Shown piece by piece: positions 1 through 64,000 of a stretch of DNA of 64,000 bases; the first letter of the stretch is position 1; each line of letters opens with the position of its first letter. The stretch lies in the NCBI GenBank assembly GCA_021030905.1, contig JAGFMI010000002.1, positions 1,674,001 through 1,738,000 on the forward strand, in the 5' to 3' direction. Below the pieces are notes generated by a model. The model searched no databases. It saw only the letters and a list, made by a program, of their open reading frames with translations, and was not told where the DNA came from. Source of the stretch: Pyrenula massariospora. Its lineage: Eukaryota > Ascomycota > Eurotiomycetes > Pyrenulales > Pyrenulaceae. Position numbers and translations under genes: made by a program.

Positions 1-2065
1 TATGGTAACTGAGCATCAGCCCTGACAGCAGACAGATCGTCGCGCTTACCAGCGGAGCGCCCCCAAGTCTGAAGTATGCCACAGCTGGGTCCGACTCATT
101 GAGCTATGGACAAGCTTACTGCAGTGACGGCGTCCGATATAGAGTTGTTTACCTGACGACAACACAGGGGATAAGCCATACAAAAGATCGCTGAGATGCG
201 CAAGCGGTGGGCAAGTCACCTTGACTATCCACAGAGATCGCCATGGTAGGATCCATCGTGTCCGCTGATAGACAGGATCGACACGATTCCAAGATCGAGA
301 GAACTGTCAGTTTGGCCACAATGTCCACGGAAAAGGGTGTCTTGGTTTTGTAGAGGCTGACCGAAAGGATGCAATGAATTTGGTTGACGGGCACCTTATC
401 TGAATTTCGAATTTCTTCGTCTTCGCTAGAATGGTCATTCTTAGAAAGGTCTGTGCCGTCAGGCTTTCCGAATCTTTTTCTCAGAGCCTACTGACTCAGC
501 AATCTTAAAGATATCTTGACCGAATGAATTGCCTTCTTAAGGCAAGCTCATGGATCTTGTATGTTTTCCTTTTCCATGAAGTGCTCCTTCGGGGATGACG
601 ATCGTTTTTCATATTTCAAAGTCATCACGGACACCACTGGAAAAGCACTCGCTTCTGACAAAAGACCAAGTCTACACATTTCAATCCAATCATGTTACTC
701 TTTTCGGCTTCTTCAAGAAATATAAGAGAGCATAATTAGAAATATAAATCACCAACAAAAAGTCAAAGATATGGATACGATCATGTAAGAGATTGTGAAA
801 GCAAGCAAGAATTTCAACTGCAAGCCAGACGAAAACCAGCAACTCTTTTGATGAAGATAATTGAGCGCAAGCCAGGTGCTGTGACCGTGACTGTGACCGT
901 GACCGCTATGCTTACATAACCTTGAAGTTGCGGGAGTGCAGGCGACGGGAAGTATGCGATTTTCGCTTCATAATTGTGGCCATTCTACTGACAACGAATA
1001 GTAGGCAGTGAACGTGGATGCTGCCTGGACAGCCAGCAGATCGTTGCGTACACCGCTGAGAGACACTTCATGTGCTCGTCGATTTGAGAGACTCAAACTT
1101 TGTCTTTGAGAAGAGCTGCCGAGATCGAGCTCTTTGAGCTTTCCTGGCACCTGATCCAGCTGACTAAGTTCGCAGAGCATAATGATCCACGAGGCCGTTG
1201 ATTGCTAAAGGCAGACGGTCGAAGCACGAATGCAGCGAGATCACAAAAGGTACCTCTGTCGATGTCACCGGTGACGTGCTGAGAACGGAAGCCGAAGAGG
1301 ATGATCAACGACGACGCGAGCCTTTCAGAAGCAAGAACGCTGAAGGCTTGGCAGAGGGCGGGCACGTGACAGTCGGTCATTCTCAAAAATTCCGAGGAGC
1401 GGAGCTTTCACCCAATCACAGCCACCGTTTCCCCGCGTTTATGTCAGGCGCTCCACCCATTTTTCCGAAGCACCAGCGGCCGTCTGGTCACGCGGCGGAG
1501 CTCTGCGGAGTGAAGCCTCCCGTGTCCGTTTGGGTTTAGCTCGATCTACCTCTGATCATGATAGCTCGATTCTGCAGGCCACTTGGTCTCGAAGCTTTCA
1601 ATTGAGTCTCCTCCTTCCCGTCGCGGGCGGCCGATGCTCATAGCAGGCACTGAGAGACGAATGGCACTCACGTGTTTGATGCTCGTGGAGCCTGGCAGGT
1701 AAGACACGGTCTGAGCTTCTTGCATCTGGCTCCCTACAACAGGCACGGCATAGTTTCTCCTGCCCGGCACATCTGCGGACCATCTAAACGTCCTACAATC
1801 GATGCTCATTGCGGATGGTCCGATCTTCCTCTGACCCGTGATTGGCGGCTCAAAGAGAACACTGTGTAGGTACCCGGATTGAGCGGCCAGCATCAGTCCC
1901 TGCAGCTCGAAAATTGGAGCTTCTGAAATAAACAAGCAAATCGGGGATCACGCGTCTCTCGCACCGTGGGCAATTGTTGACATAGAGCAGATATTTCTCT
2001 CAAAGGTAGATAAGCTGCATGCTCGTCCTTTTCCCGTTCGTTCTCCTTGTAAACTTGCGGACAAC
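1..2065. other. Non-coding stretch upstream of the beta-mannosidase gene
   Basis: No open frame here reads like a protein; the longest (about 113 aa at 1198-1539 and 129 aa at 1546-1935, minus) start at non-ATG codons and show no motif. A CCAAT box lies near 1412-1416 and a GC-rich patch with a CCCCGC element near 1430. These could serve the mannosidase promoter, although they lie about 630 bp from its start. Confidence 0.5.
881..904. repeat. Four-unit hexamer tandem repeat
   Basis: Four consecutive hexamers read GTGACC, GTGACT, GTGACC, GTGACC. It is short and may have no function; no gene overlaps it. Confidence 0.8.
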
Positions 2066-4741
2066 ATGCCTGCGAATTTTTTTTCTCAGGCTTTGACCAG
2101 TGGCTGGTCTTTTAGAGCCAGTGACGAGAATCATGAGAACAGCTGGCTTCCAGTAGCCAGAGTACCGTCCACAGTTCATCAAGATCTGCTAGACAACAAG
2201 AAGTAAGTAGTTGCCTAGTCCACAATCATTGAAAGCTACAGATGAAATGGTATCCAAGAGACTGATGATGTACGTCAGACTAGAAGACCCTTTTATCGGT
2301 TTCAATGAGATAAAGGCGGAATGGGTGGCCTCGAAGTCCTGGTTGTATCGACGAAAACTGCAACGACCTGCCGAATGCGGAGGAAAAGCGAAACTTGTCC
2401 TGGCTTTTGACGGTTTGGACACGTTTGCAGATGTCCGGCTCGATGGCCAGACGGTGCTTAAAAGCGACAACATGTTCCAATCACAACGCGTTGACGTGAC
2501 GGATAAGCTGTCAGACAGCTCGGAGCATGACCTCGAAATCGAATTTGATTCTGCCTTGATCAGGGCTCGTGAAATCAAGGAGCAATACCCAGACCATAAA
2601 TGGAGATTATTCAACGGTGAGCCTGCTCGCCTCGCCGTCCGCAAAGCACAATATCACTGGGGCTGGGATTGGGGTCCAATTCTCATGTGCGCTGGCATCT
2701 GGAGAGAGGCAAGACTGGAGGTCTATGAAACCCGCATTTCCGATGCTTGGTCAGATATGGATATTGCACCAGATTACAAATCTGTAAAGCTTCTGACACA
2801 CGCTGAGGTAGAGGGTACCAAGGCTGAAGTGACCAGCACTACATTCAGTCTCAGCCTTGGTGGTAAAGAGCTTATATCGGCTTCTGCCGCTGTTAGTAAT
2901 GAAGGAAGAGTCTCCGCTGAACTTAAATTCGATAATCCTTCGTTGTGGTTTCCGGCTGGCTACGGTTCGCAAACCCTCTACGAGCTCACCACCCAAATAT
3001 ATGCTGGTGATGTAGAGCTAGACAAGGTTTCAAAGATGATCGGGATTCGCAAAGTTGAGCTCATCCAGGAACCCGACTCCCATGGAAAGTCCTTCTACTT
3101 TAGGATCAACAGTGTCGATATCTATTGTGGAGGCTCTTGCTGGATTCCGACGGATAGTATTCTCACGAACGTTACTAGTGAGAAATACCGTGCTTGGATC
3201 GAACTGATGGTTCCAGCAAACCAGAAAATGATCCGGTAAGCCTATGCAAGTACGCTCCCAAGGGGAAACTAACTTTCAAACCCAGAGTTTGGGGCGGCGG
3301 TATCTACGAGGACCACGCTTTCTATGATGCTTGCGACGCGCTTGGGATATTAGTCTGGCAAGATTTTATGTTTGGTTGTGGCAATTACCCTTGCTTCTCC
3401 TCGATTCTCAACTCCATCAAGCTCGAGGTCGACGCCCAGCTGCGGCGTCTTCGACATCACCCGTGCTTTGCGATTTTTGCAGGCAACAATGAAGACTATC
3501 AAGTACAAGAGCAGGCTGGGCTTACCTACAATTATGACGACAAAGACCCTTCGTCCTGGCTCAAGACGGACTTCCCTGCTCGCTATATCTACGAAAAGCT
3601 TCTTCCAGACTCCATGGCAGCTCTTCTCCCATCCGTGCCGTACCATCCCGGCTCACCTTGGGGAGATGGCAAAATTTCCAGCGACCCAACAGTTGGCGAT
3701 ATGCATCAATGGAATGTCTGGCACGGTACGCAAGAGAAGTACCAAATCTTCGACTCCCTCGGTGGACGCTTCAACTCTGAATTCGGCATGGAAGCTTTCC
3801 CGCATTTTGCTACAATCGAGTCCTTCGTTGAAGATAAGAAAGACCTCTACCCGCAATCTCATGTCCTTGATTTCCACAACAAAGCCGACGGCCACGAAAG
3901 GCGCATCGCTACCTACCTTGTCGAAAATGTCCGCACCAACCCTGACCTCCGCTCTTATATCCACCTCACACAGCTAATCCAATGCGAAGCGCTCATGTTT
4001 GGCTATCGCGGTTGGCGAAAACAATGGGGCCAGGGTCGACATTGTGGCGGCGCTCTCGTCTGGCAGCTCAACGACTGCTGGCCGGTCACTTCCTGGTCCA
4101 TAGTGGATTACTATCTGCGTCGGAAGCCGGCATACTACGCGATGGCACGCACTCTCGCTCCACTTGCCGTTGGCGTTCGCCGAGAACATCACGACTGGAG
4201 CGTCACGCATGCACGCGCACCAAAAAGTCAAAAATACGAGTTGTGGGCTGTCAGCTCGCACTTGGAAAAGATTGAAGTTGATGTCGAGCTGCGTTTCATC
4301 AGCGTCGAGTCGGGAAAGGATATTAAAGATCCCATCCGCCACGAAAAGCTCTCTCTGGACCCCAATGGCACGACCGACATCGCAAGCGGGAGTATCAATA
4401 ACTTGACCGAAGAACCACACGTGCTTGCCGCGAGGATGTGGCTCTCATCGTCAGGCTCAGACTCGACCAAGGTCGTTGCCCGAGACATGGACTGGCCCCA
4501 ACCACTCAAGTATCTCCCTTTCCCGGCGCGGGGTCTCAAAATCGAAGTCAAGGGCGACAAGTTGCACGTCAATGTTGACCGGCCGGTGAAGTGTTTGGTA
4601 TTTGAAGAGAGACAAGGATGTCACCTGACGGACAGCGCGATCGATGTTGCACCGGGCGATGAGCAAGTGGTGGGTGTAAGAGGACTAAAGAGTGGAGACC
4701 AGCCGCTGAGCTGGATGTATCTGGGCATCGGAGAGCAATGA
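2066..4741 (+). CDS. mndB: Beta-mannosidase B, glycoside hydrolase family 2 (3 exons, 849 aa)
   Basis: Hydrolyses terminal beta-1,4-mannosides from the non-reducing ends of manno-oligosaccharides. Exons are 2066-2202, 2279-3235 and 3286-4741. Splicing gives an uninterrupted frame and restores the family N-terminus (SGWSF ... WLP ... VPSTVHQDLLDNK), which is absent from the longest open frames. The HWGWDWGP motif lies near residue 200, and the stretch VELIQEPDSHGKSFYF and GGSCWIPTDS precede the catalytic barrel. The likely acid/base Glu is in GNNED and the likely nucleophile in FNSEFGMEAFP. No signal peptide is visible, which fits the intracellular B type rather than the secreted A type. Length matches the roughly 845-aa B-type enzymes. 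The second splice falls inside RVWGGGIYE, a conserved segment, which fixes the junction. Promoter elements are unclear. Confidence 0.93.
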
Positions 4742-6256
4742 TGCAGCACTGACATTTTGGCCCGCGGGTTGATACAGGAACAAAAGACGAAGACGCAGAT
4801 GATGATTATATGCAAGGCAGACCCGGCGTTCATCTCGGCGACTGGAGTCGGATCCATGTACACACTAAGAGGGTCTGGTACTCAGTAAAAAGCATTTCAC
4901 ATAGTAAACAGATCCGATTGAATATGCAGAATCCAATTGGCATATAGCATGCTTGCAACCAACTCTCTTCCAACCATGTTTTGCAAAACCGTAGAGGCAT
5001 CAAACCCTCAGAAGAAGCCTGGTTTCAGGTCGTTACACAAAGCCTTGACAACACTGTACAACTTGGGGTCGTAGGTGCAAATCTCCTCTATCATTTCCTC
5101 GGGAAGAGGTGTGGTGGCTGCCTGCCAATTGTTGGTTCCCTTCCGAGACAGCCGCCCTTTGTGTTTCCGAGCTGGAGACATCGCTCTGAGGACAGCCTGC
5201 TGTAGGAGATCCAGCTCATCAACTTGGGCATATGCTATATAGCTCATTAAACATTAATGTCCCGAAGATGGGTCTCACGGGAAGTACTTCATCGAGATGG
5301 GCTTTTGTATACGCGTCGCCAGCAATTTGCGGGTGATCTGTTGTTATCACTCGGAGATTTTCAGGAGTCCAGATCCATGGCTGCGGCTGCGCGGCTGCTC
5401 GCCTCGGAGTCCCCAAAGGAGTTTAAGCCCAGGTCTCCCGCCTTTCGCTAGCCTTCGCTCGAGTTTCAAGATTATCAACAAGGACCATCTCATATTGCTT
5501 AACGCCTTGCCATTAAACCGACCGCTTTTTCAAGTAAATGATCAGTCCCATCCGCAGATCGCCGCGCAAACCATCGTTGATGAAACTGGGATTGTCATTG
5601 GCCCCCAAAGGCCCTCATTCTAGCCAGAGTTTACGATAGGTTGTCCCACCACATGGCACAGTACTTCGGCATTGCCGTTTTCGAGATGCACCGTATTCGA
5701 CGTCCAACAATGCCAACAGTGCGAACACGTCCTGGACGGCTCTGTTCAAACAGAACATTGAAACGAGCAAGATCAGAAGAGGTTCTCCGGGGCTCGCGGG
5801 CTCCCACTTTGTGAAACATGAGCAAGAATTCATGGGTCATGATTCCTCAAAGCTCGTCAATTAGTCGCATTGGAAATAGACCCGGAGTTCCTCCAGATTA
5901 AGGTCCGGAGTAGCTATTGGACCAAAGGCTTGAGACTCCCGTGACCAACACAGAAAACTTCTCATCAAGTATATGACCATAGATTGGCTCATATGTTTAC
6001 GGTGGATCAAGCGAGGCAAGGCCATTAAGCCACTTGACCAGGTAGTCCGTTCTTGTTTCAACGCGTTTCATTTCGAACCATGGAGGCGTTTATAAGACGC
6101 CTGGTACTTCCAACAAACTTCAGGGTTTTGTCTGCAGGCTCTTTCCGTTCTTTACACTAGAATCGTCGCTCCTTCACAGACCTCACACGTTCTTTTTCTT
6201 ACTACCCCTGTTCTTTTCATCATCTCCCTCTTTGTTGCGGGCAACCTGTTGTGAAC
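4742..6256. other. Intergenic interval with a decayed minus-strand gene
   Basis: The first 250 bases are the mannosidase 3' region. The middle holds the decayed reading frames described separately. The last 150 bases (6110-6256) are pyrimidine-rich and form the probable leader of the secreted CAP gene. Confidence 0.5.
5008..6061 (-). pseudogene. Decayed protein-coding gene, family unknown
   Basis: Several minus-strand frames read like protein but do not connect. At 5840-5631 there is a stretch ending CAMWWDNLS. At 5416-5219 a stretch contains PENLRVITTDHPQIAGDAY and stops. A third frame at 5247-5008 overlaps it by a few codons and contains LPEEMIEEICTYDP. At least two frame changes and several stops separate them, and no good splice sites join them. 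A segment near 5600-5540 weakly recalls the phosphotransferase (APH) loop, but this is too weak to name the family. It could also be chance coding-like sequence. Confidence 0.25.
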
Positions 6257-6904
6257 ATGCGTTCCTCGCTTCTCCTTACACTTCTTGGCCTCTTGGCCTT
6301 CTCCAGCTCCCTGCCCATTGAGGACGATGAGTGTGGCGCTCCCGACCCATCCTCAACGTCAGAAATTTTGTCCACCCCATCAGCTATAGTCTCGTCTACG
6401 TCATCTGCAGCTCAGGTTTCAGCCACTACATCTTCAACGCCATCCTCCACTCCGACCTCCGGCTCAGACGCCCCCGACGCCGACACTCAAGCGGCAATCG
6501 ACGCCAACAACAAAGTTAGAGCCCAGCATGGCCTTCAACCTCTCACCTTCAACGCAACCTTAGCCCAATTTGCGGCTACATGGGCTCAACATGACGCCTC
6601 TATCGACCAATTGGTCCATGACCAACCTCCAGACAACCCAGACATGGGCGAAAATCTCTACCAGACTGGCGGCGGCCCAGGGACCTTTTTGGACGCAACG
6701 AACGCGTGGCTTTCCGAGGCACCGAATTACACAGGGCAGACAATCCCTAACGGAGACTTTGGGTCCTATGGACATTATACGCAGTGCCTCTGGAGCACCA
6801 CACTGACCGTCGGATTTGGAAAAGCGACAAGTGCTACCGGGAAAACATACATCGCTGGAAGATATTTTCCGGCGGGGAATGTAATTGGGCAGACTCCTTA
6901 CTGA
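6257..6904 (+). CDS. Secreted CAP/SCP (PR-1-like) protein, 215 aa
   Basis: A single-exon gene. The ATG at 6257 is preferred over an in-frame GTG six bases upstream. Residues 1-18 form a signal peptide (hydrophobic core LLLTLLGLLAF). A Ser/Thr-rich linker, probably O-glycosylated, runs to about residue 72. The CAP domain follows to the end: NNKVRAQHGLQPL at its start, GENLY in the middle, and the CAP signature HYTQCLW near residue 175. Fungal PR-1-like proteins are extracellular and bind sterols or lipids. A role in wall, export or host interaction is inferred from the family only. It is transcribed in the same direction as the oxygenase gene 390 bp downstream. Confidence 0.88.
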   Translation: MRSSLLLTLLGLLAFSSSLPIEDDECGAPDPSSTSEILSTPSAIVSSTSSAAQVSATTSSTPSSTPTSGSDAPDADTQAAIDANNKVRAQHGLQPLTFNATLAQFAATWAQHDASIDQLVHDQPPDNPDMGENLYQTGGGPGTFLDATNAWLSEAPNYTGQTIPNGDFGSYGHYTQCLWSTTLTVGFGKATSATGKTYIAGRYFPAGNVIGQTPY

Positions 6905-7296
6905 GGCATAGTGCATTGGTTAGGGAGGGGGGAATTTCTTTTCAATTTTAGGTCCTAGCTGGGCTCAACTTATTAGCAAGACTGGGGCATTGAGATATCA
7001 ATAAAATATGTCTTCATGTACATACTTACCATTTTGAGGTGTTTGATCGGGGACTCAAGACGGCTCGGGTGCGGGAACCTCAGCGCCGAGACCTCATTAG
7101 GCCCCCTACAGGAAGGCATCTGACATCTTTCAGCCTCATGATGATCTAAAGTGAGATGCCGCGTACACATAACTTGGACGGTCGTAGAAATTCTTTACAT
7201 CAAACCGACTTTGATATCAATCTTCAATGCCAAGCCTATCTTAAGCTTACGGAAAACCGGACCATTTCCCATCACTCTCATCTTAATTAAAATAAA
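6905..7296. other. Intergenic spacer, CAP gene to oxygenase gene
   Basis: Contains the 3' region of the CAP gene and the start of the oxygenase leader. I see no recognisable site beyond AT-rich stretches near 7000 and 7290. Confidence 0.5.
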
Positions 7297-8656
7297 ATGG
7301 ACGAACCCGACATCAACTACTTCTCATCCCCCGGTCCTCTCCCCCCAATACCAAAAACCGATCACGATGACATCGAATTTGAGCCGCCGCCGGGGCCCCC
7401 GCCGCTGCTGACCGCGGAAGAAATCGTGCAGCTCGCCACGCAGGGCCATCTGCCGCAGCAGCTACCGCCGGATCTAGAAGAGGCGTATGCGGAGATCTCG
7501 AGGGTTGCGGCGGAGGAGTTCTTTCCGAGGGATGTGGAGGAGAAGAGGGCGATGTATCCGACGAGGAAGGGGGATGAGGTGGGGTATGTGAATATTGAGG
7601 GGGAGAAGGAGTGAGTTTTTTCCTCTTTGTGTTGAAGTTGCGAAGTTTTGTATGTTATAGTTATAATGTAATTCTTTGGTTATCTCCGCATCCTTGCCTC
7701 TACTCCAAGAAACAAGAGTTATCCCGCATACCACCAAATAACATCCCTTCCCTGTCCCGCCAAGCCCTCCACCCCCCCTCCCAACCAAGATACTCACCCC
7801 CACTAACCACCCCACCCCCTAATCTAGATTCCTAACCCTCCGCCACCTCCACCCCACATCCCCCGCCTCCCCCCTCCACCCCCTCCTAACCCCCCTCTAC
7901 ACCCGCACCCTCCACCACCTCTCCCGCATCCTCACCTCCCTCTCCCTCGCCCTCTCCCTCCCCCCCACCACCTTCACTCCCCTCCTCCCCCCTCCCCCCT
8001 TTCCCCCCCCTACCTCCTTCACCCCTACCCTCCCCACCTTCCTCCGCCTCTTCCACTACCGCCCCCACAAGGGCCACTCCGAACAACACCGCGACTTGGG
8101 TTTGTTAACGTTATGTTGGAATGATGGGGGTCCTGGGCTGGAGGTGCTGGGGTACGGCGAGGACGGGGGCGTGGAGGGGAACTGGCGGTGGGAGTGGCAG
8201 CGGGCACGGGGGTGCACGGTGTTGGTGGGGAGTGCGTTGAGGGGGGTTGTTGGGGGAGCGGTGAGGGAGGGGGTGCATCGGGTTGTTGCTGGGGAGGGGG
8301 AGAGACACAGTGTATGTTTCTACCTTTCTTTCTCTCTTTCTCTTCTGTAGTGTCGTTTCCGTGTTAATGTTTCGTTATACGGGTTATGTATGCTGACAGA
8401 GCGGGTAATTGGCTAGGTGATTTTTGCGCTGCGGCCGAATCTAGACTGGAGGGGGAATCTGGCGGAGTTTGGGGGGCCGGATAGGGAGGTGGGGATGGGG
8501 GAGCTGTGGGAGGAGATCAAAGGGGGCAGGGTGAATGTGAATGCACCGCCGGAGGTGAGGGAGAGGCAGAGGAGGGAGCGGGAGGAGAAAGCCAAGGGGA
8601 AGGGGAAGGGGAAGGAGGTTGCCAGGGAGGGGGATGAGGATTTGTGGGTGCTGTGA
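7297..8656 (+). CDS. 2-oxoglutarate/Fe(II)-dependent oxygenase family protein (3 exons, 345 aa)
   Basis: Exons 7297-7610, 7828-8311 and 8417-8656. The first intron has a GTGAGT donor and an ACTAAC branch point before CTAG; the second has a GTATGT donor. Spliced, the protein carries the jelly-roll iron site: His192 and Asp194 in EQHRDLGLLTLCW, a distal His255 in EGVHRVVAG, and the 2-oxoglutarate-binding Arg264/Ser266 pair in ERHSVIFALRPN. The N-terminal 105 residues resemble the DIOX_N part of isopenicillin-N-synthase-like enzymes. The substrate is unknown. The C-terminus is a Lys/Arg/Glu-rich tail. The middle exon has an extreme base skew: almost no G from 7830 to 8040, then almost no C from 8110 to 8300. 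No neighbouring biosynthetic genes suggest a pathway. Confidence 0.8.
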
Positions 8657-8864
8657 CCTGTGCTGAAGCGGAAAGGGATAACATAGAAGGAAAGAATGCT
8701 CGATTCTTAAAATAGAGGATTCAGCTTCATGTATTTTGAATGTGATCGTGACTAAGTTCATCTTTAGTAGTTATGTATTGAGAGCGACTTTGTCAAGCTA
8801 TGTACAGAGAAATCCAACACCCCTCCCTGGGTCTAGATGTTCAATCTACTTCCCCTGAACAAAT

Positions 8865-9624
8865 CTAAGCACACGTAGCGACCGCTCCACCAGGAGCCTT
8901 GTACGTCGTCGGATCAAACCCGTAGTAGAAATTCGGAATATATATGTCCGCATCATTCGCATTATAAGCGCCGGGCAGGCTGATCGTCGGAGAACAAGTT
9001 CCCCCGGGGCCCGTGATGCGGAGCTGGATACAACCAATGTACTAAAGCCATGTCAGAAAATATTCGTGAGAAACGAATGAATAAATGGATGAAAGATAGA
9101 ACGAAGAGTCTTACAAACTGCGCGCCCCCAACCGTCGTGCTCCCATGCAGCGCCAGCATCTCCGACCTCAGCAGATAGTCCCCGCTCTTCAACTTCGCCG
9201 GCAGCGTAAAATTATACGTCATGCCCGCAGCCTCCATGTACTCGTTCGCCCACTGCCCGTTGACGTAGTCGCGCTCGTTGATCTTGGCCCACCCGGCCCC
9301 GATGCCCGTCGCCTGGCTCGCGTCGCTCACCGGCCCGTACAGCATGTGCGTGATCGGGCCCGGGTGGGTCGAGCTGTCCCACTGCACCTCGATGGTGTCG
9401 CCGGCTTTGGCGGCGTAGGTGGTCACGCCCGAGGGGACCTTGTTGCCGTTGACGTTGCAGGTGATGTCGTTGGAGGTGACGTCCGTGACGGGGTTGTTGG
9501 AGGGGGGCATGCGGATGGCGACTTGGTAGCCGGGGGATTTGCCGTTGACCCAGAATTGGTGGAGGTTTTGGTGGGCGGTGGTGAGGGTGAGGAGGGAAAG
9601 GGAAAGAGTGAGGAACGGAAGCAT
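8865..9624 (-). CDS. AA9 lytic polysaccharide monooxygenase (2 exons, 228 aa)
   Basis: A copper enzyme that oxidatively cleaves cellulose or related beta-glucans outside the cell. Exon 1 is 9624-9115 and exon 2 is 9041-8865, with a 73-bp intron (GTAAG donor, TTTAG acceptor). A 17-residue signal peptide precedes His18, the mature N-terminal copper-brace histidine (TTA/HQNLHQF). The second copper histidine is His87 in THPGPITH. The axial tyrosine is Tyr171 in GAQFYIGC and is the first codon of exon 2, so splicing is needed to complete the active site. A typical AA9 tail follows (SLPGAYNAND). No CBM1 is attached. The start at 9624 is the ATG in front of the signal peptide; the open frame extends further upstream without an ATG. 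It is a plausible partner of the beta-mannosidase in plant-wall degradation. Confidence 0.88.
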
Positions 9625-10717
9625 GACTGATAGACAGGGGTGGAACAGAGGGTAGAGCGCGTCAGTGAATGGAAAGGGTGGCTGATTAGCGAGGAGATTC
9701 AAAGCAGACCAGCAGAAAGGAAACGAAGGCTCTCTGGAAGAATACGCAAAAAAAACTTGGCTTTCTGGCTGAAAAGAAGAGGTAATAGCCTACCTTATAA
9801 GCCACCTAGACTTGTTATATAAAGGAAGTCCTGGCCTTGCACTTCGACACTGAAGACCGTGGGTGGCATCGTGTGCTTTCTACATAGTAACAAAGTAATC
9901 TGAGTATATTCCGGTCTATCGACAACTCGATCGCCTAGTCATGGAAACGGAAACGTCGACTTTTTGGGCGGGAGTAGACTCCGAGGTCGACGAATGAAAG
10001 ATTGAAACGAAGCAATAAACGTCGAACAGCGCCAAGGTTAGGGCATAATGCGCAGGAAATTTTTCCGTCTGGGACTCGACAGCGGTATTTGTCCACCACA
10101 AGTTCCGGTCCCATCATTTGTATGCTCCGGAGGTTAAGCTTTCTATTCCGAAGGCCCCGTCATCCAACTTGTCTTGTAGGAAAAGGCGGTTCATTTCAAG
10201 GCACGTTGGTAAGAAGATTATGCGAGTATCTGCCGAGGGGGTCAAGCCGGCCTTTCGCGCTATACTAAAATAAGATACTCGCTTTCTGAGGTTTTACATA
10301 TCGTAATGAAGAATAATCACAGCCTTCTATCGAATGCGACAAATATAGCGTCGGCTGCGTGGCTAATCACGCAATACTATGACAGTCTTTGCACGTTCGT
10401 CTTAGCCTGAAGGATGGACTTAAGCTTACGAATCATAAAAGGAGCTTTTGAAACAAAGAATAAGCATCGAAGGTCTACAGACAGTGGAAAGGGAATCATA
10501 TATGCCTCTGACAATGCATTGAAGCTAGCTAGCTGACCCAGCTACGATGAATGCAGTTCAAGGAACAGCTTGGATGCAGATACAATAAGAATAGACGAAA
10601 AGTGACTCCTGTGCGACACTGAAATGGTACACCGGTTCCTTTTCTCAAGTATGCAGATGCGTGAGAAAGCCACTGCTATCGACGAGCAATGCTGTAGAAA
10701 TATGTGGTACTTGCTGC
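9625..10717. other. Intergenic, no gene seen
   Basis: Lies between the 5' end of the AA9 gene and the 3' end of NST1. Several frames of 60-88 codons exist but none reads like protein. A short palindromic run of GCTAGCTAGC occurs near 10527. I see no promoter element that stands out. Confidence 0.5.
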
Positions 10718-13700
10718 TCAGAAGCCCCTAAGACCCCCGAAAGCGCTTCCTGGACCAGTATGACTTACGACTGGGCTGCCAATATCACCAACGCCTCGGG
10801 CAGGCCCCTCAATTCCCGGCTCGAATTTGATAAGTGGGCCGCGTGGGTCGTCTTTGACCGCAAAGTTGCCACCGCCATTTTGCATGTCGCCTTCGGTATC
10901 GCAGATCGCGATCACGTCGCTGAGATTGATCGGCGGTTCGTTAGGAGGCTTCATCATCTCTACTTGACGGAGGATAGCGTGTACTTGATGGAAGCCTGCA
11001 TCCACGCCAGCGGGATTGTCATGAGGCGACATGGAAGAAAGGTTTCGACATGCTTGAACGACCATCAGTCGAATTTTGACAGGCCTGGGAGCAGTAGAGC
11101 GATGAGAGGGCGCAAACGAGGGTCCACCAATACCACTGAAAGTGTTGTCAGATGGGTTCATGGAGGCTGGCCAACCACCAGAGGGGTTCTTTGTAGGACC
11201 CCAAGTTGCGCCACCAGCAAGACTAGGCGACCCAAAGCTGCTCCAGGCGTTGCTGTTGCTCTGTGGCGGGGGTGGCATACGAAAATTGCCTGATTCAGCA
11301 AAGGGGCTGAAAACCGTCCGGCCGGAGCCTGGAGGACCGGCCGTCGAAGTCATTGGCTGGGTAGTGCTGGTCGATAATGATGCGTCGGAGTCATCCAACA
11401 GGGCTTTAGATCCGAGTTGAGCAGTTAGATCATCAATGCCTGGCGACTTCGACTGCTGCCGGTCCTTCAAGATACTTTGTTTCTCTGGCGTGGTGCTTGG
11501 TGGTCGACCAATAGGAGCAGGTCTGCCGATGGGAGCTGGTTGCATATCTTGACCCATCTGCTCGAATGATCCAGAGGCCGAAGGGTGACGAGAATGGGGC
11601 TGTGAGCGTATGCTTTCCCTCGTAGATTGTTGCGGGTTCGATGTTGGAGGCATTGGGGCTTGAGAATGGAATGGCAAGTTTGGATGGTAGGGCCGAGCAC
11701 CGTTGATACCAGGAGGGAACGGGGGATTGTTTGGTGGGCCAAAATTGCGGTGCTGGCCACCCATCGGTGGACCTTGGTACATTGGCATATGATGCATCAT
11801 ATTCGGCATGTTGGGTCCCGACACAGGAATACCATTCATTCCTGGACCTGGCATCCCGTTGAAGTTTCCGTACGGGGGATAGCCAGACCTTCCTGGAGCA
11901 TTGAGCGGCGAGAGCGGAGCAGATGGTTGAGGATGGTGGAGTGTCGGACCTTGGCCTTGGGATTTAAAAGGCAGACTGGCCCCAGGAGTCTGAGGTAGAT
12001 TGCTTGCAGGCGAACTCGAAGATACAGAATTATCTGTGACCGCCTGTTGCGACTTTGGTGACGAACCGTGGGACTGTTGTCCTTGCTGAGATCCTTGCTG
12101 TGAGGTCTGTCGAGGACGGCTCGGGGTCGGGGCTTTGGGAAGAATTGGAGTGGCTATGGGGAAATGGGGAGATTGCAGATTCGAAGGTCCCGTCGGTGGA
12201 TGCAGTCCAGGAGGTACCGCGACGACTGGTCGTTTCGGCGGCTGGGTGCTTTGTCGAGTTTCCTCCTTCCGTACGACCTCCTTTGCCTCTTTCTCGGCCT
12301 TGGCTGCGGCGTCCCTGTCCCTTCTCGCCTGCTCTTCTTTGACTCGGCGCTCCCGCTCCTCTCTCTGCTTCCTCTCTCTTGCTTCTCTAGCTTCTCGTTC
12401 CTTGGCCTCCCGCTCTTCGCGAGCCTTTGTCCGTGCCTCTTCACGTTTTCGTTTTTCGCGTTCCTTGGCCTCTCTCTGTTTACGGTCAGCTTCAGCTTGA
12501 CGCTCGCGTTCCTCATTTAGTTTTCGCTGCTTCTCTGCCTCTTTCCTGGCGCGCTCTTCCTCCAGGGCCTTTCGCTCGGCCTCACGTTTTTTACGCTGTT
12601 CTTCTTTTCGTTGTCGCTGCTCATCCTGCTTCTTTTGCTCAATGGCGCGAGCAGCTTCTTCCTGCGCTGCCTTTTCAGCCTCCTTCTTAGCTCGCTCTTC
12701 TTCCTTGGCTGCCTTCTGCGCCTTCTTCTTTTCTTTCTTCTTTGCTGCTTCGCGGGCTTTCTTGGCTTCTCGCTGGGCATCAAGTCGAACCTCCTCGTCG
12801 AGCTCTTCAATGAGCTTTTGCTGCCGTTCTCGTGCCACCTTGTCTCGGTAAGCAGTCAACACACGTTGCTCGAACATACGGGCGGCAAAGATCTGGAACA
12901 TCCTCCTCCCTTCTTCCATGCGTTGGGCTTCGGTCATCGAGTCCTATCAATCGTTAGCTGTAAGAACAATAATAACGGTGCGGTAGCTGACCATCTCGTC
13001 TGCTTCGTAATCATCGTCTTCCTGACTTTCATAATCTTCGTCATCGTCTTCGTCATCATAGTCATCTTCCTCATCAAGTGGAGGATGAGTATGACCTTGA
13101 TGAAGACTACGATGAGCGAAAGAAGCTGAAGGGTACTGGATCTCTTCCTCACGTTGTACTCTCTTTTCCGCAAGCTGCTCCATCATGTCGATGAACTTCT
13201 TCCCATCGTTTTTCAGCAGATCATCAGCCACGGTCAATATACCATCTGCCAATATTAGTACCAGAAATAGACGTCAGAACACTGCACAAACCCTTCACTG
13301 TTAGGCTGTTGCCAAAAGTAAAGAAATCCGGGGCGCCAGGGGCAACGATCTCATCTTCTAGTTCTTCATCGCTGTAGTCCTCGTCATCGTCCTCATCGTA
13401 CTCGTCCTCCAGTTCGTCGTCATCCACTTCCTCTATTCTGCCGCGCGAGGCTGAATGGACATTGTGGAAATGATTTGTCCCATTGACTTGGTAAGGCGAT
13501 CTGGCTCCATCCAGCATGTGGGAATGAGGTAATGCCCCTTGGTTGTGATTGGCAAACTGCTCTAGTTCTACGTAATACGAGTCATATAGTGCCTCAAGCT
13601 CCTCTTCGATCGCCGTGCGCTTTCGACCGCACACCGTGCAGCTGCAAGAATGTTTTTGTTGTTCTTTCATCTTTCGTAGCACCGCTTCTTTTTCAATCTT

Positions 13701-14522
13701 CACCAAGGACCGGCGCTCCTCTTCACCCAATTCGAGCCAAAACTGCTTAATGTTTTCCCTTTCAGTCTGGGTCGATGTATTCCAGATTTGGTCTCTGGAC
13801 ATCTTATGACCAGCTCTGAGAGCAGCATTTGAGAGGGTGGCGGGCAGTGGATGTGTACGGTTACCGGCGAGGGGGGTTGATCTGGAAGTCGAGCTACCAG
13901 CACGAGGAGGTTGCGTGAAATCCTGACCTGAATTGCGCTTCTTGGTGTTGCGTTTTTTGGATTTCTTCGACGTACTTGTTGTCTGTGCTGGGTATCCATT
14001 CTGAACAAACTGATCCTCCTCATAGAATGGCTCCTCTCCGCCGCTGTAATACTCGGCTTCCACTGAATCATCGGCAAAGTCAGGGTCGACATAGTCAGAC
14101 TCTTCAATGAAATAGCCTTTGGGCGGTCCCCGGCTAATTTGGGGGTATGGAACGCTTCCACCCTGCCCGTTGTAGTCTGTTGCCTGGCTTGCATTATACG
14201 CCTCTTTTAACTGCTCTTGCTCAGCACGTTTGGCAGCTTCTTTGGCCCTTCTCTTCTGCTTCTTGCGATTGACGATCGGTGCGGCAACGGTATCACCGGA
14301 CTGGTTGGGGATGGCCTGGCTTGGTGTTTGCCCGTCTTCCTCAGTGGTATCGCCTGTCGGGATTGGCCTATTGGCATTTTGGGCGTTTGATAGAGCACCT
14401 AACTGGTTGGTGGATTTGGAAATACTCGCGGGCTTCGAGATAGCCTGGGCAGGCTTTGCTGACGGTTGTGGTCGGGGTATGTTGGCTGGCCCAGTGTTCT
14501 GCTTCTTTGATTTGGAAGGCAT
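10718..14522 (-). CDS. nst1: NST1 family stress-response protein (3 exons, 1236 aa)
   Basis: NST1 proteins modulate salt tolerance in yeast and interact with splicing factors; their precise role in filamentous fungi is unclear. Exons are 14522-13292, 13245-12992 and 12943-10718, with introns of 46 and 48 bp. The ATG at 14522 is chosen over an upstream in-frame GTG. The recognisable core is [18 protein letters not shown] near residue 310, then acidic tracts, then [18 protein letters not shown] across the first junction, and [20 protein letters not shown] at the start of exon 3. A charged coiled coil of about 180 residues, rich in Lys/Glu/Arg, follows, then a long Pro/Ser/Gln/Gly-rich low-complexity C-terminus. 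Length matches other NST1 proteins. It is divergent from the Rho2 gene. Confidence 0.9.
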
Positions 14523-15576
14523 TATTTGCCACGCCCTCACGCAAGCGAGGTACTACTCTCGAGTGTATGGACGTATCAAGCTGTACATGAGAAGGATAGC
14601 TTCGGTAGACCAGGGTGAATGGTAGTAGGGAATTTTATGTGATTCTGGGACGGTCAAGGTCACCCCCTCTGTCGGCTGAAGGAGGCCTGCCGGGTGACGA
14701 TTCCGAAGAGGACGCAGAAACGACGTGAGATGCGGATACTAGTTGTGGTGATAATGAAGCTCGTTTACCGCAGGATGATGCTGCCGCCTTTTGGTGGTGT
14801 GAAAGAGCCGTGTTCACGCGGTATGGAATGGCAGAGGGGTTCGGCGACGGGTGTCACTAGCCAAGCAGCAGGGTTGGGTGTATGCAAGGCTGAATGGCAG
14901 CCGCGAGCACACCAAGGCTGGCGTGGCCTGGCCGGAACGTCGGCCGATTCCATAGAGAGCAGTCGCAGCCTTCCCGCCCCTCTCTTCCTCGTCTGCTGCT
15001 CTCTAAGCCTCCCTCGCGCCTCGCCTATCTTCAGCACCTTAAGCGATCCCGCTTTTTCACGTCTGTAAGGGGAGCCCTTTCGACTACATGCCACTTTTCC
15101 AGTAATTTCCTCACCCCTTCTGACCCATCTCAAGCCCAATTGCAGCCCGATCTGGTGTCATCTTCGGTATTCCCTTGCTCCCTCCTCACAATTGGCGCTC
15201 TCCGTCACATCTTCAACCCATTGGACCTTTCCGTGAACCTTACGCTACAACTACCGCTCTTCTTCTTTTGCCGTGCACCTGCCGTCGTTTCACATTCAGC
15301 CTCCCTTCGCTCTCAGCATCGGTCGCGAACATCTTGCTGAAATTCCTCCAAGCTGAAAGCAGATAATTTCTTTTTCTTACCATTGCCGAAGTATTGGAAT
15401 TCTTCCCCAAGATCCGTCTAGATTATACTCAGCTCGATCACCGGTGCAAAGGCTCGCCGAGTGGAGGCTACAGTCAATTTGGTTTATTATTTTGAAAAGA
15501 AGAAGAAATTGTGTACATTTCTGAGGGTGGGTCACCCAGTTGTCGGCGCTGACAATTGTCGGGAGCGTACAGATCA
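14523..15576. promoter_or_regulatory. Shared upstream region of NST1 (minus) and Rho2 (plus)
   Basis: About 1 kb between two divergent starts. From about 14970 to 15260 the + strand is strongly pyrimidine-rich, as in many fungal 5' leaders. An inverted CCAAT (ATTGG) lies near 15219-15223. No convincing coding frame is present. Confidence 0.5.
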
Positions 15577-16442
15577 ATGGCACAGAATTCGGCACAAAAT
15601 GTCATGCGCAGGTATGAACAGCTCTCATCTACAGTCATCTTCTACAGGCAAAGCTCTTTCCAGACGTTCATCCTCGTATTAATGGACTTTTTTTTGCTAC
15701 TACGACGCTAGCCCGTGACCTGCTTTTCCCGCCCAAGGTGTGCTGATGTGGTTGGACTATACTCGTCATACCAAGTTTCAAACCTTCCAAAATACAGAAT
15801 GTCTATGCCTTGATATAATTTTGACAGGCCAATCGTTAAATGCAGAATCTAACAGAAACTAATTTCTTGGATAGGAAGCTCGTCATAATCGGTGACGGAG
15901 CCTGTGGCAAGACTTCTCTCCTCAGTGTCTTTACGCTCGGATACTTCCCAACCCACTACGTCCCTACCGTCTTCGAGAACTACGTCACGGATTGCCGGGT
16001 TGATGGCCGCTCCGTACAGCTTGCTCTATGGGATACCGCCGGGCAGGAAGACTATGAGCGACTGCGGCCCCTGGCATATTCGAAAGCACACGTCATTCTT
16101 ATCGGCTTCAGCATTGACTCTCCAGATTCCCTAGAGAACGTGCAACATAAGTGGGTGGAAGAAGCAAGAGAACGTTGTCCTTCTGTACCCATCATCCTCG
16201 TCGGATTGAAGAAGGATTTAAGGGAAGACCCAATGGCTATTGAAGAGATGCGCAAGAAGAGTCTACCATTTGTAAATTCGAAGGCTGCCCAGGACGTGGC
16301 GAATATGGTGGGGGCCAGGAAATACCTGGAGTGTTCGAGCTTGACAGGAGAGGGGGTCGATGATGTCTTTGAAGCAGCAACGAGGGCAGCTTTGTTGACA
16401 TTCGAGAAAAAGGAGGGCGGAGGCTGTTGCACGATATTATGA
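15577..16442 (+). CDS. rho2: Rho2-type small GTPase (2 exons, 200 aa)
   Basis: A molecular switch that controls cell-wall synthesis and polarity at the plasma membrane. Exon 1 is only 35 nt (15577-15611) and encodes [12 protein letters not shown] across the junction. A 263-bp intron follows, with GTATGA donor and TAG acceptor. Exon 2 is 15875-16442. The longest open frame starts in the intron at 15840 and would give a false N-terminus. The spliced form gives the normal start [17 protein letters not shown]1 is GDGACGKTS, switch I is [10 protein letters not shown]3 is [15 protein letters not shown], and the Rho insert precedes a CTIL CAAX box (leucine end, so geranylgeranylation is expected) with an adjacent Cys. 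Sequence such as [13 protein letters not shown] and [17 protein letters not shown] fits Rho2 better than Rho1 or Rho3. Confidence 0.92.
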
Positions 16443-17185
16443 AATCAGGAATCACCTTTTGGGATGCGTGTTTCAGCCCGATTTGGAGGCAGTGGTTCGG
16501 AAGGTGGCCGGCCCCGAGACCCACCACGTGAACGGCAGATGAAAGGAGAAGATCCGGTACGGGCAGAATTGTGATTTCTCAGGAGGAAGGCCGACTACCG
16601 CGAATCCTGGGACTGCAGCCACCAGGCTGCTGGATGACTAGAGAAAAGTCTTGTCATTTGGAACGTTTCTTTGGTTTCGCTTGTCAGCATTCCGATTGCC
16701 CGCCTTCCATCTATATGAATGTAATATGGATGAGTTCTGGAAAAGAGACCTCACTCCAAACCTCAAGATAGGAAATTGAATCTATTTCTCCAAGGTGGAA
16801 CAGACGTTACGGGGCCAATAATTTTTAATATGGTAGAGAATTTGAACTTACGTTGCGGCTTGTGTGAAATACTTGTACTCGGCTTTTCAAAACGGTGATC
16901 CTGTATGCGAGCTAGCCGTTTGTACAGACTGCTCGAGCATCAAATGGGCCACGTCAACCTACCAGAGAGAGGATTGACGGTCGTGAAACGGACACGATTC
17001 TGTATGTTCAAGTGTCTTCCGCGATCGTGGAATCAGAAATTCAGCCTCTCACCTTAGCTAGATGTAAGCTCATGGGTGGGCCGATTCTATGATCATCAAA
17101 TAGTCTGTTGACGTAGCTAGCACGTGATTATATTGCCATGTCTTTCAAAGATTTTAACGATTATCCCACGTCTCTCTCCCCAACT
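16443..17185. other. Convergent intergenic region, Rho2 to mL40
   Basis: 3' flanks of two converging genes. No coding frame reads like protein. No strong terminator-like or repeated sequence is visible. Confidence 0.5.
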
Positions 17186-17862
17186 TTACCTCCTCCTAAC
17201 CTTCTCCCCCACCTCTGGTGCCTTCCAATCCGAATCCCAGATCCCCTTCCGCCCCACGACTCCGCCCCCCTTCGTCCACCACTCCACCATACCCCTAGCA
17301 TACTCCCTTGGTATGGCCTTCGTCCCCCATAGTCCCTCCTTCATCATGCTCCTCCGGAACAGCTTCCCCCCGTCGCCCACCCCCGTTCGGAGCTCCTCGC
17401 AGGCCGCACGCATGCTGTTCCATTGACGCTCGAGCTCGAGGGTGTGGGCGGCGCGCTTCTTGGCCTGATAGAGTTGCCAGGCGCGGTGGATGGTCCAGTG
17501 ACGGAGGGCCCGGAGGCGGGAGAAGCGAAGGGGCCGGGGAGTGAGGCGGGTTGGGTGGTGGAGGTGGTAGCGGATTAGGGCTGCAGAGTGTTAGTATTGT
17601 AGAGTTTGAGGGGAGGGCGAAGCGTGGTAGACGTACTAACTCGTCGTTCCGGCTTTGCAATTTTCTTTTTGCGGGCTTGGATTGGGGAAGTGGCTGAGAA
17701 GGGGCGGGATTGTGATGGGGAGATTTGGGTATTGACACGGTGGTTAAGTGAGGGTTGAAATGGTCTCGGGGTTGCCCATATTGGACTTGAGCGGCGGAGT
17801 GGTATTTGGAACACGCTTGCAAGAGAAGCTCTGATGGCATTGGCAGAGCTTTGGTAATGCAT
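17186..17862 (-). CDS. mrpl28: Mitochondrial large-subunit ribosomal protein mL40 (Mrpl28), 2 exons, 206 aa
   Basis: A structural protein of the mitochondrial 54S subunit. Exon 1 is 17862-17637 and exon 2 is 17580-17186, with a 56-bp intron (GTACGT donor, CTGCAG acceptor). Joining them gives RVTLIRYHLHHP then LTPRPLRFSRLRALRHWTI, the hallmark of the family; neither longest frame alone shows it. The first 55 residues are basic and Ser-rich with no acidic cluster, as expected for a mitochondrial presequence. The C-terminal half continues with LELERQWNSMRAACEELR and ends in EKVRRR. It starts 385 bp from the divergent RING gene, so the two may share a promoter. Confidence 0.87.
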
Positions 17863-18247
17863 TTCAAATTGAGGGTTCTCAATATAGAAAATTTGGTGGT
17901 CAGCGCATGCTGGAGGAGGTGGCAGACATCAGAATAGAGATTCTAGTCTGTAGGCTTGCAGCGTATTGAATTGTTGTGGTTGTTAAAGGTATGGCTTAGA
18001 ATCTCCAAAGCTTGACCGCGGTTCAATTTTTGAGTGACATGGAGCTTGGCATTATCCGTATGCCGTCATTTGAAAGTAAAGGCAACTGGATCATGTTTAT
18101 CCTGCCTGCCACTTTTCGATCTTACTCTTTACTTCCACTACTTGATTACGCTTATCAAGCTTTTAATCTTATTTCCGACTAATACTTTCATGCTCCGGCT
18201 TTCTCTTTCTGTACAACATCGTCCTGTATCCTAACCGGCCGAAAGGC
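17863..18247. promoter_or_regulatory. Bidirectional promoter, mL40 (minus) and RING-CH gene (plus)
   Basis: A 385-bp region between two divergent ATGs. The part next to the RING gene (18110-18240) is pyrimidine-rich, a likely leader. No specific factor site is evident. Confidence 0.45.
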
Positions 18248-20053
18248 ATGGAGAGATCTCGGTCACTGCAGTCGAACACCTTACACCAACAGCCACAGGA
18301 GCGGACGTCGCCTATTCCAAGCACTGAATCAGATCGACAGAGGTCATCTAGTCCGCTGGAATCGAGGCAGCAAGTGTCTGAGCAATCACAAGAACCTGAA
18401 GAAGAAACCGTCCCGCATGACTCTTCCCCTACGCCTTCAGCACAGCAATCAAAGCCGCCGCCTGAAGAATCTCGACCTCAACTTCCGACCCGCACCTCTA
18501 CTGCCTCTGAGCCGAAAAAGTGTTGGATATGCTACTCAGACTCTACAGAAGATGACCCGGAGAATCCTCCGCAATGGCGATCTCCATGTCCGTGTGCACT
18601 AGTTGCCCACGAGATCTGTTTGCTGGACTGGATCGCCGACATCGAAAACCCGAAGGACAAGAAACCGTCAAACGGCAAGATATTGTGTCCACAATGCAAA
18701 AACGAGATTAAGGTTGAACGACCAAGATCGCTTGTCTTGGGCGCACTCAGATACTTTGACAGACTTGCGACGAAGCTGATAATACCCGGTGTTGCCAGTG
18801 TATTGATTGGGACTACGTGGGCAGGTCTCCGGGCGCATGGCCTAACTAGTATGTATGCTGTTTTCGGGCATGAGGAGACGAAGAAGATTTTTGAGAACAT
18901 GGGTAGTCGAAGGGGATGGTTGAATGCAGGACTGCCGCTTATACCGGTGGCTTTGATCGCCCAACGAACTAGGTATTCCGCTTTGGTATCACCTGTCTCC
19001 ATCATCTTTCTCCTGGCGGTACAATACACCAAGTGGCCTGGGCGTGACCCACCAGTGTGGCCTGCCTCACCCGCGTCGACTTTTGCTTGCTTACCTATTG
19101 TGCATGGGGTCTACAATCAACTTTATGACCGTATGTTTGGTGAGCTTAATAAGAAGTGGCTTGCTGAAGTACGACCTCGAGCCCCACAAGGCGGAAATAC
19201 CGAAGGAGAAGACAACGCGGAAGCACTCGACGGCGGTGACGAGGGAGGTGTCGTTGTAGATTTCAACATCGAGTTCGGGTTTGGAGGAGGTAACAACGAA
19301 CAAGCTGGAAATAACAACGCTCCGCAGCCACCCCCTCCGGAACGTGTAGAACAACAGAGACAAGCAGTCGAGCGGATTCTCGAGGAGACCGCAGAACTAC
19401 ACCCGGATGGACCTGAACGCCCTACTGCGCATGAACAACTAAGGGCTGCCACTCAGACGCCCGCACCTCCTCATCTCCCAGGCCAGACTGCCTTTGTTGA
19501 CCATTCGCTAGATACGTCGTCTCAACAAGCCAATACGTCTAACCTGCTAACCGGGCCCGACTCGAGCCAATTGCCCGATCGAAACCTAGAACAACGAGAA
19601 AGTCCTGTGCCATTAAACGCTGGGGAACCCCACGAAGCCCAACCTCAACCTCAAAATCCTCCACCGCAGAACCGAAACCCAGACCAGGACCAGAATCAAA
19701 ACCAAAATCCCGACCCAGCCGCTCCACCCCCCGACCCCAACAACCCGAACAACCCTCAAAACCTCCTCAACAGGCGCGGCGAAGAGCTCATCGTCGACAG
19801 CACCTCCATCGCGCAGACCGTCCTCGGCGCCCTCGTCTTCCCGGCCGTCTCCTCGGTGATGGGCTCGTTTCTCCTATTGACCCTTCCATCGACGCTGACG
19901 TCTCAGGGTTCCCGGATGAGGCTGCTGGAGACGCGGTGGGGGAGGAGCGTGGTTGGCGGGGCGCTGTTCGTGGTGCTCAGGGATGCGGTGGTGACGTATA
20001 GTCGGTGGCGGTTGGCTAAGGGGCATCGGATGAGGAAGGTTGTGGATTATTAG
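18248..20053 (+). CDS. RING-CH (MARCH-type) membrane E3 ubiquitin ligase, 601 aa
   Basis: A predicted E3 ligase that would ubiquitinate membrane or ER proteins. The N-terminal 90 residues are a Ser/Pro/Gln-rich disordered region. The C4HC3 RING-CH domain runs from about residue 92 to 155: KCWICYSDS, then PCPC, AHEICLLDW and ILCPQCKNE. Hydrophobic stretches follow at about 180-200, 235-262 and 530-555, with weaker ones near 270, so several membrane segments are likely. A long Pro/Asn/Gln-rich disordered loop (about 350-510) separates them and ends in tandem QNQN/PDP runs. Family members act at the ER or endosomes; the target here is unknown. The gene has no visible intron. Confidence 0.82.
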   Translation: MERSRSLQSNTLHQQPQERTSPIPSTESDRQRSSSPLESRQQVSEQSQEPEEETVPHDSSPTPSAQQSKPPPEESRPQLPTRTSTASEPKKCWICYSDSTEDDPENPPQWRSPCPCALVAHEICLLDWIADIENPKDKKPSNGKILCPQCKNEIKVERPRSLVLGALRYFDRLATKLIIPGVASVLIGTTWAGLRAHGLTSMYAVFGHEETKKIFENMGSRRGWLNAGLPLIPVALIAQRTRYSALVSPVSIIFLLAVQYTKWPGRDPPVWPASPASTFACLPIVHGVYNQLYDRMFGELNKKWLAEVRPRAPQGGNTEGEDNAEALDGGDEGGVVVDFNIEFGFGGGNNEQAGNNNAPQPPPPERVEQQRQAVERILEETAELHPDGPERPTAHEQLRAATQTPAPPHLPGQTAFVDHSLDTSSQQANTSNLLTGPDSSQLPDRNLEQRESPVPLNAGEPHEAQPQPQNPPPQNRNPDQDQNQNQNPDPAAPPPDPNNPNNPQNLLNRRGEELIVDSTSIAQTVLGALVFPAVSSVMGSFLLLTLPSTLTSQGSRMRLLETRWGRSVVGGALFVVLRDAVVTYSRWRLAKGHRMRKVVDY

Positions 20054-20712
20054 GGGGAGAGGTAGAGACATGGCGTTGACATTTTGTTTTGTGGTTGTGG
20101 GAGAAAAGGATGATGGATGGACGGGCGTGTTTTCGCCAACAGAACACAAATTTTCCCTTTTATTTTAATGATAGTGCGGAGGGCGAGGCGGCTCACAACT
20201 TCATCACTTTACGGCTTATGCACGTAGCATGGCAGGATACAGACAGATACCCTTACCCATACCTATATCTTCTTTAACTCTCTTCTATTCTATAACGTCA
20301 TATTCACACTGCAGATCGAGCCTGTGATCGGGCCGTTGTGCTGTGTGGTGGGATGGGCATTTCTCTGCGGGATGGGAGTGAAGTGGCGTAGATACAAATA
20401 GTCTATGCATACATGCTATAGCGAGGTCTATGTACTGTAAATAATGTAGTATCTACACATGTGACTTTCAAACGTCTGTCGGAGTGTACAAGACTTTTCG
20501 GGCAAGAGTGATAAACAAGAACGACGAAGACGAAAGCCACGACGGGGGTATGTCCAACGCACAGATCCCAACCCGGCATGCTCTCCATGCCCCCCTTTTT
20601 GTGGTGAAATGATATGCAAGAAGATTCGTCAAAAAATCAAAAAATCAAAAAATCATTAGCACACAGGGCGTGTTTCAAGTACATTTTCAACAAATCCAAC
20701 CCTCCTTTCCCT
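20054..20712. other. Convergent intergenic region, RING-CH to kinase
   Basis: 3' flanks of two converging genes. It contains a small A-rich tandem repeat near 20629 (listed) and no coding frame. Confidence 0.5.
20629..20654. repeat. A-rich 8-bp tandem repeat (three units)
   Basis: TCAAAAAA is repeated three times in direct tandem in the 3' flank of the kinase gene. It is probably a slippage product. Confidence 0.8.
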
Positions 20713-22623
20713 CTAGTCCTCATCTTCATCCTCCTCTTCCACACCCAACCACCCATCCTCCAACAGACTACTACTCGCCACAAAACTAAACCCGCCAAAC
20801 GGATCTCCAGCACCGGCGCTCAACGGCCCCTCCCCACTCCTCTCCAACGTCCTCCGGCTCAGCGCCATGCCCGTAAACGAGCTATCAAAATTCTCCGCGA
20901 GCTCCGGATCCGTGATCAGCGGCCGAATCGGCGGCTCCAGCTCCCTCCTCTTCATCTTCACCCAATCAATCTTCCGGAAGAAGCGGTGTTTCTTCATGAT
21001 GGCTATATCCGGCGGGCCCTTGGCGCCTAGGCGTTTGTTCGGCTCTTTCCTCAGCAAGCGCGTGAGGAGGTCCTTTGCGTCCGGGCTGAGGAAGAAGGGG
21101 AGCGAGAGCTTCTGCTTCATGATGTTCTGCTGGATCTTGGTGTAGTTGTTTCCGCCGAAGGGTGGGGCACCGGTCATGAGGTCGACGCCGAGCGCGCCCA
21201 GGGACCACCAGTCGCAGGCCTTGGTGTAGCCGGGGCCGTAGGCGGAGAGCTCGCTGCCCTTGATGACTTCGGGGGCCATGTACTCCAAGGTGCCGATCGC
21301 TGTGGAGTTTGCGCGGGAAGAGTTGGGTGTTCCGGGGTCGTCGATGGCGACTTTTGAGAGACCGAAATCGGTGAGGAGCAGGTGGCCCTCGGCGTCGAGG
21401 AGGCAGTTTTCTGGCTTGAGATCGCGGTAGATGACACCGACTTCGTGGTGGAGATGTTCGAGGGCGAGGATCATTTCGGCCATGTAGAAAGCGGCGACGG
21501 GTTCGGTGAAGAATTTCTCAAGCTCGAGGTGGTGAAAGAGTTCTCCGCCAGAAGCGTATTCAAGGATTAAGTATAGCTTTTCATGGTCTTGAAAGGCGTA
21601 ATAGAGATTGACGATGAAAGGATGGCGGTTGACGGATTCAAGAATGGAGCGCTCGTTTTTGGTCTGCTCAATGAGTTTCTTGTGCACAGTCAGAGATGCT
21701 TTCCGGAACTGCTTTTGAGCAAAGAGCCGGCCCGTTGCATTTTGCTTGACCAGGATAACAGTACCATAAGTGCCCTTTCCTAGCGTTTTGAGGGGGGTGA
21801 AATCAGACGCAGTCATTTTCCGGCAGAGCTGAGAACTGGCGCGCTGGTCTGGACAAATTGTGGACAGTGACGAAGCTTCTGCAGTCTCCAACTCGGTATT
21901 GATGAAGTCCTGGTCCAAAGGTATCTCATAGCTACACATCTCAGCGCTAGAGTCATATTCCGTTCCTTGATCGGATGCCTTGCTTGACTCGCTGGTCGGT
22001 GAGTGCGAGCCAAAATGGCTTCGTGTCTTCGACACCGATCGACTACCGGGTCGGCTGCCTAGACCAAGCGCATCTAATTGAAGCTTTAGATTGCTGATTC
22101 CAGGGGAGGCAGGGCGAATGTATGGACTTGCTCCGGCAAGAGCAGGAATACGAGGAGTAGGTGACATGACACGCGAGACCGGAGCAGAGGAGTCAGAGTC
22201 TTCCCCGCCGGACTCGAGCCCACCGATGCCTTGGATAGCTGTAAGTGCGGGAGACCCTAAAGTTGCTTGACGTTTTCCCTTTCTTTTCTTCTTCTTGCCA
22301 GACTTCGGAGCGACCAAAGGATCTGGAATCGGCGCTGGAACTCTTCCACGGGCAAGCTCTGCATCAACACCAGATTTGAGTTGACCATGTAAAGATTTTG
22401 GTTGGGGAATGTTGATGCCGCTGCATGGTCTCGGGGGACTGCTTGGCCGGAACGGTGTGATTTCAGGCTCAACCGCCTCTTCCTCCTCTGCGTGATTGGC
22501 AATCACTGTGTTGGAAGCGGCCTCCTCGAGATGTTCAAGAATATCTGTATGTCCAAGACCTGTCATAACTGTCTCCAGATGCGCTTCTTCATTCGTTTGG
22601 TACTGCTCTTTGTTCCCTTCCAT
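20713..22623 (-). CDS. AGC-family protein kinase, Psk1/S6K-like, 636 aa
   Basis: A Ser/Thr kinase of the AGC group. The fission-yeast relative Psk1 acts downstream of TORC1 on ribosomal protein S6. The ATG at 22623 is used; the frame extends three codons further only from a TTG. Residues 1-270 are disordered, with a KKKKRKGKR basic cluster. The kinase domain begins near 273 (LGKGTYGTVILVK), with catalytic YRDLKPEN, DFGLS and MAPEVIKG. The activation segment carries a short insert (DPGTPNSSRANST). A C-terminal AGC extension ends with the hydrophobic motif FGGFSFVA, which contains the TOR-type phosphosite position. An acidic tail closes the protein. Assignment to Psk1 rather than Sch9 rests on the S6K-like kinase core and the absence of a C2 domain. 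No intron is seen. Confidence 0.85.
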   Translation of the reverse strand: MEGNKEQYQTNEEAHLETVMTGLGHTDILEHLEEAASNTVIANHAEEEEAVEPEITPFRPSSPPRPCSGINIPQPKSLHGQLKSGVDAELARGRVPAPIPDPLVAPKSGKKKKRKGKRQATLGSPALTAIQGIGGLESGGEDSDSSAPVSRVMSPTPRIPALAGASPYIRPASPGISNLKLQLDALGLGSRPGSRSVSKTRSHFGSHSPTSESSKASDQGTEYDSSAEMCSYEIPLDQDFINTELETAEASSLSTICPDQRASSQLCRKMTASDFTPLKTLGKGTYGTVILVKQNATGRLFAQKQFRKASLTVHKKLIEQTKNERSILESVNRHPFIVNLYYAFQDHEKLYLILEYASGGELFHHLELEKFFTEPVAAFYMAEMILALEHLHHEVGVIYRDLKPENCLLDAEGHLLLTDFGLSKVAIDDPGTPNSSRANSTAIGTLEYMAPEVIKGSELSAYGPGYTKACDWWSLGALGVDLMTGAPPFGGNNYTKIQQNIMKQKLSLPFFLSPDAKDLLTRLLRKEPNKRLGAKGPPDIAIMKKHRFFRKIDWVKMKRRELEPPIRPLITDPELAENFDSSFTGMALSRRTLERSGEGPLSAGAGDPFGGFSFVASSSLLEDGWLGVEEEDEDED

Positions 22624-23381
22624 GCCAGGCAACGTAAGCGATTTTAGCTATTAAAAAGTCCGAGCGGCTTCTTCGAGCGAATCTTGTGCTGTATATATAC
22701 TGTGCGAGTATCTCTGTGATCTAACAAGTTGCGCAAATCTGTTCGCTGTTGTATGCTTTCAAAAAGCGCCACATATGTTGGCTTGGTGAGTATGCCCTAG
22801 AACGCGCCGTCCGGTCAGGGTAGTTCTTTCCAAAGAATTAGAAAGACTCACGATTTTAAATTAGACGTGTAATTCAAATGTTTACCGTCCGCCCTTCTTC
22901 AGGACGGACCGCGTCCCCCTAGCCAAATCACTCCAAGTACAAGGGATCCGAAAATTGGTGTGCGCTGGTGAGCTGAAATAAGATCTAGCCAGAGACAAGC
23001 AAGAACAAAGACATTGAAAGAGGTGGTTGGAGACGTTGAGGCAGCGATTTGGCCCATAGATGATAAAATGTAATGTGGAAGAGAGACTATATTTGTAGTC
23101 TGACGAGGTTCTAGGTTTTGCGAGTCGTGAAATGTAATTCTTGATCAACCTTTAAGGGTGAGGTGGACTTGCGGCGGATTTTCTGACAACACTCTTCACC
23201 TCTTACGAGCTAAAGCCGTTTGTAGTAAGGTGGTGTCGAAAGCTTGGCAAGGCCGGGGAATATGGAGATTTTAATCCGAGAAACATGAGATGGCAAAAAA
23301 GAGGCTCGGTATCAGAGGTCATAGCTCATCTGATTATTAGCATTAGCGCTCGCCTGGCGTATATTGGATGCTCCACGATTT
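22624..23381. promoter_or_regulatory. Upstream region shared by the kinase (minus) and FolB gene (plus)
   Basis: A 758-bp divergent intergenic region. No conserved element is obvious, and no frame reads like protein. Confidence 0.4.
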
Positions 23382-24230
23382 ATGACACCCAGCCTCGAGA
23401 TGCCTTCTACCGAGCAATTGCCCCAGTTGCAAAAATATGACTCTGTCTCAGTCCGGAATATCCAAGCCGACATCGTCGTTGGCGAAGACGCTTGGGGTCG
23501 CCAGGGCAAGCTACAACCAGCTGATATTTCAGTATCGCTCTATCTGTCAGATGCCATCAGCGCGGCTGCAGAAACGGACGACGTCACGAAGACAATCAAT
23601 TATAGTGAGTTGTGCAAGGGCATTTTCGGGATACTGCAGAACGAGGCTGGTTTCCCATCGCTCGTTGCCTTAGCGGCTGAGATCAACCCTACCCACCCAG
23701 CGTGTACTTGGTGTCCAAGTGATATTGGTCTTATGGGATGGAGGACCGAGGTTCTATTACCAAAGGCCGTCTTGCACAGTACGTCCGGCATTACTTTCCT
23801 CTTAGAGCGTGACTGCAATATCCCGACAAATTCGCAAGCGACCTTTCTTCAAATCTTCCGCGTCGATGACATCCAATGCGCATGTATACTAGGGGTGAAC
23901 GACCATGAGCGTTTGGAAAAGCAGCCCGTATCTATTTCTTTGACCTTTCAAACTCTCGGTTGTGGCCAAGACGAATGGCCGTCGGGCGGACCTGACAGTC
24001 CAGTTCGAGATGTTTCATTTTGCTACCCGAAATTAGTGAAGATGGTTACAGTGGCCGTGAAAGACTCTAATTTCCTAACCGTTGAGGCACTTGCGACTTG
24101 TGTGGCCAGAGTTGCAACAGTTGATTTGGACATCAAGGAGGTTACGGTGAAGGTGAAGAAGCCGTTTGCCATTCCTCGAATTGATGGACCCGTGGTGGAG
24201 ATCACAAGGAGCAAAGCCTTCTTCCAATAG
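23382..24230 (+). CDS. Stand-alone two-domain dihydroneopterin aldolase (FolB), 282 aa
   Basis: FolB converts dihydroneopterin to hydroxymethyl-dihydropterin in folate synthesis. The ATG at 23382 is used, since the open frame begins upstream only at a TTG. The first FolB domain (about 20-130) starts VSVRNIQADIVVGEDAWGR. The second (about 155-280) contains CILGVNDHERLEKQPVSI and later FLTVEALATCVARV. This is the tandem arrangement found at the N-terminus of fungal trifunctional Fol1. Here the frame stops after the second domain and no HPPK or DHPS sequence follows. It may be a paralogue of the FolB part of Fol1, active or regulatory. The catalytic Glu of the GVxxxER motif is present in domain 2 and replaced in domain 1. 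Confidence 0.85.
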   Translation: MTPSLEMPSTEQLPQLQKYDSVSVRNIQADIVVGEDAWGRQGKLQPADISVSLYLSDAISAAAETDDVTKTINYSELCKGIFGILQNEAGFPSLVALAAEINPTHPACTWCPSDIGLMGWRTEVLLPKAVLHSTSGITFLLERDCNIPTNSQATFLQIFRVDDIQCACILGVNDHERLEKQPVSISLTFQTLGCGQDEWPSGGPDSPVRDVSFCYPKLVKMVTVAVKDSNFLTVEALATCVARVATVDLDIKEVTVKVKKPFAIPRIDGPVVEITRSKAFFQ

Positions 24231-24378
24231 TCTGGGCGTCCTGCGAGGGTAGATAGAAAAATACACATGCGACCTGAGACGACAGAATAAGCATTTGCGC
24301 TTGGGAATGAATAGTATGAATATCATGCAAAAATTGTTCACTGGTCACCCGTTTTCTCTCAACACTCGTTTCAAATAT

Positions 24379-24986
24379 CTACTCCCTTTGCAGCATGACC
24401 ATTACCCCCATCATACCCAGCATCACCGTCTTTAGCCACAGATGCTCGCTCAGCATAATCGTGACATACCCAACAGCTGGCACGTAACCCCTCACACTGC
24501 CAATGATATCCGTCGTCCGATTCAAATATGACTGACCCCTCGCATAAAGCTCCGTATCATCCGCAATATTGTTGTCTCCCTTTGTAAGAAGCTGCGGCGA
24601 GCTGGGCCTGTCACAGAAAAAAAAATTAGACTCTATCCCGTTCATACCTCTAGACACAACCAAACTACTCACCCCTGATCCACACCCTTATCAAACTTCC
24701 TCACCACCCGATGCACAATCGGAATATCCTTCCCCTTTACATTGTACACCACGATCTCGCCCACATCGGCCCCGGTGTCCCGGTTCCAGAGGAACAAGAG
24801 GTCTCCGCGCTGGAAGGCGGGCTCCATGGACCCGGACAGGACGACGACGATGGGCGAAGGGGAGTTGGAGATCACGCTCAGCGACTTCCAGAGCATGAAG
24901 GCGGTGCTGAGGACGAGGGCAAAGTTGAGGAGTTGGAGGGCGGTTGCGCGGGGGGTGGAGAGGTAGGGGGAGAGCATGGAGAGCAT
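24379..24986 (-). CDS. sec11: Signal peptidase complex catalytic subunit Sec11 (2 exons, 180 aa)
   Basis: Cleaves signal peptides in the ER membrane. Exon 1 is 24986-24673 and exon 2 is 24607-24379, with a 65-bp intron (GTGAGT donor, GACAG acceptor) that restores [16 protein letters not shown]. One membrane segment lies at about 17-40. The catalytic Ser53 is in LSGSMEP, His92 in PIVHRVV and an Asp near 116 in TKGDNN. A second conserved block is [17 protein letters not shown], and the C-terminal hydrophobic segment follows. Length equals the usual Sec11 length. A second ATG, three codons downstream, is an alternative start. It is divergent from the cupin gene. Confidence 0.93.
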
Positions 24987-25633
24987 CTTGGAGGTGGTTT
25001 TGTGAGTTGTGGGCTTGAGAGACGAGGTATGGATGGTCGTAGGGCGGAGTTCAGTCGATGAGACGATATCTTAGCGCTGAGATGTCATGGAGGGTGCCTG
25101 AGTACTTTTCGAGATGTTGGAGTGTTCTGATGCGGTCCACTTTGGGCAGTGGAAACAGGACAGTGTGTTGTCCGGTGGGTTAGCGTGTTGCGTAGGGCAG
25201 AGACACGTTGAGTTGGAAGGCTGCTGTATTTTCTCGTCTGACAGTTGAGGGCCTGCTCTGATAAGTATACGCGCGCACCAGTCAAAAGGTGAGGCACTTT
25301 GACCAATCGTGGTAGGGCCGGCGAAAGATGGCACGCTGGATAAAAAGCTCTCTCGAACAGGAATAGCGTTTACAGCGGAACCTTTTCCGTGGCTGAAGTT
25401 TTCTATCCGCTCCGGCCTGTGATAACTTGAGAAACGGCTGCCTTAGGTACTGGCGTGCTTACTGCGGGCCATGACTTCTGGTAGAAATATTTGAACAATC
25501 TCTAACCGTATGATGAGAGATAAGCCACTAACTGAGCTTGAGATTTGCACCCGCCTACAAAAGGGGAGGGTAAGTATCAAGGTGAGTTCCCTTTGTTGTT
25601 TGTTCATAATTATCGAACAAGTCGCTTTCCAAA
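24987..25633. promoter_or_regulatory. Upstream region shared by Sec11 (minus) and the cupin gene (plus)
   Basis: A 647-bp divergent intergenic region without a coding frame or an obvious element. Confidence 0.4.
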
Positions 25634-26337
25634 ATGCCTCGCACAAATACGTCAAACGAAAAGTCCATGACGCTCGATCTCCTAGCTGGACGGGTGACTT
25701 TCGTATTTCCGACGCCCGATGACCAGCAAAACCGAACGACAATCATTATTCCAGAAGGAAGTAAATGGACGCCTACCCTGCATTGGCATGAAGCGTACGT
25801 GGAATATGTGGAAGTGCTGAAAGGTAGAGTTCGTTTTACGGTCGGTGATCAGGTCATGGAGCGAGGCCCTGAGGATGGTCCCGTCCGGATCGAAAAATAC
25901 GTGCCCCATGAGTTTATGAGAGCAGATGCCTTGAAGCAGGGGGGCGAGAAGGACGAGGGAGACGTTGAAGTTCGGGAGTGGACGGATCCTGGTTCGCGAA
26001 TGTCCTATCCCGCTTGAAATTCGCGAAGCTGATCGAGATGATAGACGACGGGTTCAAGGCGGTGTTTTTCCACAATGTCATGTCGATTTTCAACGAATCT
26101 GGGGGCAAGCTGGATCCCGGAAATGGCCTGCAGCTTTTAGCGACTATTGCCTATGTCGATAATTTTGTTGTCTTAGTTCGGGGCCCTATCGGCTTCTACC
26201 TTACGCACACGCTGTACAAGGTTGGGAGTGCCGTTGCTTGGCTACTGGGATACAAGACATGGTATAAGGACTTTACTCCTGAACGGTATCATGCCGTCGC
26301 CGCAGCTGGTGGAAAGTCAAAGGTCAAATCATTGTGA
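25634..26337 (+). CDS. Cupin-fold protein with a C-terminal membrane-like segment (2 exons, 216 aa)
   Basis: The function is unknown. The N-terminal half has a cupin barrel: HWHEAYVEYVEVLKGRVRF with metal-type His and Glu residues, then KYVPHEF for the second motif. Two overlapping open frames are joined by a 53-bp intron (25992-26044). Its donor is the uncommon GTTCGC and the acceptor is ATAG. Joining gives EWTDPDDGFKAVFFHN, a smooth family-like sequence, whereas unspliced sequence runs into a stop. The C-terminal part has a hydrophobic stretch (VDNFVVLVRGPIGFYLTH) and ends KSKVKSL. The odd donor leaves a small chance that the gene is frameshifted rather than spliced. Confidence 0.72.
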
Positions 26338-27231
26338 AAGCTTGGAGTGGGAGATCATCTTCGTGAACGAGTTGGCGTTCGGGGCTTACCGCGCATTCTC
26401 TATGAGCATCGGAGGGATGGATTTTTCATTAATTTTCTTCAGGTACCAGCCTCGATCGAGTCACTAACAAAACTTGAAATACTCGACTGCCGTGGTGGAT
26501 ATTTCGCATTCATCTAGACGCTTTGGCTGAACTTTCCACACCATTGCACTCTCTCTGGACGAACAGCTTCCGCTGAACAAGACTTGCTTTTAAGGTGGGA
26601 AAACATCACATCTTCTCCACTAACAGATCCTCCAATCCTGGATACATCTACTTCAATGCGTCCTATGAGCAGGTCAAGTAAAGTTTTCGCTATCCCCGGA
26701 GATATGCTCTGGATCCTCGGTCGTCACGTAGGATTGGCAGTGCTCGGTCTCACCAATGACGTCGAAACGATCAGATGTATTCCCTTTTGATGGAACTTAA
26801 GCCTGATATTGCTAATTCTTTACTCGCATCCATTACATACTAAGGTACCTGCTAATCTAGGGTCGAGAAAGCGGCGCCGTGGCGACTTCCCTCGTGGTTG
26901 CCAAGCAATGTCCATCGTCCCTTCCTTCCCTTCAGCATCACTTCACATTCTCGTTACTCCCTTACTCCACATAGTAAACATTCATTTTTCGCTTTTCGGA
27001 CGCTCAGGTCTTTCTCATCTAAAGCTGTCCGATCGTGTACCATCAAACTGCTCCAATCTCCGCGTTTGGTGGCCTGAAGGCGCTCTCACGGAAGACCACT
27101 CGCTCGAACCTCTATCAAGTCGGCTATTCAGCCACTTTGCGGTTTCCTTTACCTCTTAAAATTTTGCGCGTCACGCCCTCTTACTTCCCGTGTTTTCCCG
27201 CTCCGACAGGACGACGAAGACATTGGCAAAC
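26338..27231. other. Intergenic, upstream of the NFX1-type helicase
   Basis: Contains the cupin 3' flank and the helicase promoter. Small open frames (for example 26584-26790) have no motif. The last 200 bases include a pyrimidine-rich leader near 27110-27200. Confidence 0.45.
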
Positions 27232-30200
27232 ATGACGACCTTTATCCGAGCGGCGCCGGCGTTGTTGCATCAATCCTCAAAAGACCGTCCGGACAAGTCT
27301 CGGCCTGTGATCTCCACCAAGATTGCGAATTGTTTGAGCCTCAATGCAAGATCGGCACATAATGGATTCGACGATGATGGGCCCGGCAATCTCAGCACAA
27401 TGGGTGCGCGCCATGACAATGACCATGTTCATGTAAAGAATATTAGAATTCTACCTACGGTGGACGAATGTCTATCCGTCTGTCGTCCCCCCTACGTCCC
27501 CAAGAAGAGCCTTTGCGAAAGGCATCATCTGGAAGCAGGACCGTCGCGGCTACTGGATACCTTGTTCCGTCAATTACGATACGAAAGTACCGAGAGCTTG
27601 CGAGACATTTGCTATACTGCAGCTCAGGAGCTTTATCTTGATATGAGTCCTGAGTACACGCCGAACTATCTACACCGCAAAGAAACACGGGCTGAACGCC
27701 GGTATTTTGCCTATCGAAATGCCCGCATCGAAGACATGTTCGCAGATGAGCAGCAAGGTCTTCTTGTTCAAATATCGTACGACTGTCCGCAGTCAATGAA
27801 GGAGAACAAGATGAGGGATTCTGGCCGCCTGGAGGAGGGGATGCTCTGCGCTTTGATTGGAATTGATGAACACAAGGCTGAGCTTTCAATAACCTTTTTT
27901 GAGATTAATCTGCGCCAGTCTACTTTTGCGATGGATCCAAAAGGGGGAGGGAATGGCCTCCGCGCTGCTATTCACGTCTCATTCGCTGAGAAAGATAACA
28001 CTGACGACCTTCTACGTATGGTGCGCCACGTACAAGGTATCGATGCAAGCCGCTTTGTATTAGTTGAGTTTCCGGGTGCTCTGTACGCAGGTTTCTATTG
28101 GCATTTGAAAAAATTGCAGGAGCTCCAGACCACCGATATCGCCTTCTCCACAACGGTCGCGCCACGTCGAAATGCGCAACCGGTGCCCGTCGTATCTATT
28201 ACAGAACCAAGTCTTCAATATGAGAATTCGGTACCCCTTGTGCTAGCGCCAGCCTACACGTGTCATCCGAAATTCGAGGTTGACCTGAAGCCCGTGACTT
28301 CTATCGAACAAAAACTCCCTATCACTGCCTTTGAGGCCGGGTCACGTGAAGCCACTATCGACTTTCTTACAGACCACAGCTCTCTCGATGAAGCTCAAGC
28401 TGTGGCGTTCTGTGAGACTATGACTCGCGAAATAGCTTTCACTCAGGGCCCACCTGGAACTGGAAAGACTTTCCTTGGTATCGCTCTCGCGAGAACCATT
28501 CTTGCTTCTCGTGTACCGCCTCATCTCAAGCCTATCCTGGTGACCTGTCTGACAAACCATGCGCTGGATAGTTTCCTAAAGGGGTTGGTTGACGCTGGCG
28601 TCAATAAAATAGCTCGTATAGGCAGTGGCAGTCGTGAAGAGTGGACTAAAGGACATCTACTGAAGGCTATTTCCAGGAAAACGAAGCTAAAGGACACAGA
28701 GTTTCATGACAAGAGGGACGCGGAACTTAAGAGACGGGATGCTTTCAACGAAATGAGAGGTCTAAGCGAGGCACTGATTGCAGAGCGCAAGACAGGCATG
28801 ATTAGCTGGTTTGCCGTGAGAAACTACCTGAAAGCTTCTCAACCGAGGATTTATGAACAGCTCGTAACGGATATCGACTCTCCCCATGCCCAGTCTTTTG
28901 CATTTCGGTATTGGGCAGGTGGTGGAGATCTACGTCATCTGAGGCAGCTGGAGGTGGAGCTCAAGACCGTCATCGACCAGGACGCCCGCCGAGAAGTCGA
29001 CTTGGAGGACGTCCAGACCGCACTGAATAAGATCTCCCTTCATGCGGAGACCACCAGTGCCGATGCCGAATTCAATGTCTGGCGCCATGGTCTTGAACAA
29101 CGACGGACATTAATCAGAGATTGGGGAAAGCAGGTCGATCCAGATGTACTCTCGCATGAATTGGTTGATCTCCAACTAGATCACTTCGACGCCGATCAAG
29201 CTTTGCTCAATGCTCGCCATTCCATCGATGCCAGGTGTCTCTCTGATCAGAACGTTATTGGAATGACGACTACGGCTTGTGCTCGAAACTATGCGCTGCT
29301 GAAAAAGCTGGATCTGCAAGTCGTCATGTGTGAGGAGGCTGCAGAGGTTATGGAACCACACACGATCTGTTCACTCCTCCAATCAGTTGAGCACGCGATC
29401 TTCATCGGCGATCCGTTGCAACTCAGGCCTCAGGTTGAAGAAAAACTATTGAAGACAGAATTGGACATGGGCCCCGATTATCGACTTGATGAGTCGTTGT
29501 TTGAAAAGTTCATGCGGCCTAGAGATCCGGACATCATGCCGATGCCGGTTTCCCAACTGGCAATACAACGCAGAATGCATCCAAGCGTCGCTGAAATCAC
29601 TCGTTTGACATATCCATACTTGATCGACCATTCGCTAACAGCTTCCCATCCGCCCACAGAAGGCATGGCTCATCGCATGTTTTGGTTTCATCACACTGCA
29701 ACCGAGACGTCACCCCTGAATTCTGTCACCAAGTCGTACTCCAATGACTTTGAAGCTGCCATGATCTTCGGACTTGTCAAATACCTTCTCCGAGGAGGAG
29801 CGTATGCCTTGGGGGAGATAGCTGTTATCACAGCGTACAAGGGCCAGCTTGCGCTGCTCAAGAAGATGTTCAAGGGAACATGCCCGGTGTGGCTGCATCC
29901 GAAAGACCGAGAAGCTCTTATTGAGGATGGATCACTCGAAGAAACCTCGAACGAGGTAAGGCAAGAGGTAGCGATGTCTGAAATGTTGCGAATAGCCACC
30001 GTCGATAACTTTCAAGGCGAAGAGGCGAAGATAATCATCATATCTCTTGTTCGAAGCCTCAAACCTGGGTTTTTGGCAACTGAGAACCGAGTCAATGTCA
30101 TGTGCAGCCGTGCTCGAAATGGACTCTATATATTTGGCAATACCGAGCTCTTTCAGCGTGTTCCGATGTGGCGCAAGATTGCACGAGTCTTCCAGAATCA

Positions 30201-32394
30201 CGACGCACTCGGGTCTGTGCTGCGAACACAATGCTTAAGGCATCCCCAACACTCCTATAATATCACCCAGCCTGCGGATTTCAACAAGATTCAGGACTGT
30301 GCATCGCTTTGTATGCAGAGAAGGGGTTGTGGTCACGTGTGTACCGAATTGTGCCACGCCGCTCCACATGACATATTACCATGTAAGGAAACTTGCCTCA
30401 GAAGGCGTCGGGGTTGCGAACATCATTGTATGAGACTCTGTAGCGAGCCATGTGGTACTTGTAGCGCTGTGGTGGGATCAAAAGAGCTCGATTGCGGGCA
30501 CATTGTAGACATTGTCTGCCCTGAAAATGTACAGCCTTGCAAGCAGATCATTGATGAGGTTGAAGCGTCTTGCGGACACAAGATCAAGATTCTGTGCCAT
30601 GAAACAAAAAATCTGCGAATTTGCCAGGAAGTCTGTGGGAAAAAGTTGCCTTGTGGTCATGATTGCTCAGGAGAGTGCGCCGAATGCCACTCGACAGACG
30701 TTTTGTCTCACCCACCTTGCTCAGCTCTTTGCGGCAAAAACCTCCAATGTGGCCATACCTGTGCAGCAGAGTGTCACCATGCGCAGACTGGTTGTCCACC
30801 ATGCCATCAACGCTGCCAAAACTCTTGTCCGCACGGCAGATGTAAGAATAGATGCAGCACGACCTGTGACCCGTGCGTGAAGCCACAGCGGCCGCCGTGT
30901 CAACACATTCCGCCCGTTAACACGTTGTGTTCCTTACCATCGCCGGCACCACCATGCAATCAACGATGCGATCAGACGCTAACATGTGGACACAAATGTG
31001 CAAGCCTTTGTGGAGAAATGTGTCTTAGTGCTGAAGATTGCCCGAGCTGTCGAGGACAGATCTCTCCATGGAAACCCATTATCAAATTGCAATGTGGTCA
31101 TGTCTTTCCGATTAAGACCCTCGACTCCCATCTGTTGCACAAAATTTATTCATTCTCTGCACCGGAACAAATTTCTGGCGTTAAGGAGCGACCAGAGCTG
31201 ACCGATACTTCATGCCCAAGATGTAAGAGCATGGTAACAAGAATGTCACCCCGCTACGCAATAGTTGACCAGCTGCTGCATGCTGCAGATAATGTCGACC
31301 GATTGATTGGCAAGGTTGGACGGAAGATGGCAAAATATGGGCTCAGGCTCCATCGTCTTGAGCAAGATCTGAGGGCAAACTTCAAAATCTTTACTGACAC
31401 AATCCGGCCGAACCCACTGGCTGCCCCGCAAAATGCTTCTCTTATCCAAGAACGTGGTAGACAAATTGTTGAGCTTCAGAAAGACATCGCGAGAGGTAAA
31501 GAAATGGTGGTGACCCCTTTCGAAGAGAGCATGGCAAAGCTGCACGATCCATTCCACGAGTTTGTGGGCGACTTCATCTTCACCTTCACCATCCGTTTCG
31601 ACCTGCTCACATGTCGAGCCAAATCAGCCTGGGCAACGGACAGCCTGCGCATGGCCCGCTTCCTCGCCCAATGCCGCGACCCTTCCCTCGAGCTCCCCCG
31701 AGCAGCCGAGGTCCTCCGCCAACACGCCATCAGCGCCTGCAAAGAGAGCCGCGAACTCTGCGCCAAAGGCATCCAACGAGCAACCGCCCTCAACGCGCCC
31801 TGCCTCGAGCTCGAATTCCACCTCCAACTCATCCTCCTCGACTACCTCGACGCCCGCTGCATCGACGCCATGTTCCACCACCAGCCTCGCCCACCACCAC
31901 CCACCGAACCCGTCGAAACCAACAACCACCACGTCAAGCGCGCCCGGGCCCTCATCAAGTCCTACCCCACCACGGCCGGCCGCTTCGCCGACGTCCTGAC
32001 CGAGTTCCTCCGCTTCCTCAAGGAACCGCGGATGGGCATCTTCGACCCGCCAACCCTCTACACCCTGCAGTCCCGCGGCAGCGAGATCAAGTGGGGCAAG
32101 CACGTGCTTGGGAGTTTGACGAAGTGCGCGCATGGGCATCCGTTTTCGGCGGAGACGTTTGGGGCGGCGGGGTGTCCGGAGTGCGGGCCGCGGGTGGTGA
32201 GTGATGAGGAGGCGTACTGGGAGAGTGAACGGAGGTTTAGGGTTGTGGGGTCTTGGGCGGAGTGGGGGAGGGGGGATGGGGGAAAGGGACGGGGAAGGGG
32301 GGTGGTGGAGGGGAAGGAGGGGAAGGAGAGGAAGGGGTTCGATCCGATGAGGTATGGGTTGGGGAGGAGGATGGGGGTTGAGGGGGGGAAGTGA
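27232..32394 (+). CDS. NFX1-type zinc-finger SF1 RNA helicase (ZNFX1-like), 1720 aa
   Basis: An SF1 helicase of the NFX1 zinc-finger class. Relatives (animal ZNFX1, fission-yeast Hrr1) act in small-RNA and heterochromatin pathways; a similar role here is inference. The ATG at 27232 follows a GTG-started extension. Walker A is GPPGTGKT at about residue 406. Walker B is VVMCEEAAEVMEPH at about 697, followed by FIGDPLQLRPQ, RRMHPSV and the motif VI stretch NRVNVMCSRARNGLY. NFX1-type Cys-rich fingers occupy about 1020-1270, with repeated CGH-x-C modules. A C-terminal RZ-like finger (CAHGHPF ... GCPECG) lies near 1630. One cysteine typical of RZ fingers is replaced by TFGAA. The final 60 residues are Gly/Lys/Arg-rich. 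The sense strand is C-rich at 31640-32060 and G-rich after 32100. No intron is needed. Confidence 0.88.
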   Translation: MTTFIRAAPALLHQSSKDRPDKSRPVISTKIANCLSLNARSAHNGFDDDGPGNLSTMGARHDNDHVHVKNIRILPTVDECLSVCRPPYVPKKSLCERHHLEAGPSRLLDTLFRQLRYESTESLRDICYTAAQELYLDMSPEYTPNYLHRKETRAERRYFAYRNARIEDMFADEQQGLLVQISYDCPQSMKENKMRDSGRLEEGMLCALIGIDEHKAELSITFFEINLRQSTFAMDPKGGGNGLRAAIHVSFAEKDNTDDLLRMVRHVQGIDASRFVLVEFPGALYAGFYWHLKKLQELQTTDIAFSTTVAPRRNAQPVPVVSITEPSLQYENSVPLVLAPAYTCHPKFEVDLKPVTSIEQKLPITAFEAGSREATIDFLTDHSSLDEAQAVAFCETMTREIAFTQGPPGTGKTFLGIALARTILASRVPPHLKPILVTCLTNHALDSFLKGLVDAGVNKIARIGSGSREEWTKGHLLKAISRKTKLKDTEFHDKRDAELKRRDAFNEMRGLSEALIAERKTGMISWFAVRNYLKASQPRIYEQLVTDIDSPHAQSFAFRYWAGGGDLRHLRQLEVELKTVIDQDARREVDLEDVQTALNKISLHAETTSADAEFNVWRHGLEQRRTLIRDWGKQVDPDVLSHELVDLQLDHFDADQALLNARHSIDARCLSDQNVIGMTTTACARNYALLKKLDLQVVMCEEAAEVMEPHTICSLLQSVEHAIFIGDPLQLRPQVEEKLLKTELDMGPDYRLDESLFEKFMRPRDPDIMPMPVSQLAIQRRMHPSVAEITRLTYPYLIDHSLTASHPPTEGMAHRMFWFHHTATETSPLNSVTKSYSNDFEAAMIFGLVKYLLRGGAYALGEIAVITAYKGQLALLKKMFKGTCPVWLHPKDREALIEDGSLEETSNEVRQEVAMSEMLRIATVDNFQGEEAKIIIISLVRSLKPGFLATENRVNVMCSRARNGLYIFGNTELFQRVPMWRKIARVFQNHDALGSVLRTQCLRHPQHSYNITQPADFNKIQDCASLCMQRRGCGHVCTELCHAAPHDILPCKETCLRRRRGCEHHCMRLCSEPCGTCSAVVGSKELDCGHIVDIVCPENVQPCKQIIDEVEASCGHKIKILCHETKNLRICQEVCGKKLPCGHDCSGECAECHSTDVLSHPPCSALCGKNLQCGHTCAAECHHAQTGCPPCHQRCQNSCPHGRCKNRCSTTCDPCVKPQRPPCQHIPPVNTLCSLPSPAPPCNQRCDQTLTCGHKCASLCGEMCLSAEDCPSCRGQISPWKPIIKLQCGHVFPIKTLDSHLLHKIYSFSAPEQISGVKERPELTDTSCPRCKSMVTRMSPRYAIVDQLLHAADNVDRLIGKVGRKMAKYGLRLHRLEQDLRANFKIFTDTIRPNPLAAPQNASLIQERGRQIVELQKDIARGKEMVVTPFEESMAKLHDPFHEFVGDFIFTFTIRFDLLTCRAKSAWATDSLRMARFLAQCRDPSLELPRAAEVLRQHAISACKESRELCAKGIQRATALNAPCLELEFHLQLILLDYLDARCIDAMFHHQPRPPPPTEPVETNNHHVKRARALIKSYPTTAGRFADVLTEFLRFLKEPRMGIFDPPTLYTLQSRGSEIKWGKHVLGSLTKCAHGHPFSAETFGAAGCPECGPRVVSDEEAYWESERRFRVVGSWAEWGRGDGGKGRGRGVVEGKEGKERKGFDPMRYGLGRRMGVEGGK

Positions 32395-33235
32395 GAGGAG
32401 CATGTTAGGGGGATGAAAGCAGGTGATGAGGTGGTGAGGGCGGTGGGGGTAAAAGTTCTTTGTGTCATGCCTGGGATGGAGGCGTTTGGGTGAATATGGT
32501 CTTAAAGAAAACATGTTTTAGCCTTTTTGCCTTTGAGTGTCTGTGACAAGGGCATGTAGGGTGCCTGCATCTTTTAGAGTGCAGATGGTAATACGAGTAG
32601 AGATTGAAAGCACGGCAATGGTCTGTAAAAGACGGTGCAGAAGCGAAGATGGTTTGACTCTGCGAGTGTGTGGTTGTGTGGTTTGCTCCTATGACTGGCT
32701 AGAGGGGATGTGATGATGGCCGAGGTTTAAGTGACTAACCAATAGGATCGAAAGAGTATTCTTATTGGTGGTATTGGCGAGGAAGACTTGTTTTTACTGT
32801 TATTATGCCTAGATAAGGAGGGGGTTTAAGAGGTGGGAATTGACGGAGTTTGCGACGCGAGGAAAATGGGTAGGGCTGGCTTTGGCTTTCCGTAGAGTAG
32901 GAGTTCGAAAGTGTGAGATTAGGATGGGATAATTTAGTGTAGTTCATGTGCACGACGTGGAGAACCTTCCTGTGGATAGGAGTAGACAAGCGCGCGAATT
33001 CGTGTGTTGTGGAAAGGAGCGGAGCAGACAAGGGATTTTAAAAGAAGTGGAAAGAAGAAAAAGGCAAAAAGATTCAAAGCACATTAAGGAGGGAGATCTA
33101 TTCTTTGCTCAATCGATCCAGATCGTGCTATTTACTCTTCCGAATAATTTCCCCATCTTGGCAAATGACCGCACCTGTAAACTTTTTAAGCCCCCCTTTA
33201 TATCCTGTCCCAAGCCCGTACAACCCGGCCAAGGT
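32395..33235. other. Convergent intergenic region, helicase to acidic protein
   Basis: 3' flanks of two converging genes. No coding frame with protein character is seen. Confidence 0.5.
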
Positions 33236-34042
33236 CTAGTCTTCGGCTTCGACCTCATCCAGTTCCTTCTCCTTAGTTACGACGCCGTCCTTGGCAGCCT
33301 TGGCAGATGCAACAGGTCCGCCTTTGGCAGTCTCTTCCTCGCCGTCCTCTTCGTCCTCGGGCTCTTCTTCCTCTTCCTCATCGCCCGCGGCGTCTTCCTC
33401 ACCGTCTTCGTCTTCAACGACCGGGACGGCCTCGCCTTTCGTGGCGGGGTTGACTTTGGAAGAGGTTGTTGCCGAGGTCTTTATTTTTTTGGCGGGTGGA
33501 GCTATATGAGTAGATGGTTAGCTTGCTGGGTACAAGGGGGTGATTTATTGGAAGGAGGGATTGCTATGCGCAAACCACGGAGCTAAGTCGTCGTTTGCGA
33601 CGTCGACTACGGGCAGTAGAGGGGCATACCTGATTCATCCTCAGGCTCGTCCTCTACGTCTTCCTCGTCCTCGTCCTCTTCAGCGTCTTCGTCTTCATCT
33701 GGTTCAGAGCTTTCATATCTGTGAACGAGAACGTCAGCGATCATCTACGCATGCCAATTGAACGATTGTGAAGACAGCTACGGCTCAACGAGCTTGATGC
33801 CAGCTCGTCAAGAGTACAGAGACATCTACAAGAGTAGCGCAAGGCCATTGGATGACGTCAATTGTCTCAGCGGTCAATTGACGCCTTAGGAAGCTCTCGT
33901 AGAGCTCTAGTAGACATGGAGACCGAATGCGACGAGGGGCAGACGCTTACTCTTCTTCCTCTTCAGAGTCGTCGCTAGGCAGCGCCTGCAGTTCTTCTTC
34001 CTCCTCGTCAGAGTCTTGCTTTCTTTTACGTGGTGCGACCAT
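33236..34042 (-). CDS. Small, highly acidic protein, probably nuclear (3 exons, 148 aa)
   Basis: Exons are 34042-33951, 33718-33630 and 33501-33236, with introns of 232 and 128 bp that carry clean GTAAGC/CACAG and GTATGC/ATAG borders. The protein starts MVAPRKRKQDSDEEEEE, a basic cluster followed by an acidic run. Glu and Asp make up a large share of residues 10-60 and 90-120. A KKIKTSATTSSK patch in the middle may be a nuclear localisation signal. It resembles acidic histone-chaperone-type proteins in composition only; I see no CHZ motif or other named domain. The gene is divergent from the Cys/His array. Confidence 0.75.
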
Positions 34043-35045
34043 GTTGGCAGGTGTGCGAAAGAGATAAAGGGGAGGTTGAGCGACGTCGCAAAATGGGAAG
34101 GTGGTGTTGGCGGTGGGCTACGCGACAGAGGGGATGAAGAAGGGGAAAGGCGAGAGTGCGAGAAGGAAAGAGTGAGGCGGGCGAGCGAGAGAGAGCTCCA
34201 GCAAAAATAGAAACGGAAGACGGAGCTGGGCGTTCAGTCAGATTTTGGGGGGCTGGAAGGGGGAGGGGATGGAGGAGGTGTGGTTGAAGGCAGAGACAGA
34301 GTGGGTTGGACGGGAAAAACTGGGGGAGCGAGGGAGCTTTGGAAGGTGCGGTCGGGGGGTTTTGCTTCTGCCGCCGCGCGCGACGGATGACGGAGATGGC
34401 CCGTGCCTGATCGCGCTAGGCCCGATCGGTGACATGACGTCTGATTGGTGGGTGAGGGGGATTTCGCCGAAGATATCGCGGACATGTGGATATTATGAAC
34501 ATCACGTGAGCTTCTAACTTTCATCTCTAGAAGGAGCCAATATCTTATGCAAAGCCAACATCAATCCCAGTGTCAGTCCAGGGGGTGGAGATCATGGCCC
34601 GGAGCCGACTGCGAGGACTATTTCACCAGCATCGATGAGGTCGACGTCCAAAACACCATGGTCTCCTTCTCTGCGCTCGAAGCGCTCAAAGTATGTATTC
34701 AGTGCGGAAGCTACTGCCAAAGCCGGAGTCTAAGGAACCTTCATGGATGTTTCCCAAATTTCGGCCCTTTGAGCAAACCCAAGAAAAGAGGGGAGCTCAT
34801 TCCGCAACTGCGACTCTACCAGTTACCTACCGACACTGCCGTTTGGCTGCAGACAAGCGCGATTAGCCCTCGATACAGAGCTTGCCAACATCATGTCTAG
34901 ATCCCACGTCAGTACAACAATTCATACACCACATCGAATATCATCTACATATCATCCATAGCGTCCTCACATATAAAAGCTATCTTGCGTCTACCACACG
35001 ATCACCCGCCAAAAGTTCAGACCACACGTTGAAACTCTGTATAGC
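34043..35045. other. Intergenic, acidic-protein gene to first array gene
   Basis: A purine-rich G/A tract (34080-34360) is probably the acidic gene's leader and promoter. A CACGTG palindrome sits near 34503. A 117-codon ATG frame (34547-34900) contains CIQCGSYCQSRSL but lacks the family pattern, and I do not call it. Confidence 0.45.
34972..34978 (+). promoter_or_regulatory. TATA box of array member 1
   Basis: TATAAAA lies 74 bp upstream of the ATG of the first array gene. Confidence 0.5.
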
Positions 35046-35528
35046 ATGATCCCAAGCAACTTCTTCTGGGTACCTAGGGACAACCCAAAACCAATACCGT
35101 ACGATCCCGGCCGCCCCTATCGATTGCAAGAATGCATTAAGCGGGATGGTCATTGCTTTATTGCCCATACATACAGCAACGCATTCATATATGGAGCACG
35201 TAAGTCTTTCTGCACTTGCTCGTGGATGCAAGCCTGGGCTGACACGTCCCTCCTTTTAGCACGCGCCGAGTGTATCTCATGTCACGAGCCTTACAAGGGT
35301 TCTCAATTCTCGTGCAAATGGCCTAATTGTTGGGTCAAACATCTTTGTGTGAACTGTCGGCTTTGTTCCGGGTGGCACCAGTATTACGACATTTGCCCAG
35401 TGAGTGAGCGGCCAGTAAATACGGAACACCACGGTATGAGAGCAGACTGTCAAGATCAGATCTTTTACTTGCCCCCAATCCGAAAGGGATGGCAATTTTA
35501 TTGGTCTAGGGGAGAATTGGGGCGTTAG
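35046..35528 (+). CDS. Array member 1: single Cys/His-module protein (2 exons, 140 aa)
   Basis: The first gene of the Cys/His array; function unknown. Exons are 35046-35199 and 35260-35528. The 60-bp intron has a perfect GTAAGT donor and a TCCTTTTAG acceptor. Its length is a multiple of three and it lacks an in-frame stop, so retention would give a 160-aa variant. The module reads GHCF, then AECISC, then FSCKWPNCWVKHLCVNC. This is the pattern H-x-F, CxxC, FxC-x4-C-x5-C-x2-C. There is no signal peptide. The N-terminal 30 residues are Pro-rich and the C-terminus is not recognisable. A decayed copy near 56.1-56.4 kb shares GHEF and AHLCVRC with it. Confidence 0.7.
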   Translation: MIPSNFFWVPRDNPKPIPYDPGRPYRLQECIKRDGHCFIAHTYSNAFIYGARKSFCTCSWMQAWADTSLLLARAECISCHEPYKGSQFSCKWPNCWVKHLCVNCRLCSGWHQYYDICPVSERPVNTEHHGMRADCQDQIFYLPPIRKGWQFYWSRGELGR

Positions 35529-36348
35529 TTGCGTTCTATTTAATTTCGCCGTGCTGAGCTTTGGGGAACTTCGCTTTTAATGTTGGGAGGCGTGAACCTG
35601 AGACGTATTGGCCTTCGAAAATTGTTTGATTCGGTTCGTTTGGTTTATGGATGAATAAAGATTTACAGCCTTTTCTTTACCCTTACTGGAAACCAGTAGT
35701 CGCGTTGCCTGTGCTCTCCATCTACGCTAATGAAAGCTTCGTACGCTGTGCGTCGTCAACGCGAGTCTTGTGAATCTTCGAACTCTTTCATCTATCACAT
35801 CTTCGCTAATTTTCTCTACTGTGGAGCATTTATTCTGTCACTGTACGCCTTCGAGACACTGACTCATCTACTTCCCCGATGTCATTGAATTGTTGCTTCG
35901 CCCACTGGTGCTCGGGCCGTGCGTCGAAGATTCCATCTCGATTGTGTTCACAGTCCACCTTCCATACTGCGGAACTTGACACTACTCATTCACAACATCC
36001 TTCGTGGCAGACTTTGTGGGAAGCGCAATGATCGTTGCAAAGCACATTCACAACGGATGTTAGTCATCGTCTACGAGCAAAAATATCCTTGCTCCTCTCA
36101 GGCTACGACCTTCTTGACGTTCGTCTGATCCTACCACTCGAATTTCGGTTTCAGACCGACATAGCACCCCTTGATTCATACCGCTTTTAATTCTCGAATC
36201 TGTCCGTGCGGCAGAACGCTGGCTCAGCAGCCACGATACTACGGCGACTTGGTTCACTTACAATGGCATCACCTCTTGGCTTCATCTGCACTCGTTGCCT
36301 CCCTTCCAGCAATACAACCTCCCCATTTACAACCCCAGATTTTCTAAA
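35529..36348. other. Array spacer 1-2
   Basis: Non-coding by eye. Small frames (such as 35919-36128) have no module pattern. The 200 bases before the next ATG contain no clear TATA box. Confidence 0.45.
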
Positions 36349-36780
36349 ATGCCAGCGCATTTCCGACCAGATATTACGCCTCCAGCACAAAGACCTATCC
36401 TCCCTCCCGGCGACATTCTGCAACATTGGCGAGTGCTATTACGCGAGGGAAGGTGCAAGGGAGAATGCGCCCGCAAAGAGGGCCACGAGTGGTTCACGCA
36501 CGAGTACACCAAGGCGTCGGGCAATTCTCCCGCTGTTTACTGCCGGTTCTGTATTGCTCATATCAATGTGACTGGGGCAGCGAAAGTCTACTACTGCCGG
36601 GGTTTGCCGTGTCGGAAATACCAGCTCTGTGAAGTGTGTAAGGAGTATATTGAGAAGTCTTGTGGGGATGGCAGGCGAGGGGAAGCAGAAGCAGAGCAAG
36701 ACCGTGACTTTAGTGATGATAAAGTGCCTGAGGTGGATGCAAATGGGGAGATTGTTGGGGGGAGCGAAAAGCTAGAGTGA
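36349..36780 (+). CDS. Array member 2: single Cys/His-module protein, 143 aa
   Basis: The ATG at 36349 is used; the frame opens 18 codons earlier only from a TTG. The module is complete: RCKGEC, GHEW, VYCRFC, YYCRGLPCRKYQLCEVC, matching C-x3-C, H-x-W, CxxC, YxC-x4-C-x5-C-x2-C. A GDG turn follows (SCGDGRRG), as in members 3 and 4. The N-terminus is Pro-rich and the C-terminus acidic. No signal peptide or membrane segment is seen. The function is unknown; zinc binding is inferred from the ligand pattern. Confidence 0.72.
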   Translation: MPAHFRPDITPPAQRPILPPGDILQHWRVLLREGRCKGECARKEGHEWFTHEYTKASGNSPAVYCRFCIAHINVTGAAKVYYCRGLPCRKYQLCEVCKEYIEKSCGDGRRGEAEAEQDRDFSDDKVPEVDANGEIVGGSEKLE

Positions 36781-38515
36781 TCTGGATCAGAGTGATCGTG
36801 AATGATCAGACACGTGGATGCTGTCATATCTTTGAGATCATTCGGTGTCGGGGCGGAAATTGTGGTCGGGAGGGGATTGGAAGTCGGACACTCGCTTGAG
36901 AAATGGGATCCAGTGAGACATTTTATTGTTGCGGTGACCTAGAACTGATTTCAGTCCATCCATAAGCTATTCACTGATACCTATGCCTGATTCCAGCCGA
37001 TGATGTTTCTTCCACTACCACCCTCTCCGATTGTGCTACCAGCCCGTCATTCACAACACCTGGGAATACAAAGTAGCCTTGACCCGACTTCCTGCTCGCC
37101 GTTGATTCCTTCACTTGCCCTCTTCCCTAGCCCCGTCATGCAACAAAGGGCTCATGACACAATACACCATGTCGACCAGCGCGTGAGTCGCCGCGCTCTT
37201 GACTAGCCGGAGCGGTGTAGAGTCGCTTGCTGCGCTGCTCTCATTTTGAGGCTCTCATCCTCTACCTTAGCCCTTTAAGAAACTCTAGTCGTCCTTTCTA
37301 CAATCAGAGCTCCTCTTCTCAAGCAATACATCTTGGTACGCTGTTGCTCTCACCTCCATTACCGATCCGGGTTGAAGCTTGCTGCATCATCCTTAGAGTT
37401 TTAGCCCTCAGGGCAGAAGCCAACACCCGCAGTCCTCGTGCCGAAGAAGATGCCGACACAAAAACCACAGACAGCGGTGAAAACGAGCCACATAGTAAGA
37501 TTCAGCCCAATACCAAACCGACGACTTATGTCTGACTAGTGTTCTAGAGCGCAACAAACAAGGAACTGATCTGCTCTTGAAAGAATATTGCAAAACCTTG
37601 CGGCCACAGTCGGGAAAAACATGACTGGGATGGCCAACTTCTTGACACCAATTCGATGGAAAAACCTCTTTCTGATATGCTGTACATATCTCTTCGCTCT
37701 GGCGGCCTACAGTACTACAGGTGTCGCTAAAGCTGGTACACAGTGCAATTTCTGTGCACAAAACATGCGCAAATCATGAGTATTGTGCTTGATCATGATG
37801 ATGAGAACGAGGAGGTGGAGAAGTACACGAAAGAAGGCTGGATAATTCGTGGATTGCTCTTGGGAGAGCTGACCCGTGAAGAATTGGGGAGGCGGGGTCA
37901 TTCTGAGGAGTTAATAAGTGTACTTGGGTTCTGGAGATGAAGGAGCAGATGGAGGACAAGCAGTAGTGCTGTTGGAGAGCAGGCTATTTGGACGAGGGAT
38001 GAGGTCTAGGGTTGATGTATGGTGATGGAACGGGTCGTGTAGATCTACGTCCAGTCGTTAGCGGCGTAGATCTGATTGATGAAGCACACCCTCAAATTTT
38101 ACCCCTTGAAATGATTATCTTAGCCTTTACCCTGATTTGATCCAACCTTCTCGTAAACCTTTGGGAATTCTCACTAATTTTTGTAGTGCTCAATGTTCAC
38201 ATGTTATTTTGTTTAATTTAATGTGAAAACAAGTCTGAACTTTGAAGATCTTCATGACGGCGAGACAGGATTCACTGGGATTGTGGGAAGATTTTCGAGG
38301 ATAACTTGCCTATCTACACTTGCTAGAATTGGTTGATATGAGTCAGGCATCGTGAAGTTTTAGGTTCCAGTCCATTCTGTGACAATCTCGAGGCTGATAA
38401 CTCTACAATCTTATGAGTGCACGAAGATATCAGTCATTAGCAGACAAGCATTGATATAAGAATCTGAGCCCCTCCATATCCACATTTTTTCTTTCAATAT
38501 TTTCCACCTTCTCAG
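36781..38515. other. Array spacer 2-3 with a decayed copy
   Basis: Mostly non-coding and AT-rich. It holds a decayed array copy at 37588-37940 (listed). A TATAAG element near 38455 precedes the reading frame of member 3. Confidence 0.45.
37588..37940 (+). pseudogene. Decayed array copy
   Basis: In one + frame the sequence reads PCGHSREKHDWDG and later LQYYRCR, a stop, SWYTVQFLCTKH. This lines up with the C, H-x-W, YYxC and LCxxC parts of member 2. The CxxC pair is lost, one later Cys has become Trp, the last Cys has become His, and there is an in-frame stop. No ATG or intact start remains. A charged tail (EEVEKYTKEGW) follows to the stop at 37938-37940. Confidence 0.5.
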
Positions 38516-39674
38516 GTTTGACATCACGGGTAGAACGTATAAAATTTGTCCTGATTCATATGATAAGTTTGCGGATGCTGACACTCCGTGCACTGGCTCT
38601 CAAACCAGTATTTTCGAAGCCTGTTTTGACGACGATACCGCTACGAGTGTTCCTGGAAATCTTGATCACCAGGAGCTGGAAAGAATTTACCAAAGATCGA
38701 CCCGGGGTCGGTTCAAATTCGAACGTCAAGATTTTAAAAACATAGAATGCCCTCGATCTTGCCGAAACACGGAATTTGGGCATTTTTGGGGGTTTGTGAT
38801 CGTCCAAGGTGGTCGTCTTGAAGAAGACGCTACGTGCGACTTCTGCGATGAGGATGTCGTGAAGGGATTTTACTGCTGTATGGACGTGAAGTGCAGCAAA
38901 TTTGGAACGATCTGTGGAAGATGCAAGAATAACATCGGTCGTTGGGGCGATGGACAACTCAATATGGGAACAGTTCACGAAATTTGTCAGGACAATTGCT
39001 CTGATTCCGTAGCAGGCCACGACTGGGAGGTTACGCCGGTCTCTGATCTTCCGAATAATATATCTCCGAGTTGCTTCTTACGCGGTTGTGATATTGCGCT
39101 TGCTTTCTTCTGCTGCCGCAGAAAGGACTGTGACAAGTACAAGATGATGCTTTGCAAGAGATGCGTAGAGAAGATAATCGAGAATGGAGATGGGGCATCT
39201 TGGATATGTAAGGGTTTGGGAAAATCACTGTCGAAAAGAGAGCGTGTGTTCAAGGAGTATGAGGAAACCCTCGCGAAAATACAAGAAATGAAAACCAAGG
39301 AACAAGCGGGTAACGCCAATAAGAACCAAAGTAATGAGTTTGATGCAATTGATGAATTCCACTCTTTTAGCAAGAACTCTCAGAATGCTACTGGATATGA
39401 AGTTAACGAGGAGTATAGCGGCTTTGACCGACACGACCTTGAGGCAGGTGATAATGAAAACAACGATACATCGACGCTCGGTGCCGGTCCCTGCCTGAGT
39501 GAAAATCAAATCGCATCTCCTAACCATATCATCGAGGCAATCGGAAATTGTCGTATAACTGAGCTTAGTGATGACGAGACCTCTTCAAGCGATGCCGACG
39601 TTAAAGATGTAGGAAAGACTCTTGCTCGAACAAAGTTGAACAATCAAGTTGTTACAGTTTATAGACACAACTGA
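38516..39674 (+). CDS. Array member 3: double Cys/His-module protein, 5' end unresolved
   Basis: An open frame runs from 38460 (after a TAA) to 39674, but its first in-frame ATG is at 38880, inside the first module. The upstream 120 codons are real: ELERIYQRSTRG and ECPRSC then GHFW match member 4 in order and spacing. Module 1 is ECPRSC, GHFW, CDFC, FYCCMDVKCSKFGTICGRC. Module 2 is ICQDNC, GHDW, CFLRGC, FFCCRRKDCDKYKMMLCKRC. Each ends with a GDG turn. The C-terminal 150 residues are acidic and Asn/Ser-rich. The start may lie in an upstream exon joined at the CTCAG acceptor (38511-38515). One in-phase candidate exon is 38338-38351 (ATG, donor GTGAAG). Otherwise the start codon has been lost. 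Confidence 0.6.
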
Positions 39675-40303
39675 ACCGGTACTATATGGGTAATGCGGAA
39701 GTCATGAAGAAAGCCCCGCTTAAAATTTCCTAGTACATTGATTTTATCTTAAATTAGAATGTTTAGACTCTTTCTAATTTGAATATGTTAATTGACTACG
39801 GCCAGCGCCTCTATTTTCTATGTAGTTACATCTTTCTCACCAGACCGCTGCTAGCTTCTGGTCGAAGCGATGTAGTTGACTCATGGTGAAAAAAAATTCT
39901 AAGTCTTCGAGAAAATAGGCGTAGATCGTGGTGAAGAAAATTGACCAAACGAATAGATCCCGTACATCCATTGAAACATGGAAGAAGCTCTCAGCGAAAG
40001 AACTTCGTTAATGGTAAGCGGCGTCGATCATGCAAGAGCTGATTCAATCTCAAGAAGAGTCATCGAAATGGCGTGGAAGATATGTCTACTTATTACCTCG
40101 AACCATACAATATTGCGGTTCAATAGCACAATGAGTCAAGAACGGAATGAGCCTTTCGTAGGAGCCAGTCATCAGCACAAAAGCATGGGTATAAATGCCT
40201 CGACTTTCCTGGGGTCTTCCTGATTCTTCTCATATTTCTGCATCTTCCCGCCTTCCCAGAAATCTGATCTTGACACAACATAAATATACTGTGCTATATT
40301 AAA
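39675..40303. other. Array spacer 3-4
   Basis: Non-coding by eye. A TATAAAT element (40190-40196) within GGGTATAAATGCC is the likely core promoter of member 4. Confidence 0.45.
40190..40196 (+). promoter_or_regulatory. TATA box of array member 4
   Basis: TATAAAT lies 114 bp upstream of the ATG. The wider GGTATAAATGC recurs upstream of array member 10. Confidence 0.55.
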
Positions 40304-41353
40304 ATGAGCTCTGAAAGGAATACCGAGAGACGTAAAACATATCATCCGACCTTCAGAATTGGCCTTGCCTGTCTTATCAAGCCTGAAGATTATCCTGACA
40401 CGGAGGAGCCACCTGAGATTACGCCTGCCGAAGATCTTCGAAAGGCTTGCTCTGAACACAAATGGGCCAAGTCTGTTCCTAGAAGTTCCGACCACATGGA
40501 TTTAGTGAAAATCTACGAAGAGTCGCGAGGAGAGCCCCGAAAGCTAGATAAGAAGAGATTCGAATATGAGTGTAATCGCCTCTGTACCGGATCAAGCACG
40601 GAGCATAAGTGGGCCATTGTGTCCTTCTCTCGCTATGGGAAACCTTTTCGCGAAGATGTCACGTGTATGTATTGTGCACGTCATATCGAGCTCGAATTCT
40701 TTTGCTGCTTGAGAAGGGGATGCAAGAAGTTCGCCGTCATCGATAAAAGTTGCAAGATGACTATGGAACAGTATCATCGCAGAAAAAGTCTTGAAGAGAA
40801 GTGTAAGGAAAGTTGTTCAAATGGAGAGGAAGGTCATAAATGGGGTAAGAAGAGCATCTATGACTCTGGAGACGACAATGCCTTGAAATGCCATTTACAC
40901 GAGGGCAAGATTGTTAGAAACTACTTTTACTGTCAAAGAGAAGATTGTGGAAAGAATCCCGTCACGTACTGCGGACACTGGACGAAGAAGGTTATTCGAG
41001 CAGGAGATGGTCTTCGTGCAGCGCAACTAGGCACCTCCTATGGACAGACTAAAGCACAAAAAGAATTAAATGAAAGCGGCCACATCCGTGTCGTCATCTA
41101 TACCAGCGATCGAGAAATGCCTCCGGGAGAAAAAGACATTAAGGAGACTGGAGAAGTCGATGTAGCCGAGCTATCTGACCCAGAGTTGAACAAAAAAAAG
41201 CTGGGAGATATTGGAGATGCACAGGGACATGTCAATGTGGAAGGTGTCGCTGACCAACAGGAGCATGCTGAAGAAGGCAGTGCTAAGGAGAGAGGAGATC
41301 CTCCTGAAGGTGAAGAGGTTGTTGAGGTAGAGCAACATGCTAAAGATACCTGA
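40304..41353 (+). CDS. Array member 4: double Cys/His-module protein, 349 aa
   Basis: A single exon from the ATG at 40304. A partial extra module (ACSEHKW) is followed by two modules. The first has ECNRLC, HKW, CMYC and FFCCLRRGCKKF; its last pair is degraded to a single Cys. The second has KCKESC, GHKW and FYCQREDCGKN, but its CxxC has become CHLHEG and its last pair ends CGHW. So neither module keeps all ligands. The order and the GDG turn match member 3, its closest relative. The C-terminal 90 residues are Glu-rich and disordered. There is no signal peptide. Function unknown. Confidence 0.7.
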   Translation: MSSERNTERRKTYHPTFRIGLACLIKPEDYPDTEEPPEITPAEDLRKACSEHKWAKSVPRSSDHMDLVKIYEESRGEPRKLDKKRFEYECNRLCTGSSTEHKWAIVSFSRYGKPFREDVTCMYCARHIELEFFCCLRRGCKKFAVIDKSCKMTMEQYHRRKSLEEKCKESCSNGEEGHKWGKKSIYDSGDDNALKCHLHEGKIVRNYFYCQREDCGKNPVTYCGHWTKKVIRAGDGLRAAQLGTSYGQTKAQKELNESGHIRVVIYTSDREMPPGEKDIKETGEVDVAELSDPELNKKKLGDIGDAQGHVNVEGVADQQEHAEEGSAKERGDPPEGEEVVEVEQHAKDT

Positions 41354-42759
41354 TCTGGATAACATCTCTTTGGTTCTTGGATGTAGTTGTTTGCACTTAT
41401 GCGAAATAGCTTTAGAATATTCGGGTTGGCAAAGCACACTCGTTGATTTGATGAGACTTTCTTGCTACTTACGAAGTTCAATTTGCCGGAGGAAAATTAG
41501 TTTCATTTTGATTTTATTCGAATGCGACATTCTGTACGCGCTTTTCAAATCAGTCAAGGCATCTGTTGAAGAATTCCGGACTTTCATTATTTCTGTTGGT
41601 TTGTAAAAGTACCTGGGAGGAAGTAAGTTGTTAATCTTAGTACAAGCCACCACTCAAGCATTCCAAGATAAGTGATAGAGCTCTCTTTAAGCTAGGAGGT
41701 TATGGGAGATCCACGAGCATGTAATCAGCGTGTCTATTGTTCGAAGTGATACATTAGGCTCGTTGAGTGCCTAGACACACTAGCGAGGAGATAGCATTAT
41801 CAGTGTGATTGCCATTGTGCCGATCTTATGTGAAGACTTGTTAGTATACTGAAGATCTGTGGGTCTAGAATGAACCCCTAGAATGTTGGACGAAAATTCG
41901 ACGTCTGAGTGCATCACATTGAAGCGCTACCAGTGTTGTAGAAACTACACGCGAAAGAATTTAAAACTCTTGCTGTTAGCCTAGGGGTAAAGAGGCAGCC
42001 GAGGCAGAGAAGCTTCAGACTCAGTGTTGTTGACACAGGGTAAAAGTCATCACAGATGAAGTGAAGCTAAATCGTTGAAGATAAAAATTGAAGTTACACC
42101 TTAATAAGCGCGCATGAAGGTCTTTGCGCTAGGAATGAGGGCTGCGTGCTGCAATAAGTGAATACCGTCTTGTGCAGGAGATTTGAGTCATTTTGCTCGG
42201 GTCATGCAACGATGCGAGTCCCAATGGCTGCGGGTATAATGCCTTCACATCTGTAGTAGACACGTGAAATGGTAATGACATGAACAATGAGCCAATAGAC
42301 AATGCAATTGAACCGTCGAAGGGTCTCTAAGGGGAAGAAAGTGTTGTGAGGTACCCCGAGTGGCTCTCCTGTCGAGTACATAATTAGCGACTCAATACAG
42401 GTGAGATCCTATTTGGTCTCCACCGGGTCTTTCTCAAATTTGATGAACTCAACTTTTCCAATATTGCTCCTCGAAAATATCAATTGGCTGCGCGGTCACA
42501 TGACTCCAGATTCCGAACAAGTTGGCATCAACACTGGAAGCTGATAGAAATACAACCCGCTCCTTCCGTATGTCGAGTCGACTAAAAGTCGGCAAGAGTG
42601 ACCAAAGAGCGAAAAGATTCAAACCATGAATGCTTCGGCAACTGATTTTGTCTTCCTCTGCACTCTTCGTCATCATCTATCGAGAGCTAGTATTTATCGC
42701 ATCGGTATAGCTTTATTACATCATCCGACCATTTATGAGCCTTAGTCTCTCTTTTCGCA
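41354..42759. other. Array spacer 4-5
   Basis: The longest empty stretch inside the array. It is AT-rich with no protein-like frame. A GGGTATAATGCC near 42232 resembles the TATA region of member 4, but lies more than 500 bp from the next ATG and may mark a lost copy. Confidence 0.45.
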
Positions 42760-43678
42760 ATGCTTCCGAAACAGACAGTGCAACAGAACACAGCACAACC
42801 AAGTGCAGCACAACCAAGCCGAAAACGAAAAAGCTCAGCACGATCGAGCCCAGCACATTCGAGGCCAGCAAAATTTACCCTGATGCGGCAAAGCCTAGTA
42901 CAGCGATGCCTGGCACGACTAGGCCCAGAAGAACGAAGTCTGATACAACCAGACCCAGCACGATCGAACCCAGCGCAACACTACCCTATCACTGAAATGC
43001 CCCGAATACTTGAAGAGGTGGAATTTGACTACATCGATGAAATTGCCTCAGCACTGGATGAGAGATTGAGAAATGAATACCACATCAGTGAGGATGACTT
43101 GGCAGATGGCGATCCTTTCACTGCCTTAACGCCCATGGAACGAGGAATGTGGCTCGTTGCGGAGACTTGCTGCCCCGCAAAGCCAGAAGAACCTCAACAG
43201 CTGGGAGATGTTACCACCGGGGGTATGTGCGTAGATTGTCCCTTCAAGGAGAACAATTCCTGGTACTGTACGGATCCTGGGTGCATCTTCACCCTGTGTC
43301 ACAAGTGTCTTGTTGCGTATGTGAAGGTTGCTGTTATGTACAGGGCTGGAGTGAGACTTGAACAAGGTAAGTGATCTTTCACTTTTGAGAAGGTGGCATT
43401 TTCTTCCGTAATAGGGACAGACTAAGGGAGGTGTGCCGGCAGGTACCCTCGGCGATTTTTGTCAAATGAAGCTAATCTGTATCTATGCAGAGCCTTGCGA
43501 CGTGGAACAAGTCATAGAAGAATTCGATAAAGATGGAGGACTCTCCAATTTCATCGGTTTTCACAATGAAGAGGCTAGCGAAAGGCTTAAGCGGGCACGG
43601 AACAACTTTATGCTTAGGGGGCGAAAGCACTTACTATTTCCTTCATTTTTGGACGGGGGAGCATTGGAGAAGTGTTGA
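42760..43678 (+). CDS. Array member 5: Cys/His-module protein with a repeat-encoded N-terminus (2 exons, 264 or 280 aa)
   Basis: Exon 1 is 42760-43366 (GTAAGT donor). Exon 2 starts at 43491 (acceptor TATGCAG) or 43443 (acceptor CGGCAG). Both keep frame and differ by 16 codons. The downstream choice gives EPCDVEQVIEEF, which best resembles member 6. The first 80 residues are read from a 15-bp minisatellite. The core starts at the second ATG (42997, MPRILEEVEF), which might be the true start. The module is GGMCVDCPF then WYCTDPGCIFTLCHKC; the H-x-W part is not recognisable. It is most similar to members 6 and the 44.6-kb decayed copy. No signal peptide is seen. Confidence 0.62.
42792..42986. 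repeat. 15-bp coding minisatellite, about 13 diverged units
   Basis: Units such as AGCACAACCAAGCCG, AGCACGATCGAGCCC and GGCACGACTAGGCCC follow each other in 15-bp register. In the frame opened by the ATG at 42735 they encode STTKP-like pentapeptides, but that frame stops at 42995. In the frame that leads into the Cys module they encode Ser/Ala/Arg-rich sequence. Confidence 0.75.
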
Positions 43679-45454
43679 GGTTGAGACGGAGTTCATCAAA
43701 TGCCTGATTGACTTATAGTAGTGAAGATTGGGAGGCTAGCGAATGTCGCTCACTTACAGTATCTGGATGAGAAGCGCAGAGCACTTGCATATAGATTCCG
43801 CAATGAAAGCTTCTAAAAGGTGTCTATGGGTGCAAGAGTCTGCTGAAAGTACTTAGTAGTAGACTTTATTATTTTGTAAGCTCGTAAACAAGGTAGTGGC
43901 AGAGCGAGGTCAATGTGTCGTTGACTGTGTCCCCGGAAGAATTCAATGTATGTATCTTCCTTACACGAGGTGAGTCCTCGACTTGCAAAATCTTGATTAT
44001 GAGTGAGCCGTCTCATGTACGAGTTACTCATATAGGAGACATTCTCTAAGTTGCTTCAATTGTCCGCCAAAAAATGCTTACAGGGTCGGTGAAGGATAAC
44101 GGTGGGAGTCAGTACAGGCGCCAATTTGAGCCAACACTAGACATGAAGACCTGATGAGGGCCTGAAAGTTATTGACCATTCACAGGCATGAGAATCATTA
44201 TTCAGCGCACACAACGTTATGTGTCATACTCGAGTTTCAAATTGTCTGGTCGCCTATCGTAAGAACATCGGGCGCTTTCAATGCTTTTATATTCTTGCTC
44301 AGCCCATACAACAAGTAGCTTTGACAATATAGCTTAAGTCTTTGATATCATGAGCTAGCACCTGCAATGGCTAACCTAGACTTAAAACGCTCCGATAATG
44401 TTACGGAAATCCGAGAAACGCTATGCGTCTACGAGATAGCCGAGAACAAACAAAGAAAGTTCAAAGTGAAATAGATATAATGATGGAGCTAGAGTGCCGA
44501 ATAGGGGACGACGACGACAAAGACCTTGAGTGTTCGACTTTAGCTGAGGGTCAAAGCTCGAATTGAGAGCCTGCGAGCTCATCGTATTTGTTCCCTGTCC
44601 GGACCATCCTGAAGCGTTCCACGGGCTGAGGCCACTACATGATAATGCCGGCGGGATCGGAGGTTGTGTGGATTACCCCTTCCCAGACGAGGAAGCAAAG
44701 ATTTACTGCGGTGCCGAAAGATGTAAGGTGGCTATTTGCAATATCTGTTGATCGTGCTTATGGGGGGCTTCGAAGGGTTACTTGGCGTTCAGAGGATGGG
44801 AAGGAAGCAATAAAGTCGAATTAGATATCAGAAAATACAAGCAGCGATAATACGACAGCTGCAAGCAGGCGTCTTATTGAGGAAATTATGAGGGGACTTG
44901 GCGCTAAACGGCCGTCGTAGGCGTCTTGCGTGTTTGGGATGAAAGCATATTGAAATTTCTTGCTGTTTCTCTATTGATGAAGTCTGTTTAGAGTGACATT
45001 TCTGTTTAGCGATGAATTCATTGGTTAGCATTTAGTATGGGGTGAGAGAGAATTGGAACTCGAATATTTGTAGAGTGTTCGCTAATGGACATTGATACGT
45101 TTAACGGGCACTGTTTCCGAGTTAAGGCCAAATAGTGCATCGCTATTCACGAACGCCTTCGTCAGTAAGCTGATGCTAAACAGTGAATTCAATTGAAAAT
45201 GGCAATATTTGATATGTGACGAAATCAATGGAAGAGCAAGCGTTAATGTGTAGTCCCTACATAGATATTAAAACTCATAGCTTCAGCTCACGATGTGTCA
45301 ACATGCAGGTATACAAATCTTCCTTAAAGCAACCTCTATCGCTCCTTTTGGACTTATCAACAGTCTGAAGGATAAATTTTCATCTCATCATCAACCCAAA
45401 TTTTTGTAGCACCTAAGTCGTTTGGTTTTATTTCTCTGTGTCTCACTGCTGAGA
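43679..45454. other. Array spacer 5-6 with a decayed copy
   Basis: AT-rich, non-coding except for the decayed copy at 44563-44818 (listed). A possible TATA-like TATTAAA lies near 45266. Confidence 0.45.
44563..44818 (+). pseudogene. Decayed array copy related to member 5
   Basis: A frame without an ATG contains GGCVDYPFPDEEAKIYC then GAERCKVAICNIC and a stop. It aligns with GGMCVDCPF ... WYCTDPGCIFTLCHKC of member 5. The second Cys of CxxC is Tyr. The frame stops directly after the last CxxC, and the same frame continues beyond the stop with WGASKGYLAFRGW. It has lost its start and exon 2. Confidence 0.5.
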
Positions 45455-46016
45455 ATGTCCGCCCAGCTCCCCGTCCCAAACAACGTTAACGCGGTCAGCG
45501 AACACCTGAAAAAGCTGAACGTCGAGCAGAAGAGGGATCTTGAAGAAATACTCAATCGTATCTGGAAAAACAGATTCAAGATCGACGATTTCAACCGCCT
45601 GGTGGATCCAGGCTTATTGAAAAGGCTTATCGGCCGGGGCAGCGAACTCATGGCGACGAAAAAATGCTACGATGAATCTGCCACATTCCATACTTTTGAT
45701 CGCCACGCTGGCGAATACTGTACTGGAGCGAAACACATACACCGGGCGGAAGCGGAGTGGGCTTGTCAAGCCGCAGGATGCGACGCAAAATTTTGCCACA
45801 GATGCTTCTTTCCGTATGAGTCCTCTAGTGTTGGTTACACAGTGGGAATCTATGCTCAGGGTGAGATTTACTCAGGGGTCTCAGTCTTTTGTAACATACT
45901 GACGCTATATTTGGCTAGGCAACGAGGAGGTGGCCGAGGTGACGAAGCGTATTCCTGAAGCCTGCAAATCGCCGACAAGTCTGCCTCTTGTGGTCGAAGA
46001 TTGCAAGAAGACGTAG
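45455..46016 (+). CDS. Array member 6: Cys/His-module protein (2 exons, 167 aa)
   Basis: Exons 45455-45860 and 45919-46016, with a 58-bp intron (GTGAGA donor, TGGCTAG acceptor). The ATG at 45455 is used; the open frame begins upstream only at a TTG. The N-terminal 70 residues are helical-looking and charged (VEQKRDLEEILNRIWKN). The module is irregular: KCYDESATFHTF, EYCTGAKH, WACQAAGCDAKFCHRC. Its last part matches WYCTDPGCIFTLCHKC of member 5. Exon 2 encodes a short tail with two more Cys (EACKS, VEDCKKT). No signal peptide is seen. Confidence 0.65.
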
Positions 46017-46906
46017 CCGCATACAAGGATCTATCGGCTTGAAATTTGAATTTCAAACTTGTTCTAACCATCGACGACGGATTTTGTGGTATGAGTGTTT
46101 ACTCTGTCAAGCTCGAGAAGCATGGCAATGGGCTGGGGGAGACGATGAGCAATCCTATGGCATTTCCTTGCGCTTCTGAAAGATCCAAGAATATTCACTC
46201 TTTTAGACAGTTTGAAAGTCTTGAAATAGATTTCTTCCCCCGATAGAGCTGCTCACAAAGCAAAATTTCAGTAATGCCTTGACAGCCAGGTCCAGTACTT
46301 TGCAGAGTGCGAAGGAAATCTGCTAGATTCTTCTCGTCGTCCGCCGTAGCTGCCCCTGAGTCACGGATGCCAAGAGTGCCCCACTAGACGCAACAATACC
46401 GAGGGCGAAGTAGAATATCCCAGCCACGGTTCACTCTATGCTTGACGACAGTGTAGAAGTGAGCACTAACGCTGCTTCTTTCGCTTGAAGATGTGAGGAC
46501 GTAGTTGCGTAATGGCAAAGGCTAGACTAATGTTCTAAGTGAATAAGCAAAGCTCTGTAAGCCGTGCGCAGCCTCAGCGCGCCCCATTTGATAGCACCCA
46601 CCCTCGAAATTCACCTTCTCGGCAATCGTTTGGTGCAACTTGTAGACTTCGCCTTCAATGTTTGAGAATGCGTCATCGAATTCACCGATTGACTCTATGA
46701 CTCGACGCGGGAGCATAGGTCTAGGGGTTGGATACATAAAGGTGAGCATTGCTAAGAGGCTGCATTTCCTATCCATTTCTCAAGCCAGTACGTAAGATCT
46801 TTCGAGAACTTTTGAGCCTACATATAGAGCCTCTAAACGCTTTCAAATAGGGGAGAGCGCACATCCTTCGACCTCAGACCGTCAAGAGCAAACGCTATCT
46901 AGTAAG
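46017..46906. other. Array spacer 6-7 with a minus-strand decayed gene
   Basis: Apart from the minus-strand frame (listed), nothing coding is seen. An ATATAG element near 46819 lies about 90 bp before member 7. Confidence 0.45.
46199..46776 (-). pseudogene. Decayed minus-strand gene, family unknown
   Basis: One minus-strand frame starts with an ATG at 46776 and reads protein-like (RRVIESIGEFDDAF, EGEVYKLHQTIAEKV). It hits a TAG after 84 codons. The same frame then continues, through a second stop, into DSGAATADDEKNLADFLRTL and GCQGITEILLCEQLYRGKK. The protein-like character on both sides of two in-frame stops suggests a decaying gene. An intron could remove part of it, but I found no convincing borders. 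It is the only minus-strand gene-like frame inside the array. Confidence 0.35.
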
Positions 46907-47467
46907 ATGGCCGAAAGAACGGTAGTATGCGATGCCAACACTGACGACGAATGGAAGAAGACGAGGAAGGAATTGCTCAAAAAGTCTGAGAAAGCATGGC
47001 TGGATTACAGGGAAAGCCTTCGGATAGGAAACATATGCGTCGGCGGCAAATACAACTCTCACAGAGTCACGGAAAAGACCAGAGACCCGCATGACCCTAC
47101 TACCCATTTCTGCAAGAGAAACAATAGGCCTATCGCAGATGGTGAAAAGGTCTACGTCTGCGAGAACGAGAGTTGCGGGACTCGCACGATTTGCGCCAAA
47201 TGTTACGAAAACTTCAGGCTTATCGCAATTGCCAATGACAGAATCTACGAAGATATGAAATGCACAAAGGCGAGCGGGAAGCATACGATGTATATAGATA
47301 AGCCAGGGAAAGATAAGCGATGCCGTATGTGCGATTTAAAGGACGGACAATCAACTGCCTATACCTGCAAGACAAAATACTGCATCATTGCCCAAATCTG
47401 TCCTAATTGCTATAATGGACTCCATAAAGACGGCCTCGTGGAAGACAAGCTTGTTGGATCGCCATGA
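46907..47467 (+). CDS. Array member 7: double Cys/His-module protein, 186 aa
   Basis: A single exon from the ATG at 46907. A charged N-terminus (EWKKTRKELLKKSEKAW) precedes two modules. Module 1 has NICVGGKYNSHRV, HFC and YVCENESCGTRTICAKC, with one Cys of the first pair missing. Module 2 is complete: KCTKASGKHTM, RCRMC, YTCKTKYCIIAQICPNC. Both are followed by similar acidic linkers, and the second aligns with module 2 of member 9. There is no signal peptide. Function unknown; zinc binding inferred. Confidence 0.74.
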   Translation: MAERTVVCDANTDDEWKKTRKELLKKSEKAWLDYRESLRIGNICVGGKYNSHRVTEKTRDPHDPTTHFCKRNNRPIADGEKVYVCENESCGTRTICAKCYENFRLIAIANDRIYEDMKCTKASGKHTMYIDKPGKDKRCRMCDLKDGQSTAYTCKTKYCIIAQICPNCYNGLHKDGLVEDKLVGSP

Positions 47468-48220
47468 AAAACCAGTAGTGGTTGGCGAGACTTATTCCTT
47501 TTTCAATCAAGTATTTATCGGGTCTATTGGAACGACGAACACTCATTTTTAGCCAGTTGTGGATTCTGTTGAGATTCTAATCTCTCTTTATAATCTGTTC
47601 TTGGTGGCTTTAAGTGATGGCCTTCCGGTCTTTTGGCATGGACTAATTTTATGTATTACTAGGAGATGATGTTCATAATAGCTTAAACATAGCCTATTAC
47701 TATTTAGATAGGTTACGAGCAAAGGCTGGCAAAGCTTTAATTTCAAACCATATATGATAGAACAAGATCTCTTTGAAGCTGTAGTCCAGTATTAGTCTCC
47801 CAACCGGTTTCTAAGGAATTGAATCTGGCGTATACTCTTGTAGGGGATTATATGTTTCTTTGTGACTCCAACTCATGGCTGAGACTTTCATTAGAAAATA
47901 TTGAAGAGTCGAGATCTATGAGTGAAGTAACTTCATCCACGGCCCTTTGTCCACCAAATAACACGTCAACGACAGGAAATTGTCACCAGACAATGTGAAG
48001 AGTTGCAGCTGGGGAATTGAAGAAGTGGCATTCGTAGAGCGATGAGTCCTCCTGATCCAGTCATAGAATGTAGCTTGCTCAGAATACAAATACTTTGATG
48101 AGTGAACGAAACTATCTCTTGTCCCATCATTTTTCGCCATCCCAACTGTTGAGTAAGCTGCAAACAAATCCCCCCGACTGTTGACCATCAGTTTTGCACT
48201 CGATTACGAAAACCTTCAAA
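47468..48220. other. Array spacer 7-8
   Basis: AT-rich, no module pattern on either strand, no clear TATA box. Confidence 0.45.
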
Positions 48221-48487
48221 ATGTCAGACACGGACGACGTCACCCTGATACCATGCTTTAAAGGAGAACAAAATTCTATCCACCTTTACACCATACCAAT
48301 GGCAGAATATCGGCCAGGTGTCAAATGTGCACACTGCGGAGAAGAAATTCCAAGCAGGAAAGATCTTTGGGTCTGTAACAATCAGGTTGGGCAAGACGAG
48401 CCGTATTGTGACGCAAAGTATAGCTGCAAAAAGTGCGCAGACAAGTGTAAAGCTAAGGGAATGGGAACTTTCGTCCATGGAATTTGA
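48221..48487 (+). CDS. Array member 8: single Cys/His-module protein, 88 aa
   Basis: The shortest intact member. The ATG at 48221 is used rather than an upstream TTG. The module is PCFKGEQNSIHLY, KCAHCGEE, LWVCNNQVGQDEPYC, then KYSCKKC. It has a longer loop between the two middle Cys than other members, a feature shared with member 10. The protein is almost only the module, so this gene defines its minimal size (about 75 residues). No signal peptide is seen. Confidence 0.68.
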   Translation: MSDTDDVTLIPCFKGEQNSIHLYTIPMAEYRPGVKCAHCGEEIPSRKDLWVCNNQVGQDEPYCDAKYSCKKCADKCKAKGMGTFVHGI

Positions 48488-49289
48488 AAACCACTAAAAT
48501 TGTACCCCCCACCACTTGAGCCTTCTTCATTCGAAACTGACTGAGAATAGTTTATTGACGAGCATGGACGGCTTCCTCGACTTAGGGATGTGAGAATGAG
48601 AGTGTATGGTCATTGAGGGATTGTCTTCATGATACTTTATGGTTAACATATTACAAGAAAGTCGTGATCAGACCTGCGTTGGAGGAATTCGGGAACTCTG
48701 GACTTTCTCCAAAGAGGCCCCTAGTTAGCTATCCGACTTGATAGGAATCAATCTTTAATACTGTCTTGCATTAGAAGGCCACTTTTATTCGCTCTTCAAT
48801 TCACTGTGTGTGAGTCATGCACGTGTGCCGGTCGTGAAACCTACTTACATGACGGAGGCGGTGGAGCTTCACTGCGTCACAGACTGTGCTGCTGATCAGA
48901 AAAGTAAAGCGCGCTGAGTCATCGGCAGTGTTTCTAGGGATTGAATCTAGCCTTCAAGAGTTGTATAGAAGTAGTGTTTTAGGAGACCTAGTAAACGCGT
49001 AGGTGTGAATAGGGAGTAGGAACGCGCATTCAAGCTTGTGCGGGAAGATACAATGACGCAATGACTAACTGCGTCAAAAATTCGAGTCACCCACTTCGTG
49101 GCTATAAAGATCACTCTCCAATCTAAGGGAAGCTCGAATTCGCAAAGAGTAAATCGATCACACACAACTTATATTAAGTCTCTGTTGAACATCGCCGCCT
49201 GTGCCAAGACATCTGAGTCCTATACGAAGCTGCGCATAGTTATATTGCTATAGTCTGACATTTCAGATCGTCCAGTCGGCCTCAAAATC
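48488..49289. other. Array spacer 8-9
   Basis: Non-coding. A TATAAA (49103-49108) is the likely core promoter of member 9. I checked a weak tRNA-like box near 48940 and rejected it. Confidence 0.45.
49103..49108 (+). promoter_or_regulatory. TATA box of array member 9
   Basis: TATAAA lies 187 bp upstream of the ATG at 49290. Confidence 0.45.
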
Positions 49290-49760
49290 ATGGATCCGGA
49301 GTATTTCCAGTCTCAGAAGTACCTGGCTTGCAACTATGGAAGATATCACCAACACGACTTCAGACTTACTGAAGCCGCAAAGTCGGGGAAACAAAAGTGC
49401 TCATCCTACAAGCATGAAGAACGACCGGACATCGAACGTGGTTACAGGTGCCGCAACAACGGAGATCATACGTGCTTCGAAAACATCTGCTCTGACTGCT
49501 ACAAAGACATGGACGCAAGAGGCCTTGTAAAGAAGGACATGTCAACTGAGCAGTTGAGAGAGAAATACAAATGCCAAACCGACGATCAGGTGCACAAATT
49601 CGGGCGTACCTACGTCACGAGTCCAGGTGAATGCTACGTTTGCCACGTAAAGGAGAAGCTGGGCAGAAGGTGCAAGATTCAGGGATGCCCCTTCAAATAT
49701 GTGTGTCAGAAGTGTGCTGAGAGTCTGCAAGGGGATAAGTTGGCAATATATGTCGACTGA
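49290..49760 (+). CDS. Array member 9: double Cys/His-module protein, 156 aa
   Basis: A single exon from the ATG at 49290. Module 1 has ACNYGRYHQHDF, KCSSYKH (second Cys of the pair lost) and YRCRNNGDHTCFENICSDC. Module 2 is complete: KCQTDDQVHKF, ECYVC, RRCKIQGCPFKYVCQKC. The two modules are joined by a linker (KDMDARGLVKKDMS) resembling the one in member 7, so the two-module form probably predates the split of 7 and 9. No signal peptide or membrane segment is seen. Function unknown. Confidence 0.74.
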   Translation: MDPEYFQSQKYLACNYGRYHQHDFRLTEAAKSGKQKCSSYKHEERPDIERGYRCRNNGDHTCFENICSDCYKDMDARGLVKKDMSTEQLREKYKCQTDDQVHKFGRTYVTSPGECYVCHVKEKLGRRCKIQGCPFKYVCQKCAESLQGDKLAIYVD

Positions 49761-50800
49761 TAGGACATGTCAATGGAAGTGACGGTCTTCCTATGACGCG
49801 GGGAGTTTTGTGGATGCCCTTGGGGGCCATTGGGGCAACAGATTACACCGTGCTATTCTAGGTGGCGGACTTTCTTTTCCTAGCATTGCATCATGTATTG
49901 GCAATCTCTGGACCGTCTGTGGAAGCCTGCTCGATACCATAGCTTGTTTGGACCCTTGTGAATGTCATTCTATTGGATGAAATGGATATAGATTTCTTGA
50001 GCGTAGAAATGATGCGGCAACTCTTAACTATATGTGGCCTGAGTTGCTGTCACCGGAACATTTTCTATAGACTTGGAATAAATGCTCAAACCGATTGCTT
50101 ACCTAGAAACATAATAGCTGGAACACGTCTCTTGACGGAGTTGATTCTTCACAGCTCTCCCACAGGTGCGTGCAATACAGATGACTTGGGTCCTGCAAAG
50201 TGAAAATTCATCAGTGCAGATTCTTCCACCAATTCTCCATGTTACCTTGAAAGAATTCAAAATGAACGCGCTTCTTTTCACTGGCATGATGCTGACAACG
50301 GGAATTGTGTCAGACATAGTCTTATTGACTTCTCAGCAGGCAAGACGACGGATACGTAATGATGCCATGCACTAATGGCTTTCTTGAGAGTGTCCTGCTT
50401 CATTTCACAAGGTCCAATAGGTGACAGTCGTTTTCACAGTCGTTGTTATGATCCTAAGCTTTGAATCCATTCTTTCCTTCACGCCTAGCGGCTGTCTAAG
50501 TCCTTTCGGATGTGAAGTCTGACAGTCATTCATATGTTGAAGGAACGAATTGAGGTATATGAGTGATCTTTGTCCAGTCATAGCGATGCTAATGGTATAA
50601 ATGCATGCTTTATTTCCGTATCTTCCTGCTTCCTTTATCATATTAGCTTTGCAATCCTATCTGCCCTAGTTGTAACCATCATCAATAACACTAAGAGTGT
50701 GTGTTATCGCCTCATTGTCAATTCCTATCCTCTCAAACCCGACAACTTAATATCCCACTTTGTTCCTGTTGGATAGATATATCAACTACATATATCAAGC
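49761..50800. other. Array spacer 9-10
   Basis: Non-coding. TATAAAT (50596-50602) lies about 205 bp before member 10, within GGTATAAATGC. Confidence 0.45.
50596..50602 (+). promoter_or_regulatory. TATA box of array member 10
   Basis: TATAAAT in the context GGTATAAATGC, the same 11 bases as upstream of array member 4. Confidence 0.45.
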
Positions 50801-51142
50801 ATGCCGAATGACGAAACGAAATGTCTCGGAGGTAACCGGGTGAATCCAAAACGCGAACACCAGTTCCAGCGTGCCATACGAGCCGAGCGGGAAGACAATA
50901 TCAAATGCAAAAGCTGTGGCGAAGTCATTGAATCTATCGCCGAGCTCAGAGTCTGCGTTAATCATGTTCAAACAAGCAACTCAAACACATATCCGTTTTG
51001 TAAAAGACATTTCTGTTGCAAGCCCTGCGCGGAATCATTCGTTGTTCGTCGACTAGCTGACCAAAACACGTTGGATCTTTTTCGGGAGGATGTGGTTGAC
51101 CTAGTATGCTGTGACAAGTATTTTCTTCGTATAATGAGCTGA
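50801..51142 (+). CDS. Array member 10: single Cys/His-module protein, 113 aa
   Basis: A single exon from the ATG at 50801. The module is KCLGG ... EHQF, KCKSCGEVIE, LRVCVNHV ... YPFCKRHFCCKPC. It aligns with member 8 (KCAHCGEEI; LWVC; YC ... CKKC), including the long middle loop, and the two are the closest pair of single-module genes. A short tail with CC follows. It is the last intact member. No signal peptide is seen. Confidence 0.7.
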   Translation: MPNDETKCLGGNRVNPKREHQFQRAIRAEREDNIKCKSCGEVIESIAELRVCVNHVQTSNSNTYPFCKRHFCCKPCAESFVVRRLADQNTLDLFREDVVDLVCCDKYFLRIMS

Positions 51143-52861
51143 CACAGGACAGACCACTGACTGAGGAGCGTCGCTCTTTCCAAACGGCAACAGAGACTTG
51201 TGACGGATGTTTTTAGGTATTCGGAGCCTCAGTAATATCATATGGCAAATAAGGACTCTCTTTTATGGTCATGATCGTCAGTATTTTTCAGGGGGTTCAT
51301 TCGTTCATTATTTCACTTTTCAAATCTCCATGTTAGACTAGATTTTGATAGGCCTTGGGGTTTGGTGCTTTTTTGATGTGATGCATTCCTCTGCGCGTTA
51401 GCGCCTCGGTAGACAGGTCAAGCTTTATATAGTCCAACTTGGACCCATTACATCTCCCAGCGCTTACAAAATATTAAACTTCTTCACACACACGGAGAGA
51501 TGCGTAGGATTTTTACCTATAATGGGGTTTCTGTAGTAGGAATGGTTTAACAGGATCCGTCCCTGCCGAGGCACTGTTTCTCAAGACCCTGTCTCAAAAA
51601 ACACTGCGCCGTAGGAGGGGTTTTGTCGCAACTATTTCATGGACGCTTCGCGGAAGGCTGAGATATCGAACGTGGGCAAGACATCATGCTGGTACTTCGC
51701 GTAAGAAATCTTCAGCTGGAAACTCGTATCTAAAACCCGGAGGAAGCAGAAAGTTAAGAAAGAGCAAAGAAGGGCACCGAGGAAGAATCCTGGGTATTAG
51801 AGTGAGCATTTTGACCTACTGGAGGACCCTCATGGATGATAATTGTTAGATGATCACAGGGAAGGGGTATGGTATGGTGGGGAAAGTGAGCAGGAGGCTT
51901 GCTAGTAGAGTAGCTAGCAAACTGACCAGTCGTCAATATAGTTGATTGATCATGATAAGGCTGCGGAGGCTTCTTTGAGGTAATTATTAAGCCTGGTTTT
52001 TGTATCAATGACATTGGTGATCTTTTCGAGATAAAAATTTGCGCTGTTATAGCCAACCTCCTAGGAAATGATCTTAGGTTTGATCGTGTATCGAAAATTC
52101 TTAGTACAGCTTTTCTTTTGGATCGAGCATCTAGAATGCCACAAGAATGTTAGGAAATGCTACAAAAGATACAAGAGCCGTTTGGGTATCTAAGACCGTG
52201 TACAATATATCATGGAACATTTTTTGGGCCTCAGTCTGCAGGCGGCCGTAGTAAACCATATCGCGTTGAGGAATGATAGCTCTGAGCATGTCTTGTAAGG
52301 TGGGCCTGAAAAGATAGCCGTTCTAGCTTTGACCCTCAAATGTCTAAGTCATTAGGCGATTGGGGAGAATTCTCTTGCTGGCCCACCTACTTGTTGGCGG
52401 TCTTGTCGAAGCCGATGGCCTTACATGGTCTCATATATTATCCATGGTTAATGCAGGAGACTGATTACAAATCATGATAACACAAGTATGAGCGCGCGAG
52501 ATAACAGCGAGATCTCTAGAGCCTCCACATCTTCAATAAATGATACGAAAAATGTAGCAAATACTTTTTGTCCCGCCATTCATGGCAAGAGAAAACTAGT
52601 AGGGCAGGAGGCATAGGTCTTGAGGAAATCGAGTTCGGATGAGATATCCAAGTTGCTGCGCATCTAGATCTTGTCTCTTAGGTAGTGTGTCACTAAGGTG
52701 AACATTGTTTAAGATTGTCCAACTGGGACGACTGCTTTCGGTGATAAGAGTAGATGTATATCGAATGCGCGTCTTTACATTGGATTTTAATTTACCCAAG
52801 CACGCATTTAAGAGCGTCGAATCTGTGGTTAAGATGACATGAACTCGTCCTAAAACAATCT

Positions 52862-53473
52862 CTAGGCACCAGAAGATCTCCATGACAGATATGGTAGTTC
52901 ATGCGTAGGAACGGTCTTCAGACAAAGGCGCCCCAATTCTCCGGGCGCTTCCAAGGATTGGTTGCGCCCTGGCTGTGCCGCAGACGCTCCAACATATATT
53001 ACCCATTCCAGAATCCCAGTGTTAGACATTCTTCTTCGGAAGAGTCTTCTCCAGGTGCACTCACAACTTACCTGGGGTTTCGATGTTAAGCTCTTCGGAC
53101 TGCTACTGCCATTTGCGTGGGACTTGCTGCTCAAGCCACTGTTGGCAATGGGAACAAACGCCTTGATTTCAGCAACCCTACATTTCCTCCACTCCCAACG
53201 CACACCGCCTTGCGCAGCTCGCGAAGGATGCTGATGTAGGTATCCAGCATGTCCGAAGGCTCGACGTGATAAACCAGCTGCTTGGGTTGGCGTGCAGCGA
53301 CCTGCAGAAATTTCGGGGTGCTTACTGCTGACTGGAAAGGGCTTAGACTCACCGCCGGCCGGCGACCCAACAGAAAGAGCCGATCGAGCGTCGGCTAACC
53401 TGTTCCTGTTGCGGTGGCCGTCCCTCGCAGTTCCCGAACTTCCAGCCCCCATGATTCTGATTATTTTCGACAT
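52862..53473 (-). CDS. Doubtful gene, unknown product (203-codon open frame)
   Basis: An ATG at 53473 opens a 203-codon minus-strand frame. A different frame in 53330-53180 reads more like protein (QPKQLVYHVEPSDMLDTYIS, ILRELRKAVCV). A GTGAGT donor and a TTTCTGCAG acceptor 51 bp apart, and a later GTAAGT, suggest that splicing could occur. I could not build one convincing model, and no domain is recognised. It may be a decaying gene. Confidence 0.25.
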   Translation of the reverse strand: MSKIIRIMGAGSSGTARDGHRNRNRLADARSALSVGSPAGGESKPFPVSSKHPEISAGRCTPTQAAGLSRRAFGHAGYLHQHPSRAAQGGVRWEWRKCRVAEIKAFVPIANSGLSSKSHANGSSSPKSLTSKPQVSCECTWRRLFRRRMSNTGILEWVIYVGASAAQPGRNQSLEAPGELGRLCLKTVPTHELPYLSWRSSGA

Positions 53474-54450
53474 GCCGCGCTGACGAGTGCTGCACCACCA
53501 TCTCTTAGACTCCGTGCCTTTTCTCGGATGGGCCGCATCGGAAATACGCGTTGGTTATGCTGTTCCTACGGTCGTTCGCACATGTCGCATCGCTCAATCG
53601 CTCCCTGATACGCGCTGAGAGCGATGCGCTGAGCTCTGCCATCCCTCCAATCATGCGCCAGCACCTGGCGACTGGGGCAGTGGAGCACGCAAATGCCACG
53701 TCGCAGCGCACGCCGAGGACTAAACGGGCCTAACGAAAGGTCAAATTAACGATCGTCGCTGATCCAGGAACCAACATGGGCTCGGTGGAGAACCGACGGA
53801 ACCTCGCAATTTCCAGCTGGATCTCACGGCTGCCATGCGCGATGCACATGACCTGTGGTACGCAAGGTTATTTTGGTGTTCGGTTGACGCTGACATTTGA
53901 CACCTTCTCGTGCATCGATCGCCAATTCGCACGGTGTCTGTGGGCGAAACGCCGACTGCCCACGGCCAGATCAAACGCGCCGGCACTCCTTATGGTAGGT
54001 GTTTGGAAGAATAACTTATCTGACAAGCCTTCGGGAGTGGGGCGCCAATCATGGCGGCCATGGCCACTCATCCTCGGTCGACCATCCGCCACCCCGGCCC
54101 GCCATGGGCTCGCGATCCTTCAACGGGGAAAGCTGGCCAGCATTGGGCTGATCTAGTCTCTCTCAACCTGACGTTCCTGGACGCTCTCCGCCAACCGTGT
54201 GCGTCCATCACACTCATCCTCCTCCGCAACGGCTGCCGCAATTTCTCCATGTTCCTGACTAGTAAGGTAGACGACGCCCGATCCTGGCCCTTATTCGCCA
54301 ACGGTCGATGGCCTGAAGAGTCGTGACAGGACGGCAAGGATGGAAAATCTCCATGGCTTGCTCCTTAAAACAGAGGAGGCCCAACAGGCCTCGCAATCCT
54401 CTTTTCCTTGTTTCCTACCCACAGTCTTTTGTCGCTTTGACGCGTGCCAC

Positions 54451-54634
54451 TCATTCATTGTTGCTCTGTTCATTCTTTTTCAGTCATTCTTTACAGAATC
54501 CACAGCCACGTTCACTCCCTGAACACCCCAGGAATTCACTTTACGAGCAACATAGTCATTCATTCAAACGAAAGCACGCTCATTCAGAAAGCAAAGCTAC
54601 CCAAAAGACATCGTTAGAGACGAACTATCATTCA
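54451..54634 (+). promoter_or_regulatory. CATTC-rich leader of the secreted-protein gene
   Basis: About seven copies of CATTC, several as TCATTCA, occur in the 240 bases before the ATG. The region is also CA- and T-rich, as in strongly expressed fungal leaders. Confidence 0.4.
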
Positions 54635-54686
54635 AAACCGACCTTGCAAGAATCTGTTACAGATCAAACTCAAACAATCACTCGAA

Positions 54687-55367
54687 ATGCGCACTTCAAT
54701 CATCTCCGCCCTTCTCTCCCTCACCGGCGTCCTCGCCGCTCCTACACCTCGTCCTCAGGATGCGTCGATGGTTGACGAGCCCGGTGTCTGGCTCATGAAC
54801 AAGGGCACCGAGGACAGGACCTTCTACTTCTTTGACAACAAGTCCAACGGATGTGGCACCGCGTCTCCCAACTTCAACAGCCCAGACAAGACCGTTGCCC
54901 TCAAGGCCGGCGAACTGCAATTCATCCCTCTTGCCCTCTCTTTCAAGGGTCGCGTTCAAGCCGGTCCCACCGAGGCCCCAACTGCTGACGAGTGGTGGAA
55001 CTTCTATCGGAAGGCTACCTGGGCTGAGCTCCAGCTCCAAGCCAACCCTGCATGCGGTGGTGCTGATGGTGGTGCTCACGGTGATATCTCATACCAAAGT
55101 GGTTGCGACCGCCCGGCCGTTATTCATAGCACCACCAACAACGGCATGTCAAATGGTTCCCCAGACGCCTGCCCAATGGACAACCCTGCGGCCGTCATCA
55201 CCCGACCAGACGGCTCCAAGGCTCTCGATGACAACACCAACCCTGCCGCGACTGCCGCGTTGAACGCTATTAAGGGCTTGGCAAGCAAGGTCTACACTGG
55301 CAATGCTGGCTCAGGCGTTGCGGATGTCGCGTCGCCCAACAACAGGCTAGCGATCGACTTCTTCTAG
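54687..55367 (+). CDS. Secreted thaumatin-like/fungal antigen-type protein, 226 aa
   Basis: A single exon. Residues 1-18 are a signal peptide (SIISALLSLTGVLAAP). The mature protein contains DRTFYFFDN, KAGELQFIPL, FKGRVQAG, ATWAELQLQ and GDISYQSGCDRPA, a beta-rich pattern found in conserved small secreted proteins of many ascomycetes and similar to the thaumatin fold in the GDISY-GCD part. It ends SPNNRLAIDFF. Role unknown; a place at the cell surface or in host contact is inferred. Codon use is strongly C-biased, which suggests high expression. Confidence 0.75.
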   Translation: MRTSIISALLSLTGVLAAPTPRPQDASMVDEPGVWLMNKGTEDRTFYFFDNKSNGCGTASPNFNSPDKTVALKAGELQFIPLALSFKGRVQAGPTEAPTADEWWNFYRKATWAELQLQANPACGGADGGAHGDISYQSGCDRPAVIHSTTNNGMSNGSPDACPMDNPAAVITRPDGSKALDDNTNPAATAALNAIKGLASKVYTGNAGSGVADVASPNNRLAIDFF

Positions 55368-56088
55368 ACAATCTCATGTCTCTTCCTGCATTGGCGGAGC
55401 AAGCATGCATTTCTTATATAAGGGGGCTGGTTACCTTGGGGCATTTACATCTCATTTGGTTCTGTTGTATATTTCTAAGGAGATGATCTGATGGTGGATC
55501 TACATAGTTTATTGAGGTTGACGATCAATCCATGAAAAAACTATTCCAAAACATCCTTAAGTCCAATATAATTCCAATCGTAAAATCGTACCTTATTATA
55601 TTACTAGTAGAACACGACTACTCTACAGGTTACGAGGCCTTCCCCTTTGCCAGAATACACTTGCCTTATTTGACAAACTAATAGCATCCGCGGAAATATT
55701 TTGCTTTTTCTTTCACCAAATTCTACCAAATTTCTTGATCCCACCTTTGACAACGTTCCACCTTACAACGATATGAGTGTCTTTGATCGAACCCATCATC
55801 TGACTGGTATTTGCGTTCCGTTATCTGATTATCACAAAGCGCGACGCCACTTTTTCTTTCGAAAGCGCTTTGTAGCCCGGAACAAACGAGGTCTAGCCAT
55901 GTGGTGGCTAGACCGCTATGCGATTATCGTCCACACATGGTCACACCACCCTTTGGTCGCATCCTGGACCCGATAGGCAGCACAAGCCGAATGTTGCTCG
56001 CTTCTATGCTGCTCTTACAAGGGAAGTCCAGAAAGATGATCTGGGCAAGGTAGAGGTAGGACGAGCGACTCAAATGCGCATAGTAGCG

Positions 56089-56425
56089 GACCATGAAGGA
56101 CACGAGTTCTACGCCGAACATTCAAAGGAACAATCTTATCGTTGCCCATTACCGAGGATTATATTCGCTGGCTCGGGAGACATAAAGCATGTTCGCGTGC
56201 CTGCAGATTTCCACCCACGGCTGCAGTTGTGCGGGTGAGCCCGATGCGCTGGTTTTGGTGAAGCTTCTACCAAAGCTTCGGTGCAGCTGGTCCGGCCTGG
56301 CACATCTGTGCGTGAGGTGCAACTCATGCAGTGTTTTCACGTTCTCTTCTTTATGTTATTCTTCTCTTCTGTTCATTTTGCTTGTCATCCTAGACAAGCT
56401 TTTCAACCATGAACTGAACGACTGA
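56089..56425 (+). pseudogene. Decayed array-type copy outside the array, related to member 1
   Basis: One frame contains DHEGHEFYAEHS, which matches KEGHEWFTHEYT of member 2 and the GHCF part of member 1. A second frame continues with GCSCAGEP and then LRCSWSGLAHLCVRCNSC, which matches CISCHEP and FSCKWPNCWVKHLCVNC of member 1. The two frames do not join without a break, and no start is left. It lies 5 kb beyond the last intact array gene. Confidence 0.45.
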
Positions 56426-56517
56426 CAAAGCGCCTAAAGGTGCCCCGCTCAGATGGCAACTTTCATTATTGAAAACCTCCCAACCTGATCCCCAAGGCGG
56501 TGTTAACGTCGAGCAAG

Positions 56518-57560
56518 ATGGACGAACAGGTCAGTCTACTGCAATGGCTAAGATCCCATCCTACAATTGACTGTGACACACTGAATTATGAAAGTATGCG
56601 TCTGACCCTTCAGCTGCAACAAACCTTGAGGAAGCTCCCCTCTGTCGAAAGATGTTGATCGTTCCTCTCTATCTAGCTGCCAAAGGGCTTCGTCTCTTTG
56701 TCGACTGCACCCCGATTCAAGTGCTTGCCGCCACCTCTCCGGACAACTCACAAAGCTAAAGCAAGGATCCTCAGGCTATCCTCCACAACGAAATTATCAA
56801 ACCCCGCCACGACGGCGCCGTGACACAATGCATCGGGTAGGGAGAAAATCTGTACAAGACATACAAAGATGAGGTTTCATTTGAAGAGCTGGTTGTCGAG
56901 ATTCTGGTGCGTCCCTCCAATTCAAGACACCTTTATTCTCACGGGGTCCGGACACGTTGGACTAAACACGCTCCCTAACTTAGGAACTCCGCCTCCTGCG
57001 CAACTTCCTCCCCTACACCACCGGCTACCTCCACGCCCAGGTCAATCCCTTCCACCCTGACTCAACAGAGAGAATAATTCAAAATGCTCGCCGTCCGTCA
57101 TCATCCTCACTCACTGCCATCACCACCAATACCACCCCTTCCGCCCCTCTAGCCGTCTCCGCCTAGCCTAATTATCGCTTCTCTCTTCTACAGGCTTCGT
57201 CTCCCTCACTGACCACCTTGTCCCGTACCTCCCGGCCACACGCCTCTGTACATGAATGAGTTGAGGGCGCACTTCGACACAAGCTGTATTGATCGAGCGC
57301 CGTTGTTTGGGCTCTGCATGTCAGCACAAGAATGCTATGAGAGACATAAGTTCAAGACGAAGACGCTTGCTGCGAGTCTGGCGAGCACGGATGAATATCT
57401 ACGGTGCGGTTGGCGGGGATGAAGCATATCACGGTGTCGGAGCGGTTGCTGGGCAGTTCGCGGGGAAGAGTACTTTGAAGGGGGATCTGGGGGAGAAGAG
57501 TATATTTCAGTCAGGGATGGATGCAGGCGAGGTCGAGGTGGAAAAGATAGATTAGGCACA
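56518..57560 (+). pseudogene. Broken transaldolase-family gene
   Basis: Family-like segments appear in the right order in different frames. They are MDEQVSLLQWLRSHPTIDCD at the start, LFVDCTPIQVLAA, DEVSFEELVVEIL, LRNFLPYTTGYLHAQ and NPFHPDSTERIIQNAR, then LYMNELRAHFD, SAQECYERHKFKTKTLAASL, and LAGMKHITVSERLL. These correspond to the N-terminal, barrel and C-terminal parts of fungal transaldolase-like proteins. Stops after FVDCT..., frame changes, and loss of the segment with the Schiff-base lysine show that it is non-functional. Intron remnants (CTTAG and CTACAG acceptors) are still visible. Confidence 0.65.
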
Positions 57561-57834
57561 TCGGGAAGGGGACTGGCACGCAGCGATGAAGAGTCGAGAT
57601 AACGGGGAGGGAGAGAGTGGAGGGAGGCCATTGAGATTTTTTGCAAGATGCAGAGGAAGCTAAAGGACCTTGTTAGGAGCAGGGTGGGAGGCTGATAGCG
57701 TAAGCGGTCTTGGACGCTTGATTGACAGACACGGTATGCAGCTTCCTGAGAGCTTGCTCTCGTGCAGAGGATCGATGATGGTAAACATGCGCCTGACTAT
57801 TCACGGCGTAATCTTGCACTAAATAGCTCGCTGG

Positions 57835-58095
57835 TCATGCCCATTCCACGAATGAGAACGCCTCCGGAAAATAAAGAATTTTTCCAGAATAATCTACTAA
57901 TATCAGGCGTTCCAGTTGCAGCTCATAGATGAGTTCTAGAACCCCGTCGTTGTTGGGAATGGGAAATGGGAAATCTAGAACGCCCGTGTTTTGCGCTCTA
58001 CTGGGGTCTGGACCGACGGGCGCTCTGGCGGACGCGCGCTGCTTGCGGGGTTTGGATTGGGTTAGTGGGCTGCCGTTTTTCGGGGGGCTTCCCAT
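57835..58095 (-). CDS. Small orphan ORF, 86 aa
   Basis: An ATG frame reading MGSPPKNGSPLTQSKPRKQR, then FPFPIPNNDGVLELIYELQL. A basic, Pro-rich start and a hydrophobic-alternating end give it some protein character. It slightly recalls the start of fungal proteins with an LPxEIRNxIY box, but the match is weak. It may be a truncated copy. Confidence 0.3.
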   Translation of the reverse strand: MGSPPKNGSPLTQSKPRKQRASARAPVGPDPSRAQNTGVLDFPFPIPNNDGVLELIYELQLERLILVDYSGKILYFPEAFSFVEWA

Positions 58096-58376
58096 AACAT
58101 AGCACCACCTTGAGCAGAGAGCTCACATCCGATCCGAAAGATAATCAAGATTAAATATTGTCAAGTCAAACTTAAAAGGGTCTTACTGTTACTCCCAAAA
58201 TCCAGCTATATCGGAAGTGAACATTTAGGTCCTGATAAATAACGAGCAGGGATGGCATCTCAGCTGGAGCCTTCAGGACAAGGCTGCGACCATGCAGTCC
58301 AGCAAATATATCTTGAACCGCTAAGGTTTCCATCTTTCTTTTGCGATGAAAGTTCTCATTTCTAGTATATTAAGTC

Positions 58377-60405
58377 ATGGCCCAGTACCATCAGCCGTTT
58401 GTCTATGATCCTCTAGGACCAGGAGAAATCCGACTACTCTATGCGTCTGCTCGAGCTGACGAGGCTGTATGGTGTCTCAGAGCAGTGAATCTATACGCTC
58501 AACAATCCGAATCTGAACCCGCTTATGACGCCCTGTCTTACACATGGGGAGACCAGTCTCGGACTTTTCCTTTCACATGTAACGGCAAGGAGCTTCGGAT
58601 CCACCACAATTTGAAGGAAGCCTTGCCGTATCTCGCGAAGCGGCAATCATCGCTGCCGATATGGATAGATGCCATTTGTATCAATCAGTCCGATGAATCT
58701 GAAAAGTTTGCACAGATCCGCATGATGCACAGCATCTATAGCCGAGCTACTCAAGTCTGGGTGTGGCTAGGATGTGGCCCTAGTGATAGCAAAGAGGCTA
58801 TCGCGTTGTTGCCCCGGATTACGGAGGCCGGAAAGAAAGCGAAGTACCACTTGCACGCACCTGTTGTTCTGCCCTCTCCAGAGTCTAAGGGCCTGCCTAG
58901 TTCTCTCTCACCGGTGTGGCCGGTGGTGTACCAGCTCATCGATAATCCATGGTTCTACCGCCTATGGGTTGTGCAGGAGGTTTCGCTGGCTAAGCGCGTT
59001 AGAGTACTTCATGGAAGCAACGAGGTCGACTGGGATGCACTGGGAGAAGCGATTGACTCTGCTTGGAACCTCGGCGCCAATTTACGTGGAGCGCATGGGC
59101 AGAAACTCCATAAGTCGATTCACAGTAACTGCAACGTGTTCCAGATCCGTCAATTGACGCAAGACTCCAGCTTGCAGCCACGATGGACAGATCGTCTACT
59201 GTGTAGAGTTTTGCGGATGCTCATGAGCCATCACTGCTCGAACCCCTATGACCGGGTCTTTGGCATCCTCGGGTTTCTGACGGAGGGGCAAATAGAGCGC
59301 ATCGGACTGGGTAAAAATCCGTCACTGATCGATCTCTACACAAGATTTAGCCGCTTCCTCCTGTGCAACGTTGACCCCAGTGAATCGGATTGGTGGGACT
59401 TCTTCAACATGGCTGCGAACCCAAAGACGCTCTTGAAGTTGCCGAGCTGGTGTCCTGATCTCCACAGCTTGAACGATTGTCAATATCCCTCTCTCCGCCG
59501 ATACGCCGAGGACGAGTGTAGAAACTACAACAAATATCGGGCTAGTAGCTGTACTAGCGTTGCCTCACAATCCAGTGATCTCCGCGAGCTGACAGTGCGC
59601 GGCAAGGTTTTCGACACCGTGCACCGAATATATCCTGAGATCCCGAATGCTTCAAAATGGCGTAGTGACTGTGAATCTAATGACACGACTTGCACAATAC
59701 TTCTTGATGTTCGTGTCTGGGAAAAAGCTGTAGCCGAGGCTATCCTGGGAGCCCAGATCCGGCCGGAAGATCCGACAACACTAACCCTTCAGAATGAAGG
59801 AAATGACAAGATTCCGACGAAAGTGACTTTAGACGACTATTGGCGTACGCTTGTTGGCAATCTTACGAAAACAAAAGGCTACACTCACACATACGAAGCG
59901 TTTTGCGATTTCAGGCGCGGTCTAGATGAGTGGGCGAAATTCCTTGAGAAATTCGGTTGGGTTTTTGGCATCAGAGCGTAGGTAACAGATCTCCGCAGCG
60001 CTGGCAGGCGAGAAGAAGAGATACTAACTTATGAGTAGGGCCACTGACCATGGCACATCTGATTGTAGGAAAGACTTGGACTTGACGAAGGAAGACGCGG
60101 AAGCGGTAATGCTCACACAACCTAACACGCCTTGCACGAGATTCGTAATCGACATCATAAGTCTATTGGCGTCCAGACGCCTGTTCACCACTTCTCAGGG
60201 CAGAATTGGATTCGGGCCGAAGGCGGTTCAGGAAGCAGATGTGGTTTGCATTTTCAACAATGCGACGACGGCACATATTTTGCGTCGAGAGAATGGCGGA
60301 GACACTGGGACGTATAGAGTGTTAGGAGAAGCGTACGTCCATGGAATGATGAATGGGGAGATTGAAACGACAGGCTTCGAGGAGCAGGATATTCGGCTCG
60401 TGTGA
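58377..60405 (+). CDS. HET-domain (heterokaryon incompatibility) protein, 2 exons, 655 aa
   Basis: HET-domain proteins trigger incompatibility or defence-type cell death in filamentous fungi. Exons are 58377-59977 and 60039-60405. The 61-bp intron has a GTAGGT donor, TACTAAC branch point and GTAG acceptor; unspliced, the frame stops at 59981. HET motifs are YDALSYTWGDQ near residue 50, LPIWIDAICINQSD near 95, IYSRATQVWVWLG near 122, and NPWFYRLWVVQEVSLA near 190. The C-terminal part carries the usual RRLFTTSQGRIGFGP and EADVVCIF. Length is typical. The partner or trigger is unknown. The membrane-protein gene 1.7 kb downstream belongs to a type often seen in fungal accessory regions. Confidence 0.88.
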
Positions 60406-62133
60406 ACACGGCGTTGGCTTATTTTCTCGAACGGCCGGTGCCCATCACGAGGCCTAGCTGTGCTCCCTTTGTGACGGTCTATTGTGCTAAAGTATGGCTT
60501 GGATAGAGAGCTGATGTCTATACTGTGGGCGCAGTCGGGATCGCTGGCATCTAACAAGGCTACGTGCAGTTTCAAGGACTCTTGTGGGATCTTGCTCTTG
60601 GTCCTCATCTGCTGAAATGGGTGTTTCGTTTGCCTTGCCCCACTTAGCACCCTGATCGAGTCAATAATCAGATTACCATGAACTGAGCAAGGCTGCATAG
60701 AATTAAATGAATGTTTCTTCTCGTGTGAGCCTGAGTAACATTAAGATTTCTCAAGAAGAGAGCTCTCAGCCTTCGACAAGGCCCCTAATGTCATACGCTC
60801 TCTCTTAGTTTTGAGTACTTTGGGCCCATGCAGCAAATGCCGTCTGCGAGGCTCTCCTTCATTTCCCGGGTTTGATTTCGACCGCTGAGTAATGGATGCA
60901 CAACATGTTAGGCTGCAGCAAGCGTCTACGGATAGCTTCCGACACCGGTTTCAGCTGCAATGCATACGGAAAGGGCGATAGCCTCATAGCCTTATCAACT
61001 GCTCTCGGCCGATTCGGAATGTTCACGAAAGAAGATTTGTCTGCCAGTTTGGGGTGAGAATCAATCTTGAGGAGGCTGGTTGTACTAATAACCCTGTACC
61101 TGTCACAAATGATTGTAGTAGTTCATCTTGGTAAGAAGGGAGATGACGAAAGGGGTTGATCACTTTTGTCGACGGGACCCTCAACCAGAGCTAGGGCCAT
61201 CATAACAACCATTGGGTAAAAGGCCAATGTCGTTCGAGGCGATGAAATTCGCCTGGACATTAATGTCTGTGGTTTTCGAGTAAATTGCTCTTACACTGTA
61301 CCCTATAGGCAACGTAAATTTAGCGTATGGCCTGTACAAGGCACGGACTGGGAGTGCGGTGCTCGGTGGTTCCCCGTTCGACGCCATTATCAATTGCATA
61401 CTGCATGATGGTGCACTCTGTCATTCATTTTTGGCCCGTGCAGCCAGCTCGCAGGATTCTAAAGAATAGTGTATTAGTAAGCGTGAATAGGGGGCCGCTT
61501 GAACGTAGGAGTAAGGGAAGCAGACGATGTAGTTTTGAAGGGTAACTACTGACCCGCTAGAGCTGCGGAAAAATCGAACATTGGGCTACAGTAACTAAAG
61601 ATTCTAGCCTCCTGCGGTGTAGGGTGATGAATATTGTTGTTTTTAGCCGTAAGATTCAAGCGTCACATCGTTGGTTTGTCGCGAGGCGCCTGTTATTCGA
61701 AAGAATGTGAGTAGACTAGAGTTTTTGGAATAAAAAGAGAAATGCCGAGCCTTGTTGGCCCCCACGGATGGAAGCGACGTTTGACAACAGCCAAATGGGT
61801 CTAACGTACAATGAAGCCAGCGACTGACGAATTCTACACCATGCCCGTTGTGTACGCTACACTCTAGGGTTTTCGCTCTTCAGCTCTCAGCCGTCGGCTT
61901 AGGGGAATGCAATCTTCATTTGCTAGATTTCTAGCCCGAAGGAACAGTCGAAGACGCTAGTTCCAAGCATGGTCGTCTAGAGAGAAGCTTCCAGCGTTAT
62001 GCGGACTTTGTGAGAGAATCTCTGCAGCACTTAGTGATATCTATTTAATATTGAGCGTCCCTGTTCTTTTCTCGCATTGGTATGTTGCGGCTCATCCACC
62101 TTTTCGCCTCTTTCCTCAATATCGAATCGAAAC
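60406..62133. other. Intergenic, HET gene to membrane-protein gene
   Basis: No confident gene. A 72-codon minus-strand frame at 61181-61399, with an internal ATG, reads somewhat protein-like (YAKFTLPIGYSVRAIYS) but has no motif. The rest looks non-coding. Confidence 0.45.
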
Positions 62134-63841
62134 ATGGCTGACCTCAAGTCAGGTAAAAATATTCCTGTATATACAGGGATTTGGACGAATTGGTCTCGGG
62201 ACCGCATTACAGGTGCCACATTGACCCTAACGCATCGAGATGGAGCCTTTTTAACAGCATTCCTTGCTATCTTCGTCACGTTTGTTGGAACAAGCTTTTG
62301 GCGCATTGCAAGCTTTGCATTACACCAGTTCATCTCCTCTGAAAAGCCAAAGGATGGATTTTACCATCAAACACAGGCCATTCTACGTAACTCTGGAAAT
62401 GGATTTACGGGCTTTACACGTCTTCTCCGCGTCATGTGGGCATGGCGCCATCACAGGAAAAGTCGACCTTTTCATCGGCTGGGACCGCTTGTTGCATTTA
62501 CGGCGACAATTACGGCCATTTTCGGTGTGGCCGGTATACTTTCGGCCAGAATAAGCTCAGGAATGGGTAACGAAGTGCTGTTATCTGGTACACACTGTGG
62601 AATTCTCGCCGTAAATGATAGTCTCGGCGATGAAAGGATACAGAGTATCTATAATCCGTATTTGGCGAGGCTGACCAATTCGTACGCCAATTATGTCCAG
62701 ACCTGTTACTCGGATGATACTGAACCTGGAGCGGAGGGTTGCGGCTTGTTGATGAAGCGCAAACTTACGAGTACTATTAACCGGAACGCAACTTGCCCTT
62801 TTACAAGAAACGTCTGTCGTCACGAAGATCAAAATATAAAACTTGATACAGGTCATTTGAATATCAACTTTGATTTAGGTTTCAATGTCCCATCAGATCT
62901 TCAATACACTATTAGGTTAGTCACTCACTGCGCGCCATTAGCTACTGGAGGATATCAGCAAAGATACAACTATTCCAATGATATCTCTTACATGCGCTAT
63001 TACTATGGCCCAATGGCTTATAGGGCCAACTTAACTGACAGAAACTTCACTCAAGAGTTTCAAATACCGTCAGTGTCACAGTTGAAATTTACAAATTTTA
63101 CCTCCGCAATGCCGGATTATCAATTAGGGTAAGCGTGTTTTATGATTAATAGGTTCTTCGGTCACGATCTGATGGATGATTTGTAGGCTTGCAAAAGCTT
63201 ATTGTAACAACGGGTCTTTCTACAAACCCTTCTCTACCTTTGTTCCATCAGACGAGCTTTTCGGAATTATAAAGGACACCGATGTCACATTGATCTTTCT
63301 GTCGGCTAATAATATTATTTATACGAACGAGGTGGACGATGATTGGTATAGTGCTCACCGATCTATTGGCAGTTTCCATAGCAATGGCGAGACGGGAGAT
63401 GCCAACGCATATATTTCAGACGAGCCAGCATCAATTCTCGGTTGTTCTCTGCATTATGAGACTTGCAATCCTGGAAAATCTGCTGAACGGGACTGTCCTG
63501 TTTCCGGTGGCTTTCAGGATCTATTTCCTCCTTATATACCAACAGACACTACGGCGTTCTCCGTTACACCATGGATTACGAACCAATTCCTGGATATAAG
63601 CACAATCCTCCAAGATATGTCCATAGCATCATTGACATCAAGATATGGTCTTCAGGATGGCATACATGGTCCACTTCCAAATAATCAATGGCAGTTGGAG
63701 GTCGAAAATTGGCATAACATTGCTCTCACTTCTTTACAAAACGTAATTAATTCTGCACTTGGGCCAAATGATCCTGATATACTTAAGTATTTCTGGTGGC
63801 CTCCTGAATCTGACATAGCGAGACGTCTTTGCAAAAACCAG
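62134..63841 (+). CDS. Large membrane protein with a Cys-rich ectodomain, 3' end unresolved (550 aa within these exons)
   Basis: Exons 62134-63128 and 63187-63841, joined by a 58-bp intron (GTAAGC donor, TTGTAG acceptor). Another donor, GTGAGC, follows at 63842. The ATG at 62134 is chosen over a non-ATG frame opening. TM1 lies at about residues 37-60 (FLTAFLAIFVTFVG) and TM2 at about 122-145. After TM2 comes a long extracytoplasmic region with many N-glycosylation sites (NYSN, NLTD, NFTQ, NFTS) and paired Cys (THCGIL, CYSD, GCGLL, CRHE). This is a conserved fungal architecture of unknown function that usually ends with a further TM after LCKNQ-K. The acceptor at 63898 gives a frame that stops after six codons, so the true end is either a further exon beyond the window or a truncation. 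Confidence 0.65.
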
Positions 63842-64000
63842 GTGAGCACGGGATAGTCTTTATTTTCTTGGATTATTCTCCGAGAAACATGGTCTGCAGA
63901 AGCTCTTGTACGGCACATAGGTTCCATTATTGGAATACCGAACGCCTACATCTGCCTTTTTAAGTCGCCTTTGCTAAAATCTGTATCCTCGCTACAAACG
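63842..64000 (+). other. Probable intron and 3' end of the membrane-protein gene
   Basis: Starts with a GTGAGC donor; GTCTGCAG at 63891-63898 is the first good acceptor. No long frame follows within the window. Confidence 0.4.

Follow-up and report, generated by a model that had tools for sequence, protein, structure and literature searches.

What are the ten small genes that follow one another on the + strand between positions 35,046 and 51,142 of this stretch of Pyrenula massariospora DNA (64,000 nucleotides, here called the window), and to which known fold could the Cys/His modules that they encode belong? An earlier note on this DNA had described a tandem array of ten diverged genes, each with one or two copies of an unnamed module, accompanied by decayed copies. 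All ten + strand open reading frames (ORFs) were located, carrying 14 module copies between them, and two decayed copies are indeed present, which brings the array to 12 loci (Table 1).

Table 1. Positions in the window of the array loci and of the neighbouring helicase gene (LOO, leave-one-out profile)
Feature	Position	Strand	Description
Gene 1	35046..35528	+	160 aa; one degenerate module, ~35127-35390; motif seen, not recovered by LOO
Gene 2	36349..36780	+	143 aa; one C-x3-C-type module, 36442-36672; LOO E 2.3e-5
Decayed copy	37500..37830 (approx.)	+	module fragments lying in different frames, with stop codons; fragments match the profile weakly, E 0.85 and 3.3
Gene 4	38460..39674	+	modules 38730-38954 and 38970-39194; LOO E 1.5e-10
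Gene 5	40304..41353	+	349 aa; modules 40556-40789 and 40787-41011; LOO E 2.6e-9
Gene 6	42760..43374	+	204 aa; one module without the His; LOO E 0.003, marginal; possible second exon beyond candidate intron 43367-43490
Decayed or partial copy	44548..44751	+	stop straight after last CxxC; near gene 6 by reading; profile E 0.0075, though absent from the profile build
Gene 8	45455..45958	+	167 aa; one degenerate module, 45638-45838; LOO E 3.7, unsupported alone; possible second exon beyond candidate intron 45861-45918
Gene 9	46907..47467	+	186 aa; modules 47018-47239 and 47243-47437; LOO E 4e-9
Gene 10	48221..48487	+	88 aa; one module, 48227-48466; LOO E 1.6e-4
Gene 11	49290..49760	+	156 aa; modules 49305-49526 and 49554-49742; LOO E 8.1e-4
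Gene 12	50801..51142	+	113 aa; one module, 50816-51055; LOO E 0.011, marginal
NFX1-type zinc-finger helicase (ZNFX1-like), neighbour	27226..32394	+	AAA_11, AAA_12; match to 9q9z, E 1.6e-77

The modules present eight ligands in the order (C,H)-CC-CC-CC, with the spacing C-x5-11-H-x12-19-C-x2-C-x9-15-C-x4(-14)-C-x4-7-C-x2-C. We scanned all six frames of the whole window (stop-to-stop ORFs of at least 50 aa) and found the full pattern in 6 ORFs, all inside the array, against a mean of 0.015 (never more than 1) over 200 residue shuffles. The core [YFW]xC-x4-C-x3-6-C-x2-C was likewise found in 6 ORFs, all in the array (0.03 in shuffles, maximum 1). In an alignment of 11 modules from genes 2, 4, 5, and 9 to 12 (A3; the modules of genes 1, 6, and 8 were omitted), the expected Cys or His occupies 82 of 88 ligand cells, each module keeps 6 to 8 of its 8 ligands, the His is present in all 11, and identity to the first row is 14 to 31%. 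The pattern originally given for the family was too general in its opening C-x3-C, which lies upstream of the His in genes 2, 4, and 5 only, the other A3 modules having a single N-terminal Cys. By our reading it is also incomplete in gene 6, which lacks the His, and in gene 8, which lacks the second Cys of the CxxC.

No signal peptide was seen in any of the ten proteins, whose highest N-terminal 11-residue hydropathy was at most 1.5, and they look intracellular by this measure, as had been proposed; two secreted-looking proteins of the window reached 2.7 and 2.2. Codon usage did not separate the array ORFs from other open frames, and the ORF frame outscored both other frames in 9 of 11 ORFs.

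The comparison with Pfam that the earlier note had called for, extended to NCBIfam, returned no family at its cut-off for the ten proteins, the 11 modules, or three consensus sequences. PF00569 (ZZ) gave no match to the proteins (E ≤ 10), the modules (E ≤ 1), or the consensus sequences (E ≤ 10) in searches where the HMMER filters drop most weak matches. PF00130 (C1) matched one of the ten proteins (E 0.019, 15.2 bits versus a cut-off of 26.5) and one of the 11 modules (E 0.02), and PF03107 (DC1) matched one of the three consensus sequences at E 0.62. The transposase-tail family zf-Tnp_2 (PF13842) matched most of gene 9 module 2 at 18.3 bits (E 0.0036, cut-off 24) and the whole gene 9 protein at E 0.049, with the other 10 modules unmatched at E 1 and all three consensus sequences unmatched, while DUF7695 matched 2 of the 11 modules (best E 0.016). 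A match of a consensus sequence to Rhodanese_C at 19.9 bits (E 0.00093, cut-off 26.9) and matches to Lentiviral_Tat, Defensin_1, and similar families were judged to be chance matches of Cys-rich stretches. We found no relatives of genes 9, 4, and 5 in viral contigs, of genes 4 and 11 in genome contigs, or of gene 9 in a phage collection, results of little weight, as viral or prokaryotic sequences make up these collections and scanning contigs catches close relatives only. Literature searches of open-licence PMC papers yielded no description of the family in the titles and abstract openings listed.

Several known fingers resemble the module. In the available text of PMC4999995 and PMC4506424, the C1, TFIIH-p44, and At1g60420 fingers are RING-like treble clefs that have undergone circular permutation at the second zinc site, and the ZZ finger has the ligand set CCCCCCHH, with a C-terminal H...H completing that site (PMC4506424). 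The earlier note knew of no named family with the ligand order of the array, but both C1 and the DC1-type finger of At1g60420 (1V5N) also place a His before the CxxC. Nor does the longer middle spacing exclude ZZ, since the Ada2 ZZ finger of 9ynv also has C-x4-C; the modules have its core spacing, C-x2-C...C-x4-C-x5-C-x2-C, and in A3 the six Cys form three ordered pairs. They differ from ZZ in carrying an N-terminal C and H in place of the C-terminal H...H, and within 25 residues past the last ligand none of the 11 modules has two His and 4 have one. With C1 and TFIIH p44 they share the His ahead of the first CxxC, an H-x-[FW] start, and an aromatic-x-C knuckle. Whereas C1 ends in H-x2-C...C and has one site-2 ligand at each end, the modules would have both site-2 ligands at the N-terminus, and their middle knuckle reads C-x4-C; the C-terminal H-x2-C-x7-C of C1 is absent, the last ligands being a CxxC with no kept Cys or His beyond it.

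The DC1 finger (C1_2, PF03107) of 1V5N has N-terminal ligands, of which the second lies in H-x-[L/W/F]; three pairs follow, with nothing after them. This order agrees with that of the modules, the zinc pairing being inferred in both and the zinc-binding His residues of 1V5N being those that we presume. In the array, however, Cys stands in place of the first His and also of that in HxxC, and sequence similarity to 1V5N is not above that of shuffles: with A3, 24 of 40 scored as high in local comparison and 25 of 40 in global comparison, and with a second module profile, A2, 13 and 36 of 40 did. The same two profiles were compared with other fingers, each against 30 shuffles. A five-sequence ZZ set, a six-sequence C1 set, and the ARIH1 Rcat domain each beat 30 of 30 shuffles with both profiles; for a control, the NFX1 stretch of the same window, 4 and 2 of 30 shuffles were as high, and for a single PKC delta C1 sequence 2 of 30 were with either profile. 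None of the printed A3 alignments reaches the N-terminal Cys and His. The modules are candidate relatives, and not established members, of the C1, DC1, and ZZ families. The cysteine-rich domain (CRD) of PiggyMac is, in the available text of PMC8086355, a C1-like permuted treble clef with the His first, as in the modules, and with one site-2 ligand per end, as in C1; it has a C-terminal His ligand, which the modules do not.

Two modules from different subclusters, gene 4 module 1 and gene 9 module 2, were modelled with AlphaFold2 from 12 and 11 sequences, largely identical sets (pLDDT 66 and 67, pTM 0.53). A shared fold had been named as a check on the family, and the two models do have one element order: a strand after the His, the CxxC, a strand at YxC, and a helix from the last CxxC. 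In Foldseek searches of the PDB, no match passed E 0.001 for either model, and the leading matches of both were C1 and TFIIH p44. For gene 9 module 2 (pLDDT 67), ranks 1 to 16 of 31 were ten C1-type chains from four proteins (GEF-H1, MgcRacGAP, Munc13-1, and Raf1) and six chains, taken to be p44/Ssl1, from TFIIH or repair complexes, with a top probability of 0.92, a TMq of 0.56, and E values of at least 0.57. For gene 4 module 1, ranks 1 to 4 of 29 were a TFIIH-type chain and the Raf1 cysteine-rich domain, followed by a mixed list with LIM at rank 5, PKC theta C1 at rank 6, RING, PHD, and MYND lower, and the PiggyMac CRD (6zop) at rank 25 (E 6.7). 1V5N was absent from both lists, and a viral structure library gave 120 matches at E ≤ 10, none at E 0.001. 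The fold is not a new kind and is probably related, in rearranged form, to the C1 and ZZ fingers, which bind other proteins; the cross-brace zinc fold of the ZZ class suggested earlier fits.

The reading that we favor, with moderate confidence, makes the module a circularly permuted, RING-like binuclear treble clef of the ZZ/C1 class, with the permutation at its second zinc site, in small intracellular protein-binding scaffolds that arose by old tandem duplication. In the predicted pairing, the first zinc would be held by the first and last CxxC and the second by the YxC-x4-C pair together with the Cys and His at the N-terminus. This would amount to the ZZ ligand set after a shift of its final pair to the start, the N-terminal pair being the equivalent of the ZZ C-terminal H...H and standing where the order of 1V5N also has it. 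Old local tandem duplication would have given rise to a family of small intracellular proteins with one or two two-zinc modules each; the proteins would most probably hold a peptide or protein partner, and the zinc core would be kept while the surface is free to diverge from copy to copy.

The same ligands could instead form an IBR/Rcat-like or zinc-ribbon-type core, with the CxxC and C-x4-C at one zinc and the last CxxC and N-terminal Cys/His at the other, which would make the module a relative of RBR ubiquitin ligases and not of C1 or ZZ. IBR spacing is C-x4-C-x4-C-x2-C, and the ARIH1 Rcat shares the CxxC...C-x4-C...CxxC spacing of the modules. It ranked near the top of the profile matches (E 0.21 and 0.89) and gave the best profile score of those tried, its hhalign scores of 24 and 29 exceeding shuffle maxima of 15 and 14, but it was selected after the fact, having appeared in an earlier search. 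The zinc sites of Rcat and IBR domains are sequential, and we know of no N-terminal C/H pair in them. No RBR, Rcat, or IBR title occurs in either PDB Foldseek list, and in both models the helix begins at the last CxxC, as in a treble clef. We consider an RBR relative unlikely.

The module set is a genuine, old, and diverged family, probably duplicated locally. Leave-one-out profiles recovered genes 2, 4, 5, 9, 10, and 11 at E 1.5e-10 to 8.1e-4, where the best shuffled sets across all runs reached 2.2e-4 to 8.4e-3. Genes 6 and 12 were each outscored by the best of the ten shuffled sets run alongside them (0.003 versus 9.2e-4 and 0.011 versus 6.6e-3), and genes 1 and 8 were not recovered. Recovery and motif together make the module secure in 6 of the 10 genes and likely in 2, the remaining 2 having the motif alone. 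Within subclusters, the gene 2 module is closest to the second module of gene 4 (Z 10.2), the modules of genes 4 and 5 pair in order (Z 13.9 and 17.5), and so do those of genes 9 and 11 (Z 6.9 and 6.0). Gene 10 pairs with gene 12 (Z 11.2, still 6.0 with Cys/His masked) and gene 8 with gene 6 (Z 7.2, 0.2 when masked). Since genes 9 and 11 pair module by module and gene 10 pairs with gene 12, genes 11-12 probably arose as a copy of block 9-10. After masking, a Z of at least 5 survives in only 3 of 91 module pairs, which leaves the ligands as the basis of kinship between subclusters.

Among copies there is no sign of recent duplication, the sole repeat of at least 24 nt being a single pair of 26 nt (77%). 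Across seven module pairs, in which one module was used twice, 72 of 147 codons at identical residues differ, as expected for old copies held at the protein level. Repeat-induced point mutation (RIP) as the source of divergence was rejected, its composite index being negative in all 4-kb bins (-0.42 to -0.92). These values weigh against a graveyard in which most copies are decaying and functionless, as do the seven genes (2, 4, 5, and 9 to 12) that retain their ligands at such low identity and the silent codon change at conserved residues. A graveyard would account for the two broken copies, the degenerate modules of genes 1, 6, and 8, the lack of an in-frame ATG ahead of module 1 in gene 4, the undistinctive codon usage, and a GC content of 0.447 over 38,001-52,000 against 0.50 on either side; on balance it seems rather unlikely.

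The NFX1-type helicase that the earlier note had placed next to the array is confirmed by its match to NFX1-type zinc finger-containing protein 1 (Table 1). The proximity of the array to this ZNFX1-like RNA helicase is a hint of a role in RNA surveillance or antiviral silencing. It would be a long shot that this is a diversifying fungal family in which an undescribed module has the whole outer second-site pair of a ZZ-like finger at the N-terminus, the copies providing recognition for an intracellular surveillance system run with the helicase; the link to the helicase is one of adjacency, in one genome. Highly doubtful is the idea that the modules are RNA-binding partners of the helicase and attach to nucleic acid: besides the adjacency, 8 of the 14 modules are basic (pI 8.3-9.2), but charge is not kept, 5 of the 14 being net negative. 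The PiggyMac CRD, with its C1-like fold, does not bind DNA according to the available text of PMC8086355.

Descent of the modules from the cysteine-rich tail of a piggyBac-like transposase, which would make the array a set of domesticated or orphan tails, has the zf-Tnp_2 match and the PiggyMac likeness in its favor but is very improbable, as only 1 of 11 modules matches, below the cut-off, the unrelated DUF7695 matches 2, and no transposase catalytic domain occurs in the ten proteins.

Even if the function of these putative ZZ/C1-class scaffolds proves dull, the family merits its own profile so that such proteins can be named. An intracellular zinc scaffold that is repeated and diversified, with an RNA helicase next to it, would offer a tractable starting point in the search for fungal surveillance genes.

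The earlier note had described a tandem array of ten plus-strand genes sharing a Cys/His module, interspersed with decayed copies and lying beside an NFX1-type helicase, and this description was partly confirmed. Ten plus-strand ORFs carry 14 copies of the module downstream of the helicase, which is ZNFX1-like, and two decayed copies are present (loci 3 and 7 in a numbering from 1 to 12). As had also been stated, the array proteins show no signal peptide. The window appears to be part of a filamentous ascomycete contig: the domain search found a protein kinase, a GTPase of the Ras family and a HET-domain protein, and genes 6 and 8 each have a candidate short intron. Gene 4 may have lost its start codon, or its ATG may lie in an upstream exon that was not recognised.

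Coordinates of the array surroundings and of features within it
Feature	Position	Remarks
CAP family protein	6251-6904	PF00188, E 1.8e-15; N-terminus hydrophobic
NFX1-type helicase	27,226-32,394	upstream of array
Helicase Cys-rich tail	30226-31725	NFX1-type repeats visible; no Pfam family listed, even at E 10
Decayed module copy	near 37,500-37,830	
Direct repeat (26 nt, 77%), first arm	37806-37831	tail of the 37.5 kb decayed copy; translates as NEEV
Direct repeat, second arm	45921-45946	likely gene 8 second exon; translates as NEEV
Low-GC region	38001-52000	GC 0.447; flanking 2 kb 0.502 and 0.501
Gene 4, before first module	38460-38730	270 bases open, yet no ATG
Gene 5, coding part	40416-40453	overlapping 25-nt inverted repeat, 80%
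Decayed module copy	44,548-44,751	
HET-domain protein	58377-59981	PF06985, E 1.1e-30; heterokaryon incompatibility type; ~7 kb beyond array

An alignment of 11 modules from genes 2, 4, 5, and 9 to 12 (A3; modules of genes 1, 6, and 8 excluded) has the expected residue in 82 of 88 ligand cells, the ligands being one Cys near the N-terminus, then a His, then three pairs of Cys, with the spacing C-x5-11-H-x12-19-C-x2-C-x9-15-C-x4(-14)-C-x4-7-C-x2-C. With eight ligands, each module would be expected to bind two zinc ions. The C-x3-C start proposed earlier holds for genes 2, 4, and 5 but is not general to the array. In all six frames of the window, the eight-ligand pattern occurs in six stop-to-stop ORFs, every one within the array, against a mean of 0.015 and a maximum of 1 when the residues of those ORFs were shuffled 200 times. 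When each gene was searched with a profile built without it, genes 2, 4, 5, 9, 10, and 11 were recovered at E values of 1.5e-10 to 8.1e-4, gene 6 at 0.003, gene 12 at 0.011, and gene 8 at 3.7, while gene 1 was not recovered. Among ten shuffled sets, the best gave E values of 2.2e-4 to 8.4e-3, depending on the profile, and in the runs for gene 6 and gene 12 it scored better than the gene itself. Based on these E values, we would grade membership at the sequence level as secure for six genes, likely for two, and by motif only for two. An NFX1 stretch taken from this window scores unremarkably with the module profiles, and Cys richness alone therefore does not explain the signal.

No module protein matched Pfam, as anticipated, or NCBIfam at the cut-off. 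The order of a His before the CxxC, however, is not without precedent as had been suggested, since At1g60420 (1V5N) has the same ligand order. Kaur and Subramanian (PMC4506424, PMC4999995) assign C1, TFIIH-p44, and At1g60420 to the RING-like binuclear treble clefs, set apart from one another by circular permutation at the second zinc site, and list the ZZ ligands as CCCCCCHH; the PiggyMac cysteine-rich domain (PMC8086355) is another C1-like case and, like the module, has its His first. The suggested likeness to ZZ fingers stood in part: the core spacing is identical to that of the Ada2 ZZ of 9ynv, but the C-terminal His pair is lacking (two His within 25 residues past the last ligand in 0 of 11 A3 modules). 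The module, (C,H)-CC-CC-CC, is best read as a ZZ set with its last pair moved to the N-terminal end, which would account for both the ZZ-like core and the His-first order. Against that reading, the module profiles were no nearer to 1V5N than to shuffles, 1V5N is absent from both Foldseek lists, and the best profile score among those tried belongs to the ARIH1 Rcat domain, so an IBR-like zinc pairing is a possible alternative.

The AlphaFold2 models of gene 4 module 1 (pLDDT 66) and gene 9 module 2 (pLDDT 67) show one order of elements: a strand directly after the His, the CxxC, a strand at YxC, and a helix from the last CxxC. In Foldseek, ten C1-type chains from four proteins and six entries of a TFIIH-type chain fill ranks 1 to 16 of 31 for the gene 9 module; for the gene 4 module, a TFIIH-type chain shares ranks 1 to 4 of 29 with the Raf1 cysteine-rich domain, LIM comes at rank 5, PKC theta C1 at rank 6, and RING, PHD, and MYND chains lower down. 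The two modules come from different subclusters, but their input alignments share most sequences and no match of either model reached an E value of 0.001; the models thus indicate agreement on the fold rather than proof.

Composition-controlled pairwise scores suggest three subclusters following array order (2, 4, 5; 6, 8; and 9 to 12), with partial copy 7 grouped by reading with genes 6 and 8. The two-module genes 4 and 5 pair first with first (Z 13.9) and second with second (Z 17.5). Because the modules of genes 9 and 11 also pair in order (Z 6.9 and 6.0) and gene 10 pairs with gene 12 (Z 11.2), a block of genes 9-10 was probably copied to 11-12. Module similarity declines with array distance (r -0.35; 69 of 5,000 permutations as low). 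Masking Cys and His weakened the effect (r -0.18; 564 of 5,000) and left only 3 of 91 module pairs with a Z of at least 5. The copies look old, given a single 26-nt DNA match between them and changed codons at 72 of 147 identical residues in seven module pairs. The RIP signature is absent.

Relatives of the array genes were found neither in viral or prokaryotic contigs (queries genes 4, 5, 9, and 11) nor in phages (gene 9), the contig scans reaching close relatives only. Module pI ranges from 5.0 to 9.2, with 8 of 14 modules basic and 5 net negative, and this lack of a shared charge speaks against a common nucleic-acid role. Adjacency in this one genome makes a link to the ZNFX1-like helicase possible. 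For the proposed fold class, binding partners are mostly peptides, proteins, or lipids. We infer that the array genes likely encode small scaffolds that bind proteins inside the cell and whose surfaces came to differ following tandem duplication.
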